Source: Amphiura filiformis
Taxonomy: Eukaryota > Echinodermata > Ophiuroidea > Amphilepidida > Amphiuridae
Direction of reading: 5' to 3'
Length of the DNA: 64,000 bases
Assembly (NCBI RefSeq): GCF_039555335.1
Contig: NW_027305509.1
Span: 248,001-312,000, forward strand
Each line of letters starts with the position of its first letter. Positions within the stretch are counted from its first letter, which is position 1. Below the pieces are notes generated by a model. That model saw only the letters and a program-made list of their open reading frames with translations. It made no database searches and was not told where the DNA came from. A program made the translations under genes and the position numbers. This document shows positions 1-64,000 of the stretch, in pieces.

Positions 1-82
1 TAATTCTTGATTACTATAAACCACACCTATTTAGGGCCTATACCTAAATACCAATGTACAGCTTTCCTTTACTGCCAATGTA

Positions 83-1105
83 CACTACGCAAAAAAAGTT
101 TCTTTATGGTTAGGAAATTTACCCACTATTAAAATCTATCGATTAATTTTGTACGTTTGCTAAATAATCGCATGCGGGTGATTGTCCTACGCATTTTGCA
201 CCTCAAACACTACTCTACGACACTCCTGAGAAAAGATATGAATGTTTAAGTAACACGAGGTCGAAAAATGAAAATTGCAAATAGGCCTATTCAAGTTTTC
301 AGCATAAAAGAACACAAAAAAACAACAAACATGCCGATAACATTTTTTGTTTAATTGCTGAGTACATTTCTGGCATCATACTGCCGCTTGCAACTTCACT
401 TGAGATTAATCTCTTTCTTTACCAGTCTTTCAATACTTTGTGTGTCCACCGTTGGCTTCCCTTGCAGCAGCCACGCGGCGTCTCATGCTCCTAATGAGGC
501 GTTGAATGTTACCTTGCTCAACCCCGTTCCACTCGTTGATAACGATGCGATGCAATCCCACCAGAGTTGTATCTGCCTTTATCTTCTTGTTGACTCGTCT
601 CTTGTGCTGATCCCAAAGGTTCTCCAAGGAGTTAAGATCAGAGCTTCTGGAGTGTCTCTATTCCTTCTGCTTCCAGGTATGCAGCTGTAATCATGACCTG
701 TTTTGAATCTCTTTTCCAAATCCATCTCTCAAAACGTAAATGTTTTAGTACCCACTCACCTTTGTCTTTGATCATTCATATGCACAATAAGCAAAGGATT
801 ATCCAACATGCATCAATTAAAATGCTTTAAATTGAAATTGAAAAGGCAGGAATAATGTAACCGTCTTGGATCAGTGAATCAGCTCTAAAACCATTGAATA
901 GGCTTCTTTGCAATTTCATTTTTCGACCTCATGTTACTTAAACATTTATATCTTTTCTCAGGAGTGTCGTATGGTAGTGATTGAGGTGTCAAAATGCGCA
1001 GGACAATCTCCCGCATGTGATTATTTAGCAAACGTACAAAATTGGTCGCTATATTTTAATAGTGGGTAAATTTCCTAACCATAAAGAAACTTTTTTTGCG
1101 TAGTT
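83..1105. mobile_element. Tc1/mariner-like DNA transposon, internally deleted
   Basis: Long terminal inverted repeats of about 210 bp (about 83-300 and 890-1105) read CACTACGCAAAAAAAG inward and are flanked by TA at 81-82 and 1106-1107, the Tc1/mariner target duplication. The inside is only about 590 bp and keeps just the last third of a transposase on the minus strand, so this is a non-autonomous deletion copy. The arms differ at scattered bases, so it is not recent. Confidence 0.85.
430..690 (-). pseudogene. Tc1-like transposase, C-terminal fragment
   Basis: The minus strand reads SSDLNSLENLWDQ, then IQRLIRSMRRRV, and ends in GGHTKY. This matches the end of Tc1 transposases (SPDLNPIENLWD near the last catalytic acidic residue, then the C-terminal IQRLVxSMxRR block and GGxTxY). 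A stop codon lies about ten codons before SSDLN, and the DNA-binding and first catalytic parts are missing because the transposon is deleted. The open part from 627 to 430 is 65 codons. It cannot encode an active enzyme. Confidence 0.8.
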
Positions 1106-1989
1106 TATTTGTTTCTAAAAAGACACCCAAAGAATTAGAAATATGTTTTGGCTGTCATGCAATGCATGATGGCCAAAACACATTTCCAAATCATGCAAGA
1201 CGTTTTTGACGCAGTAAACTTTGCAGAATAAACAAGTTTGCTTTTATTACAGGAGTAAAAAACAACCTTAATTGTTTACAAAAGAAACATCAACCTTAAG
1301 GCAGTGTTTTGACTGCAAACTAAACATTGTTCAAAAGCAAAGAAATCCATCAAAATGATGCTGCCCTGATATTCAGTATTATGCTTAGAGCTCTGGAATC
1401 CAGGAAACTAATAGACATTTTGGCATTTGAAGGGAAACTTTGTAATTTTAATAGAAATTATGCATAAAGCCCCCAGCATACTTTTCAACCAATGACAAGT
1501 CTTTATTGTGTCAGTTTGTCTGCAATGCGCGTGCGCCACGCCGCTCAGCGGCAAGCGGCAGGGTAGTATGAAACCAGAAATTTTGTTTCCCTATGTAAGA
1601 AATTATGCATAAGAAATTGTTGGAAGTTTGTTAGCCTTGGCTCATCTGGGGAAATACAAATATTTTGCAGTTCTGTAAATATATTACATTTATTCCAGAA
1701 TATAAAAATAATAAATCTCTAACCCCATGAGCACTACCAGCCAAATTATTGGCATCTAAGAGCTATATTGATTGGTTACAAAGAGGGCTACATCATGTAT
1801 TGAGCCAATCAGAGATATGGTAAGAAGGGTTGAAGAGGATTAAGTTAAATTGGTAAGATATGAGCTCTATTTTGATTGGTTACTCAGATGTGTATATCAT
1901 GTAATTAACCAATCAGAGACATTGTAAGGAAGGCAGTAGTGCCCATGGGGCAAAGAATCCCTTAAATAATAACTATCAACCAATCACCA
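1106..1989 (-). other. 3' flank and probable 3' UTR of the FS-EGF-TM gene
   Basis: No coding sequence is seen. On the minus strand an AATAAA (plus-strand TTTATT at 1689-1694) lies about 300 bases after the stop codon at 1990 and is a plausible polyadenylation signal; another is near 1501. At 1142-1186 there is an imperfect palindrome centred on GCAATGCATGATGG. Two copies of a CCAATCAGAGA-containing sequence lie near 1804 and 1909. Confidence 0.4.
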
Positions 1990-2267
1990 TCAAGGCCCTG
2001 GGTATGGCGGTGGCGGCTCATCCACACTCTGTCCACCATCCTGAGGTGCCACTTCTGCATAGGGAGGTGGTGCCCCTGTAGTGATCACTGAAGGCACTGT
2101 AGAAGAGTCTGTCGGTAACAATGGAGCTGGCTCTGCAGAGAGCAGCGGTGCATCGTCACGTTCATGTTGGGCTGGTATAGCAATACCTTGATGTACCCGC
2201 GGTGCCAGGAACTGGATTGGGTTGCGTGGTAGCCCAGGGAAGCCTCGTAATCTTTGTTGTGGCGGTA
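1990..2267 (-). CDS. Exon 6: cytoplasmic tail with two PPPY motifs, stop codon
   Basis: Acceptor TTTTTGTTCCAG at 2268-2279, then 278 nt ending in TGA at 1992-1990. It encodes residues 229 (split codon) to 320. The tail is rich in Pro, Gln and Ala. It contains GAPPPYAE and ends DEPPPPYPGP, so the second PPxY is three residues from the C-terminus. Two closely spaced PPxY motifs are typical of adaptors for WW-domain proteins. There is no kinase domain or other enzyme motif. Confidence 0.85.
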
Positions 2268-5200
2268 CTGGAACAAAAAATATGTCAACATGGATAAAAT
2301 CATGAGATCTTTGGATTTGAATTGGGAGTAGATGTCAGTAGCCCAAAGTCAAGGCAACATTTGGTGTTTACCAAGCTAAAAAGAAGATTCCCAGGGCAAT
2401 ATGGTTGATTTCAGCCTGGTAGAGGGAGCTGGCCAGCCCGGTAAGACCCAGCCCGCCTTATTCGCACATTCTGGTGTACAAAAATGTACCCAAGCTCAAT
2501 ATTGTTCACTACTGATTTGGAGCCAGTGGTCATAATCAATACTTACAGTGGGAAGTCCAATTGAATGAACGCAGCCTTCAATAGCATGACAATTTTGTGC
2601 ATACATTGCGCGATGTACGCCAGCGTGTGCGACTGTGCGTGAATAACGTGGAAGTGAAGCCAACCATGGCAATGCACTCTTGATTCATTAGCATTGTATC
2701 CAAGGTCGTGCGTTTGTGTGGTAGTTTGAAATACGCAATATTATGATCGTGATTGGAGCGAGTACAGCTGTTGAAAGCTGTGTTCATTCAACTGGAATTC
2801 CTACTATAAGTGCCTGTAACTAAAAGTGGTATTTTCTTTCATCATTTTCTTTCTCACCAAAAGGCCAACCTCTGTAAATGATAATCCTAGGAACACTTAT
2901 ATACCAATCGCTACAACCAACTACATCCTGCAGCTTATATGCCATGCAGCTTATTCACTAGATATTACAGTATATGCTTACCTTGTACTGTGCGTACCAC
3001 TACCACACGCCTCCTTCTTCTCTGCTTCACCACATAGAGCAGCATACCAAACATCATACCTAACACTATAATACCAATGGCTACAGACATAGCCACCAAC
3101 ATAGTACAGCTATGCTATGCAGCTTATACTCTACACATTACAGTATATGCTTACCTTGTACTGTGCGTACCACTACCACACGTCTCCTTCTTCTCTGCTT
3201 CACCACATAAAGCAGCATACCAAACATCATACCTAACACTATGACACCAATGGCTACAGGCATACCCACCCAAATAGTACAGCTATGCTATGCAGCTTAT
3301 ACTCCAGACATTACAGTATATGCTTACCTTGTACTGTGCGTACCACTACCACACGCCTCCTTCTTCTCTGCTTCACCACATAAAGCAGCATACCAAACAT
3401 CATACCTAACACTATAATACCAATGGCTACAGACATAGCCAACCACATAGTACAGCTATGCTATGCAGCTTATACTCCACACATTACAGTATATGCTTAC
3501 CTTGTACTGTGCGTACCACTACCACACGTCTCCTTCTTCTCTGCTTCACCACGTAAAGCAGCATACCAAACATCATACCTAACAGTATGACACCAATGGC
3601 TACAGACATAGCCACCCACATAGTACAGCTATGCTATGCAGCTTATACTCCAGACATTACAGTATATGCTTACCTTGTACTGTGCGTACCACTACCACAC
3701 GTCTCCTTGTTCTCTGCTTCACCACATAAAGCAGCATACCAAACATCATACCTAACACTATGACACCAATGGCTACAGACATTGCCACCCATATAGTACA
3801 GCTATGCCATGCAGCTTATACTCCACACATTACAGTATATGCTTACCTTGTACTGTGCGTACCACTACCACACGTCTCCTTCTTCTCTGCTTCACCACAT
3901 AAAGCAGCATACCAAACATCATACCTAACACTATGACACCAATGGCTACAGACATTGCCACCCACATAGTACAGCTATGCTATGCAGCTTATACTCCAGA
4001 CATTACAGTATATGCTTACCTTGTACTGTGCGTACCACTACTACACGTCTCCTTCTTCTCTGCTTCACCACATAGAGCAGCATACCAAACATCATACCTA
4101 ACACTATGACACCAATGGCTACAGACATTGCCACCCACATAGTGCCTGCATCCTCTACAAACTCTTGTGGTCCTACGTTGTCATTGTCAACATCCACCTG
4201 CCAGTTGTGGTCATCAAAATTATCAAAGATTGGTGGTAAAGTTGGAATTGGCCATGCATCAAAATTCACTGCAATAAATTCAAAAGTAGTCTTAGGTATG
4301 GAAACACAAATAGGCTGCACCAGGCCCGCGACACTCTGGAGCTAGTTTGAGGACATTACACATAACCATAACCAATCACAAAACAGATATATTTGTACAG
4401 ATGGAAACGAACCAATATATACATCCTGTAGCGAGTCACATGGAAATATAAAAATCAGGCTGGTTTGCACGATAATTTATTAATTTATATAAGAATCACA
4501 TCCATATTACATATGGTATGTGTACTGTCATAATGGTTCTGCATGACCATCATGTCATGGATAATTTTATTCAAGACTCACATTTTTGCTCAAGCTGTTT
4601 TTGCTGTCCTCAACTTTGGTGTATATTGCATGCATGGTACGTATAGGCCGTTTGTACTGAGTGTCTTATCTCATAGTATAAGATCTCTGGCTGCGCTCTC
4701 AAGGCCTTAGCCAGCCATACGTCTGCCCGTCTTTAAGACGGGCTTATCTAATTTTAGACTGGTAGATTTAATTTTATAGATATGACAGCTCTAAAACAGA
4801 TGATTTTAAGGGCATATGAACTTGTAAGGAAGGCAGTAGTGCCCGTGGGTGACATGTAAAGGCCAAATTAGGTCATTATTTGAACCCAGTGACCCTTCCA
4901 TGGGTATAGACACGCTGTATTATTTTTGAGGTTCAAATTTTGGTACATAGATTGGACAAGTGGTTTCTGATTTCTGGCTAAGACTCTTTTTAATTCTGGG
5001 TGCACTGTCTGGCTGTGATATTTCCCCGCTTGGCTACAACATGGGTGGATAAGCCTTTTGTGCCATAGATCAGAGAAGATGTAATGCATTACACCCAATT
5101 CACTGGGTCTTGGATATGGATCTCAAGATATGTGGTTACAACACACTATAAAAGCACAGCCAAATGCACATGTAATGAAAGACAGAGATAAAAAAAACTT

Positions 5201-8200
5201 TATCACCTTGGAGATCATCGGTCAATCAAACTTGATTGATCGGCACCAGATAAGTTGGCCTTCCTTTTATGCGCTATTAACCAATCAAGGATCGTAATCG
5301 ACAGGGACGTCAGACGCGATAAAGTCTTTTTATCTCTGTCTTTCATTATAGTAGAGCTAACCTTGAGTTGGCCTTGCCTGGCTCCACTCATAAGAGCGCA
5401 TCCAGAGCTGGGCGGCCCAGCTGGAGTGCACCCAAAAGAGGTAGTCTTTGTGATGTCAACGCCTCCATCTTGTGGGTACGGAGTGCCTTGTTGCTAAGAC
5501 CACCGTGTTGACTGAAGATGTGTGTCACGCGCTGCTAATTTTGCATAATCGGGGGCGTAATGTCTAACGCATGACATGCAGAACGGCAGTACCCACAAGA
5601 TGGCAGATCCCGGGGAAAAGGTTGACGGCCTCTATTTGTGCTCTTGCCTCATCAACTTAGATACCTAAAGAATATTGCCTAAATGTAGGCTAGCTACATA
5701 GTTCACTGGGTTGGATGGCACGTGCCCACCAATCTATCCCATAGGAAAATTGCCAACAGCTTGTGCCCCACCAATCAATGTGCCCCACCAATCGCATAGA
5801 TCTGTGGTTTGAAAGACAAAGGTACAGTCTTTATGCGATCTAAAAGAAATTCCATCCAAACATATATGGGGTCAAAGGTCAACTTTCATTACACACTGAC
5901 CAACCCTCGAATTTTGGAAAATTGAGTTACGATAATTATTACCTACAAACATATCATATACTGAAAACACAAGCATATATTATTTGGTTCCAAAGTTGTG
6001 TGATATGTATTCTCTTATTTTAGTGTTTTTTACTGCTGTGTATGTATTTCAGCTGGAATAACATAAAACCTCGTTTACAAGCAAATAGAGTTCTTCTGAT
6101 GAAAGCTAAATGATTCCAGGCGACATTATGGAGTTTGAGCAAATAAATTACAGATCCAAGCATATACAAACAAGTATTATTGTATGACCAACCTATTGTA
6201 TAAATTGCACTTGCTTCGTATTAACTACTCCCTATTTCAGAAAAATACAGACAACAAATTTTGTGGAATAAAAAAATATGATCTTGTTTTGCCAAATGAA
6301 ACATAGCTAAATCCTAATCCTTAAATAGTTAGTCCTAACTGGTGATAAACGAAATATTTCACTTTTTTTACCAATTTCTTGAAAAATGAGCCAAAAACAT
6401 GCATTTTGGCATGTTTTCTGACAATCAAGTCACAAAAATCACAGACTAGGAACAAGTCTAAGCATTCAAAATCTTGAGTAGATACCGAAATTTTGCTCTA
6501 ATTTTCACTTTTTTTGTTACTATATAATTAAATGGTTGGTTATATGAATGAAGCATGTCTTTTCCAAAAATTAGAATGCATAAACTGAAATTAGGCTTAG
6601 TACAAGTCTTTGGGCTTGATTGTCACAGCATACGAAAAACACCTTAAAAACGCATGTTTTGGCCCTTATTTCCAAAAATTGGCCAAATATTAAAATTTGA
6701 CTTTTATTGCTAGTTAGGACTAACTAAAGGATTAGGAATCAGCTATGTTTCATTTGGCAAAACAGGATAATATTTTTTTAATCCCAAAAAATTAGTTTCA
6801 CTATAATGCTTGTTGACGATGTTTTACGGTAGCCCAATAATAACTTACAGTCAGTGTCACACCTGAGGCCTACGTAACCGTTGGTACAAGTACAAAATGG
6901 TGTACCTAAAAGATATTCACATGTGGCACCATTATAGCAGTATCCTTCACAGGTCAATTCTGTATGCATGGAAAGAAGATTAAGTAGATTAGTAAACTGA
7001 CTCACACACTATACACCAGGCCCTCTCAACTGGCGCATGCGCCAAGTCAGTCAAAGTGCATGGCACACGGTAGTTTTAATAATTTTTTCACATAAATCTT
7101 GAACCCAGGGATGAAAGTGGCCTGAAGTGACTTGGCAGGAAAAGCCTGAAAAAGCGCGTAAATTTAGGCTATAAAGCCTCAAAACGGGCTGAACATAAAT
7201 AAAAGTGCGGAAATTTAGAGTAGCAAAAGGCCTGATATCAGGCAAGTGCCTGAAAACTGACATCCCTGTGAACCAAAAAGGAGTGAAAAATACCCAATCT
7301 TGGCCTTTAAAAAACCTTAAAATACAGGAGCTTTGTTTGTCTGCTAAACGTTTTGCTTATTACCGAATTTTGGTAACATGCATTTAAGACACATTGAAAA
7401 TAATAGAGAGGCGTGGTTTTATTATGCAGAGTAAGTTTCTGGTTATTTCTTGGGCAACCTAATTTTTACCTCAATGTTATTTTAGAAACATGTCTTCAGT
7501 AACTTTTGGTGATAAAAAAAACACCCTGTTCTACATACTTGCTTGGTGGTTGTCATTTTGTTTTCTGCTACAGGCTAAATGACTTTAAAAATCAGACCAA
7601 AATCTGAACATTTTTTTTAAATTGTTTGCAAATACATTTTGAAAACTTTCTGAATTTTTTTCAAAATATTTCCACTTGAGCCAAAAAACAACTGTCTTTA
7701 ATTTCTTACTGCTTTAAAAAAATCCACAAACCCCAACCAAAAATCTAGGTCAGTTGGGCCCATAAACACAGGTTTTATTCTTTGTGGCCTTATTCATTCA
7801 TTTTCATTTATTTGTTTTTTGGTGGTTTATTTTTTTCACTTTTCAAATAGCAAAAGACATAGAATACATACAAAATCATAATACAAGCAAGAGTGAAGGA
7901 ATCACAGGAAAGGCCAAAAAGAGGCCTGATGAAGTCTGTGATCCCTTGATTGGTTTTAACTCTCTGCACGCGGGTGTCGACTGCAGACGACAAGTTTCAA
8001 AAAAAATTTAAAAATTCAAAAATTTCAGAAATGTAAATTTTCATGACCATATTTGGAATCAGCATGAAAAATGCATGAAAATGAGTACAAACAAGCCTAG
8101 TATTGATTCAGTAGTTCTTAAGATAGCTCTTGATATTTTGAGAAAATATTTCAAAACTTGGAACTTTTTCCATTGAAGGGCATGGCTAGCACACAGAGCA

Positions 8201-11200
8201 TTAAATTCATCATTACGTACCTTTACATTCTCCATAGTATGCAACAGATACAATCTTTTGCAGTTGGCAGCTGAAACTTCTCAGCTCGCATAGATTGATG
8301 TGTGTGTTACCCTCTGTGTCACATATAGGGTCCAGGGTAATGGGACACCCTGTGTCACATTCACACCGGGGTCCCCTGAGATAGTCATCTACACATTCTG
8401 CTCCATACTGACATTCATGTCCCATTGTGGCACATGTTTCTGTTTGGGGTAAATAACAATGTATGTTTTAGTTAAAGGCATCACTTAGAAAAATAGATGT
8501 GAAAGGGAGAGTGTTAGTAACCAGTTGTAGTCCTTGGGAAAATAGCATGATTAGCAATGGGTTCACATCGGGTTCCCCCATTATAGAAAGCTACACATAC
8601 TTCTCCATGCGGACATTTATCACTCATCCTGTCACATGTAATTATTTCTGTTTGGGGTAAATAACAATGTATGTTTTAGTTAAAGGCATCACTTAGAAAA
8701 ATAGATGTGGAAGTAAGAGTGTTACTAACCAGTTGCAGTCCTTGGGGAAATGATGAATTTCATGGAAATGTGCATAAAAAGGATCATTTAGGCAGTACAA
8801 ACAAATTAGTTCGATCTTTCAATCGACCATATATGCTTGGTCAATCCTTATTATTTATGAAATCAATTTTGATCCTTATTATTTATGAAATCAATAAATT
8901 TACTATATTGTTAATTGTGATTACATATGAATCTATTTAAAATGTAATTGATCAATTTATCAGTAATTCTGATTAATTAGTTGATAGTTCATTAATTACA
9001 AGCATCGTAGCAGCATCGATGGTCGATCCAAAGATCAAACAAATTTGGATCTGTTGCCTTACATTGTGATCATTCATAAAACCCTGATCATGATTGAACA
9101 GATAGGTTATTTATTCTTACTCCATACACCCCCAATGGAAGACATGACCATACTCTCTAAAACATAAGGTGAGGACTCCACATGGGGTCACCTATTTAGG
9201 TAACTCCGTTTGAAATTCACACTGATGTGTGTGGGAGATTTAAGTGATGTTTTCTATAGGGGGTGTATGAATTTCAAATAGAATAGCCCAATGAGCTATT
9301 CCACTTGAAAACCACACCCCCTTTGAGGAATATTTGGAATTCCAACAGTTTTAGCCATTCCAGATCCAATCATTTTTATCCATTAACAGCTTGGTACAGA
9401 GATGCAGAGTCGGGTAAAACATCAAGCGTATGGATCAGATTCCAAATGAAACAATCTACAATCTGACCAACACCACCCCAATGGTTGCCAGAGTCAAGAT
9501 ATTCCCACCAACTCAAATTTCTTGTAATATCAGGCATAAGAATGATCATCCATGAAAAAACCTGAAAAGCAGTGCTGTACGGTGCTAAAACTGATTGACA
9601 AGCCAATGGCTCCTAACTTTATAAATTTAGGCGCCCAAATTTTGCTCCCAAGTAAGAGGCGCCAACTGCTCGAAGTCATTCTGCCACAATGGTTTAAATC
9701 TATGTTCAAGTTACTTCCATTTCCAGTTCCATGACCTTACATAACACCATTAGTACTAATCATTAATAGTATCAATAGCTGTTGGATTCCCTGATTTTAT
9801 TGTTTCATCCTCCTTCTCCTTGTTCCGAAAAAGTTCATCAAATTCAAAGTTCTTTTTGATTATGACGCCATCTTGAGTACTTTTAAAAAAAACAATCAAA
9901 ACCTTTGACCGATGATATACTATTTGCTGGCAATTAAAAGCTTAAATATAGTTGGTCGCCATTGGCGCCAGGGATTGAAGGTTTAGTCGCATCAGAAAAA
10001 ATCTAGTCACCAATGCGACTAAAATGATCGCAGCATACAGCACTGCTGAAAAGATTGAAAAAGCGCATGAAATTAGTGAGAAAAAAAGAAATTTCCTCAT
10101 GCCTGTATTTCATACATCTTCTAACAGAGCTTGTGAAAAAATGCCCTTTATATTCCACCACCAGTGCTGTACGGTGCAAAAACTGATTGAGGAGCCAATG
10201 GCTCCTAACTTTATAAATTTAGGCGCCCAAATTTTGCTCCCAGGTAAAAAATCTGAGGTGCCAATGTAAACTGAACAGCCACGTGTGTTCAATGTTCATA
10301 GCTGCTGTACTCTGATCTTCATATTCCCATTGAACGCTACATACTTCATACGCAGCATGTACAGTGTAGGCCTATATGTTTTCCATGAAGTCCCCATTGA
10401 GACATGATGATAAATGCATATTCATAGCATACATTCGTACTCTTGAATACTACGATTAAAAGCTTCAGCAGTTGGTCGCCATTGGCGCCAGGGATTAAAT
10501 ATTTAGTCGCCATTAGCAAAAATCTAGTCGCCAATGCGCCTAAAATGGTCGCACCGTACAGCACTGTCCACCACAAGGGAATATGAAACCCATGACCATG
10601 CATGCACACTGTACTTGCAGTATGTATAACACCTCCTGCAGCCAAACAAAATTGCTTCCCTAGCCCAAGATTACAGCAGTTGAAAAAAGCTTGTAGTCAC
10701 CTGCTCCACAGCAAACTGATGGTGATTATCATCACCCATAAACAAGGGGAAATGTGTGGTAGATATCAAATTGAACAGCTTAATTTACCTCTGTGGTGAA
10801 GCCAATCTTCAAATGGATTTCTTGTTGTTGTTGCTCCATACGTCAGAGGAATTAAAACTGCAATAAAAATTTGCATCAAAAATGGGTCAAAAATTGCATA
10901 ATTTTCAGGAAACTTGAAGGCATTGTATCATATCTTGGATCATCATAGGTATCAGAAAACAGCACAGAGCCTGTGCTAACTCGAGGTAGGTATAGACTAT
11001 AGGCAGTGTTCGAAATAAGTGCTTATATCCTCTTGTCCAAAAATCACTGGGGACAACCATATTGAGCTATATACTTATCCCCTGGACAACCACTATTTGG
11101 ATTCTTTGCACTCAAAAACATGACATTTATATTTTGGGGGCAACCAAAATATTTTGAGGACAAGCAGAAATGAATTCATGCTTTAGTTTAGTTTAGTTTA

Positions 11201-11256
11201 TCTCTATGTAATCACTCACCTAATATTAGCACTGGTAAACGGCACATGTTATTCAT
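1990..11256 (-). CDS. Single-pass membrane protein: signal peptide, follistatin-like module, EGF module, TM helix, PPxY tail (six exons)
   Basis: Coding exons on the minus strand are 11256-11220, 10857-10789, 8439-8221, 6959-6849, 4268-4020 and 2267-1990. All five introns are GT-AG and phase 1, and the sum is 963 nt, giving 320 residues plus TGA. Predicted layout: signal peptide about 1-20, follistatin-like module 38-107 with ten cysteines, EGF 112-142 with six, acidic Pro-rich stalk 143-188, membrane helix about 190-213, KQRRRRR stop-transfer at 214, cytoplasmic tail with PPPY at 295-298 and 314-317. Follistatin/Kazal plus EGF plus TM is the plan of tomoregulins (TMEFF), which have two follistatin modules. 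PPxY motifs usually bind WW domains such as those of NEDD4 ligases. A ligand, shed growth factor or receptor role is inference. Frames, phases and cysteine patterns agree across every junction, so the structure is well supported without transcripts. Confidence 0.85.
2268..2898. other. Intron 5, proximal part
   Basis: Unique intron sequence between exon 6 and the TM-exon array. I see no coding potential, RNA gene or transposon ends. Confidence 0.5.
2899..4138 (-). repeat. 173-bp tandem array of TM-half-exon plus splice donor (seven units)
   Basis: The same landmark (TAACAC/GTAT) recurs at 3061, 3234, 3407, 3580, 3753, 3926 and 4099: exactly 173 bp each time with no indel. The rightmost unit is the real 3' half of exon 5 with its donor; the six others lie in intron 5. 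Each unit contains, on the minus strand, the code for the membrane helix and Arg cluster, the intact donor GTACAAG|GTAAGC, and about 55 bp of intron. No unit has a stop in the coding part; the few differences are mostly silent or conservative. A degenerate part-copy precedes the array (about 2899-2975). Homology with exon 5 starts at the Met of MWVAM. Confidence 0.92.
4020..4268 (-). CDS. Exon 5: stalk, transmembrane helix and poly-Arg
   Basis: Acceptor TTTTGAATTTATTGCAG ends at 4269 and donor GTAAGC begins at 4019. The 249-nt exon is phase 1 at both ends. It encodes an acidic stalk (NFDAWPIPTLPP, then many Asp/Asn/Glu), a hydrophobic helix beginning MWVAMSVAIG, and KQRRRRR followed by VVVVRTVQ. 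The positive-inside rule puts the Arg cluster in the cytoplasm, giving type I topology with the signal peptide. The frame stays open upstream to about 4334, so an earlier acceptor is possible, but only this AG joins in frame with exon 4 behind a good pyrimidine tract. Confidence 0.85.
4269..5172. other. Intron 4, first part
   Basis: AT-rich intron sequence with no exon seen. A short stretch around 4826 (GGAAGGCAGTAGTGCCC) also occurs near 1927, a small dispersed duplication. Confidence 0.4.
5173..5348. mobile_element. Small MITE-like inverted-repeat element
   Basis: The left end TAATGAAAGACAGAGATAAA and the right end, its reverse complement (TTTATCTCTGTCTTTCATTA with slight differences), form arms of about 35 bp around about 110 bp. 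The ends sit on TA dinucleotides, which fits a Tc1/mariner-type MITE. It lies in intron 4. Confidence 0.6.
5349..6268. other. Intron 4, middle part
   Basis: No exon is seen. A 15-bp inverted repeat (CCATCTTGTGGGTAC near 5466, its complement near 5590) brackets a GC-richer stretch of about 110 bp. Confidence 0.4.
6271..6778. mobile_element. MITE with ~65-bp terminal inverted repeats (TA-flanked)
   Basis: The arms contain TTTTGCCAAATGAAACATAG at the left (about 6290) and the complement at the right (about 6745), extending into CCTAATCC and GTTAGTCCTAACT. Both ends are next to TA. A second, partial member lies at about 48240-48460, sharing the CATTTGGCAAAAC end and the GACTTT interior. The right end stops about 70 bp from exon 4. 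Confidence 0.7.
6849..6959 (-). CDS. Exon 4: EGF-like module
   Basis: Acceptor CTTTCCATGCATACAG, donor GTAAGT at 6848. The 111-nt exon is phase 1 at both ends and encodes residues 109-146. The six cysteines have spacing C-x3-C-x5-C-x8-C-x-C-x8-C, the EGF pattern, with NGATC after the second Cys and GYVGLRC at the end. A phase-1 exon holding a whole EGF module is the classic shuffling unit. The GYxGxRC end followed four residues later by Leu resembles EGFR ligands such as TGF-alpha. No calcium-binding consensus precedes the first Cys. Confidence 0.88.
6960..8220. other. Intron 3
   Basis: About 1.26 kb, AT-rich, with many homopolymer T and A runs. No exon or transposon ends are recognised. Confidence 0.5.
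8221..8439 (-). CDS. Exon 3: follistatin-like (FOLN + Kazal) module
   Basis: Acceptor TTATTTACCCCAAACAG, donor GTACGT at 8220. The 219-nt exon is phase 1 at both ends and encodes residues 36-108. Ten cysteines (38, 45, 51, 61, 63, 67, 75, 86, 93, 107) follow the follistatin-domain order: a short EGF-like hairpin (CQYGAEC, then PRCECDTGC) and a Kazal part (PICDTEGNTHINLC, then SFSC and YYGEC). The usual VCGSDGxTYxNxC box is changed to ICDTEGNTHINLC. Kazal modules in this setting usually bind growth factors rather than inhibit proteases. Confidence 0.88.
8438..8760. repeat. 208-bp local tandem duplication
   Basis: Sequence starting CTGTTTGGGGTAAATAAC at 8440 recurs at 8648 and stays alike for about 110 bp (to CCAGTTG(T/C)AGTCCTTGGG), with single-base differences only. 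It carries the intron side of exon 3 and its decayed copy. Confidence 0.85.
8561..8647 (-). pseudogene. Decayed partial copy of exon 3
   Basis: The acceptor and about 100 bp of intron upstream of exon 3 are repeated 208 bp away (8440 matches 8648). The copied exon start reads TCDRMSDKCPHGEVC, then GGTRCEP, in the same phase as exon 3, but the Kazal half is absent and the frame runs into a stop without a usable donor. The sequence is a truncated FOLN piece made by local tandem duplication, now probably skipped. Confidence 0.65.
8761..9117. other. Intron 2, AT-rich part
   Basis: Very AT-rich with a short internal duplication of TTATTTATGAAATCAAT at about 8850 and 8878. Nothing else is recognised. 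Confidence 0.4.
9118..9320. repeat. Palindromic ACACCCCC repeat family member
   Basis: Contains CCATACACCCCCAATGG near 9122, its complement AGGGGGTGTATGAATTTC near 9257, and GAATAGCCCAATGAGCTATT. The same inverted modules (ACTCCCCCTGTGGAAG, CAAATGGAATAGCCC) recur at 47600, 54430-54680, 57830-58260 and 63050-63243. It is probably a short non-autonomous inverted-repeat element. Confidence 0.65.
9570..10045. mobile_element. hAT-type MITE, copy 1
   Basis: The ends CAGTGCTGTACGGTGC and GCATACAGCACTG are inverted. A perfect 8-bp direct repeat CTGAAAAG flanks it (9562-9569 and 10046-10053), and the CAGNG start fits the hAT superfamily. No open frame of note lies inside the 476 bp. It lies in intron 2 about 115 bp from a related copy. 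Confidence 0.9.
10162..10566. mobile_element. hAT-type MITE, copy 2
   Basis: Same family as 9570-10045, with better preserved 16-bp ends CAGTGCTGTACGGTGC/GCACCGTACAGCACTG and a perfect 8-bp target duplication TCCACCAC (10154-10161 and 10567-10574). It is 405 bp. Internal blocks such as GTTGGTCGCCATTGGCGCCA are shared with copy 1. The two have different targets, so they are separate insertions. Confidence 0.92.
10789..10857 (-). CDS. Exon 2: end of signal peptide and linker
   Basis: Acceptor ATTTTTATTGCAG, donor GTAAAT at 10788. The 69-nt exon is phase 1 at both ends and encodes residues 13 (split) to 35: LIPLTYGATTTRNPF, then EDWLHHR. The hydrophobic start continues the signal sequence of exon 1, and cleavage after YG (about residue 20) is likely. 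The short exon is supported by phase, splice sites and the sensible signal peptide it completes. Confidence 0.75.
11220..11256 (-). CDS. Exon 1 (first coding): signal peptide start
   Basis: ATG at 11256-11254 in the context CACCATGA, followed by MNNMCRLPVLIL, then a phase-1 donor G|GTGAGT at 11219. Joined to exon 2 it makes an n-region (R6) plus a Leu/Ile/Val core ending in TYG, a standard signal peptide. An AG after TTGTTATTTATACAG (11263-11277) just before GACACCATG suggests that the 5' UTR continues in an upstream exon. Confidence 0.75.
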
Positions 11257-12239
11257 GGTGTCCTGTATAAATAACAACATGCAGAGAAACAGATTTAACA
11301 TTAATAGCAATGTTAAGGGTAGACGAGGTATTGTTGGTCGAAGCAACCTAAAAATCTATTTTTTTCTAATTTATTACTAACTGCATGCACGCTCTTGCAT
11401 CGACATTTCTTAATATTTTTAAGTGATGTTTCGTTAGTATACTCCCTAGCATCGAGCCAGGAGTCTACAAATTTATGCCCCTACATATTTAATAGGGCAT
11501 TATACAAACAGTTCATGTTTGTAAAGAAAGTCATTTTTATCATGACAAAATAATCTCAATTCAAAACATTTTGAAGACAGATTTTCTCTGATCCTCATTT
11601 CGCCTAACATGTTCAAGACAAGCACGTATAGGCCTAATTGGTGAGTCATCAGCATGACAATTCAATCTCAATTCAAAACAATTTTGAAAAGAGATGGCTT
11701 TAAATACACATAACGCTCAACATGTTTAACACATCCACATATAATAATCATGTTATGCTTTTTCTAAGCGTTATTTATAGGCATAAGGATGAAATATAAA
11801 TGATACCATTCATAGAGCTTACTCATGATGATATCAGATCTCCTTCTTAACTCCTGGTCAGGGATATTTCTCTTTGATTTAATATTCACCATATGGTAAA
11901 TATTTTTCATCGTTTTATCTTCTCTGTAAGAGCATTCCTTACAGAACGGGCCATATTTTATTAATATTAATTAGCCCTCCTAAGGGATTTAAAAGTATCC
12001 CTCCACTAAACCAATTAGCAGGTTTTTTCAAATTAGTTACTCACATCAGACAAAATGAAGAAGTTTTGCAACTTTTTCCTCTCTTCGCTCCATTATGTGT
12101 TGAAAGGACCATACATAGGGCTTTTAGCACTTTTGAAAGAGCGACGTGATATTATACCGTAATACAAGGAATTACATAGGGTTTTACAAAAGGTTGAATT
12201 ATAGGTATATGAACACCAAAATAATTCTCCCTGTAAACC
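11257..12239. other. Upstream of the gene; probable 5' UTR intron
   Basis: No coding exon or transposon ends are recognised. Some weak internal duplication is seen (TCTCAATTCAAAACA near 11552 and 11666). Confidence 0.4.
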
Positions 12240-13620
12240 CCCCTCTTTTTATGAGACACTGAAACTGAATAAAACTATTCCACAAGCATGCTCTTTTTTC
12301 AGTCCATATTCGAGAAATCGAAAATAGACTTTTCCCTTTTACAGGGTTTTTATTTTATTATTATATTTTTTATCTTTCCATAAGGCTAGATTAAAGGTGT
12401 GAAAATACCACAATCAACCTGTCTACCTGTCGTCCATCTTTTTCTGAGAAAATGAAGAAGGAGATGTAACCTTTGCTTTCTTGCCCTGCGAAGTGGCGCT
12501 TTTTATATTGGAACTCACTTGGAGTGTTTAGTCGTCAGATAGAGTCGCTGGCCTCGGCCTGCCGCCCTGCTGGCCTTGCTGGACATCAGAACGTTGTCAA
12601 CGGTTTTTTAGAAATTGGAGGGTTTTGCTTTTTGCATGCCCTATTTCTGGTCCAAATTTGAGATATCGAAAACGGACCTTTCCCTTTTATAGGAATTTCT
12701 TGTTTTTGCAAAAGGTTTATTTTTATTTTTACCTTACCAAAAGGTAGATACAAAGGTATGCAAATACCACAATTAACCCCTACGCCAGGCGCCCCTCTTT
12801 TTCTGGGATATTGAAAAAGACAATTGGATAGGCCTATTCACACTTTTACCCATATTCGAGAAATCGAAAAGGGACCTTCCCTTTCACAGGGATCTTTTTA
12901 ATCTTCCAAAAGGTTAATTTTATCTTTTCACCTTTCCAAAAGGTGAATACAAAGATATTTTAATACCATAATTAACCTACACGCCTACCCCCCTTCTTTT
13001 TCTGAGAAATTGAAAAAGAAAACCCGATAGGCCTACCCTCGTGGTATCCAAATTCGAGAAATCGAAAAAGAACTTCCCCTTTTATAGGGAATTTTTTTAT
13101 CCTTCCAAAGGGTTAATTTCATTTGTATTTTTCCAAAAGATGAATACAAAGGTATGTTCATACCTAAATAAACCTCACTACCAGTCCCCCCTCCTTTTCG
13201 GAGAAATTGAAAAAGACATCGTATCCGGCATATCCTACATTTAGTCCAAATTCGAGAAATCTGAAAGGGACTTTTCAAAAAATTCATTTGAATTTTTCCA
13301 AAAGGTTTATTCTTTTTTTATATCTATCAAGAGATAGATATAAAGGTATTTTTACACCACAGTAAACCTGAATACCTGCTCCCCCCCTCTTTTTCTGAGA
13401 ATTTGAAAAAGACTTCTCCATTGGCTCATCTTTTTCCTAGTCCAACTTCGAGAAATTGAAAATGGACCTTTCCCTTTTAAAGGGATTTTTTTCATCTCTT
13501 TTTCTGAGAAATTGAAAAAGATAACTCAATAGGCCTTCCCTTCATTTTGTCCAAATTCGAGAAATCGGAAATGGAATTTTCCCTTTTATAGGAACTTTAT
13601 TCATCTTGTTGAAAATGAAC
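12240..13620. repeat. ~200-bp tandem satellite, about seven units
   Basis: The block CCAAATTCGAGAAATCGAAA recurs near 12304, 12651, 12841, 13048, 13246, 13440 and 13549, mostly 190-207 bp apart, each followed by CCCTTTTATAGGG and CCAAAAGGTT, and by CTTTTTCTGAGAAATTG. The first gap is longer because a unit contains extra sequence around 12440-12620; the last unit is shortened. Units are clearly diverged, so the array is old. Confidence 0.85.
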
Positions 13621-14643
13621 TTCTTTTCCCTCTTTGTAAGGGAAACTCTCTTCACATTTCCTAAGACAGAATAAAGTTTTAAAATGTTTTTATTCCAGGA
13701 CGGAATAAAACGGATTCCACTGTGGAATAAAGTTGGTACTAAAGGTGGAGTGTACCCTATCTATTTTTCCTACACCAGAATATATTTCACGGAATAAATG
13801 CATTTTTATTCCCCATAAGAAAAAGCATTATGTATAAAGGCAGCCGATAGGGCTACCTTTAAAACCCCCTAAGAAGGTATGAAAATACCAAAAGACTTTT
13901 CCTCTGGATCTTTTAGCAGGTTCTGTTCATTCCCGTCCTTTCTTTTCAAAAATTAACACCTTGATGTTTTGCAAAAGTTAGTTCTACAAATCGTATACTT
14001 TGCAAACTTGCTTTTATTGTTGTTAATGAGTTATGTACGTTTTACAATTTAAAGTGTTGTTGTTTCAGCCCTCTTTACAACGTAACTCAAGAACCGCAGC
14101 ACCTATAAAAGTATATATCTGTGATATTTTCATTCTTCTACAGGCTCGCTATGAATTTAGCAATGCAGTTTTTGCCAAAGCTCACTACCATTCGTAAGAT
14201 GAGCACTGTGAACTACTAAATCACAACAGTTAAATAATTAATACCGTAACCTTTAACAAGTACATGTTACAAATTTGTTTGTATGTAGCCCAACAAGGCC
14301 CAAGGAAGCAATATTGAGAATTCAAGGGTGCAGTGTGCACACGGGTACCGCTAGTCCGACACCCTTCTAGTACATGACACGCCGCTAGTCCGACACGCCG
14401 CTAGTCCAACAACACAAATTCCCTATACCCGGTAGCGGTAAGACAAATTCCAGAAAATGAAAGGCATATACCCAAGACCTTGGTTTAACATTACTTTTGC
14501 TTCTAAGTTCTATTGAACTGCTAGCAACCCAATAATGCAATTACTTTACTTACTGTTCAATTAGCTGCCTTAGATTCATAATTTAAGATACCGGTATTTG
14601 AGAAAATAAAAAATTGGCGTCAAAGTCATCAAAGAAAATGTGA
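13621..14643. other. AT-rich spacer
   Basis: Contains several GGAATAAA stretches (13690-13800) and a short triple repeat of CCGCTAGTCCGACAC (14345-14405). No gene is seen. Confidence 0.4.
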
Positions 14644-15046
14644 GTGACAATGCTACGCAGCCAAAACCAAATAGACCAGCTTGAGAAGATCCAAGGAAGG
14701 GCTATCCGATTCATATCCGGCAACTATCAAAGGGAGGCTAGCGTTACTGCAATGCAACAAGAACTTGGCATACCTACACTTGAAGAAATAAGGAGAAACG
14801 CTCACCTCACCATGTTCTACAAAGTCACAAATCAACTCATATAGCCATACCCATGCCAAACTATTTCAGAACCAGAACTACTCGTAGCTGCAGTCAGCAT
14901 CATCGCTTCACACGACTCGGCTCATCATCAGACACATACAAGCACAGTTTTTTTCCGAGGACACTACGGGACATGGGATGCGCTTCCGCAAATCACCATT
15001 GAACTGCCCACTGTGGAGCAGTTCAAGGAAGCCATCGAAGCCAACT
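14644..15046 (+). pseudogene. Non-LTR retrotransposon (CR1/L2-like LINE) ORF2, C-terminal remnant
   Basis: QIDQLEKIQGRAIRF, then YQREASVTAMQQELGIP and LTMFYKVTNQLI match the region after the reverse transcriptase of CR1/L2-type LINEs (LExIQRRAARFV, SSVTAMLxxLGWPSL, RLTMFYKI). A stop follows at 14842-14844. Beyond it, YKHSFFPRTLRD in one frame and WDALPQ, then LPTVEQFKEAIEAN, in another complete the usual ending, so at least two frame changes have occurred. The final stop at about 15045 is the natural ORF2 end. No catalytic domain is retained. Confidence 0.75.
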
Positions 15047-15204
15047 AAATCCATGTTTTTACTTGCACCAAATGAACTTGCACCTGTAGAAGAGGCTGAG
15101 CACAGAGCACATTCATCCATTGCTAGAAGCACCACACCGCAGTCCCTCATCCAGTTGCTGAACAGGCTTTTGATGAGAATATGCACAGAAGTAGAAGTAG
15201 AAGC

Positions 15205-15920
15205 CAGCCCTCGAATTAAGGATCTGAAGGGGCACGGCAACTTTTTTAGGGCAAGTTGATAATTGCCTTGGATTTTCACTGAAAAGGCAAGGCAGAGAGG
15301 CAGCACAGCCGTTTGTAATATTTCAAGAGGGCATCATGCATGGCAACTGTTAAAAATTTGAGAAGGGCACCAAGGCAATTTTTCAAAAGTGAAGAAAACA
15401 CATCCAAACATAGATGGATGATTTTATAATGAAGGGGCAGGGCTGGGCACCGACGGCAACTTCATTACAGGGCACAGCAAGTGACTGCCTTCTTCTTCTT
15501 CTTCTTCCTTATAAGTGCCTCCCTCATATGTATGAGTATTGTCGCACTGCGCATACAGACAAGCTGTACTTATTTTTACTCTGGAACCTAGAGTAGATGA
15601 GTGTATTTTGAAGTACAGTCAACATGACCGGGATGATCCCCTGCTCTTTTCGAATAGCCTGTGGCGTTCTTTAACGCGTGCACTACATTAATGTGAGAAA
15701 ATATGCATGTACACGGACCGACAGCTTAAAGTGCCCTCCGAAGCACTAAGCAAGTAGAGTGAAGTGTCTTGCTCAAGGACACAAAGTCAGCCGGACCTGG
15801 GATTCGAACCCTTGACCCTTGGGTTGGGTAAAGGAAATATTTTGAGGGCATTACGGCAGTGGGGATGGGCACCCACGGCAAAATGCCGCCCATGGGTGTC
15901 GTGGGTTAATTCGAGGGCTG
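15205..15920. mobile_element. hAT-type non-autonomous element carrying a SINE
   Basis: The ends CAGCCCTCGAATTAA and TTAATTCGAGGGCTG are inverted and flanked by a perfect 8-bp duplication GTAGAAGC (15197-15204 and 15921-15928). The CAG start and 8-bp duplication are hAT traits. No transposase is seen in the 716 bp; a SINE fragment lies in its middle. The left flank runs into LINE 3' sequence. Confidence 0.88.
15650..15835 (-). mobile_element. tRNA-derived SINE fragment with conserved core
   Basis: Minus strand: GGGTTCGAATCCCAGG (Pol III B box) followed by GTGTCCTTGAGCAAGACAC and, further on, GCGTTAAAGAACGCC. The sequence after the B box resembles the core shared by V-type SINEs of deuterostomes (TGTCCTTGxGCAAGxCACTT). 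The A-box end is not clear. It lies inside the hAT element and is older than or moved with it. Confidence 0.6.
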
Positions 15921-15925
15921 GTAGA

Positions 15926-16127
15926 AGCTATAAATCAAATGAAGTATTTCTTGGCCAAACTGGAACATTGTGAACGCTTGTGGCTCCGCGATAATCACAT
16001 GCGAATATAGCGCAGTACAGAAGAAAGTATACACGCGCCTTGCACTGCGTACACGCTTAGTACACTACATGGACGCAACACGCATGTTCCACTTTGGCCA
16101 AGAAATACTTCATTTGATTTATAGCTC
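15926..16127. repeat. Inverted repeat with 41-bp arms
   Basis: AGCTATAAATCAAATGAAGT (from about 15926) continues into a match, nearly perfect over 41 bp, with the complement ending near 16127, around a loop of about 120 bp. It starts at the target duplication of the hAT element. It may be a MITE that the hAT element landed beside. Confidence 0.7.
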
Positions 16128-17262
16128 AACCAGCTAATGAGGCGATGCTGATGTGATCATGATGACATGAATTCAATTAGCCAATCAGAACCCCACTTTC
16201 GTATGTACGCCATAAACTGCGCCAAATTCTGTGTGTACGCTCGTCTACGCTTGGCGCACAGCTTGGACCACGAAAGTAATAAAAAATAAACTTTATAATG
16301 AAGTTAAGCTTATACCACCCACCCTAGTTCACCACGTAAACTTATGGCTCAAAATTCGGACCGCTCGCCAATAAGTTTACTGCTTTCTATGTTTTGAAAT
16401 TTGTTGACGTTTTAACGATCCCCGATTGCTTATTTTAGCCGTGTCACGTCACATGCATGACGCTGGTGGGTACCAACCAAACTTCAGAAAAAAAAAACCT
16501 CGATCGCCGATAACGATGTGATATGGGACTTACATAGGATTACACAGAGATATTTCTTGCCAAAATTTGACCATTTCTAGGCAAGTTGGCCCTACTTTGT
16601 CTGCGTTATATGAAAAAGGACAGTCTTAGACTTAAGTAAGTATAAGTGCAACGCTTTTGATGTTTTGATGTTTTGGGAGACTGGGAGGGTTCAAAAAAAA
16701 AAAATGATGGAGCCTATTCTTGACTGTGTAATATTCCTTCAACCAGTTGCCGTGCGGTAACAGTCTTATACGATGGACAGATAGTATCAGTTTGTGAATG
16801 AGGACATCGTATAAGTTCCTTACCACCCACCCCACATGACATGCATGCATGCCCAACCACGATCATTTTAATTTTTATAAAATTGACTAGTCCGAATAAT
16901 CAGACCCAGAACAAAATATTAATTTCTGACATGATCGTGTACTGGGTCTGAACTGTTTCCATATGAAATCTTGATGGCAAATTGGACAATAGAAGCACAT
17001 GGTTCTACGTGACAGCTTTTTAATCCCTATTCAGGTTACGTGAATCACGCTATTGTGGACCGTCCTTCTGATACTTCAGTGTTTGGACACGCGGAACGGT
17101 TTTTTGTCTACCTCTCTGTTTGTAAACAAACCAGGAGGTCGAAATCGTCCTCCTCGCCGAATACGAAAGTCAGCGTAATAGTACGGCACTAAAAATTGAC
17201 CACGATCAGCTCAGTGACGATTGTACCAATAAAGTACTGAATAAAACAGTTAAACTTACCAG
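16128..17262. other. Spacer
   Basis: No coding exon or clear repeat ends. The part at 17030-17180 is somewhat GC-richer and could be regulatory, with no specific motif to support it. Confidence 0.3.
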
Positions 17263-17480
17263 AATCACTTCTGATTTTGACACACAACTGTTCTTGAAAT
17301 ATTACTTTATTAGTTGGTTTTGAGTTTCGGACCAAATATTACATATTTTTGCGCTATAAAATAAACAATGTTTAGTAAACTGTATCATCACAAGATCACT
17401 TTCATCATGCATTTGTCATGTTTTCTTCTCGTATCCGGAAATCCAGAGGCACGCATGCGTATTGAATATCACAGTCTCTT
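17263..17480 (-). promoter_or_regulatory. Possible 5' UTR exon or promoter of the minus-strand gene
   Basis: On the minus strand the sequence ending GTGATTCTG at 17263 is followed by a perfect donor GTAAGT. A GC-richer stretch with ACGCATGCGT (near 17452, similar to an NRF1 site) lies just upstream. Because exon 1 seems to start after an acceptor at 11263, this could be a non-coding first exon 6 kb away. Only the donor and orientation support it. Confidence 0.25.
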
Positions 17481-17798
17481 CCCAAATACTACACAAACGC
17501 CTAACAGTTCATAAGTAGCTGGATCGTTAGGTACCGTAACAGAGACTGCCCACGTAAAAAGACTTCCGGGAAAACCCCAATCCATAAAGTTTATTTGTTT
17601 TCTACCTCCATGGTTTCCCGGCATTGTTTACAAGCTTTTACACATGGAAATAGGCCTATAATATATAGTATTAAAATAGTAAATCTACTATTTCCATGGT
17701 TTTAAATACCTAAACAAATGAAAATGAGTGAGACTTTTCTCATCTTCTCTGGAGAGACATGCTGATCAGATTTGTTTTAATTTTTACAACTCATGATG
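17481..17798. other. Spacer
   Basis: No feature recognised. Confidence 0.3.
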
Positions 17799-18512
17799 CA
17801 GTTGTCTACAGTAGAATTCACCACGACCTTTGCAGGACTTAAACCCCATTAAAAGCTATTAAACCAAGATAACACTCATTGCAAACAGCTCAACTGATTA
17901 AATCAGATCTTCTCTGGTTGTACACATGAGCTCACATGTTTCTGTTATCTGTGCGGTATCGCAATGAGCTGGTATTAGGCCCCCTATACCGGGTAGTTTC
18001 AGTTGGGTAACCGATTATAAAGGAAACGCAAGCCTGGTATGTGGGCCTTTGTTCACGAAATGAGACAATACTCTGTTTATTGTTAACCAGCATTCTTGAA
18101 AATGAGCAACATAATGATTGTTGACTATAAACACGGTTTGGAAATAATTTCTTCATATTTTTTGGTGTTATCTGTCGTTTCCTAAAACACAAAAGTGCGA
18201 ATAGGCCTACTTGCACCTAACTTATAGCTAAAAATTTAGGACATGTTGCAAAACTGTATTTTCTAGAATTTCAGAGAATACTTTAAATGTAGCTTGTACC
18301 GGTTTTTTTTGTGGCATCCTTCAGAAGTGCGGTCCGTTACCAATATTTTCGGTCAAATCTGCATTCAATTAACACGGGGAGTTGGCTAGCTATGCCTTGC
18401 CCTCACTCATATTTTACCGAAGTGTGACTATTTCTGAACATCTAACCTAGCTGTACTGATTTTAGGTCATGTTAGAGAAAACTATTTGCTAGAAGTTTGG
18501 AGAATACTTTCA
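17799..18512. repeat. ~714-bp tandem unit, copy 1
   Basis: Starts TCTACAGTAGAATTCACC and contains GAAAATGAGCAACATAATG, CTAAAAATTTAGGACATG and CTTGTACCGGTTTTTTTTG. The same order recurs in copy 2 from 18513, which has been split by later insertions, and a partial inverted copy lies at 29326-29460. No protein is recognised. Confidence 0.8.
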
Positions 18513-18826
18513 TGATGCAGTCATGTCTAGTAGAATTCACCTCGACCTTTGCAGGACTTAAACCCCATTAAAAGCTATTAAACCAAGATAACACTCATTG
18601 AAACAGCTCAACTGATTAAATCGGATCTTCTCTGGTTGTGCACATGTGTCTGTTTTATATGTGCGGTATCGCAATGAGCTGGTATAACAGCTTCAGTTGG
18701 GTAACCGATTATAAAGGAAACGCAAGGAAACAATGGTATGTGGACCTTTGTTCACGAAATGAGACAATGGTCTGCTTTTTTTGTTAACCCGCATTCTTGA
18801 AAATGAGCAACATAATGATTGTTGAC
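18513..18826. repeat. ~714-bp tandem unit, copy 2 (first piece)
   Basis: Repeats copy 1 from GTCTAGTAGAATTCACC to CATAATGATTGTTGAC, where the TTAA element is inserted. The second and third pieces are at 22089-22188 and 22894-23085. Confidence 0.8.
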
Positions 18827-18830
18827 TTAA

Positions 18831-21800
18831 GGATGCACACAGGATCACTGAAGTGTTACATGGCCAAAATTGAGTTTTCATCACTAATGTCATCTTCAAA
18901 CCGTATTTTATCTTGTCATTAATAGATTTTAAAGAAATCTTAAAATTTGAACCATAAGAAAAGCTATTTTAAAGACCCTTTTTCATTAAAAAATCGTCTA
19001 AATGCAAAAGCAAATAAATCATTGTTTTCCCGCAATAGATCGCGTTCTCGTAACGCGTACAGCTAGCAAAGACACGCACACATGGTAAACTGGATGGGCG
19101 AGGTGATTACTGATTGAGCCGCTGGAGTCGCCAATCGCGATCACTACCGTATTTTATCGTATTGATCTCTTCCAAGGTAGGTATTTTGCACCATTGCATT
19201 GCGAAACTACGGGCCGACAGACCACCACCGTCCCCGTCCCCGTCCAAGAATCAGTAGGCCTACTCGATAAATTTCGCCAAAAAAGTGCTGATATAGGCCT
19301 AGTGGTATAAATTATAGGTTTTTTTCTATGAACATAATAGTGAATTTTTTATTTTGTTTTTGTTTTGATTTTGTTTTGTTTTTCAAGTTTCATTCTGAAA
19401 TTGAAAAGATGAAATTTATCTGTAAGAAGTAGTTACCCGTAAGAAGCCCTGTAATGATGACGCAATCTGGTAGATACGATAGAAAACGTAGGCCCTAAAT
19501 ATTTTGCTAGTAGGCTAGACTTAGCCCGTATAGTACATCATTAGGTTTATTATTTTATGTTAACAAATTTGTTTTATTTCATTCATTCATTCATTCATTC
19601 ATTCATTTCATTGTTATTATTTGATTTACCAAGTTGGTGTAGTTGGACAAGAATATAGGCCTATTATATTAGCTTATATATTATGCAGTCCCAGCCTTGG
19701 TTCGGGAGCCTCTGCGGTCGTTCAGTCTCGTCTTAATTTTGAAGACCATAAAAAATAGGCAAGTAGTTACTACCGGTAGGCCTATATTATATACTTAAGG
19801 CCCTGAATAATGCTTCAAAGTGTTATTAAAACACGGATTTAAGATTCGTTTGCAAACGTTCTCTACTTCTGTTTGACCATTAACGCAATGTCAAAAACGT
19901 TGACATTTCAATACATCATATCGACCATCTTATAGGCCTACAACTCTATGTCAAAAATGTCGATATTTGAAATCGGCATAGCGAGCACGCGTTTATGAAA
20001 GCATTTTCATGAATGTTTTAATGCTAAATAATAATTTCAAACGAGAAATATAATCGAAAACGCAAGTTCGTGCTTTTTAAAACCCATTTTAACTACATTT
20101 CTAGGCCTATTAGGTCTACCATAAACTATGATTGCGATAAAAGCTTTTGGTTTTACAACACCTTTTGCGAATGTTTTGGCCGAATGCCTTTTTATTTGCA
20201 ATGTTTGTCTGGCTTTCAACTTTCACGTTTATGTTTTCTGCATATACTTTAAAAGGTAAAGTGCTTTAAAGCATTTTTTGTGAATGTTTTCAAGCAGTGT
20301 TTTAAAACGCTCTTTATAGCATGATGCCTATATACGGTAGGCCTACTGCATAAACCACAATCTAATTTAAAGCCATAAGTGTTCCGTTTTCTACTTTTGA
20401 AATTCGGTTTTGTTAGGCTATGTAAATTTCCGTGTTTTTCAGTTTTCATGTGACCTCTCCGTGTTTTGCCCGTTTAACATATCTATAGGCCTACTTTTTG
20501 TCCGTTTTACAAGAAGTTTATTCAAGACATATTACAACTTTTACCCCACTTTTTACAAGTTTATTTGAAAACAACAACAAACACACTTTTTTAAATTTTG
20601 TTGTTGTATTTTATTCACTTTTTATGCGGTACAAAATATTTTACAACTTAATTGTGACTTTAGGCCTATAATAGGCCTATGACTTTTGTACGTGTTTGAT
20701 ATTCCGTAAAAAGTAAAAAATTAAATATGATAACAAAAAACAATTGCAATAACAAAAACGGAATATTGAGTAATGCGACACATCAGAATCTTTTAAAATT
20801 TTACTTGGGATTCCTGTGGTGTAGGCCTAGCTATAACGGGCGTTAAATGCCTATCTTTGGCGCGGACGGGCCGCTGTGGTGCCTCTCAAGCACCAACTAA
20901 AAAGAAAAAGCAACGAGTAGTAACAACATCATATTTGCGGTTCAGAAAAGGACAATGAACATTAAAAATGCAATATTTGTCAACACCAAAAAAAAAAAAA
21001 AATGAAAAAATCACCAAAAACGATAAATTAAAAACATTGCATTTTTAAAGCAAAATTATGAAAATTAGTACAAAACAGAAATCGCAATTATCATGATTTA
21101 TGTCTCAATTTATTCTTCATTTCATAAAACTTCCTGATTATCTGCTAAAATAATTGCTTGTCAGTTATTCTATGCTAATTTTAATTTTAATACAGAGCAT
21201 GATCTTTTTTTTTTACGGAACAGGACAAAATTGTGCTTAAATAATCATGGTTTCGTTCGCGGCAACCTGTCTGTCTGTCCGCGCGCCCTGTCGCTCCTCA
21301 AACGCCGACGCGACGTCGCGGCCTTGCCGGAAGCTCTGCTGCACCATGGAAACAAGACTGCAGTAAATAAAATGGCCACACCATGTGGATAAACATCTGC
21401 AGAATGTGCACGGATAATTTTGTCATATTGCATATTTTACCTTCTCATTTTCTAACTTGACCAAACGTCACAAGTCACCGGATTATATATTCATGGAGTA
21501 ATCTTCAAAAATGGACCTAAAATCCGCTGTATTTGTCTAAATCGCGATTTTCGGCAAGTTCACTTTTGTCCGCTTTTAACCATTTTTGGTCCGCCATAGC
21601 GTCTAAATGAAGCATCACTGAGGTAAGTTTTTAAGTCAAACGTTTAGATATGGCCAAAATCTAGATAGTGTTTTTCATTTTTTTAAATTAGGGCCTAGAA
21701 CTTTTTTATCACCCATGATTCAAAAATTTGAACACGGGTCACACGGTTTTACTGATTTTTTGCCTATACTTTAAAAACTAAGCAAAATTTCGAAAAAATA

Positions 21801-22084
21801 AAAAAAACACTTTCTAGATTTATTTGTCTAAATTAATAAAATTCATGTTTTACAGTTTTTGATTTTGAAATAATTTTTTTATGGCGGACCAAAAATTTTT
21901 GGTCAAAAAAGCCGTTTTTTGTGATTTTCTCGAAAATTGTACTTTTTGACCCAAAACTGACATTTTAAATGGATTTATGAGCTCATTTCCGTTCAAAAAA
22001 TGCATACTTTTATATACTTTACATAAATAGTTTTCGAGTTATGAGGTGAATAATAATGGATTATTAGTGATCCTGTGTGCCTCC
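18831..22084. mobile_element. TTAA-flanked 3.25-kb DNA element, non-autonomous
   Basis: Ends GGATGCACACAGGATCAC and, inverted, GTGATCCTGTGTGCCTCC (18 bp, one mismatch) are flanked by TTAA at 18827-18830 and 22085-22088. The tandem copy at 18118-18145 gives the approximate empty site. TTAA duplication is used by piggyBac and Kolobok transposons. I see no transposase or other protein in it, only AT-rich DNA, a GC-rich island at 21260-21330 and a (CATT)n run near 19580, so it is a large non-autonomous element. Confidence 0.75.
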
Positions 22085-22088
22085 TTAA

Positions 22089-22188
22089 CACGGTTTGGAA
22101 ATAATTTCTTCATATTTTTGGTGTTATCTGTCGTTTACATATCCTTCCTAAAACACCGTAAAGTGCGACTATTTCCAAACACCTAAAT
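22089..22188. repeat. ~714-bp tandem unit, copy 2 (second piece)
   Basis: Resumes copy 1 at CACGGTTTGGAAATAATTTC after the TTAA element and stops where the next MITE begins. Confidence 0.75.
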
Positions 22189-22893
22189 GTGACCATCCAT
22201 CTCAAACCACTCGTAAAGTCGGGAAATTGTATTTCGAGTTACAGTCCAAAATGTTGAGCTTGTACCCAATAACTGTCCTACAAGTTTCTCATTTCAGTCC
22301 AGTCCGCACATCAATCTTTAATGCTATTGTTAAAGAGGATAATAAGCTTTATATACTTATAGTAAATAGCTTTAGTCATGACTTTTGTACTTTTTATTGA
22401 TGTTACATGAACAATGTTGTGGTGGTGTGGCAAACGTCTTCGTATGTATGCATCGGTGTTTTAATATCTACATGTGTCTACAAATCTACACATATTTTAT
22501 GTGGTGCGCCTGATAAAAGGCGGGATATCCAACCAACCAACCAACCAACCAACCATGGCTAAATCCTGTTCAAGTGGTGGGTTAACCAACAATTAACAAT
22601 GAGAGGACATTCCCGAACCTCGTTGACTTGGTGATGATTTGAAGTGACCGCCAATTATCACAATTTAATATTTAATACCAGCGATGTAGAAAAAGAGAAA
22701 TATTGTAGCACCAAAATAATGTACCCTTTTACCGAAGGAACAAAGTTGAACAAGCCATAACTCCGCTTCTGGATATCGTTTGAAGTCAAATGATATATCA
22801 TTGTAAAGCTTATGATATATATTTTCTAAACACGGAAGAAAACAAAATTGACCAGGGGCCGACTTTACGAGCGTTTCGATGTGGATAGTCACA
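22189..22893. mobile_element. TGTGACC MITE, member 1
   Basis: Starts TGTGACCATCC and ends GGATAGTCACA. The interior shares CTAAATCCTGTTCAAGTGG and TCTGGATATCGTTTGAAGTC with the element at 36494-37087. It interrupts the ~714-bp repeat, so it came after the tandem duplication. A (CCAA)n run lies at about 22531-22554. Confidence 0.75.
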
Positions 22894-23085
22894 AATTAGC
22901 TAAAAATTTAGGACATGTTGCAAAACTATATTTTCTAGAATTTCATAGAATAGGCCTACTTTAAATGTAGCTTGTACCGGTTTTTTTTGTGGCATCCTTC
23001 AGAACTGAGCGGTCCGTTACCAATATAGCTCAATATTTTCGGTCAAATCTCCATTCAATTAATACGGGGAGTTGGCTAGCTATAT
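22894..23085. repeat. ~714-bp tandem unit, copy 2 (third piece)
   Basis: From AATTAGCTAAAAATTTAGG to GGAGTTGGCTAGCTATATG it matches 18215-18395. It then runs into CCTTATCTGGGTTTGACTGC, a sequence also found in the 20-bp satellite near 30845. Confidence 0.75.
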
Positions 23086-24437
23086 GCCTTATCTGGGTTT
23101 GACTGCGATATGCTATATAGGCCCTACACATGCGAAACTCGCAAACGAATATCGGAATCAACTGAAATTTTCTGAATAAGCTTTTTTCAAGTTCGCGGAT
23201 AGGGGGGCCTATATACTGAAAAAAGGTCATAACTCCGGGGTCATAACAGGAGGGTGATAGGATCGCGAAATACTCCTTTAATACAACGTTAAATCAAAAT
23301 ACTGCAGCATGTGGTAGGCCATGGGTCAAGTTTCCTTGATCTTGGGTATTGCCGGATCTGCAAGACTCAAGAACTGAAGCTGAGACCATGAAATGAATTT
23401 CATCAGAAAGTCAGCCGATCAAGACCGGCATAGCAATAATAAAAATTCCCTTTAAAAGGGAAGGCCAGCCTCAATGCAGAAGAGGTCTTGTAAATAGTTT
23501 GGGTCACCGTGAAAGGCATTTTCGCCAGCCCATAGGGCTGGTATCTAATTCTGAGATGGGATTTGTGTACACTAAAGATTAGCTAAGATTATAGCCTTCT
23601 TCTATTGGTATGAATTATTTTTTTTTACTTCTTGTGGTGGAAATGTTTTTGATATCTGCTAATTTGATTTGCAAGGAAAAGAAAGTATGTTTTGCCGTTT
23701 CAACGAACGAAAACGATTGAGTATTGCCAAAGTTATGTTTGAATTAATTATGACTTTAAAAGTTTAGGTTAGGCCTACACATATAAACATAAACTTGTTC
23801 AGCAATCAGCATATCAAAAAAAATGACATGGTCAACAATTAGTAATTAGCAGGTATCAGTGGACTACTGAGCATAGCATGATGTTTGGTTGCCTGTGAGT
23901 GCATAATTGATATGTTGATAACAGATCTAATAATGTTGTAGAATCAAAATCTTCATTATATGGACCACATTGAAGTCAAAGTAATTCTGTATCGTTTTAT
24001 GGATAAAATTGACTCAAAATGTTATTGATGATATTATTGCTATCTTTAACATCAGTTTTGTCTTTTCAACGGGAAAAATCCGATGGAAAATAAAGTTTTT
24101 AGGGGCTAGCTATAATATTGAACAATATATCCCATATTTTGACATGCACTTATAGAAAATAAATAAATTATTGTCTTACTTTATAAATTATAAATACTGT
24201 AAAATGACACATAACTAGAATTGAAATTTCATAACTTGAATTGAAATTTCATCTTGAGTGTAGACTACCCCGTAGTCCACTTGCCCATTGTGCATTCTCT
24301 GGATATTTATTTAAGCTTAAAACTCTGCGGATTTAATTAATGTGTGCACAATTGATAGATTTTCACATCTGACCTGTTCAGTCACCCTACTCCCTCTGTT
24401 TGTTAGCTTCCTAAGTGTCTTGAGTGTTGATACTGCA
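23086..24437. other. Spacer
   Basis: No exon or complete element recognised. Confidence 0.35.
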
Positions 24438-24725
24438 GTTTGTCCGTTTTCATACACAATACACAGTGTTCTCACCATTGACGCGCGACCTTTACAAATA
24501 GTATTGTTAGAAGTAGCTAGAAGTATAGGTATTTGCCTAGTTAACATCACTGCGTGAAAAATAACCGGCCAATATTTACAAACTGCAGTTACTGTCCGTT
24601 TTCCTATGCACAATACACAGTGCTCTCACCATTGACGCGTGACCTCTACAAATAGTGTATGTTAGAAGTACTATTGCATTTGCCTAGTTAACATCACTGT
24701 GTGAAAAATAACCGGCCAATATTTA
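24438..24725. repeat. ~155-bp tandem duplication
   Basis: Two units, each with CACAATACACAGTG, CTCACCATTGACGCG, TTTGCCTAGTTAACATCACT and ending AATAACCGGCCAATATTTA. The second unit ends at the LTR element, so the duplication may predate that insertion. Confidence 0.85.
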
Positions 24726-24728
24726 AAG

Positions 24729-25654
24729 TGTAACCCACCCTCCAAGTCGGGTTATAATAACTATTTGTGGTCTGAGAACCTGTGTTAGAAACCTTTGCTA
24801 ATGTTGTCTTTCTTTGTTTAATTAACTATTTGGGATTTAACTTTGTCTTAATTAATGTCGTAGCTCTGTTTATCAATGACTTCTAATTTACATGCTGATC
24901 CATCACCAGCCATGTTAATTCCAGCATTAGTCAGGTAAATTGGATTTGAGGATTCAGATGTCTTTTAAGTATATTCAGGTGAAAAAACCACACCCTCTTA
25001 AGTAGGCATTGGCTTCCAATTTTAACATGTTTAAAGAGCTACTTAAGATTCATCTATGCATGTAGGTTTAAGATTAGACATGTTTGATACTCAAGTTGAA
25101 GTGACATTTCCAAGTAGATTAGTTGTACTTGGAAATCTGTTAAGTTTGGTTTATTGATTCTAAATAATAGGGTTTGATGAGTTTTAAGTGTTTTGTAATT
25201 TTGTAGGACTGAATCATGCAATTAGTAAGTCTCGGATAGAGTAATTGATAAGGGGTGGAATTAAATAAGTTTAGGCCTCTGTATCACTTGTGTTTTCCAT
25301 TAAAGTATATGATTATAATTAACTGTAAAGTGTAAGTTTAAAGTTGGTTAAAGAGATGGTCAGTGATAGCTGATCTGATTATTAAAATATTTTGGGTTCT
25401 AAAGCACTTCCATCATAGCTTCCATCAAGGCAACATCTATCGTATCCATCTAGCTGATATCCATCCAAAGGACCAGTATATATAATAATTATCTGCATTT
25501 ATATCGTGTGTTTACTGTTTTGCGTCATATTTCTTTACTTGGACTTCGCCAGAATAACGCCCCTACGACCAATTGTTGAATTTTATTTTTAAAACTTTAA
25601 CTTAACCAACCAACCAGTATCACTTAAAGTGATCAGAAGTTAGAGTTTGTTACA
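24729..25654 (+). repeat. 5' LTR
   Basis: 926 bp, TGTAACCCACC to GAGTTTGTTACA. A TATATATAA near 25477 could be its promoter TATA box. It is nearly identical to the 3' LTR once the inserted MITE is removed. Confidence 0.95.
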
Positions 25655-25655
25655 T

Positions 25656-25675
25656 TGGCGCCCAACCGGTGGGGC
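25656..25675 (+). other. Primer binding site (tRNA-Lys type)
   Basis: TGGCGCCCAACCGGTGGGGC starts one base after the 5' LTR. TGGCGCCCAAC is the start of primer sites matching the 3' end of tRNA-Lys (known for lentiviruses, spumaviruses and gypsy). Further match needs the host tRNA. Confidence 0.85.
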
Positions 25676-25754
25676 TAAGTGAGTTGTCACTTGGCGAACT
25701 GAGATATCAACATTTTGGTCAGGGCACCTACGACCCGTATTTTGGATATCCATC

Positions 25755-26765
25755 ATGCCTGATTTACACGCACGGCTAGGACAGTTGGAGAGAGAAGTTA
25801 GATATCTTCGTCAACAGATCAACAGCAACCATTTCAACCGTCCTCGACAGCGGTCATCTATTCCACAGCAACGTGATGTTATTGCCTATCGTGTTACTGG
25901 TCACGTAAAGTGGTTTAATGTAAGGCAAGGATATGGTTTCATTACTCGCGATGATACTTGTGAAGATGTTTTTGTGTACAAACGAGGTATCGCAAAGAAC
26001 AATCCAGCTAAATTGTTTCCCAGTGTTGGAGATGGTGAGGTTGTTGAGTTTGATATAATATTTGTACCTGGACGTACTCCGGAAGCAGACAATGTTACTG
26101 GACCTAATGGTGCTTGTGTGTTGGGAAGTGAACACTCCCCCAATATTGTTGCTTATGAAGATAATATCCCATCAGACTCCACTGCATTAAGTAACAGTTG
26201 CAGTAATGATGGAGACAAGAACAATGATTGTGAAGAACTGACTGACAATAACACTGGTGAAAACGGTAAGACTACTGCTGATAATCTTCATGATCAGTGT
26301 GATCACAAAAGTGTATGCGATGTTGAACCTGAAATTTGCAAGGAGAATCATAGTGAACATGATGAATGTGTAGCACCTCAAGAAAGCAGTGCAGAACTTA
26401 ATGTGGTATCATGTCAGCAGTTAAACATTCATGTGGATGAACATTTAAAAAGATTAAAACTTGAAGCTGAAAACATCTCTTCAGCGCCTCACCAGTTACT
26501 CGAGAAATTTATGTTAGAATTCTTGCAATTTCAGCAAAAATATCTGCAATTTTATAGTACTATGCATGTTCATCTTGATTCTTGTGATATACCAACTTCA
26601 TCAAATATGTCTAAGTCACCATGTCCACCTGAAGCTGAAGACATCTCTGCAGCGACTCGCCAGTTAGTCCAGAAATTATCAGGCGAATTCATGCAATTTT
26701 CAGAAAAATGCCTGCCATTTTATTTTTCTATGAAGGTTCATCTTGATGCATCTGACGCTGATTAG
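25755..26765 (+). CDS. Y-box-type cold-shock-domain protein carried by the LTR element
   Basis: An intact intronless frame of 336 residues, starting 100 bp after the primer site. Residues 1-25 look like a short coiled coil ([12 protein letters not shown]). Residues about 47-125 are a cold-shock domain: [13 protein letters not shown] (RNP1) and [15 protein letters not shown] (RNP2, His changed to Tyr), then [11 protein letters not shown] and ADNVTGPNG, closest to animal Y-box proteins such as YBX1. Residues 130-230 are acidic and Asn/Asp/Cys-rich and lack the alternating basic/acidic tail of YBX1. Residues 237-279 and 292-334 are a duplicated C-terminal module. The family binds single-stranded RNA and DNA and packages mRNA. 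Binding of the element's own RNA is inference. The start is the first ATG after the primer site. GC3 and codon use look ordinary. Confidence 0.9.
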
Positions 26766-27837
26766 TGGCCCCATTTGAAGGTATTGTTTCAGGTACGATG
26801 ATGGGAAACTTTGACAACATTGATCACATCAAGAGCTGAAGTGACTGTATGACTTTAAATTGACATGATAATGGACTATGGACTTATTGTGTGAATAAAT
26901 TAAATGTCTTTAATTCAAGCATGGATTCTGAAATTGTTAAGCTATTATGATGAAGTATATTGTGGCGTTTTCATGAAGACAGTCAGTGTTTAGATTTTTT
27001 GTTTCCAATTTAACAAATACATGAGTTGGTAAGTAATTGGCATTGTTTGTTATGAAGTTGACCAAATTTATGCACAATTGGGAAAGAGTTTGATTTCTGA
27101 TGTTCCTTTGATTATTATGGTAAACGTGTCTCATTATTTGTGTGATATAATCTTTTGGTATTCATTAGCGGTTATCGCATGTTGAAAATTGTAGGCCATA
27201 AGATAAAGTGAGTTTCATGTGATGTGGCACACTGTGTTAAGAGTCTTGAAATTTAGTGATTTGTGAGATATTTCACTCAGCCATATTGGTAGACATGCAT
27301 CATGTTTGTCCATGTAGTGCACGACAGGACAAAACTTAGTAGATTCATGATGTTTGGTTGTGTTTTTCAAATTTTTCCTTTGATGCCATCGGAAAATATG
27401 ACTGGCAGTGTTTTAGAGTTGAACTTAATTAACTTGAAGCTATTTTGTTAAATCATGTACCTGTGTGTTTAGCTAAAATCACAGTATAGAGCTTGATTTA
27501 TATACATGTAGTTTGCCACATTTACTGAATGTTGTAGTTGTATAAATTGTACTCTCGAAGGAGTAGTCAATTTCGAAGCACAAAATGAGTTTGGGTTGAA
27601 ATTAAAACTGTTTACAACTGCACAATTCACATTAATTTGATCAAAATAAGCATGAGTTCTTTTTAGACCGAAGCAGATGATATATGTGCATGAACTAGCT
27701 ATCAGTTCATGAGATATTGATTCAAACTTTCTGCAGTAGTTGTAAATTTTGTGTGTAGTTAATTGGTGTGTTTAATTGAGAAGATTTGTTTAAAAAAAAT
27801 CAATCCAGTCAAGTTTGATGTTATGATTTTTTTCTTT
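26766..27837 (+). other. Untranslated interior of the LTR element
   Basis: About 1.07 kb after the cold-shock frame. An AATAAA lies near 26896. No second frame or known domain is seen; it may hold packaging or structural signals inherited from the parent element. Confidence 0.5.
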
Positions 27838-27851
27838 AAAAGAGGGGAGAA
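27838..27851 (+). other. Polypurine tract
   Basis: AAAAGAGGGGAGAA directly before the 3' LTR; it would prime plus-strand DNA synthesis. Confidence 0.85.
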
Positions 27852-29321
27852 TGTAACCCACCCTCCAAGTCGGGTTATAATAACTATTTGTGGTCTGAGA
27901 ACCTGTGTTAGAAACCTTTGCTAATGTTGTCTTTCTTTGTTTAATTAACTATTTGGGATTTAACTTTGTCTTAATTAATGTCGTAGCTCTGTTTATCAAT
28001 GACTTCTAATTTACATGCTGATCCATCACCAGCCATGATTCCAGCATTAGTCAGGTAAATTGGATTTGAGGATTCAGATGTCTTTTAAGTATATTCAGGT
28101 GAAAAAACCACACCCTCTTAAGTAGGCATTGGCTTCCAATTTTAACATGTTTAAAGAGCTACTTAAGATTCATCTATGCATGTAGGTTTAAGATTAGACA
28201 TGTTTGATACTCAAGTTGAAGTGACATTTCCAAGTAGATTAGTTGTACTTGGAAATCTGTTAAGTTTGGTTTATTGATTCTAAATAATAGGGTTTGATGA
28301 GTTTTAAGTGTTTTGTAATTTGTAGGACTGAATCATGCAATTAGTAAGTCTCGGATAGAGTAATTGATAAGGGGTGGAATTAAATAAGTTTAGGCCTCTG
28401 TATCACTTGTGTTTTCCATTAAAGTATATGATTATAATTAACTGTAAAGTGTAAGTTTAAAGTTGGTTAAAGAGATGGTCAGTGAAAGCTGATCTGATTA
28501 TTAAAATATTTTGGGTTCTAAAGCACTTCCATCATAGCTTCCATCAAGGCAACATCTATCGTATCCATCTAGCTGATATCCATCATAAATTAAAGGACCA
28601 GTATATATAATAATTATCTGCATTTATATCGTGTGTTTACTGTTTTGCGTCATATTTCTTTAGAATAACGCCCCTACGACCAATTGTTGAATTTTATTTT
28701 TAAAACTTTAACTTAACCAACAAACCAGTATCACTTAAAGTGATCAGAAGTTAGGCCCTTCACAATTGATTCTTAGTTTCCTGTTTCATGGTTGAAAACA
28801 AGGGATGAGGCGACTTTTAATTATTAATTATCTATTATTTTCTTTATTTTTAAGCAAGTGGTCGGAACCTACATCAACCCGTTTTCACAAGGAACATGCA
28901 TTTAATTATTTTACAACTATGTTTGATTTTATACATAAGCAGGGTTCGAATTCGTTTAAAAATTTGCGTAGCAGTTTTTGGCTAATTCATCATAATCAGG
29001 ATACTTCTATATATATAAAGCACTATGAAAAGTGCTATACAAATGCAAAATTGGGTAGCAGTTACTTCAAAATGTGGAGCAAACTGCTATGCGATACAGC
29101 CGAATTCGAACCCTGTACATAAGTAATGGTACAGTTATGTTCTTTGTTTATCCATCATTATAGTTGATATGATCAATAGAAGTCATTTTTAAAAGTTATT
29201 TTAAAAGAGAACATCCAAAATAAAAATAAAATAATTAAATATTTTGTAATTCTCTACTTTGGACGCGGGCGGGAAACAGGAAACTAAGAATTAATTGTAA
29301 AGGGCCTTAGAGTTTGTTACA
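27852..29321 (+). repeat. 3' LTR, interrupted by a MITE
   Basis: Matches the 5' LTR from TGTAACCCACC through to 28753, then continues from 29307 to GTTTGTTACA after the MITE at 28754-29306. Confidence 0.95.
28754..29306. mobile_element. PIF/Harbinger-like MITE inserted in the 3' LTR
   Basis: The ends GGCCCTTCACAATTGATTC and, inverted, GAATTAATTGTAAAGGGCC are flanked by TTA on both sides (28751-28753 and 29307-29309). The 5' LTR shows the empty site AGAAGTTAGAGTTTG. The 3-bp TTA duplication and GG(G)CC start fit PIF/Harbinger. An inner inverted pair (GGGTTCGAATTCG near 28943 and CGAATTCGAACCC near 29100) suggests a second hairpin. No transposase is seen. Confidence 0.9.
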
Positions 29322-29325
29322 AAAG

Positions 29326-29460
29326 TATTCTCCAAACTTCTAGCAAATATATTTCTCTAACATGACCTAAAATTACAGCTAGGTTAGATGTTCAGAAAGA
29401 GTCGCACTTTCGTAAAATATGAGTGAGGGCAAGGCATAGCTAGCTCATATACCACAGATA
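29326..29460. repeat. Partial inverted copy of the ~714-bp repeat
   Basis: TATTCTCCAAACTTCTAGC through CGTAAAATATGAGTGAGGGC and GGCATAGCTAGC is the reverse complement of about 18390-18506. Confidence 0.8.
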
Positions 29461-29473
29461 ATGCGCCGTGAAC

Positions 29474-31030
29474 CCAGATAAAGCAGACTAAACCCCAAAT
29501 AAGGCGCCTTAAGGGGGGTCGATCTTTTGTGCGTAATTATAGAGGGCCAGGGGATTCACTCTATCATTAAAAAATATATTTGAAGAAGTCAAAGAGCCCT
29601 AGGAATAAAAACTGTAGTGTAATTCACGCCAGATACAATTTCTTTATACGACAAAATTAATTTTTGTAATCGATCAAAAAACAAACGTTTTATATCAATT
29701 TTAAATTTAGCCTGAATCCGTAAATATGGTACCTCTCGCCCTTTTTTAGGTCAAGGCTATTTTTACCATTATGCGGCGAACCATTGTTGAAGCTATTTCA
29801 CATACATGTACAGAACATTCTGGAGAAAGAATGAGGACATATAGTATTGAAATATCTTTTGTTGATTTCGAATGATAATGTCATGAATTCGTAAATTTTA
29901 AGGTGAAATTCCTAAAACCAAAACAAAACATTGCGACGCAGATAATTCCCGACTTACGCAATTTCATCATCACATCAGTGTCTTTATTATTTGTTTGAAA
30001 CCTTTCCCAAACGTTCGTGCTATTTATGCATAAAAACGGCTAATCTATCTTTACAAAACGCGTCTTTTTTAGTAAACAAAAGCCTAAAGATGGCATTATG
30101 AGATTCATCTTTTATCATTACACTCCTCTGCTCAACTGTCACGGTGGCCGAGGGGTAAAGCGCTAGACGCGTAATCGAAGGAAGTTGAGAATCGCTGGTT
30201 CGAATCCCAACGAAGCCTGTGGAAACTTTTTTTTCTTCAAAATTCATGATCGTATTCCGAAATGAGTCACTTGTCGGTAAATCATATCGTATCCTTAACC
30301 CTAAATAAGGAACATAAACCCCAAAAAAGGCATTAAACCCCCACCCCAGGTGCCTTAACTCTAGATAAGGGTTGTTAACCCCAGATAAGGGTCGTAAACT
30401 TCAGATAAGGCATCGAAACCCAAGATAAGGCGCCTTAACCCCAGATAAGAGACGTAAACTCAGATATGGCAGTCTAAACCCCAGATAAGGCGCCGTCGGG
30501 GGTTTACTTCTCTTATTTTAGGTTTATGTTCCTTATTTAGGGTTAAGGCGCCTTATTTGGGGTTGGGACTGGTTTATAGATTGCCATATCTGAGTTTACG
30601 TCTCTTATCTGGGGTTAAGGCGCCTTATCTTGGGTTTAGATGTCTTATCTGTTTACGACCCTTATCTGGGGTTAACGACCCTTATCTAGAGTTAAGGCAC
30701 CTTATGTGGTGTTTAGATGCCTTATATCTTTGGTTTATGTTCCTCATTTAGGGTTAAAGCGCCTTATTTGGGGTTTGGACTGCTTTATCGGTGGTCTACG
30801 TCCCTTATCTGGGGTTACGGCGCACTATCTGGGGTTTAGATGCCTTATCTGGGTTTAGACTGCGATATGCTAAGGTTAAGGCATCTTAGCCACAGGTAAG
30901 GAACGTAAACCCAGGATAAGGCCTTCTAAACCACAGGTAAGGCGCCTTATCCCTAGATAAGGGATGTAAACTCAAGATAAGGCAGTTTAAACCCCATATA
31001 TGGGACATGAACCCCAGATAAGGCGGAAAT
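29474..31030. repeat. 20-bp AGATAAGG satellite with orientation switches
   Basis: Units such as AACCCCAGATAAGGCGCCTT recur every 20 bp (GATAAGG at 30364, 30384, 30404, 30424, 30444). They point forward from about 30290 to 30495, reverse (CCTTATCTGGGGTTAAGGCG) from about 30500 to 30872, and forward again from about 30880 to 31025. A few units also lie at 29474-29515. About thirty units in all. Between 29520 and 30285 lies other sequence including a tRNA-like stretch. Confidence 0.88.
30138..30222 (+). pseudogene. tRNA-Leu/Ser-like sequence (tRNA relic or SINE head)
   Basis: GTCACGGTGGCCGAGGGGT (A box) and GCTGGTTCGAATCCC (B box) are spaced as in long-variable-arm tRNAs. The acceptor and anticodon stems do not pair well, and no CCA-side match is seen, so it is probably a degraded tRNA copy or the head of a SINE. 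Confidence 0.6.
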
Positions 31031-31084
31031 GACACTTATGCTTCTGCTCTCATTCAAAAATCACATTTAGGCCTACGCTCTACC

Positions 31085-31535
31085 AAATAGGGGCCATCTT
31101 GGATTTCTGGGCAAAAATTATGTTATAACGTCAAATTAATGTCAGATTCGGATTTCTTGGGGTCGACTTACCGGAAAAAGTGTCTTTGTACACGATTTTT
31201 TAGGTAATCTGGCTCAAAACTTATTTTTTTCAAGATGGCACCGGCAGCCACCATCTTGGATTTCTGGGTAAATATGACTTCGTGTAATGTCAAAGTAATG
31301 TCAAATTTGAAATCCTTGTGGTCCTCTTGTTCAAAACTAAATTTTTCAAGAAGGTGCCGGGCCACCATCTTGGATTTCTGGGTGAAAATGATGCCGTAAT
31401 GTCAAACTAATGTCAGAATCGGAATCCTTGTACTCGACATATCCGAAAAAGTGTCTTTGTACATGATTATAGGTGCTCTGGTTCAAAACTTAAATTTTCA
31501 AAATGGTGGCGGCGGCCATTTTCGATTTTGGCCTC
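31085..31535. repeat. Tandem repeat, unit ~150-160 bp
   Basis: The block CCATCTTGGATTTCTGGG recurs near 31092, 31253 and 31366, and a diverged form near 31513. Each is followed by AATGTCAAA(C/G)TAATGTCA. The middle unit is about 45 bp shorter. Confidence 0.75.
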
Positions 31536-31705
31536 TAGCGAAAAATGCCGGGATTTTCGCGAGGGACATGGTGGCTATTTTTTTTCTAAATGGTCCATAG
31601 AAGTCGAATCAATCGTCAAACCTTACTAGCCAGAGAACTAATTTCATGGTTTTAGCAAAAATACAGAACAGAAGGAGCTAGAAGGAAAACGGTCGTGGGC
31701 AGCGG

Positions 31706-31947
31706 GGGATGATGGGCGTCAATCCCGGAGGGGGTGCGTCCCCCTGATTTTGGGAGGGGGGGTGCGGACACAATATCAAATGCCCCCCCACACACACACG
31801 TTTTGGCAAATACTGATCTTGTCTAAGTAGATTTATTGTAAAAATACAGGCAATATTATTCGCTTTTAATACCTTATACACCCTGCTTCGTCGCGGGGCA
31901 GATTTTATAAAACTTGAGTCCCCCACTATTCGGATTGACGCCATTGG
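31706..31947. repeat. Short inverted-repeat element
   Basis: GATGGGCGTCAATCCCGGAG at the left faces ATTCGGATTGACGCCATTG at the right. The interior has a G-rich/C-rich run and (CA)n. The ends look like a MITE; the target duplication is not clear. Confidence 0.5.
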
Positions 31948-32354
31948 TGGGCAGTATACAATAATATTACAAATAGGTCAAAACTGACGACAGGTGGTGT
32001 ATGACGTGCAGTCCCTAAATTCAGTAAATTTTCATCGTCAACCGTGTAATTGAATGGGATTATTTTGAAATTTTAAAACGCTTGAAATATCACAAAAAAA
32101 TAGGCCTATGTTGATAAATAATATAATTACAAGCTAAAACCGTTGGGGTTCGATAATAAACCCCACAAAACTACCTAGGCCTACATGGAAAATGCCATAC
32201 GGCCGGGCGGTTTCACGAGTTGCCGGCTCGATCATGTCATCCGCCGCCTGACTGACGAGTAAGTTTCAAGAGGGTAACCTCCCCCTCTTCAACGCTTTTT
32301 GGTATGCTTTGGTGGGCGGCAGGGAGAGGCTTTGCCAGGGCGGCAAAATCTCTA
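31948..32354. other. Spacer
   Basis: No feature recognised. Confidence 0.3.
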
Positions 32355-33276
32355 CACAGCAAAAACACTGTTTAAAATGTCGCTGTTTAAAACGATGTTG
32401 TTCAAACTTTGAACATAACAACATTGTTTAAAAGACAGTCCTTGAATTTTAAACAGTGTGTGTTTAATTCATGAATAATACCAAAAAAGGAACTTTTAAA
32501 CAACGTTGTTTAAAAAGATCGAATTTTGCAAAAGAGGGGTTTCCTTCCTTGAAATCAGGGTCAGATTCATCATGGCGGATGATTATGTGATTGACTTGCT
32601 CCAAAAGTGGGAAATGCCCCCTGACCTAATTGATACATTCAGAGGTAAGTGTTTGGTTTAAATATTGTTTGATGTGATAGAGTATTTTATGAACACACAG
32701 TTGTGTGCTGTAGGCCTACATGCTAAATGATGCAAGCTGTGCAGTAGTAGGCCTATGCAGCCGTGACAAGTAGCCTACAGTGTGAGTGTAAGCTTAACCA
32801 CATCAAACCGTAATATTTAAACCAAACACTTGCCTCTGAATGTATCACATTCACACTGCTCATGCACAGATGCATGGGGCTGATGTGCATGTCTTACAGT
32901 CAGTTCTTCTTGCCCATTCTCCCAAGTAAATTGATTTCAACAAACAAAAAATGTTTAAAACTTTTAAACAACAAGTTTAAACAACTAGGCCTATGTATGT
33001 TTAAACAATTGTTTTAAACAACAGCCATAAACAGCTTTAAACAACTGTTTGTTTTAAACATTTGTTGTTTAAAATACTTTAAACAATTGTGTAGGCCTAC
33101 ATTTAAACAACTAAAGTTAAACAACCCAGATGTTTAAAAACTGTTGTTTAAAATTTTTTTAAATTTTAAACAATTGGATGTTTAAAGTTTAAACAACCCA
33201 AGGTTGTTTAAACTTTAAACAGAAGTTGTTAGAGTTACCGGCGTAAACAGCGTTGTTTAAAATATTTTTTACTGTG
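32355..33276. mobile_element. TA-flanked inverted-repeat element rich in GTTTAAA motifs, carrying a start exon
   Basis: The ends CACAGCAAAAACACTG and, inverted, TATTTTTTACTGTG are flanked by TA (32353-32354 and 33277-33278). Both terminal parts are filled with TGTTTAAA/TTTAAACA motifs, more than twenty in all. The middle holds a start-codon exon with donor at 32572-32644. A second inverted pair (TACATTCAGAGGTAAGTG near 32630 and CACTTGCCTCTGAATGTATC near 32828) repeats the exon end in reverse. It looks like a deletion derivative of a spliced DNA transposon. Confidence 0.65.
32572..32644 (+). CDS. Start exon of an unknown protein, SAM-like beginning
   Basis: ATG in the good context TCATCATGG, then 24 codons (MADDYVIDLLQKWEMPPDLI, then DTFR) and a strong donor G|GTAAGTG in phase 1. 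The pattern V-x2-LL-x-W-x-P-x-L-I-x-F is how many SAM (sterile alpha motif) domains start. No downstream exon is found before the element ends at 33276, and the donor region is copied in reverse, so this is probably an orphan exon from the parent transposon or a captured gene. I cannot assign a family firmly. Confidence 0.5.
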
Positions 33277-33669
33277 TAGAGGAACGGCCCTGCCGATTGG
33301 ACACAAATTTAACAATTAACCATGTTAACTGTAGTTCATAAAGTAGGGGAGAGCGGGGAGTGTTCGCCCTATTTTTTCTGACCAGCCTAGCGATTTCAAT
33401 TTTAAGGTTAGGGATGACCTGATTAGCCCATGTGAAAGCCCTATGTCTTAGCTATTTACGACCACAATCCCAGAACTATAGACCTTACAATAGCAACAGG
33501 ATAGACCAAACAAAAAAGTTTTGCAAAGTGGCGAACATTCGTAGGTTCGCCGATATGGTGGGGTAAGTTCACCCTAATCACAAAAAAGGTTTAAACATTG
33601 TATAACAATAACATATTTTAATACGTTTTATACAATGTTTAAATGCAAACATTTAGCAAGAGTACGGTA
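33277..33669. other. Spacer with a possible related repeat fragment
   Basis: GGGGAGAGCGGGGAGTGTTC near 33347 and GGTGGGGTAAGTTCACCC near 33557 resemble ends of GGGG(C)AAAACGG-type elements such as the next one. Confidence 0.3.
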
Positions 33670-34671
33670 TAGGGGAAGGTGGGGCATAACGGAACACTTA
33701 ACTTTGAGGATGCTCTGTGACGTCACCATAAGTAATATGACTGTAAAAAGTATATGTTCAGTTGAAGTTTGTATTTACCTTTAATATACCAGTAACCAAT
33801 ATAACTTGAATCTTACAATTTTTTATAAAAATGAAGAAATATTTTCAAAAAAAAAATTCCGTTTTGCCCCACTATCGGGGCAAAACGGAACCCCCCTATG
33901 GGGCAAAACGGCACCCTGGGTGCAAACTTATATCAGTTGTTCCATCGGTAGACCCTAGGCCTAGTTATATGTAGGCCTATATTCAGTTACAATATTAAGT
34001 GGGCCTACCATCTCTGTGGAGTGAGTGGTTAACTTCTTATAGGCCTAGTAGGCCTATAATATGTATGACCAATATTTGATTAGAAAGAAATATTCAGTAG
34101 GCCTACCATCTCTGTGGAGTAAGTTATATGTCTATGTTTCAGCGAAGTGTTTACCATGTTCGAGTAGGCCCCTGATAACGCCTACATTTCCTTGAGTGAA
34201 GACAACTTATGTCCCATTGGGGCAAAACGGAACCCATCTGTGGGACAAAACGCCCGGGGCAAAACGGAACCCTGTTCCGTTATGCCCCACACCTAGGGTT
34301 CCGTTTTGCCCCATACCCGATTTTTTAGAAATAGGTTGCATGCCTAATACATCGTAGCATATAGGCCATGCACTCATGGCTAGTACCTTCGTGTTTACAA
34401 TATACACAATTATTTGGGAATCTGATATTAATGAAGTAAAATTTCAGCGCATTAAACATCTACATATCTTACACCAGACGGGTAGTAATTTTTTGACTCG
34501 ATCTTGCTCGAATGTCAGTGGATTGTTTCAGATAAAATTTTTGTTGTAAATCCTCATAGCCATACTTGTGTTCCTCAATATAATTTGCATAGGCGGCAGT
34601 ATTGCCAAGGCCTATTTTTCCAGGTGGTTCCGTTTTGCCCCGGGGGTCCGTTATGCCCCACCTTCCCCTAC
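33670..34671. mobile_element. MITE with GGGGCAAAACGGAACC repeats
   Basis: The end AGGGGAAGGTGGGGCATAA is mirrored by TTATGCCCCACCTTCCCCT at the right. The sub-terminal motif GGGGCAAAACGGAACC occurs about ten times in both orientations (33860-33920, 34215-34320, 34626-34645). No protein is seen. Confidence 0.75.
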
Positions 34672-35191
34672 AGGGCATTCATTTTTTTCTGGGGAGTCAT
34701 GAATTCTTTTTAGTGCCCAGTGTTAGTGACGGTGATTTTTGAAGCAAAACGTCGGTAGATAATACTGTTTCGACAATTCCAAGATTCTGAACAAACTTTT
34801 TTTTTTTTTTTTTAGCTTTCTTTCTTTCTTTTTATAGGCCTATGTTGGTTGTATGAATACATTCATGAGCAATCAAGTTCTGTACCTGTCTGGACGCCTG
34901 AAAATTTATTGTTAGACTGCCCTCTAGAGATAAAAAGGCAGTTTATTATTCATTATTAATTATCGGAAATATTCGGAAAATCTGCGTGTGTGGTGTATTT
35001 CTGCCTTTTTCATGTGATATGTCCGAATTTTTGGGACGGATTGCTTAAGTTACATTTACCAATTTGTTTTGCTGTATGTCTAGCGAAGGTAAGTTGATAT
35101 GAAAGAGTAAATTTTGTCTTCTAATTAATTCTCGGCAATCTCCGGAGGGTGATAAAACATAGTTGCGTTTGCAAAAATTTTAATATTCAAA
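34672..35191 (+). promoter_or_regulatory. Possible upstream region of a plus-strand gene
   Basis: A donor-like TAGCGAAGGTAAGTTG at about 35082 could end a non-coding first exon, ahead of the start-codon exon at 35192. A run of T lies near 34798. No TATA or other core motif is convincing. Confidence 0.25.
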
Positions 35192-35231
35192 ATGGCCGAC
35201 GCAATTGCAAAGGATCTGGAAGAAAAGCAAG
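35192..35231 (+). CDS. Possible first coding exon of an unidentified gene
   Basis: ATG in the strong context AAAATGGCC begins MADAIAKDLEEKQ, with a GT donor (G|GTATGG, phase 1) at 35232. The 40-nt exon has balanced codon use in an AT-rich region. No continuation exon is recognised in the remaining 29 kb, so either the first intron is very long or this is chance. I do not recognise the protein. Confidence 0.35.
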
Positions 35232-36493
35232 GTATGGCTAGTTTTACATATTCATATTTTTAATTTTAGCATAATTTATATTCATTTTATTGGCTAGAAA
35301 TATAGATTTTATATTTGATGGACGAAGTAAACATTATTCATGATGTATCCCCTTAAAAAACATGGGAAAAACTGCTACATTTTGCGAAATGCTTGGGGGA
35401 GTTTATTGTTTGATTTGCTTTGGCGTGGGCAAGCGAATCGAGGGGACCTGCTCGATCGGCTGTATACGGTATTTGCCTGGTCAACAATGACCGCACGTAC
35501 CTGTAACGCCAAGTGAAGGTGATTTCTGAAGATATTTCACCTGTCCTTTAATATTCTGCATCTAATCAAAACGTGTTTCCAAAAAATCATGATTTGCACC
35601 AGCTGCTGAAACGAATTTGCAACAAATTTGTGAACTTTTGTGTCCCATTTCCTATCATGTATCAATCAACATCAGACATGATGAATGTTTTCTTGAGTTG
35701 CCGATATCATAATTCATATTGTGCATACAGTGTACTGGACAGTGCAGTGCTGCACTGCCAATGCCATGACTGCAGCGATCATGATGAGTGTCAGTGTGTA
35801 AATCTGCTGCTGGTGTGTCACGCCAGTCCTGCTCTTGCATGCTTGTGATCAACTTTAAAGAAGTTATTTTGAAATTAAAAAAAGCTAATTTATGTCATTT
35901 TTTTTAAACACCATTACAAGCAGGAGAAAGTTGTTGTTTTTTAATGTGGAATCATGGATTCAATTTTTTTTAACATGTTTAAAGGGGTATTTTGTGATCC
36001 ACAGGCACAGCCTTTTAAATGCTCTCATACTCGCATGCTCGAGAACTCTAGTCTATGGCTAGACTTCTCGAGCAAGCCCTCATCCACCCACTTTTCTAAA
36101 AAGTTGAGATAACTGGCAATGACAGTCTGATCATGGCATTGGTAACCTCAGGCTAATACGGTACTTGTAATGGTAATTAATATAATAACTCGTCAATGAC
36201 AGTGTACCGGTACTTTTTTTTTGGTTTATTTATGGTACCGTATAAATGTATACATTTTTATGTAGAATTTTAATAATAAAAAAGTAGTAATTTATAAACT
36301 CGATGTTTTGAAAGTCTCTGTTATTTAATTGTATCCTGTTGTACTTTACTGTCTTCCATGTGGTTTGTTACAAATATACATACTAACTACTAGGCTCTAA
36401 AAACATGTTAAATTTAAATTTTATCTTGCCAATTGATTATTTGAAGACCCCCCAAAAAAAAAAAAACCCAAAAAAAAAACCAACAACACTATA
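35232..36493. other. Spacer or first intron
   Basis: No further exon, RNA gene or complete transposon recognised. An A/C homopolymer-rich stretch is at about 36448-36490. Confidence 0.35.
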
Positions 36494-37087
36494 TGTGACC
36501 CGGCAGCACAAATGAGCCGTTAATTCCCTAAATTGTATTCTGAGTTATGGTGTAAAATGTGTACGAAGGTCGTATTCATCGGTAACTTAAGCTGGCCGGA
36601 CATCTGAACCATTTTGATAGGCAAAAACTATTATCAATAATCCTATTGTTGAAGTGGATAATAAGCTTCTACATGTACCTTAGTTGGCTATAGAACTTTT
36701 AATAGCTCTGGTCTATGTTTGCTTTTGCTAAATCCTGTTCAAGTGGTGGGTTACCAGGCATTGTATTTTGTACAGGTATAACCAACAATTAACAATGAGA
36801 GAACTTTCTTAAACCTTGTTGACTTGGGGATGATTTGAAATGACCGCCAATTATGACTGTTTGATATTTATTGCCAGCAATGTGGAAAAAGAGACACATG
36901 TAAAAACGTAAAAAGCTATAATTTTGTTGAAGGAGCAAAGTTTAACAAACCATAACCCCGCTTCTGGATATCGTTTGAAGTCAAATGATATACCATTTTT
37001 AAGTTTATGATGTTTATTTTTTAAACACGAAATAAAACAAAATTGACCGGGGAGGAATTTACGGCTCATTCGCCGTGGACGGTCACA
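36494..37087. mobile_element. TGTGACC MITE, member 2
   Basis: Starts TGTGACCCGGCAGCACAAAT and ends GCCGTGGACGGTCACA, flanked by TA (36492-36493, 37088-37089). Interior blocks match 22189-22893, and the end block GAGCCGTTAATTCCC/GGAATTTACGGCTC matches the palindrome at 62361-62601, so all three are one family, probably Tc1/mariner-related. Confidence 0.85.
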
Positions 37088-37089
37088 TA

Positions 37090-39677
37090 TGTGATGTTTC
37101 ATGTCAAAAGGAGACACTTTTGGACAGGTTATCAATTTTGAGGTTTTTACATATCTTAAATATAGAGATATTTTGCTCCACAACGCCTTTTTCCCCAATG
37201 AAATTGGACTTGGCGGATTTCTTTTAGAATACCCTACCACTGTAGATTTTCAATGGGGGTCTTTTATGAACGACCCATACACATACACTGTGAATGTCAA
37301 AAATGGTAGGGTATTCTAAAAGATAGCCGATATTTAGTTCATATTAAGAGCCAATCTACCCATCTGTGATACAAAAAAAAATAGAATTTTCTCTAAAAAA
37401 TAATTTTGGTACATATTAGCACCAACAACTCACATGTAAAATATGAGCGTGCACAGCGCCTCGTTCAGCTTAAAAAATTCTTGAAATTTCAGCCTCTCTG
37501 AGCCTTAGTTGCAAATGGTAAACTTTGGAGGTGCATAACATCGTATGCGCCATCATCATCCCAACCTGCATTTTGCATTTTTTAAAGTACCAAATGGTTA
37601 CATTACAAAAACCAAGAAAAAAAAATTGGGATCTTGATGGCGCACAAAATCAGCAAATCCAATGATTTGATGAAAAGCGCCCTCGTGCAAACTTCAAAGC
37701 ATCATAACGGGCTGCGCCATCAAGATCCCAAGTCCGAACAAGTTTGAAATTAAAGACCTCCATGGCAAGTTTCATTTTTCAGCAAAAATTTTGGGATTTC
37801 GTTGGCACCCGAGTTAACAGAGGTCAAAGGTCAAAATTTCCTATTTTCGCACATATTTGCACGCCTGTATTATTGCGCGCCAACGTCACCCGACTCTCCG
37901 AATAGCATTTCATCAAAGAAGAAGTAATTCTCTGCAAGAACTGAAAAAAATTAGCTTGGGATCTCTTGATCTTCATATTTTTCTGATTTTTTGAAAATGA
38001 ACTTAGCCTCATTTTGGAGGTCAATTTGACCTCTTTTTCCCACTCGCTGCACAATGTGGGCTTTTTACTGCATCACAAAAAGATGCGCCAACAAGATCCC
38101 AATTTTATTAGTCATCATCTAGCTTCTTTGGCGACCAGTAGATAAAACACAAGCAACAGCTAATTGGGATCATGTGGGCGCACTAATATAAAAGAGGTCA
38201 AAGGTCAAGCTTTGTGCCAAAGTGATGCATATTTGCCTATGTGCAGCACGAAAGTGGAACTTTGACCCGCAATAAAAATGTAAGCCAACAAGATCCCATC
38301 TTACTTTTTGGATGATTGGATAAAGGGGCTTATGTATAACTGATAACAAGTAAAAAAAAGTGGGATCACGTGGGCGCACTAATTCAATAGAGGTCAAAGT
38401 TCATACTTTGTGCCGAATTGGCATTATTTTGCCTATGTGCAGCACAAAAGTGGAACTTTGACCATAATAAAATGTATGCGCTAACAAGATCCCATCTTAC
38501 TTTTTGGATGATTGGATAAAGGGGCTTATGTATAACTAATAACAAGTAAAAAAAAGTGGGATCATGTGGGCACTAATTCAATAGAGGTCAAAGTTCATAC
38601 TTTGTGCCAATTTTTTTTTCAATGGGGATCACCAGACATGTCTCATAGAAACTTGTGTGAGTGCATTTCAGATGATGCTGAGTCCATCATGGTAGTTGGT
38701 GAGAGTAAAAAAAATTTTTGTCAAAATACTTAGTCATATTTTGCAAAATTTGAGTGAAAGGTTGCTGAATTTGGCAACTTTAGGCTAAAAATCGTTTAAT
38801 TTTGTATGAAGTATGAACTTTGACCTCTATTGAATTAGTGCGCCCACATGATCCCACTTTTTTTTTACTTGTTTTCAGTTATACATAAACCCCTTTATCC
38901 AATCATCCAAAAAGTAAGATGGGATTTTTGCTGAAAAATGAAACTTGCCATGGAGGTCTTTAATTTCAAACTTGTTCGGACTTGGGATCTTGATGGCGCA
39001 GCCCGTTATGATGCTTTGAAGTTTGCACGAGGGCGCTTTTCATCAAATCATTGGATTTGCTGATTTTGTGCGCCATCAAGATCCCAATTTTTTTTTCTTG
39101 GTTTTTGTAATGTAACCATTTGGTACTTTAAAAAAAATGCAAAATGCAGGTTGGGATGATGATGGCGCACAATGTTATGCACCACCAAAGTTTACCATTT
39201 GCAAGTAAGGCTCAGAGAGGCTGAAATTTCAAGAATTTTTTCAAGCTGAATGAGGGCGCTGTGCACGCTCATATTTTACATGTGAGTTGTTGGTGCTAAT
39301 ATGTACCAAAATTATTTTTTAGAGAAAATTCTATTTTTTTTTTTATCACAACCCCCTGATTTGGGTACATAATAAGGGAGACTGGCTCTTAAGTTATGGT
39401 ATTATAAAATTGGAAATTGATCGGTCTTTAAAAACAATATTGACAATGTTGAGAGTAGGAAATACCTTGAAAAATGTCTCAAAAATACAAGATGCCAATT
39501 ACATTCTGGTCTGAAACTATCAGACAATATTTGTAACATTAATAACATCACAAATTCGCAACAAAGCCAAATTGTGAAAAAATCACCCGGCAGATTTTTG
39601 GCTACATGTATTTCTCCATTTACGATCCTGCCCAAAAGTGTCTCCTTTTGATATGACAGTAATGACGCGTCACATTT
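37090..39677. mobile_element. Foldback element with ~430-bp near-identical inner arms
   Basis: The outer ends match inverted (CAAAAGGAGACACTTTTGG near 37109; CCAAAAGTGTCTCCTTTTG near 39632). Inner arms at about 37365-37793 and 38931-39345 are almost perfect reverse complements. Between them is a ~200-bp direct repeat (38150-38610) whose part also appears inverted at 38815-38930. A motif of the form GGGATC-N5-GGCGCA occurs about fifteen times in both orientations. No protein is seen. It abuts the TGTGACC MITE. Confidence 0.8.
37222..37322. repeat. Hairpin inside the foldback
   Basis: TTTTAGAATACCCTACCACT near 37222 faces ATGGTAGGGTATTCTAAAA near 37302, an inverted pair of about 18 bp around a 60-bp loop. 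Confidence 0.7.
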
Positions 39678-39759
39678 TTAAACAATTTTTTTCAAAATGC
39701 TCTTCACTTTTTTCAAACCCATAAAAAAAATGGGTCAAACTAACTTTTCTGACTGGTGA

Positions 39760-40190
39760 TGAAGGGGGCGACAAAATTTACCTTTTTTTGGAGCTCCCTA
39801 CTTAGGGGAGAAGCGGCCACAGCCACAGTACATGACTGTCCGCCCCCAGGGGTAGCGTCAACCCCCGATCGGGGGTGAATGACCCCCTAAATTTAAAATA
39901 TATTAATTTTTCACCCTCCATATATTGGGAATGTGCAAGCTCGGGGGTGAACTCTGACCCTCTACTTTTGGACCTTACTCCTACCCCTGACTACATTTAA
40001 TTTTCACCCAATGTATTTCGATTTTCTGCAAGCTCGGAAGTGAAAAACACGGGAAAACAACCCCAACTTTCGGGCCTTAATGCTACCCCTGCCCCCCCCC
40101 CTTTGATGAAGGGGTGACAAAATGTATACCTTGTTGCAGCCCCCTACTAGGGGAGAAGCGGCCTCAGTACACCACTGCCCAGTCCCCCCT
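39760..40190. repeat. Tandem duplication, unit ~340 bp with inner repeat
   Basis: GGGGAGAAGCGGCC with its flank (GATGAAGGGG…GACAAAAT) occurs near 39804 and 40146, and GTGCAAGCTCGGGGGTGAA near 39932 recurs as CTGCAAGCTCGGAAGTGAA near 40026. Confidence 0.65.
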
Positions 40191-41878
40191 CCCCTGTGTA
40201 GTGTTCAGATGTTTGAAACATTGCTTCTGGGTTACACATCGCCAGAGAAGATGAGAAAAGAGGAGATCGCTCGAACATAATAATCCGATTACCCACAGTT
40301 AACCTCCATTCACTTTTCTTTGTTTGGGGTACTTAAAACACCACTTGAAACTTCCTTTGTGGTAATCTGTTCATCCGCCACACGCTCGTCTGATTTGGTA
40401 GTTCTCTCTAGTGGAGAAAATATTCCACACACGGAAGTACATCGTTAAAGTCCCAATTTTGCAGTCAAATCATGCTTTTTTCTTTAAAAAAAAATTATAC
40501 TAACCAGGGTGACCATGATTTTTAAACGAGTGAAAAAGCATTATATATATCATAACTCCCATTAAAAAAATCAAAAAATTGTTAAGTTATGGAAAGTCAA
40601 GCATAATTAATTTTCCAATCAAATTAATATAAGGTCAAAGGAAAAGAAATTTAAATGATAACTATTTGAATATTTATGGCAGTTTACGGAAACTTAAAAC
40701 CAGTGTAATCAGTAATTCAAACTCGTGTCAGTTTCTCCATATACTCCCGTTTTGTGTCCAAACGTGTCCAAAAATGCTATTTGGATCCAAAATGCGGGTC
40801 TTTTTCACAGGGATCTCGGGTCAAATTTAGCAGCCAGTCATGCCAAACAATACAGAAATTATATTTCGCGGTCAACTGACGTAACAAATTGATATCCGGG
40901 CATGCGCCGTTTAGAGCTAGACAGTCGTGACTCATAAAGCCACTTATCGTATTAGTTGATCAATCGGATTAGATCATTGTTTCCATCAATAGGCGGATGC
41001 ACACATTATTTATTTGATGTGGGCAGCGAGCGACCTCCTCTTTTATCATCTTCTCTGCACATCGCATACCATTGAAGAAGAGATTTTCTGGTTTTAGGAA
41101 AGAATTCTTGTGTACACTAGGAATATTGCAGACAAGCATGAAGGTCTGCACAAATTCTGCAGGTGTTAAACTACAGGACTTGGTCCAAGTCTACAAATCA
41201 CCTGTAATATAATGATATTCACATCTTGTACTTTTAACAAGACCTTGCTCATGAATGCATGCAATCCTGTATTGTGTGGGCCCAGCCAGGCAAGGGGTCA
41301 TTTACATAATGGTTTATTCTGGTACAGCAGTATAATAGAGAGAGCCTTATCTTGTTTGTATAGTGTGCATAGGGCTATGGCTATGCATGCATTCCTTGCA
41401 TGTAATGCATATTGTATTAAGCTGTGCTATGGTTCCCCCTAGAGGCCACCTGTACAGCGCTGCATAGTGGAATTAATGAATATCAGCGGCTGCCAGCCAA
41501 TGATGAATATCCATGGAGAAAAACCTGAGATGAAATTCATGAGATAACTTTTTGTTTTGTTATTTTATATAAAGTTTAAAAGTTGCTTGTTGGATTTTGA
41601 GTTGGGAGACCCAAGAGGTTTTAACTGGTTAAATCCGATGCACATTGATTCCGAGTATTGAGAAAAAATGCGCACAACTTACAGAGAAACTTACCTGTTG
41701 TATATAAATTTGTGTTATTGAACTTTTTGACATCTAGAATTCTAGATCGATCATTGAATACTGATGTGTGCATAAAAACTGGACTAAGATTTGTAATTTT
41801 AAATTTAATTCTTTCAGTTGGTAAGTTAGTTTCTGTGCACAAACAGTGAAACAAGCTATAAATCTCATCTGCTATTAA
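40191..41878. other. Spacer
   Basis: No exon, RNA gene or complete transposon recognised in about 1.7 kb. Confidence 0.35.
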
Positions 41879-42301
41879 GGGAACTGGAATGAGCGTTTTG
41901 AGCGTTTCGACAGCATTTTTTGTGGGACATGGGAGCACATCAGACCTATCAAATTGCATTCTGAATACGAAGAATGTCTTTCTGATATCAAATAATTTTC
42001 ATTTTATGAAATTCACGATATAATACAAATTTTATGACAAAATTTTCAATTGATCGTCGGCTTTTCATCCCACCTACATACACTTTAGGTAGAAATCATC
42101 AGATTTATTAAGTTTACTTCGAGTACTGTTAAATATCAAAAATATCAATTTTTAATGATTTGCCATAAAATGTGTATTACATTGCGAATTTCAAAATTTG
42201 ATATCAGAAGGCCATTCTTCGTATTTAGAATGCAATTCGATATGTCTGATGTGCTCTAATGTCCCATAATAAATACTGTCCAAACGTTCATACCCCTTCC
42301 C
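41879..42301. mobile_element. TTAA-flanked MITE
   Basis: The ends GGGAACTGGAATGAGCGTTT and AACGTTCATACCCCTTCCC are inverted and flanked by TTAA (41875-41878 and 42302-42305). Longer inverted stretches (GCATTCTGAATACGAAGAAT near 41957, its complement near 42215) make most of it palindromic. The family is Kolobok- or piggyBac-like; no protein. Confidence 0.8.
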
Positions 42302-42627
42302 TTAATATGAGATGAGAAATTCACTTCTGGGTTTAGAGCCCCTAACATTGTTAAATTCAAAACTTGTTGCACTAGTTGTTTGCATTTTGGATTTGAGCAA
42401 ATCAATATTAAATATGCAAAAGAGTGCACTTTAGAATGATATTCTTTTCTTACCTCCAGAAAAGCTTTGGCGACATTCTTTTCAAGCAGAGTCGCTCAGT
42501 CGGGATGGGTTTTTTTTTCTGGAGCCTAAAATCATCCTAAAAATCTGGCAAATTTTGATGAATTTTGCAAGCACTTTTTGAAAATGTTCTCCAATTTTTT
42601 TTCAAACTTTACCTGTCCTGTTGTATA
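42302..42627. other. Spacer
   Basis: No feature recognised between the TTAA MITE and the foldback. Confidence 0.3.
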
Positions 42628-43265
42628 CAGTACGACGGCAACTTCGTGACCTCTTTTGTTCGATAGAAATTTTTTACGGGTTGGTGAACACGGGTTACGT
42701 AACTAAATGTTGAAAATTTGACCGGCAAACATGTTTTAGCGAAAAAGCTCCACAAATGGGAGACACGGGTCGTTTTTTGCTTAAATTTCGTACCGTGATC
42801 ACGGATAAGATACCAAACATTTGTGCAAAGAACAAAAAACGAGTAAAAGTTGAATAATATTGAAAATAAAGAAGCTTGAACATGTCCAAAGTGGCCGGAA
42901 AATGAGAAAAATTGCATGTCACGATCACCAAAATGCTTATATCTACAACAGTGAGTAAACGCCGGTCGTATGCTTTTCTCTAATGATAGATATTAACTAA
43001 CGTTAGCTTGTATTAAATTTTCAGCGAAAATGATTGGTGGAATAATCGAGTCGTAGGTTGGAAAGTTACTCTCAAAACAGCCCGTGTCGCAATCTTGCGT
43101 GACCCGTTAGTGACAAGTGTCACTAGCAAAATAGCAACCGGCCTTGTCATTATATCGAATAATAATCGTCAGAATCGTCCAGTTGACTCCAGTGATATTT
43201 ATTTATTCAAGCAAAATACTGCATTGACTTACAAAATATTGAAGTCAATATAAAAAGTAGTATCA

Positions 43266-44847
43266 GGGCCATTCTTCGGTCACGTGTGTGACATAACTAG
43301 GGGTATTTCACACTTATGCTCCTGTGCCTGCTTTATAAATAAAACAGATAACACCATATCTTTTGCATGATAGTTACACTAATGTCTATACTTTTCAATA
43401 ATATTTTAATTTTTTTTTTACGTTGTGTTATTTTCGTGTCAGGGGTCAACAAAGGGTCGGTCACGTGTGTGACATCAGACGGATGCAAGTTTTTGGATTT
43501 TAAAATTCATTTCTAAATTTCTGTGAATGTTAAAGGACCTACATATTCATACCCAATGTAGTAAAGCATTGATATCTTGCAATTACAATGACACCAACAT
43601 TGACAAGAAACATTCATGCCTAGCTGTGTTAATTGAGGGTTTGATACTAAGCGTTTGGTAACGTGTGTGACATTTGGTTTTGTTCGTCTGAATGTCACAC
43701 ACGTTACCAAACTTTTGGATGAACAATTAAAGTATTTTATAAAAGCAAATTTGTATCCAAATTTATTTATTATATGCCCTATAACCAACTAAATGTATTG
43801 TTTAAGAAAAACCAGTGGTGTGATGTCAACAATCACATCATACAAACCTTCCATTAAAACTGAAATAACCGGATGGTGACACAGAAATCCATATTCTTAG
43901 GGGTAGGGGTAAAACATGGGTCAGTTTTTGCTCTTTTAAGAATATTTCAGGTGATGTTGAGCTAAACCTTTGTGTTTAGGTTCATTTTGTGATTTACTTT
44001 TATATGGCAACTACAAATCAGGTAAAAATTACATGTTTAGATTTTTTTTCTTCCATGAAGTCCATTTTTAGCCTATTTCTGTGTACAATCAAGGTTTTAT
44101 CACATTTGTGAGGACACAACCACAAAATGATACCATAGCAGCAAGGTATCAAGAATGTTGGTACTTATTTTGGTGTCAGTGGATAGATGAGACCCATAGC
44201 TATACATTGATACCTAAATTCAACATCATAGGGTGCTCTTAATTTAATTCCATGGCGGAGTTTGTACGTCACACACGTTACCAAACTTGTCACACACGTG
44301 ACCTCGGTCACGTGTGTGACTTGTTAATTATCATGAATTACGTAAAAACTAAGAAGAAAAATTTCCATTTCGGAAGCTGGAATGGAGGGTATAATCAGTC
44401 TACCTTTTGACATAAAATATGAAGTTCAGTTAATAAAATCTTTTCTGATGGTAAAAACAATTGCATGTTTTTGGTCACGTGTGTGACATACAAAACCAAT
44501 TAATTTGTTTCGTTAATTACGGGATAGTCGTGGTTTGAAAACATTTTCAACAGTTCTGATTTGTTTTAGTGGCGTCATAACAGCATATTTTTCAGGGAAT
44601 TAAAAAAACACAATTATAAAAAGTTAAAATTGCAGTAAGTGTTAAAATGGCCCAAAAAACCTTACTTTTAGACCCAAAACTAACAATTATGTTAATTTAT
44701 GCAAATTAGGGTGTTCGGCGATTAATTTTTCATGAAAATTACAGTTCTTAAAACTTTGAACTGTACTTGTCACAAAAAAGTTTAAAAATAAATGATACCT
44801 ACAATTTGATTTTTTTCAAATTAGTTTCATTTTCTGAAGAATGGCCC
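43266..44847. mobile_element. Nested 1.58-kb element with CACGTG-type motif array
   Basis: The end GGGCCATTCTTC is mirrored by GAAGAATGGCCC. The flanks ATCA (43262-43265 and 44848-44851) look like a 4-bp duplication, and the right arm of the host foldback shows sequence consistent with an empty site. The interior is AT-rich without a protein. Eight copies of GTCACGTGTGTGAC or its complement lie at 43279, 43460, 43668, 43694, 44268, 44289, 44307 and 44474. Confidence 0.75.
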
Positions 44848-44948
44848 ATCACCTCATTTGACTGAACTGAAAGCAGTTTTAAAAATATTATTGTTGATCG
44901 AGTCCCTGAATGAGAAATAAGATTGTAAAAGATACGAGTATGGTGTAG

Positions 44949-45022
44949 CAGGTTGTGATGGTCTAGTGGTTGACGCCGTGGTTTGAAGTGCGAGAGGTTG
45001 AAGGTTCGAATCCTACAGCATT
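44949..45022 (+). pseudogene. tRNA-like sequence, left inner arm
   Basis: TGTGATGGTCTAGTGGTTGA (A box) and AGGTTCGAATCC (B box) with tRNA spacing. Stems are imperfect. It is mirrored at 45470-45537. Confidence 0.65.
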
Positions 45023-45469
45023 TCGATTTTTTTCTCTCTTGTTCTGTTAGGCCAATGGTGTATGTGTGTAGGCCCGTCAGTCAGTATTTATATGATCATT
45101 TGAAAATATTTCTATGCAACACGTTTGCAATGTTTTTCTTTATGTGTAGGCCTACATATTAAAAAATGAGATAGCGTCAGCCATAATTTACTTAATTTCA
45201 AACCTGATTAATATTTTGGCATAATATTATTTGTAATTTTTACACCGTTCTTACACCCTACCCAGACATACACAAAATTGGAATCAGCGTTTAGTTGTCT
45301 AGAGTAACTTTAATTATAGAACACCACACGGCGGTCAAGATAAAAAAATGCTTTCTTTCATTTTACCTCATTATTTCTGCTTCAAATGATCAGAAACCAT
45401 TCCTGAAAGTTGTTTACTAATATCATAAATATTTTTAAAAAATAAAAAAACACGCTATGGTAGGGTTCG

Positions 45470-45537
45470 AACTTCCAACCTCTCGCACTCCAGGCACGGC
45501 CTTAGCCACTAGACCATCACAACCTGCTAACTTATTC
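45470..45537 (-). pseudogene. tRNA-like sequence, right inner arm
   Basis: Minus strand GTGATGGTCTAGTGGCTAAG and GAAGTTCGAACCC, with GTGCGAGAGGTTGGAAG between, parallel the left copy. The two face away from a common centre, so each reads outward from it or inward depending on strand. Confidence 0.65.
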
Positions 45538-46254
45538 ACGTACCTTTTGCAATGTTATTTCTAATTCAGTGTCTCGTTCAACAAAAATCTTTTATAAACT
45601 GTTTGTAAGTTCAGTCAAATGGCTTGAAATTACGTTTGATATTGACTTCGATATTTTGTAAGACAGGGCAGTATTTTGTATGAATAAATAAATATCACTG
45701 TAGTCAACTGGACGATCCTGACAATTATTAATCGATATATGGACAAGGCCGGCTGTTAATTTTCCTGGTGACACTGGTCACTAATGGTCACGCATACGAT
45801 TATGAGGAGAAGCCCTTTTGAAAGCAACTTTCCAACCTACGACTAGATTATTCCACCAATCATTTTCGCTGAAAATTTAATACAAGCTCAAGTTAGTTAA
45901 TATCTATCATTACAGAAAAGCATATAACCGGCGTTGGTTCATAGTTGCAGATATAACCATTTTGGTGATCGTGACATGCATTTTTTCTCATTTTTAGGCT
46001 ACTTGCGCACAATAAACATTCATTTTCTCCACAATAATTGGACTTTTACACGTTACTGTTTGCTTTATACTCATGTTTCATATCTTATCTATGGGCTCAA
46101 TGTGGAAATGAAGGAGAAAGCGACTTGTGTATTCCATTTTTGGATGTTTTCTGAAAAACTGTATTTGCCACCTGATTTTCAACATTACGTTACGTAACAG
46201 CAGAGGTCACGCCGGTAAAAATTACCGGAAGTGAGCTAAGTTGCTGTCGTACTG

Positions 46255-47034
46255 ATAAATTTGTGGTTCATCATTTTGCAAACATAAGCAGTTTGCAGTA
46301 CCAGTATTTAGAAAACAGAAAAATAAGCCCCAAAAGACCAAAATCCAAATGGTTTCACCTGTACTTGCAGTGGTGAGGTGGGGAAATTTCCCCCTGTCAG
46401 ATCTCTTGTCACCTGCCCTCCTCAGATACCATTGAAAACTTTGTGTGACAATTTTGCACAAAATATGTTGATTTTTGAAAATCAATTCACTTTTCCCCCT
46501 GCCCCCTCCCAAATAAAATGCTACCCACCACTGGGTGATAGTAAAATGAGTAAATGAAGTTTACAAAACTTTATTCCCATTACTTTGAAATTGAATTGTG
46601 CATTTTTAATGTACATCAGCAGCAAGTGAAATCTACAAATCTATATCAGATGTACGCATTAATTCCACGCACTGTCTAGCTTTGCATAATGCATTGCATA
46701 CTGCACTGGATGATGGATAGCTAATAAATATTCAAATTAATTCAAATCAAATTGGCTTGGTGCATCTGTGCCTCTGAAGAAAGATTTTAATATGCGCATG
46801 CATAACAAGCATGAATATTGGTTGGCGCAAGATCTCGTTGGAACCCATGGTAGAAAATTTAAAACTTTTGATCATTTGTTATAAAGCAACCGTTTAAAAA
46901 TGAAAGAAAGCAGGATTTGCAAATGAAAAATACAAATCTGTCAACATATTTTAATGCTGTAGCTTACTTTTAAAGGATGACATTTGGAAATGTAGAAATT
47001 TATTTATTAATTCTTGTAGTGATTAAGGTGGTAC
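46255..47034. other. Spacer
   Basis: AT-rich with several ATGCAT and TAAT words (46670-46820). No exon recognised. Confidence 0.3.
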
Positions 47035-47340
47035 TACACCCCTTGATAAATTTGTGACTATTTTTGCATTTTTCTCAAACAATAATAACACTGGTACCGT
47101 ACCGGGTAACAAAAGTTATATAAATATAAGGGCAAGGAATCCAGTTATTAATACTACACTGTAGGCCTACTGGAATTTCAGTGACTCAAGACAAGCGGTA
47201 CGTTATTTATGATAAGGAAAGAAGTACTGCTAGAATGTACCTCATTTCTTAAAACTTATAATGAACCACTTGTCTTGAATCACTGAAATTTCAGTGAAGT
47301 AATTGGATTCGAATTCCTGAAATGTTTCCGACCATAAGAA
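47035..47340. repeat. End of a GGTGGTACTACACCCC element with inner hairpin
   Basis: AAGGTGGTACTACACCCCTT at 47030-47050 looks like a transposon terminus, and GTGACTCAAGACAAGCGGT near 47181 faces ACCACTTGTCTTGAATCAC near 47264. The matching right terminus was not found, so the element is truncated. Confidence 0.45.
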
Positions 47341-47599
47341 GTTGTTTTTTTTGTGTCAAAACGGAGCAAACAAAAAAGGTGGGAAAATTGACTGTTTTTG
47401 CTGATTATTTGTCAGAAACTCAATGGTTCACTGATTGAAAGTGTCAGCAAAATCAGTTTTTATTTTTTATTTTTTTGCTTGATTTACCCAAATTTATTCA
47501 AAATCATACTTTGCATATTTCTGATAAATTTCTCCTGCAAATAATCTATTAGATGCATACAACCAGATAGTGACTGGTCTACTTCATTGTGAATTATCA

Positions 47600-47680
47600 T
47601 GGGTTACTTGAATGGGTGAACCCATAAATGTCTTCCAGGGGGTGTATGGATTTCAAATAGAAGCCCTTTTCTTAACCAGG
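47600..47680. repeat. ACACCCCC family fragment
   Basis: GTCTTCCAGGGGGTGTATGG followed by ATTTCAAATAGAAGCCC is one arm of the palindromic family also seen at 9118 and 63047. Confidence 0.55.
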
Positions 47681-48239
47681 GGTTTCGTTTTCCTTACAAA
47701 GAATGAAGTACATAATACAAACATACATTGACCCAAATTAGTGACTGTTGGCCACTAGCTCTGTTACTTTCTTCGAAGTTCAAACATAATTTTGGAGATT
47801 TTAAAGAAATTTAAGTCAATTATGCCTTTGATAAAGATCCTGCTTGGATCGAAAGCTCAGTTCATTATCCAAATTTGAAGTACTTTTATCATTAAAATAT
47901 TTAGTAGTGCATCCCATCGTTATCAGTTGGACCTTATGACAATGCACCTACACAATATGTCACAGATTTACAAACCCAAATATGGCGCAAGGTAATTGTG
48001 AAATTGGAACTCTAATGGTTTTGCATTACGTCTCGGACATATGTAGTATAGCAACATGAAAAAACTGAGATAAATGTGCGCTTGCCACTAGCCATGTATA
48101 GCATGCATGGCAGTAGAGTTGTCCCTTCCCATGTTGCATAACCCAGCTACAAGATGTCATTTTGCCAAATTATGATACATTTTTTTGACCATGAGGTTTG
48201 ATGAGTACCGGTAGTTATTTTATGGACAAAAAAATCATA

Positions 48240-48460
48240 TTATTATGTGTAGAATGCCTCTAGACTGATGTTAGACTTTGTACAAGTCTTTACGATTGAT
48301 TGTCACAATGCAAAAATACCATAAAAATAAAATGATATGTTTTTGGCCCTCATTTCGAATGAATTGCTAAATATTAGAATTTGACTTTTTTGCCAGTGTT
48401 GCAACTAAAATAGGATTGGGCTATGTTTCATTTGGCAAAACCGGATTTTTTTTTAATCGC
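48240..48460. mobile_element. Partial copy of the 6271-6778 MITE family
   Basis: Shares GTACAAGTCTTT, GATTGTCACA, TTTTGGCCCT, AGAATTTGACTTTT and the end CTATGTTTCATTTGGCAAAAC with the right half of 6271-6778. The left half is missing. Confidence 0.7.
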
Positions 48461-48525
48461 CAAAAAATAAGTGCTGCATTTGATATAAAATTGGATCGGT
48501 TGAGCCCATATTTATTTAATTGAGC

Positions 48526-48705
48526 TATATGAGTTTTAAAATATTGGGCGCGACTACGTCCCGTCCAATATTTTAAAACTCATAGCGAGACCAATAAATA
48601 TTGGGCGTAAAGCATCCAATGTTATCATTATTATGTTTTGGATCCAATATTATCACAACTTGGATCCATCAAAACATAATAATGTCTGAAATCGGACGTA
48701 GCGAG
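48526..48705. repeat. Two adjoining hairpins
   Basis: GAGTTTTAAAATATTGGGCG faces GTCCAATATTTTAAAACTC (48530-48583), followed by TATTATGTTTTGGATCCAAT facing TTGGATCCATCAAAACATAA (48630-48683). GACTACGTCC and GGACGTAGCG frame both, suggesting a composite MITE. Confidence 0.6.
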
Positions 48706-48805
48706 GCATAGCTGTGATCTAGCTGATGAAATTCCCACAATGAAGAAATGCATGATGGGAAGACATGATTATCCAAGTGTTTTACATCAACTCATGCAGC
48801 CAGTG

Positions 48806-48826
48806 AGAGAGAGAGAGAGAGAGAGC
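48806..48826. repeat. (GA)n microsatellite
   Basis: About ten GA units near 48807-48826. Confidence 0.85.
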
Positions 48827-50118
48827 GTCTGAGCAAGCAGGAGAATCCGGCCACCTCTACATTTGTCAAGTCCCTTGGCATATATAATGTATGCAATTCG
48901 GCCGATGGTTAATGCATAGGAGATCACGGCCGCTGACCGGTGTTGCATGTTGAGTCTTGTCCCGGCCACCGCCGTCGGAAATTAACTTTCGGTTTTGGGG
49001 GATGGAGTACGAGTTAGAATAAGAATAAGAATAAAAAAAGTGTATTAGATTGTTTGAAATGTTAGATAGCGGCGGGCTGGCACAGATGATGCTATCTCTA
49101 TGTTTGTGTTGCTATGGCGCAGGGAACTGGAGAGAGGTAAACCTAATAATGAGTTGCTAGCTCTGTACGGAGATGAGGCTGAAGAGGGGGTTATATGGTC
49201 ATCATGTTTGGCAATGAGGAAATCAGATCCTTATGGATCATGGATTAGCCTAGATAATGATAGATAGATTGATCAATCGGATTTTATCATACTATAGGCC
49301 GGGACTATACTTTAGGTAGGGGGGAGTCCTTTCCAGACAAATTTTGTGAAATAAATAATAAATAAATAAATAAATACTCATTGGGAATTATTTCAATAAC
49401 TTGGCATATGGTGGATTGCGATGCCCCGATTGCGAGCGTGGCATTGAGCGTGAGACCGTTACGTGTGATGAGCGGTGGAGTTACAAGTTGGATTGTCATC
49501 ATGGTCTTGAAAATGGTATCGTACTGGTACATCTACATGTCCGGGGGCACTCAACTTTAGAAGTGACAGGTATGTGCCTTTGCCCCCAGGTGCATTGTAA
49601 TACCAAAGCAAAGTTTAGATCTTTGACAACAGTTCTAATGATCACACATTAATAAAGGAGCAATCACTATTTATGCCAGGGTGGAGGGCAGATGATTTTC
49701 ATATATTTTCGCACAAACATTTTGCATCCCCCCTCATATTGGAGGAAAAATTTCATGTCCCCCTTGAATCCTCCATTCCTTGTATATAATTTCAGGTCCC
49801 CCCTCCAATATTAAATTTCATGTCCCCCAACCATCACCCCTAAAATCCTCCACCTCCCCCCCTGTGGCCCCCATGCCCCCCCCTGTGTAACTCCCTTAGA
49901 CAAGTTTACTGCCACCACAAGAGATTAAGACTAAGAGTCCAGATTTGAGGTTTAAAGATTATGTACCGGTACCCAAAGAGTAGGCCTACCAACTCCCCCT
50001 GTGTGTAATGCTACATATATGGTTTATTCCTCATGGAGGGCAAATAGTGTACTTAGGGCGTTTTCCAGTAAGAGCCCCAAGTCGATTGATAATTTGAATC
50101 ACAAGCTCAAGTGTTGCA
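48827..50118. other. Spacer with a GC-richer open stretch
   Basis: At 49395-49540 both strands carry long open frames in an otherwise AT-rich region, but splice sites on either strand are weak and no protein family is recognised. Runs of CCCCCC at 49830-49890 are low complexity. Confidence 0.3.
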
Positions 50119-51640
50119 CTATTTGCCCTTCAAGAGTGACACACAAACATGGTGGAGTTCGTACTCTTTGGTTCTACCTCATTAGGAGGTGTGTACACTA
50201 TTTGCCCTTCAAGAGTGACACACAAACATGGTGGAGTTCGTACTCTTTGGTTCTACCTCATTAGGAGGTGTGTACACTATTTGCCCTTCAAGAGTGACAC
50301 ACAAACATGGTGGAGTTGGTACTCTTTGGTTCTACCTCATTAGGAGTTCTACCTCATTAGGAGGTGTGTACACTATTTGCCCTTCAAGAGTGCCACACAA
50401 ACATGGTGGAGTTGGTACTCTTTGGTTCTAGTACTCATTAGGAGTTCTACCTCATTAGGAGGTGTGTACACTATTTGCCCTTCAAGAGTGACACACAAAC
50501 ATGGTGGAGTTGGTACTCTTTGGTTCTACCTCATTAGGAGTTCTACCTCATTAGGAGGTGTGTACACTATTTGTCCTTCAAGAGTGACACACAGACATGG
50601 TGGAGTTGGTACTCTTTGGTTCTACCTCATAAGGAGTTCTACCTCATTAGGAGGTGTGTACACTATTTGTCCTTCAAGAGTGACACACAAACATGGTGGA
50701 GTTGGTACTCTTTGGTTCTACCTCATTAGGAGGTGTGTACACTATTTGTCCTTTAAGAGTGACACACAAACATGGTGGTGTTGGTACTCTTTGGTTCTAG
50801 TACTCATTAGGAGTTCTACCTCATTAGGAGGTGTGTACACTATTTGCCCTTCAAGAGTGACACACAAACATGGTGGAGTTGGTACTCTTTGGTTCTACCT
50901 CATTAGGAGTTCTACCTCATTAGGAGGTGTGTACACTATTTGTCCTTCAAGAGTGACACACAAACATGGTGGTGTTGGTACTCTTTGGTTCTACCTCATT
51001 AGGAGTTCTACCTCATTAGGAGGTGTGTACACTATTTGCCCTTCAAGAGTGACACACAAACATGGTGGAGTTGGTACTCTTTGGTTCTACCTCATTGGGA
51101 GGTGTGTACACTATTTGTCCTTCAAGAGTGACACACAAACATGGTGGAGTTGGTACTCTTTGGTTCTACCTCATTAGGAGGTGTGTACACTATTTGTCCT
51201 TTAAGAGTGACACACAAACATGGTGGTGTTGGTACTCTTTGGTTCTAGTACTCATTAGGAGTTCTACCTCATTAGGAGGTGTGTACACTATTTGCCCTTC
51301 AAGAGTGACACACAAACATGGTGGAGTTGGTACTCTTTGGTTCTACCTCATTAGGAGTTCTACCTCATTAGGAGGTGTGTACACTATTTGTCCTTCAAGA
51401 GTGACACACAAACATGGTGGTGTTGGTACTCTTTGGTTCTACCTCATTAGGAGTTCTACCTCATTAGGAGGTGTGTACACTATTTGCCCTTCAAGAGTGA
51501 CACACAAACATGGTGGAGTTGGTACTCTTTGGTTCTACCTCATTACTCTACGTCATTAGGAGGTACACTATTTGCCCTTCAAGAGTGACACACAAACATG
51601 GTGGAGTCGGTACTCTTTGGTTCTACCTCATTGGGTTACG
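50119..51640 (+). repeat. 79/96-bp minisatellite, about 17 units
   Basis: The unit holds TTTGCCCTTCAAGAGTGACA, CACAAACATGGTGGAG and GTACTCTTTGGTTCTACC. Spacing is 79 bp for the first units (50141, 50220, 50299) and then mostly 96 or 98 bp, because CATTAGGAGTTCTACCT is duplicated within the longer form. Units are nearly identical, so the array is recent or still homogenising. Open frames across it arise because 96 is a multiple of three. Confidence 0.95.
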
Positions 51641-52469
51641 ATTTGAATAGAGTTAAGATCAAAAGATTATGAGCTTTTAGATTATATTTTTTTTGTGGTG
51701 GCGACTGTAAAAGTTGAATTATGCAATGAACATGCGCATGCATGCTTCCATATCATCAACAATTACAAACTGTGCAATTAATTTGAGTCTATTCCCGTTT
51801 CTGAGGAGTACATGTACACCACGCATGGGAATGTTTTGCTACCATGCTAGTATTGACTCTATTCTTGCTAGCGAGCTCCATATACACACACTCTACCTCA
51901 TCCCATGGGCTACCGCTAGCAAATGTGATATTGGCATAAGGTTGAAACGTACTTCCCCCTCCCTCAAGAGAGATGGACACATGTCTGGACAAACACAGTA
52001 ACAAGGTTTGTAAGACATGAAATATGTGACATAGTAACAGACAAAGATAACAGAATCCACTGAATATCTCCAATCAATTTGGTCTTGACTGTACGGTAAA
52101 TCTTAAAAAAAAAAAAAAAAAGGAAGGTTTTATTTCAAACTCTAATGGTGACCCGCAGGTCAAATTGCTAAAATTGTACATAAAACACACCTAAACAGAC
52201 ACAATGCAATTTGCAGGCCTGCAGCAGCTTAATCAGTGCCAATATTGCAACATTGAAACAAACAACTATACAAACATCCAATCCAACCCAACCCATCCCC
52301 AGTAGGCAATGAATAGAATAGATGTTGAGGGCAATCAGGTGTATAGTATCCATATCAAACTGATACACTTGTCAGCTGCGACATGCGCTCTTTTTACGTA
52401 ATAGCTTGGAATAAATACCAGACTCTTGGAGGTTCAAATCCTCCCCAAGGGGGGTGGGGAAGTGAATTT
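51641..52469. other. Spacer
   Basis: No exon recognised. A poly-A run is at 52107-52122. Confidence 0.3.
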
Positions 52470-52862
52470 CAGGGCGGGGGCAGAATCGACAAATTTTGTG
52501 CAAAATTGCTGCAAAAAGTGGAAATTTACATAATGTTGAGTGGTTTGCCTCAAAAAGGGGGGAAAGAAAATATTTGGGGGAAATGCCCCTTGCCCCCCCC
52601 CCCCACCCCACCCCCCATAATGTCACCACTGAGTCACATGGTTTATGAATTCATACAGGGAACATTCCTAAAACATGTGTCTGTTTTCCGTATCACAGAA
52701 GGGGGGAGCAGAATCGACAAATTTTGTGCAAAATTGCCGCAAAAAGTGGAAATTTACATAATTCCCCTTTGCCCCCCCCATAATGTCACCACTGAGTCAC
52801 ATGGTTTAGGAATTCATACAGAGAACATTCCTAAAACATGTGTCTGTTTTCCGTATCACAGA
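52470..52862. repeat. ~200-bp tandem duplication of a MITE-related sequence
   Basis: CAGAATCGACAAATTTTGTG occurs near 52483 and 52709, and GTCACCACTGAGTCACATGG near 52621 and 52785. The TTTTGTGCAAAATTG(C) and CCGCAAAAAGTGG(A) blocks also occur, inverted, in the small element at 59533-59718. Confidence 0.8.
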
Positions 52863-53409
52863 AAAGTTATGGTGATTTATTGAAAATCTAATAAGTATCA
52901 GGTTTTTGTGCATTGTGTAACCATTGAATTTGTTAAGTCTTGACCAGTATACAGTATAAACCACATCAAACATACATGTCTACTGGCCTCAGTCCCCAGC
53001 TGAACATGCTAAATTGAAATATCACTAATTAATGAGTGAGTGTGACCATTTCATTCATTCATGCATGGTTTACATACGAGTGCTAATTATAAATTCATAA
53101 ACTTGGACGAGGACCAGGGTAGTAGAAACCGTTTGTACACTATGATGGATTTCTTACGGTGTGCAACCAGGATCAGTATTTCGGCAAGAATCCAAGAATT
53201 GATTCTCACTAAGATTCTCGTTCAAACAGATTTGTGTGAATCCTAGTTGATTCTTGTGAACTTTTGTAGTTTACACAGAAGTTTTGCAAGAATCAAATGA
53301 TTCCGGCAAATTTATTCTGCAAGAATCAAGATTGATTCTTGCACTGCAAAACAAAATTCAAACCCTGTGCAACCAGATCAACAGCCTCATCAAAACTGAA
53401 TGCGGTGAT

Positions 53410-53620
53410 CTGAAGGTCCAAGATTGAAATCCTTGATGGTCAGTGAATTTTTTTTATTTCTCCATCTCAAATGTGTGACACGGTCCATGGATGTCAAGGC
53501 GACAAATTTGAAATCGAGATATAGGCAAACATATCAAGTAAAAAACAACAAAATGCATAAGAAAATAGACATCACAAAACGTCATTGCTACATGTATGAA
53601 GTTTTGTGATGTCTATTTTC
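53410..53620 (+). mobile_element. SINE fragment, decayed
   Basis: AAATCCTTGATGGTCAGTGA after a weak B box (AGATTGAAATCC) repeats the layout of the better copy at 53790. A hairpin ATAGACATCACAAAACGT / GTTTTGTGATGTCTATTTTC follows at 53563-53620. Confidence 0.5.
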
Positions 53621-53787
53621 TTGCATTTTGTTGGAAATTATTCCGAAGTCATATATCTTCGGAATAATTTCCATAACCTCTTCTAAGCTTCTTGGATGAA
53701 AAGATGATAGAGGACGGGTTTTGAACTGAAGGCCTAAATGATAGTCGGATATATAATAAAATCACTGCACTCTTTCCTAAATCTCAC

Positions 53788-54010
53788 TCATTCAGCTCAG
53801 TTGGTAGAGCATCGGTCTGGTGAGTGGGAAGTCCCAGGTACAAATCCTGGATGGTCAGTGAATTTTCACTGGCTGGCATTTTAAAAGTACATGTGGAGAC
53901 TTTAAAAGTGTTGAATTTACCCATACAGCCACAAAAATATTTTGTCACAATAATAATGACAAACTTTGTTCATGTTGGCAGTAAGAACGGTTCAGTACAG
54001 TACAGTAATG
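53788..54010 (+). mobile_element. tRNA-Thr-like SINE
   Basis: TTCAGCTCAGTTGGTAGAGC (A box), anticodon-loop-like CTGGTGA and CCAGGTACAAATCCTGG (B box with one change) form a recognisable tRNA head, followed by an unrelated tail that starts GATGGTCAGTGAATTTTC. The shared tail in the copy at 53410 shows that it is a dispersed SINE, not a working tRNA. Confidence 0.6.
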
Positions 54011-54424
54011 GTCATTTCTTGAAACAAGTATTTTTATAGGTTTTTATGAAAATCGGGACAATTGCATATTTGTCAAACGAAATGTAAAACGCAATTTGAC
54101 TTTAAAATGGTCTTTAGAAATTGAAGAGCCATGAGCTCATTCCTAAGAAGTTTTCAGTAAATTTGAAAAAGAGACTCATGCCTTTTTGAGGCCTGGGTGA
54201 AGTCAACATTCTTAACAACCTATTCCCCCTTTATATTTGAAAGCAAATACCAGTATTGAGATGATGAAGAGCAGTTCTTGTTTTGTCTCCTTGAATTACC
54301 ATGCAAATTACTTTTATGTAAATTAACAGCCAGACTGCTAAAGGGTACTTTATCCACGCAGCTTTGTTTTTTATTCCTAATGCATAGCAATTGATTAGAT
54401 TGGGTGTTCTATTGAAAATACACA
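54011..54424. other. Spacer
   Basis: No feature recognised. Confidence 0.3.
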
Positions 54425-54685
54425 ATCCCCCTGTGTAAGATTTTGGAAATATTGTTCACAGGGGGAGTATGAATTTCACTTGAAATGAATATTAAGCAGC
54501 TCCATTTGAGGTTTATACACCCTCTGAGAAAGATTCAACATGAATCTTCCAAAGAGGGAGGGTGAGTTTCAAATAGAGTTGACTAATGTGCATTCAATGT
54601 AAGATTTATACCCCCACTGTGGAAGATATTTCTAAAATCTTCCACAGGGGGAGGGTGGACTTTAATCGGAATAGCCCATTAAGCT
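54425..54685. repeat. ACACCCCC palindromic family, two or more arms
   Basis: AATCCCCCTGTGTAAGATTT, CACAGGGGGAGTATGAATTT, then CCCCCACTGTGGAAGAT and ATCTTCCACAGGGGGAGG form successive inverted arms. Confidence 0.7.
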
Positions 54686-55293
54686 TGCTTTTGTCCGGCC
54701 AGTCTGCGAGATTTAATTTCTCAACCACTAAATCCCTTTTTTTGTTAAAGATAAATTTTCTAATGTGAATTATTCCTGTTTATATGTTGCCCCCAAATCC
54801 ACCATGAATCCTGTCTTTGCAATCAAACAATCGGATTAACACTTTATATTTCCGACGCGTGAAATGTTCAAATTTGTAATGATTAATTTTGCAGTCTGGG
54901 TTTTTGTAAAAATTATTAAGCATGCGGAGAGAAGTGGCTAACAGTGAGCTTGGACTTGTCTGTGAGTCGTTTTTTTATTGGCTATGTATATGCATGACAC
55001 CGGTGCATATATGCATGCAATTTATACGGTACAGCCCTGCGGCTAACATGGGCAAGAAAAGGGGGCCATGCTCTGTTCGGTCTACTTTGATAGATGGATG
55101 AGGGAAAAACAGGGGAATCACTTTAGAAATCGTTTGATCATTTGAATGTTCTGCCTTGCTCAATGAAGAAATGGGTGCAACGGAGCAGAACAGGAGAGTT
55201 TAGATGCTATCTTTTGTTTTTGTAGAGCTTATGCATATGGTTTGATTTTTTTTTTCTATGTTCTTGGAGGAAATCATTACTCAGGCCAAACCA
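54686..55293. other. Spacer
   Basis: No feature recognised. Confidence 0.3.
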
Positions 55294-55645
55294 AAAAAAA
55301 GCTGTGTCTCAAAGCCGCCACACGCCTTCGTTTTTCTTCTAGCTGAAATGGCAAATTCATTTTTTTCTTCTTTTTTTTGCCATAAAATCATGAAATTCTG
55401 AGATGTATTTGGAAGAAAATGTACTTAATTTGATACTAGCAGCATTGTTTAGGTTTTAAAACAATTGATATTTATACTAAAATGCGTAAATCAACCACAA
55501 TTTTATGCTGTGTACTTTTGAACACTCAAAAATGACATTCAAAATTTAAGTTTAAAAAAAAATCTATAAAAAACTTTAAAAAACGCATTCTGCATTCGCT
55601 TGTGAACCTGCCATGGGCTTTGAGACATAAGTTTTTTTGTTTACT
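55294..55645. mobile_element. MITE with GTCTCAAAGCC ends
   Basis: CAAAAAAAAGCTGTGTCTCA then AAGCC at the left faces GGGCTTTGAGACATAAG then TTTTTTTG at the right, arms of about 25 bp. The interior is AT-rich; no protein. Confidence 0.65.
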
Positions 55646-57009
55646 TCATGAATGTACCACTGTCCTTTTTCAGGGAACAAATCATAAGATTAATGAAGTC
55701 CTCTCAATGTATTAGTAACTATTCATGAGAAACCCGCTCTCAACTAAATTGACATTAAGGGCGTTGGCTCTAAAGTTGGCTCTAAAGCTCTAAAAATGTT
55801 AGACCTTGTTATGTAAATAAGACAATTCCACGCTCCATGACTTTCACGCTGGATCTCGGAGCTTGTTCCTTTGTTATGATAAATCCGTATCCTATTTTCT
55901 GTGCCCAAGGTCCTTCCTACCTGTAAATGCACATGAAAAGAGTGAATCGGAAGAGTATAACGTGCGATGTAAATATCGCGATAGTTCAGTTTTAAAGAAA
56001 TGTAATGTTTTGTACAATACATGTACCTAGCCCCCTCCCTCAGGTGTGAGTGGGTCAAAATAAAATTGATATTTTGGAAAAAGGAAATAATCAACAATGC
56101 CCTTCCTCCCTTCATAACAAAGCTAGTTTTGTTCACAGTATCAGGTCAATAATTAATGCTTCTGAAGTTCAACATCTTTGTGTAGATAATTTTAGTTTAA
56201 AACATGTTATTTTGAAATTAAATTTAATACTGGAACTGAAATGTTGCAAGTTCTCACTTTGTTATGTTGCATCGCAATCCAGCAGACTTCATCAGTTATC
56301 GGACTTCATCTGGCATCACACCATAACATTTCCCTAAAAAACTATCATATTAAAATACTTCTGGTATTGATTTTAATATCTAGAACTATTCAAGCAATAA
56401 CAGTGAATATTGATAACGACCACTGCCCACACAGTCTTGGAGGAGATCTAGAGTAAGGGAGGGAGAAAGTAGAGCAATTTTGCAATATCTAGGACATGCT
56501 GCATTTCCATGTATGATGTATTGTGTTTCAAAATGTCAAAGCAATGGTCAAGTGGCTGGAATGAGTGCTCATTTTCCTCTCAAAAAAAAAATTGAGAAAG
56601 AGATTTCCATACTGATATTTTGCACAGAATTCAATGCATGTAATTGACATTAGGCCTATAGAAAGGACCGTCTCCAACTGCTTTAATCAGATTTGTTATC
56701 ATCCTAGGACATTACGCATTCAACAGATGATCAGTCGAATAACGGATGGCACTACATTACCGCGCTACACCCATGTTTTCGATTTTTGCGGACAAATTAT
56801 TCCACAAGCATAGTGTCCAGCATGCATGGCTATTCAGATGAGAAATAAATGGAACACAGACTTGGGGAGTTGTCATGGCAACAAGTTTTCCCCTCATCCA
56901 TTATGCATGAGCATGGTATTTTACGCTTGTTGCTTGCATGTAAATGCATAAATAGGAGAAAAGTTTGGCAAGTTGTATCAAGGCACTTCAAGTGGGCAGT
57001 GAGGCCAAA
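55646..57009. other. Spacer
   Basis: A minus-strand stretch at 55790-55925 has an acceptor-like TTTACAG and open frame, but no family is recognised and it may be chance. Nothing else is seen. Confidence 0.3.
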
Positions 57010-57416
57010 AAAAAAAAAGTTGTTTGCTTGCCCTCAACCGACCGACCCTAATTTTTGAAATCAGAAAAAAAGTTTTTTTTTTCTATTTACTGTACAAAAG
57101 AATACCGACCCTATTTTTGGAAATTCCTGAAAAAGTTTTTTTTTCTTTTCAAATTTTTGCATTCTGAAGATGTAAAAAAAAATGTATTTTAGAGCTTGTG
57201 TTCAACATTTTAGTTGTTTTCTAATATTAGTTGATACATTTTGACACTAAAATTGTCTGATTTTTCATATTTTGAGCCTTAATTAATACAAACATTAGAG
57301 TTTCCTAGTAATTAAAAAAAAAAAAAAAGAAAAAAAAAAAAAAAGAAATCCCGACCGACCGACCCAATTGTTAAAATTCAATTGAGGGCAAGCAAACAAT
57401 TTTTTTTTCTTGGCCT
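57010..57416. mobile_element. MITE with GTTTGCTTGCCCTC ends
   Basis: GTTGTTTGCTTGCCCTCAAC then CGACCGACCC at the left faces, inverted, CGACCGACCGACCC and GAGGGCAAGCAAACAA at the right. The ends are preceded by AGGCCAA/TTGGCCT and A/T runs. About 400 bp; no protein. Confidence 0.8.
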
Positions 57417-57829
57417 GATCAAGGTTGTACATGTAGGATGAAAAAAAATGTGAAAGTACTTGCACACTAGATGAGGATTTTGAAAAACACAATAAATGGA
57501 TGGTTTTGAGCGTTTTCATTGTTTGGTACAATTGTTCCATGGTTGAATTTTGGACCTTATAAAAAAATTTGGCAAGTGGACCGTTGTGGATTTTTTTAGG
57601 GTGCTGTTTGTTGCTGCCCCCTCCCAACCTCTGCCGCGTACGGGCCTGAAGGTTGTTCTGTGACAAAAGACGAATACACCCTACATTACATTCTGTCGTA
57701 GTGGGCAATCTTATCCACTGACAGTTATCATGGTTAGTTAGGCCAATTAACACACAGGCATTTAATTAGCATATTTATTAGTTGAGTAGTGTCCACAAGA
57801 AATCCATCTTTATAAATTATACTCAATTG
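57417..57829. other. Spacer
   Basis: No feature recognised. Confidence 0.3.
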
Positions 57830-58265
57830 ATCTATTCCGTTTGAAATCTTCACTCCCCCTGTGGAAGATGCAGCTTTCTCATAAAGCCTTCAATAGTGGG
57901 AGAATGTATACGGTGTGTTTCAAATGGAATCAATTGGCTTGGGTTCATTATTTTGAAACCCATACTCCCCCTGTATAATTTAGCCTTATCTTCCACAACT
58001 ATTTCGAATCAAAGTTACCCATTGCTAAATTCTACTTGGGAGCGATTGCCGAATAGGGTGCAACTCGACTAGTCTTATTACAAGACTGCCCTACCCCAAA
58101 CCCTAACCCTAAACTCCGTAAACGAGAACTGGACTCAAGTCTAGCAAGTTGCACCCTATTCGGTAATTGTACCTCTACGGAGCTTGAAACCCATACTCCC
58201 TCTGTTTTAAGACTTAGCTAAATCTTCCACAGAGGGAGTATGGACTTTAAATCTAATACCTCGTT
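57830..58265. repeat. ACACCCCC family cluster interrupted by a small palindromic insertion
   Basis: Arms ACTCCCCCTGTGGAAGAT (57851), ATACTCCCCCTGTATAA (57963) and ATACTCCCTCTGTTTTAAG (58195), each near a CAAATGGAAT or ACTTTAAATC partner, are members of the dispersed palindromic family. Confidence 0.7.
58046..58169. repeat. Palindromic insertion with GAATAGGGTGCAAC arms
   Basis: TTGCCGAATAGGGTGCAAC near 58047 faces GTTGCACCCTATTCGGTAA near 58148. Between them are CGACTAGTCTT and CCCTAACCCTAA. It separates two members of the ACACCCCC family. Confidence 0.75.
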
Positions 58266-59532
58266 ATACATGATGGTGGTAGTTAATGAGACCGTTGTTG
58301 TATAATTGTATTTGATGGACTTATGAATTATGCAAATAACCAGTAACTTTTTAATGGCACTGCAGCCAAGGCATCAGCTAAGTTTGGCTCATTAAGTATG
58401 CATTATACGATGAATATTAATGAGGCTATCCATACAGCAGCTGGTTTATTCAGAGGAGGCTTCAGTCCTATTAGCCATGCATGATAAATATGATTAGAAC
58501 ATTATAATTCATGCATTAATTTCCCACTCTTATGTTATGTAAAAATATTGTGATAAATTGCATGTCCACATAAGTGGTAATTTGGTATACATCTACAGCC
58601 AAGCAAAACATAGGTTGATTTTAAGTCTTTTTGCATCAACATTCAACAAATAATTAGCTGTAAATGTTAAAATGCGGATTGGGTTGGGTACTTGGATAGG
58701 TTGGCACTTGATCGGTTATTTCAACCATTTGCGCCATTTTCAAATGTACATTATTTATCACTTGTCCCAGGGAGTAAAGGTGGACTCAATTATATTCCTT
58801 TGAAGCCCAGTTTTAGATACAGAAGGAAATCAGAGTACCCCGGGGAAACCTGTAAGAAAAAAAATTGTATGGAATGGAAAATGATCAAATGAATACAAAA
58901 TTGTCTTGAAATGAACTGGGTTCGAACCTAGGACCTCAATGATGTGGACATAAATGCTTGCTGAAGACTAGACATAATAAAATTAAACTAAAATTAGAAA
59001 TTACTTTACATGCATTATAAGTATGCAAAACAGGGATACTCCTAGTTTTTAATGACTATACTTTGTTTCGGCCGAAAGTTAGGTGTCAAGTTACACATAT
59101 TTTACTTAATCATGTCTGTAACGTCCAAAAGATTTTTTTGACTTTTGATGGTGTCCTTCACTTCTTTCCCGATTTGTTTATTTGCGACTGGTAAAAAAGA
59201 CTTGTTGGAAAATGGCAGCCTCCTGCAAAGTTGTGTACACGATAACGTTCTTACAAAATTGCTTATTTTAGCTGATTAAAGATCATTGTTGCAAAAAGAA
59301 CCTGAAATTCGTGTAACGTAGTGAGTATAGTAATGAGTCGTGAATAAGCTAATGTTATGACATGTTGTGGATACCAGATATGGAGCGTTTTCCAACCCGG
59401 CCTTGCCATAAAATTGAACTAAGATCCCTGTGAATCTTACAATGTCAAATGAATATTCATGAATAAGTTGGAGATGTTGAGACAAACAAAAATAAACCAC
59501 ATATTTCAAAACCACAGACATTTTCACATAGA
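58266..59532. other. Spacer
   Basis: ATGCAT, TTAAT and TAATGA words cluster at 58385-58530. GGTTCGAACC-like B-box sequence at 58918-58930 is an isolated SINE trace. No exon recognised. Confidence 0.3.
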
Positions 59533-59718
59533 AGCAGTGGCGGTGCCACAGGAGGGGGAGGCAACCCCCCATTCAGAACTCTTGCTCCCTGTTTCCTCCA
59601 GTAAAAACCCAAAATTGCGACAAATGTCCACTTTTTGCAGCAATTTTGCACAAAATTGGTTTATTCCCCGAAATTCACTTTGCCTCCCCTGACAAAATTC
59701 CTGGCACCACCACTGCAT
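59533..59718. mobile_element. Small MITE with GCAGTGGYGGTGCCA ends
   Basis: GCAGTGGCGGTGCCACAGGA at the left faces TCCTGGCACCACCACTGC at the right, 18-20 bp arms with two mismatches. The interior shares TTTTTGCAGCAATTTTGCAC and similar blocks with the repeat at 52470-52862 in the opposite orientation. Confidence 0.75.
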
Positions 59719-61820
59719 GGAAGAGACATTTTGAAGGTTTTTAAGTGAATGAAGCAGTTTGACACCAAAAGACCCGTGAGCAGAAAATGTCATTTCAGTA
59801 TGCGATAAATCATCTCATCACCTGCAGTCAGTCACACCAAATACAACAGTCTTCCCTTACCAATTATTATGCATGAAGTAATGAATATTGATAAGCTGGT
59901 TTGCATATTGGTTTGGAAATTCAGTATTTCGATCCACTCTGGCGTATGCATGCATAATTCAAGTGCATAATTTGTGTTGTGCTGCATTTATGGCTTGCAT
60001 AAGATATTTTGCAAATTTTCTTAAGAATTGGATGAGAAGGGAGATTTTTTTGTCAGGATTTTATGAAATTTAGCAGCATACCTCTATACCACTTTGGTAA
60101 GCCAAATTTTAAACCTAAAATTGTCTAATAAATCATGTGGTGCGAGCAGAAAATTGTGTTTGAACACTTATAGTGTTGATACAAAAGGTGCCTCAAAAAA
60201 TCTGTGCCAAAAAAACACTTGGCCCCCTTTTGACTATTAAAATACTTTGCCCCTTTTGAGTCTTGCCAAAAAAGTTTGGTACCCCCCCCTGTAGTTTTAC
60301 CAGCCCTGGCAGGTACACATAATTGCTGCACCCCTTGGAAAAACTGTTTTTAAAAAAAGCCAATTATTCATCAATTAGATTCAATGACATGGTATGTCAG
60401 ATTTGTGGTTACTTGAAAGAAAAAAATTATAATACCAACTCATGATACTAATTCAGTCAGATCAGCTAGTAAACAGAATCATTTTACCTACATTTTGACC
60501 AGTTGCAAGTAACGCCATATTGACGTCTGATTTACAAATAGCCAACAATTGACACTTGCGAGTGACATATATGCTAACTGTCCCTCTAATACATACATTT
60601 GATTCAAGAAATGTGAAATCTTGTCCCAAATAGATCAAGTATTCCACTCCAAGGGATGCATGCCATCCACCCAGCTATCAACATCATCATATTATACAGC
60701 TCTCTATCTCTCTCTCTCTACATGGGTGTAAATTTTTTGCTCCAATTATTTCTAATTCCCTGTGAATCTCTATACGGCCACAAGCTCTTAAATATTTAGT
60801 TTTCAAGTAGGGAAAGTCGAGTGAGGGATGAGAATGAAGTTAACGAGGGAGGGAGTTGAGTTCATATCCATGGGTACTAAGAAGAAGATAGTGATGCTAA
60901 TGGGTTACTGTAAAACTACCCAATTGGGCTGCACGCAGTTGACTTGCTCCTTTGTTTAAAGTGTGAGTGATGAGATTGAAATTAACGAGGGAGGGAGATA
61001 GAGAGGGGAGTTCATATCCATAGGTGAGGAGAAGACGATGATATTCACCCTTTGCACGGATCCGCCATCTTGCTACCAAAACGAGGTTCTCCTTGCAAAC
61101 GCATGCGCAAAATGTGCATTTTTGTTTATCGTGCTTTTCTAGCAACGCGCCAGAAGACTTTCGCAACGCACACGTGGTAATCAAAGCGTGCGTTTGACAG
61201 GCGAACGGCACGCACACAGAGCATGCACTTTGCGAGTAAAAGCTCATTTTAAGATGACCATGCGATCAGCGAATAATGCTGTACCGTACTCAAGCTACCC
61301 AATTGGGGTACTTGAAGATTGCTTGCCACACCCTTGCCTAAAATTGGGTTGCTTTTACAAGTTGAAGGCAAGTGCATTGGTGCATTTTTGTGAAATTTTC
61401 ACAGTGAAATTCTCTTTTTAAAAGAGTCAAGAATATTTAGCTTGTTTCTTTGTGCGTGGAGCTCCTGATGAATCTAAAAATTACCAGTGTATTTTATGTC
61501 CACTTCCTAAAATGGCCAATTATATATGGGACGGACTTGGATTCATGTTGCCATCAACTTGTTTTCGCACACAATCGGGTGATTTCCGTGGTGGTTTCAT
61601 TGAAAATGGTACATTTTGATAATTTTTGGGTGCTTTGTAGGTGTATTTGCTGCACCATGGTACTAACAAGTTTTGGGAACACTATACAGGAGAATAAAAG
61701 CAGTATAGAGGCAAAGGTGTGCTAAAATTCAGCTGATGCATATTTCGAGGGTTTAGTACCAGAAGGCCCTATCTGCAATAGCTGTCATGAATGTATCACA
61801 TATTTAGATTCATACATAAA
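59719..61820. other. Spacer
   Basis: AT-rich. ATGCATAATT-type words at 59945-60000; TACCCAATTGGG occurs near 60917 and 61297. No exon or RNA gene recognised. Confidence 0.3.
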
Positions 61821-62352
61821 CTGAGCTCAAAAAGAAACTTATAATTTTTTATAACTTGTGAATCACAAGGTCATATCTTAAAATACTGTCTATCAAAATG
61901 AACCAAAATTACACAAAGGATTACTTTAATACTCTACTCAAAACACATGTCAGTAACCAAGCAGTTGTCCAACTGACACAACAGCAAAATGCACTGTCAT
62001 GGGACAGCTTCCTGGACTTCCTCCACTTTCACAGCCCAACATTTGGCACACAGCACACCAAATCTGTGAGAATGCACACAAGATCCTTGCTCTGATGATA
62101 AAACGGTGCTGCATTCTGCTTTTCATACACTTTTTTCATGAAACACGGCTGGGCTGTGAATGTGGTCCAGGAAGCTGTTCCATGTCAGTGCATTTTGCTG
62201 TTGTGTCAGTTGGATAACTGTTTGGTTACGGTACTGACATGTGTTAAGAGTAGAGCATTGAAGTAAACCTGTGTGTAATTTTGGTAGAATTTGATAGACC
62301 GGATTTAAAGATATGACGTTGTGAAAAATTATAAGTTTCTTTTTAAGCTCAG
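61821..62352. mobile_element. Foldback MITE with ~220-bp arms
   Basis: CTGAGCTCAAAAAGAAACTT at the left faces AAGTTTCTTTTTAAGCTCAG at the right. The match extends through CACATGTCAGTAACC, CCAACTGACACAACAGCAAA and the GGAAGCTG/CAGCTTCC region to about 62040 and 62140, so only about 100 bp is unpaired. No known protein. Confidence 0.8.
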
Positions 62353-62360
62353 TTACAATA

Positions 62361-62601
62361 TGTGACAGTACAGCATAATGAGCCGTAAATGTCCTCAATT
62401 GTATTCTGAGTTACAGTGTAAAATGGGTATGAAGGTCGTATTCATAGGTACCTCAATTGGGTGCTACGTGTACCTCATTTAATGAGATACACGTAGCACC
62501 AAATTGAAATACCTATGTATATGACCTTCATGCCCATTTTACACTGTAACTCAGAATACAATTGAGGACATTTACGGCTCATTCGTGCTGCTACGGTCAC
62601 A
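62361..62601. mobile_element. TGTGACC MITE, member 3 (near-perfect palindrome)
   Basis: TGTGACAGTACAGCATAATG to GCTGCTACGGTCACA with TA on both sides. The whole 241 bp folds on itself (GAGCCGTAAATGTCCTCAAT against its complement, ATGAAGGTCGTAT against its complement). It is the short form of the family at 22189 and 36494. Confidence 0.88.
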
Positions 62602-62603
62602 TA

Positions 62604-63046
62604 TGGAGTTTGCAGAAATGGCCAAAATGTCTATAGGGTAGCTATTGCAGACAGGTCTTTCTTGCCCGTAAACCTTAGTATTCACTCCATGCATATTTAT
62701 GAGGTAGCGTAATGAGGAAAACACCAACATCAGGAAAAGTTTATTGATGATAAAGTTGATGTGATGTTCCAAAGCCGAGATGGACTCTATGATGAGAGGG
62801 GAGATCCTGTTTCATTTTAAATAGTTTCTCTAGATGAAGTATGGTGCTAGATGCAGTTGTAGAAAAGATTGTGATAAAATAGGGTGGAGAGCTGGGTCTG
62901 TACCTCAGGAGACACTATGAGCCAATAGTCTCATCTCCCATTGCAACGTTCAGGTCATGGTTAATGTACTTTACTGACATTGAGGATTTTTGAGATCCTA
63001 GAGGATGGGGTTGTGATGAGATGGATGCGCCTATGCATGATTAAAT
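62604..63046. other. Spacer
   Basis: No feature recognised. Confidence 0.3.
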
Positions 63047-63243
63047 GGGCTATGCCAGTTGAAATCCATACACCCCCTATGGAAGACATGATCTGACTTT
63101 AATCTCCCACACAGGGAGTGTGAATTTCAAATGGGGTTACCTGAATGCATGACTCCATTTAAAATCCACACCCCCTGTGTTGGGAAGAATTTGGTCATGT
63201 CTTCCATAGAGGGTGTATGTATTTCAGCTGGCATAGCCCAATG
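63047..63243. repeat. ACACCCCC palindromic family, best copy
   Basis: GGGCTATGCCAGTTGAAATC then CATACACCCCCTATGGAAGA faces TCTTCCATAGAGGGTGTATG and GCTGGCATAGCCC, nearly 200 bp in total with an inner second pair (CACACAGGGAGTGTGAATTT / AAAATCCACACCCCCTGTG). Confidence 0.8.
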
Positions 63244-64000
63244 AAGGTGTTGGGAGGGAGTCATATTTGGTGTGGTATTGATTTCAAGAGCCTATGCTCA
63301 GGAGTGAGTGGGATTATAAGGAGTCTACTCATGGGATAACTATCACTTTTATGATTCATGTGAACAGGTTTTATTGGCAGGTTGTCGTGATCTATTGACT
63401 TATTTCCGTACAAAACGAAAAAATGATGCGTTGTTTATTGTTTTCTCATGAATAGTGATTTTATGTATACAGTGTGGATGCAGTATAATATGCTCAGCAT
63501 TTCACTCATAAATGTTTAGTATTCGACATGTTTTCAAAAACAAATGCATACATATACAAGAGATTAGTGTAAGTATATCACAGGGGGTTAAACTATTTAA
63601 ATAACCTGTACTTGCAGGGTAAAGTAAGTGTTTTGCTACTTGTGTGACCAGATTGACACCCCTTTCCTGACTTTCTAAGGTGAACATAAACTTGGTAATT
63701 TTAAAGTAGTAACCATCACCAGCGGAACTTGAAGTGTTTCTTTTCTATGGGACATTGTTATGTTTTTGTTTGAAGTTCTATATGTTCTCACTTGTAGTAA
63801 CTTTTACACATGGGTACATAATTATTATTTGACTGGCTCACTGACTCCATCCACACTATACAGGTAGGAAGAGAACAATAAAATTCTTTATTTCGGACAA
63901 TGGTTGTCTAGGTCCAATGCTCTAATTTTAACATTTTTTCAATGCTCCAATGTAATATGGACTCTTATAATATCAAAACCGCTGGAGCAATATCACTCGA
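63244..64000. other. Spacer to window end
   Basis: ACTATACAGGTAGG near 63856 and AATAAA at about 63879 do not add up to a gene. Nothing else recognised. Confidence 0.3.

Follow-up and report, generated by a model that had tools for sequence, protein, structure and literature searches.

Nucleotides 24729–29321 of the window (the whole 64,000-nucleotide stretch of DNA analysed) are an LTR element with paired LTRs and TG..CA ends. The evidence supports a non-autonomous LTR element whose detected gene content is one RNA-binding protein of the Y-box type. On balance we favour the reading that it is a young copy from an old LTR-element family in which the first gene, at the place of gag, would encode an RNA chaperone derived from a Y-box protein.

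Anatomy and gene content of the element

The features are as follows.

24725–24728: left target-site duplication, AAAG
24729–25654, + strand: 5′ LTR, TGTAAC...GTTACA, 926 bp
25477: TATA-like box within the 5′ LTR
25656–25676, + strand: primer-binding-site-like sequence, TGGCGCCCAAC-CG-GTGGGGCT, with a 2-nt interruption
25677–25754, + strand: leader
25755–26765, + strand: sole detected gene, encoding a 336-residue protein
26459–26755, + strand: in-frame tandem duplication in the protein tail, copies 26459–26587 and 26627–26755, 78% identical
26766–27837, + strand: 3′ part of the internal region, without Pfam match
27838–27851, + strand: polypurine tract, AAAAGAGGGGAGAA
27852–29321, + strand: 3′ LTR, split by an insert
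28754–29306: MITE-like element inserted later into the 3′ LTR, with inverted ends GGCCCTTCAC.. and a TTA duplication
28940–29115: second MITE-like element nested in that insert, 15-bp perfect ends CAGGGTTCGAATTCG, 8-bp duplication TACATAAG
29322–29325: right target-site duplication, AAAG
Protein residues 4–22: N-terminal leucine-heptad helix
Protein residues 48–116: cold-shock domain (CSD)

The earlier note had recognised an LTR retroelement by its paired LTRs, primer site, polypurine tract and 4-bp duplication, and the AAAG copies, TGGCGCCCAAC and AAAAGAGGGGAGAA were each located. In the primer site, TGGCGCCCAAC occupies nt 25656–25666 and is followed by CG and then by GTGGGGCT. We take the site to be of the tRNA-Lys type from its match to the general tRNA-Lys 3′ end, not to a host tRNA. 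The RNA of nt 25500–25760 folds with a z of −2.5. The insert in the 3′ LTR is presumably of the PIF/Harbinger type, and we assume the element nested in it to be of the hAT type. In the larger piece of the LTR pair, 3 of 896 aligned bases are substituted and there are five gaps, of which one falls at the cut end; past the insert, the smaller piece has 0 substitutions in 13. The near identity of the LTRs supports a young copy and a recent insertion, as had been proposed.

The reading frame is open from nt 25683 for 360 codons, of which the ATG-started part encodes 336 residues. This is far longer than chance: in 300 sequences of 2,194 bp generated by a Markov model and read in six frames, the longest open stretch was 211 codons. 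Its ATG is the sole one between the TATA-like box and nt 25760 and the first behind the leader, the transcription start being putative. The intact frame with a CSD that was described earlier is thus found, with a match to Pfam PF00313 at E 8.3e-16. No other Pfam match turns up in a six-frame translation of the internal region, with stops read as X and matches taken up to E 1. The same scan detects neither gag nor pol, as the earlier note had stated, so that by Pfam the element does not have the gene set of an autonomous LTR retroelement. No reverse transcriptase was found in the element. The window shows no second copy (E 1e-3). Six other ORFs of the window and one frame of nt 1–15000 match no Pfam family above its cut-off.

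A protein family with a Y-box-type domain

Judged from its sequence, the window frame encodes a member of a separate protein family having an N-terminal leucine-heptad helix, a CSD with a GRTPEA-type loop, and an acidic tail. All three are present in the window protein, whose tail has a pI of 4.5 and a net charge of −24. Its CSD carries the RNP motifs and is of the Y-box type, and the closest solved structure is human YBX2 (E 7.2e-28). The long basic C-terminal region of Y-box proteins is absent. The earlier designation as a Y-box cold-shock protein therefore applies to the CSD, but the acidic tail, helix and loop signature set the protein apart from a plain Y-box protein. The family resembles YBX1/2 and ypsilon schachtel in CSD sequence, in RNA-contact residues and, from the model of a relative, in CSD fold. 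It differs from them in its acidic tail (pI 4.1–5.4 in nine members, against 10.1–11.4 in three Y-box proteins), its N-terminal leucine-heptad helix, an extra loop residue and the GRTPEA-type motif.

The CSD tree that the earlier note had proposed places 22 family members, picked by eye prior to the tree, in one clade against 44 other CSDs with support of 99/98, the host's own Y-box genes being absent from the comparison. The clade persists with the loop columns removed, at a modest SH-aLRT of 80. The best family member in CSD identity to the window protein, P0007, reaches 66%, and the Y-box proteins P0019 and P0070 reach 65%. By identity alone, the window CSD is no nearer to the family than to some Y-box proteins; the tree, head and loop are what group the window protein with the family.

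All 22 family members examined retain the RNA-face residues W/F/F, and the fourth contact is H or Y across the family and Y in the window protein; these positions were assigned from the contact residues of YB-1. The leucine-heptad pattern is seen in most of the 17 N-termini examined, the exceptions being P0152, without the anchor, and P0008, P0010 and P0013, which fit poorly at the anchor used. Of these, P0013 comes from Amphiura filiformis. The AlphaFold model of P0014 predicts a helix at residues 2–27 and a CSD barrel, with the RNA-bound CSDs of YBX2 and YB-1 as best PDB matches, and the acidic tail of the modelled relative is predicted to be disordered. At the C-terminus, some relatives bear an extra helical domain of no recognised fold, which is absent from the window copy. 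There is no sign of it hidden in the window tail, since local scores against seven such domains fall within those of shuffles, of which between 41 and 473 out of 500 score as high.

Near-copies form two groups, P0002/P0004/P0145 and P0011/P0014/P0140/P0144, with 81–100% identity by local alignment. Conceivably the gene no longer works, the frame being open merely through the youth of the insertion. Such a passenger would agree with the tail duplication of the window copy, which is without sign of purifying selection: its halves differ at 20 codons, all nonsynonymous, with dN 0.31 against dS 0.19. It would also agree with the 18 of 119 head and CSD places that differ between P0145 and P0002, and with the divergence of P0144 from its near-copies soon after the CSD. 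However, at the protein level the head and CSD are less changed than the tail in four of six near-copy pairs (for example, 1/119 versus 29/142 places), the two others, both with P0145, showing no significant excess conservation. The head and the CSD, with every RNA-contact aromatic, are also kept among divergent family members. We regard a passenger frame as improbable.

The leader shared with relatives and the origin of the gene

The frames of P0144 and P0145 extend upstream into sequence resembling the translated primer site and leader of the window element. Against the window leader these extensions score 42, a value reached by 0 of 4,234 control stretches, the best of which scores 36. The matches partly cover the primer site at nt 25656–25676. 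They fall in different frames, WRT..STF in one and FGQGTYD in another; the likeness is therefore at the DNA level. Residues of the primer site alone (GLSE, RGAK) are not significant, whereas the whole leader is. We infer that P0144 and P0145 lie in LTR elements, whose hosts likely differ from that of the window. Because the extensions match the window primer site and leader, the gene probably stands at the place of gag in other elements too and would not be a recent host capture. The earlier suggestion of a non-autonomous element with an RNA-binding protein is strengthened by these extensions.

That a host Y-box mRNA was transduced recently, as in an oncogene-carrying retrovirus, would fit the intronless frame and the CSD identity of up to 65% to the animal Y-box proteins compared. 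It is largely refuted, and highly improbable, as the window sequence lies inside one clade with other family members, its head, loop and tail are unlike those of Y-box proteins, and two relatives share the leader along with the gene. The earlier note spoke of a captured or evolved RNA-packaging protein; a recent capture it can hardly be, because the window gene falls into a single clade with other proteins of this kind and not with a Y-box gene.

The gene directly behind the primer site and leader is observed in the window element and, from the upstream extensions, would be so placed in P0144 and P0145. This position is also expected of an extra first frame. Possibly, then, autonomous members carry this gene in front of gag-pol, and the window copy is a deletion derivative from which gag-pol disappeared, with the first frame and both LTRs retained. 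The contigs that carry two of the relatives with long frames measure 57 and 79 kb, and of their genes those frames alone are known. Extra frames alongside gag and pol are described for the plant aORF elements (PMC7264820) and, as ORF3, for rotifer Vesta/Juno (PMC5408684). By Pfam, the 1.1 kb behind the window frame shows no trace of gag or pol, which speaks against such a derivative, yet a clean deletion is still compatible. We give this alternative a tentative place.

Under the favoured reading, that of an old family with a chaperone gene at the gag place, the leucine-heptad helix would form dimers or trimers and the CSD would grip single-stranded RNA. The chaperone may assemble on the nascent RNA of its own element, with a preference in cis, and could mask, stabilise or export it. 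It might also aid primer annealing or packaging, like nucleocapsid or LINE ORF1p. Gag particles, reverse transcriptase and integrase would come from an autonomous element able to work with the same LTR ends and primer site. Y-box proteins bind retroviral genomic RNA, and a Y-box-type copy of its own would therefore be useful to the element. A bolder version, about which we are doubtful, is a lineage of LTR elements in animals that has no gag, each element encoding only a Y-box-derived coiled-coil chaperone that takes the place of Gag in coating RNA and marks the element's transcript in cis. Each element would live off the enzymes of other LTR elements. The helical C-terminal domain of the longer relatives would then be a new assembly domain.

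Comparison with known elements

The usual view of non-autonomous LTR elements is that of empty passengers. If the favoured reading is true, what is worth owning for such an element can be the coating of its RNA, with enzymes taken from others, and a cellular domain that masks mRNA has become the packaging protein of a retroelement. One small protein also makes cis-preference in LTR elements testable.

The window element resembles TRIMs and LARDs in its LTRs, primer site, polypurine tract, lack of gag-pol and need for a helper. LARDs are non-coding, whereas the window element carries a conserved gene that is intact. Bivalves are reported to have TRIMs; TRIMs are below 1 kb, and those of bivalves had no clear primer site (PMC6934838); the window element differs in that gene, in its size of 4.6 kb and in its 926-bp LTR. 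With bdelloid Vesta/Juno, orchid Ty3/Gypsy and plant aORF elements it shares an acquired extra domain in an LTR element. The orchid domain is reported to be an RNA demethylase that acts on RNA, in an extra frame beside gag and pol (PMC9289625). The window gene, in contrast to those extra frames, is the only one detected and lies at the gag position.

Searches outside the window were also made. A profile scan of IMG/VR yielded 19 loci of 31–43% identity with tblastn E no better than 1e-10, which were taken for phage or bacterial cold-shock genes, and the primer-site pattern had 0 matches there. In GTDB genomes, 302 relatives were found and 79 loci kept, every title being bacterial or archaeal. 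A 15-mer of the leader gave 26 loci, read as chance: TACGA stands just behind it in 0/26, GGGGCTAAG before it in 0/26 and TGGCG before it in 5/26. No such CSD-carrying LTR element was found among the papers listed in literature searches, including 10 of the 11 that pair 'cold-shock' with 'LTR retrotransposon', these being judged by title or abstract opening.

LINE ORF1p has an oligomer-forming helix and an RNA-binding domain. The window protein is comparable to it and to retroviral nucleocapsid as an early retroelement product expected to be an RNA chaperone, an analogy of function and not of membership. Theirs is an RRM or zinc knuckle, whereas the window protein has a CSD, in an LTR element without enzymes of its own. 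In transducing retroviruses and maize Bs1, a host-derived gene between the LTRs replaces all or part of gag-pol, and the element is moved by a helper. The window element is like Bs1 and the replication-defective transducing retroviruses in carrying a host-derived gene between LTRs; their captures are recent, whereas the window gene comes from a divergent clade with a shared leader.

Structure of the element and its single gene

The LTR retroelement has the following organization (window positions).

24725–24728 and 29322–29325, target-site duplication AAAG, flanking the element on both sides
24729–29321, LTR element
24729–25654, 5′ LTR, 926 bp
directly 3′ of the 5′ LTR, primer site TGGCGCCCAAC-CG-GTGGGGCT
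immediately 5′ of the 3′ LTR, purine tract AAAAGAGGGGAGAA
27852–29321, 3′ LTR, carrying a later insert
28754–29306, outer MITE-like insert in the 3′ LTR, 553 bp, TTA duplication
28940–29115, inner MITE-like element nested in the outer one, 15-bp perfect ends, 8-bp duplication TACATAAG

The paired LTRs, 4-bp duplication, primer site and polypurine tract claimed in the earlier note were all located. The primer site resembles that for tRNA-Lys except at two bases. Over 896 aligned bases, 3 substitutions and a few gaps separate the two LTRs, and the LTR piece beyond the insert carries no substitution in 13 bases. The insertion is therefore young, which bears out the near-identical LTRs and recent mobility noted earlier; no second copy was found within the 64-kb window. 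The outer MITE-like element entered the 3′ LTR after the LTR element had inserted, and the inner one may already have been inside it before it moved.

Other repeats occur in the window. At 24452–24725 a stretch of some 150 bp is duplicated imperfectly in tandem, the second copy ending at the first base of the AAAG duplication, and 20-bp units like AACCCCAGATAAGGCGCC are arrayed in both orientations near the element, at 30297–30857. A 173-bp unit is present in 7 tandem copies with 95% matches at 2938–4143, and 79/96-bp units stand in tandem at 50117–51632, where frames of 277 and 168 codons are open.

Between the LTRs, the internal region measures about 2.2 kb and contains a single long frame, 25755–26765, which encodes 336 residues; its ATG is the first one 3′ of a TATA-like box at 25477. 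The reading frame around the gene is open over 360 codons; among 300 Markov control sequences of the same length as the internal region, the longest open stretch was 211 codons. Residues 48–116 form a cold-shock domain (CSD; Pfam PF00313, E 8.3e-16) of the Y-box type (YBX2 match, E 7.2e-28), so the intact CSD frame of the earlier note stands. Its statement that gag and pol are missing agrees with a six-frame Pfam scan of the internal region, with stops read as X and E up to 1, in which the CSD was the only family detected.

The protein family and apparent constraint on its parts

Searching 5.8 billion proteins yielded 625 matches, and a profile search 3,069, the best 120 of each being considered; 39 relatives besides P0001 were inspected (23 and 16 in two rounds). 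Family members were picked by eye, ahead of the tree, for a common N-terminal helix, GRTPEA-type loop or acidic tail. For the tree, 72 CSDs were cut out, 6 were dropped and 66 were used, with few columns. The 22 CSDs picked beforehand form one clade amid animal Y-box domains (support 99/98); removing the loop columns leaves this clade intact but less well supported (SH-aLRT 80). Among the best 120 of the 625 matches, the window CSD is 65% identical to some Y-box proteins versus 65–66% to its nearest relatives. Two members, P0013 and P0157, are annotated as proteins of the brittle star A. filiformis. The relatives P0148 (Artemia franciscana), P0005, P0006 and P0009 are unusual proteins with two CSDs, and in the tree the element family has the P0148 CSD as its closest sister (96/90).

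In most of 17 N-termini the leucines fit a heptad spacing. On the face that presumably contacts RNA, W, F and F are retained in 22 of 22 members, with H or Y at the fourth place. The tail has a pI of 4.1–5.4 in the nine members measured, whereas that of three Y-box proteins is 10.1–11.4. Seven relatives (P0007, P0013, P0014, P0016, P0021, P0140 and P0149) carry at the C-terminus a helical domain of roughly 190 residues, of which the window protein has no sign. The AlphaFold model of P0014 shows a helix at 2–27, the CSD barrel, an acidic middle modelled with low confidence, and this helical domain, modelled confidently; folded alone, the domain reached a mean pLDDT of 84.9 and pTM of 0.83, and its model found no clear structural match. 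The alignment of the seven domains has 25 invariant columns, including CC and HxH, and a metal site in them is possible.

In 4 of 6 pairs of near-copies, which are not independent, the head (the N-terminal part with the leucine-heptad helix) and CSD are less changed than the tail. One of these pairs gives p 9e-8 (head and CSD 1/119, tail 29/142) and the weakest of the four p 0.037; the other two pairs, both with P0145, display no significant difference (p 1.0 and 0.27). In a tail duplication within the window frame, 20 codons differ, all nonsynonymously (dN 0.31, dS 0.19). Taken together, constraint seems to act on the head and CSD but not on the tail.

Probable presence of the gene in other elements and its proposed role

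The predicted proteins P0144 and P0145, members of two other groups of near-copies, start upstream of the usual MPD start, with 24 and 29 extra residues. These match the translated primer site and leader (the DNA between primer site and ATG) of the window element, one frame giving WRT..STF and another FGQGTYD. Matches in two different frames indicate likeness at the DNA level, not in a coding region. Both extensions score 42 on the window leader; none of 4,234 equal-length control stretches from both window strands reaches 42, the best scoring 36. The primer-site piece alone is not significant in the same control test. The gene thus probably belongs to such LTR elements elsewhere too, and the extension match is the strongest evidence that it probably lies directly behind an LTR-element primer site in other branches.

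The element is best classed with a known kind, non-autonomous LTR elements that have acquired a gene. Earlier reports describe LTR elements with extra frames (PMC5408684, PMC7264820, PMC9289625) and TRIMs in bivalves (PMC6934838). What sets this one apart is that its gene, standing in the gag position, encodes a presumed RNA chaperone from a separate protein family. Among the papers listed in literature searches, none announces a CSD gene in an LTR element in its title or the opening of its abstract; Repbase or Dfam may list one under a plain name. The main text of a mollusc LTR survey (PMC6238403) does not contain the words "cold", "ORF" or "non-autonomous".

We propose that the N-terminal helix would join the protein into dimers or trimers, with the CSD gripping single-stranded RNA and the acidic tail perhaps fending off other RNA or protein. 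Translated from the element RNA, the protein would then coat that same RNA, protect or export it, and aid primer annealing, while another element would supply the shell and enzymes. For RNA 25500–25760 the fold energy is better than that of shuffled versions, of which 2 of 200 did equally well (z −2.5). The role suggested here, that of an RNA-handling protein, has a parallel in the LTR element Cer1, one protein of which is reported to be required for nuclear export of genomic RNA (PMC10309623).
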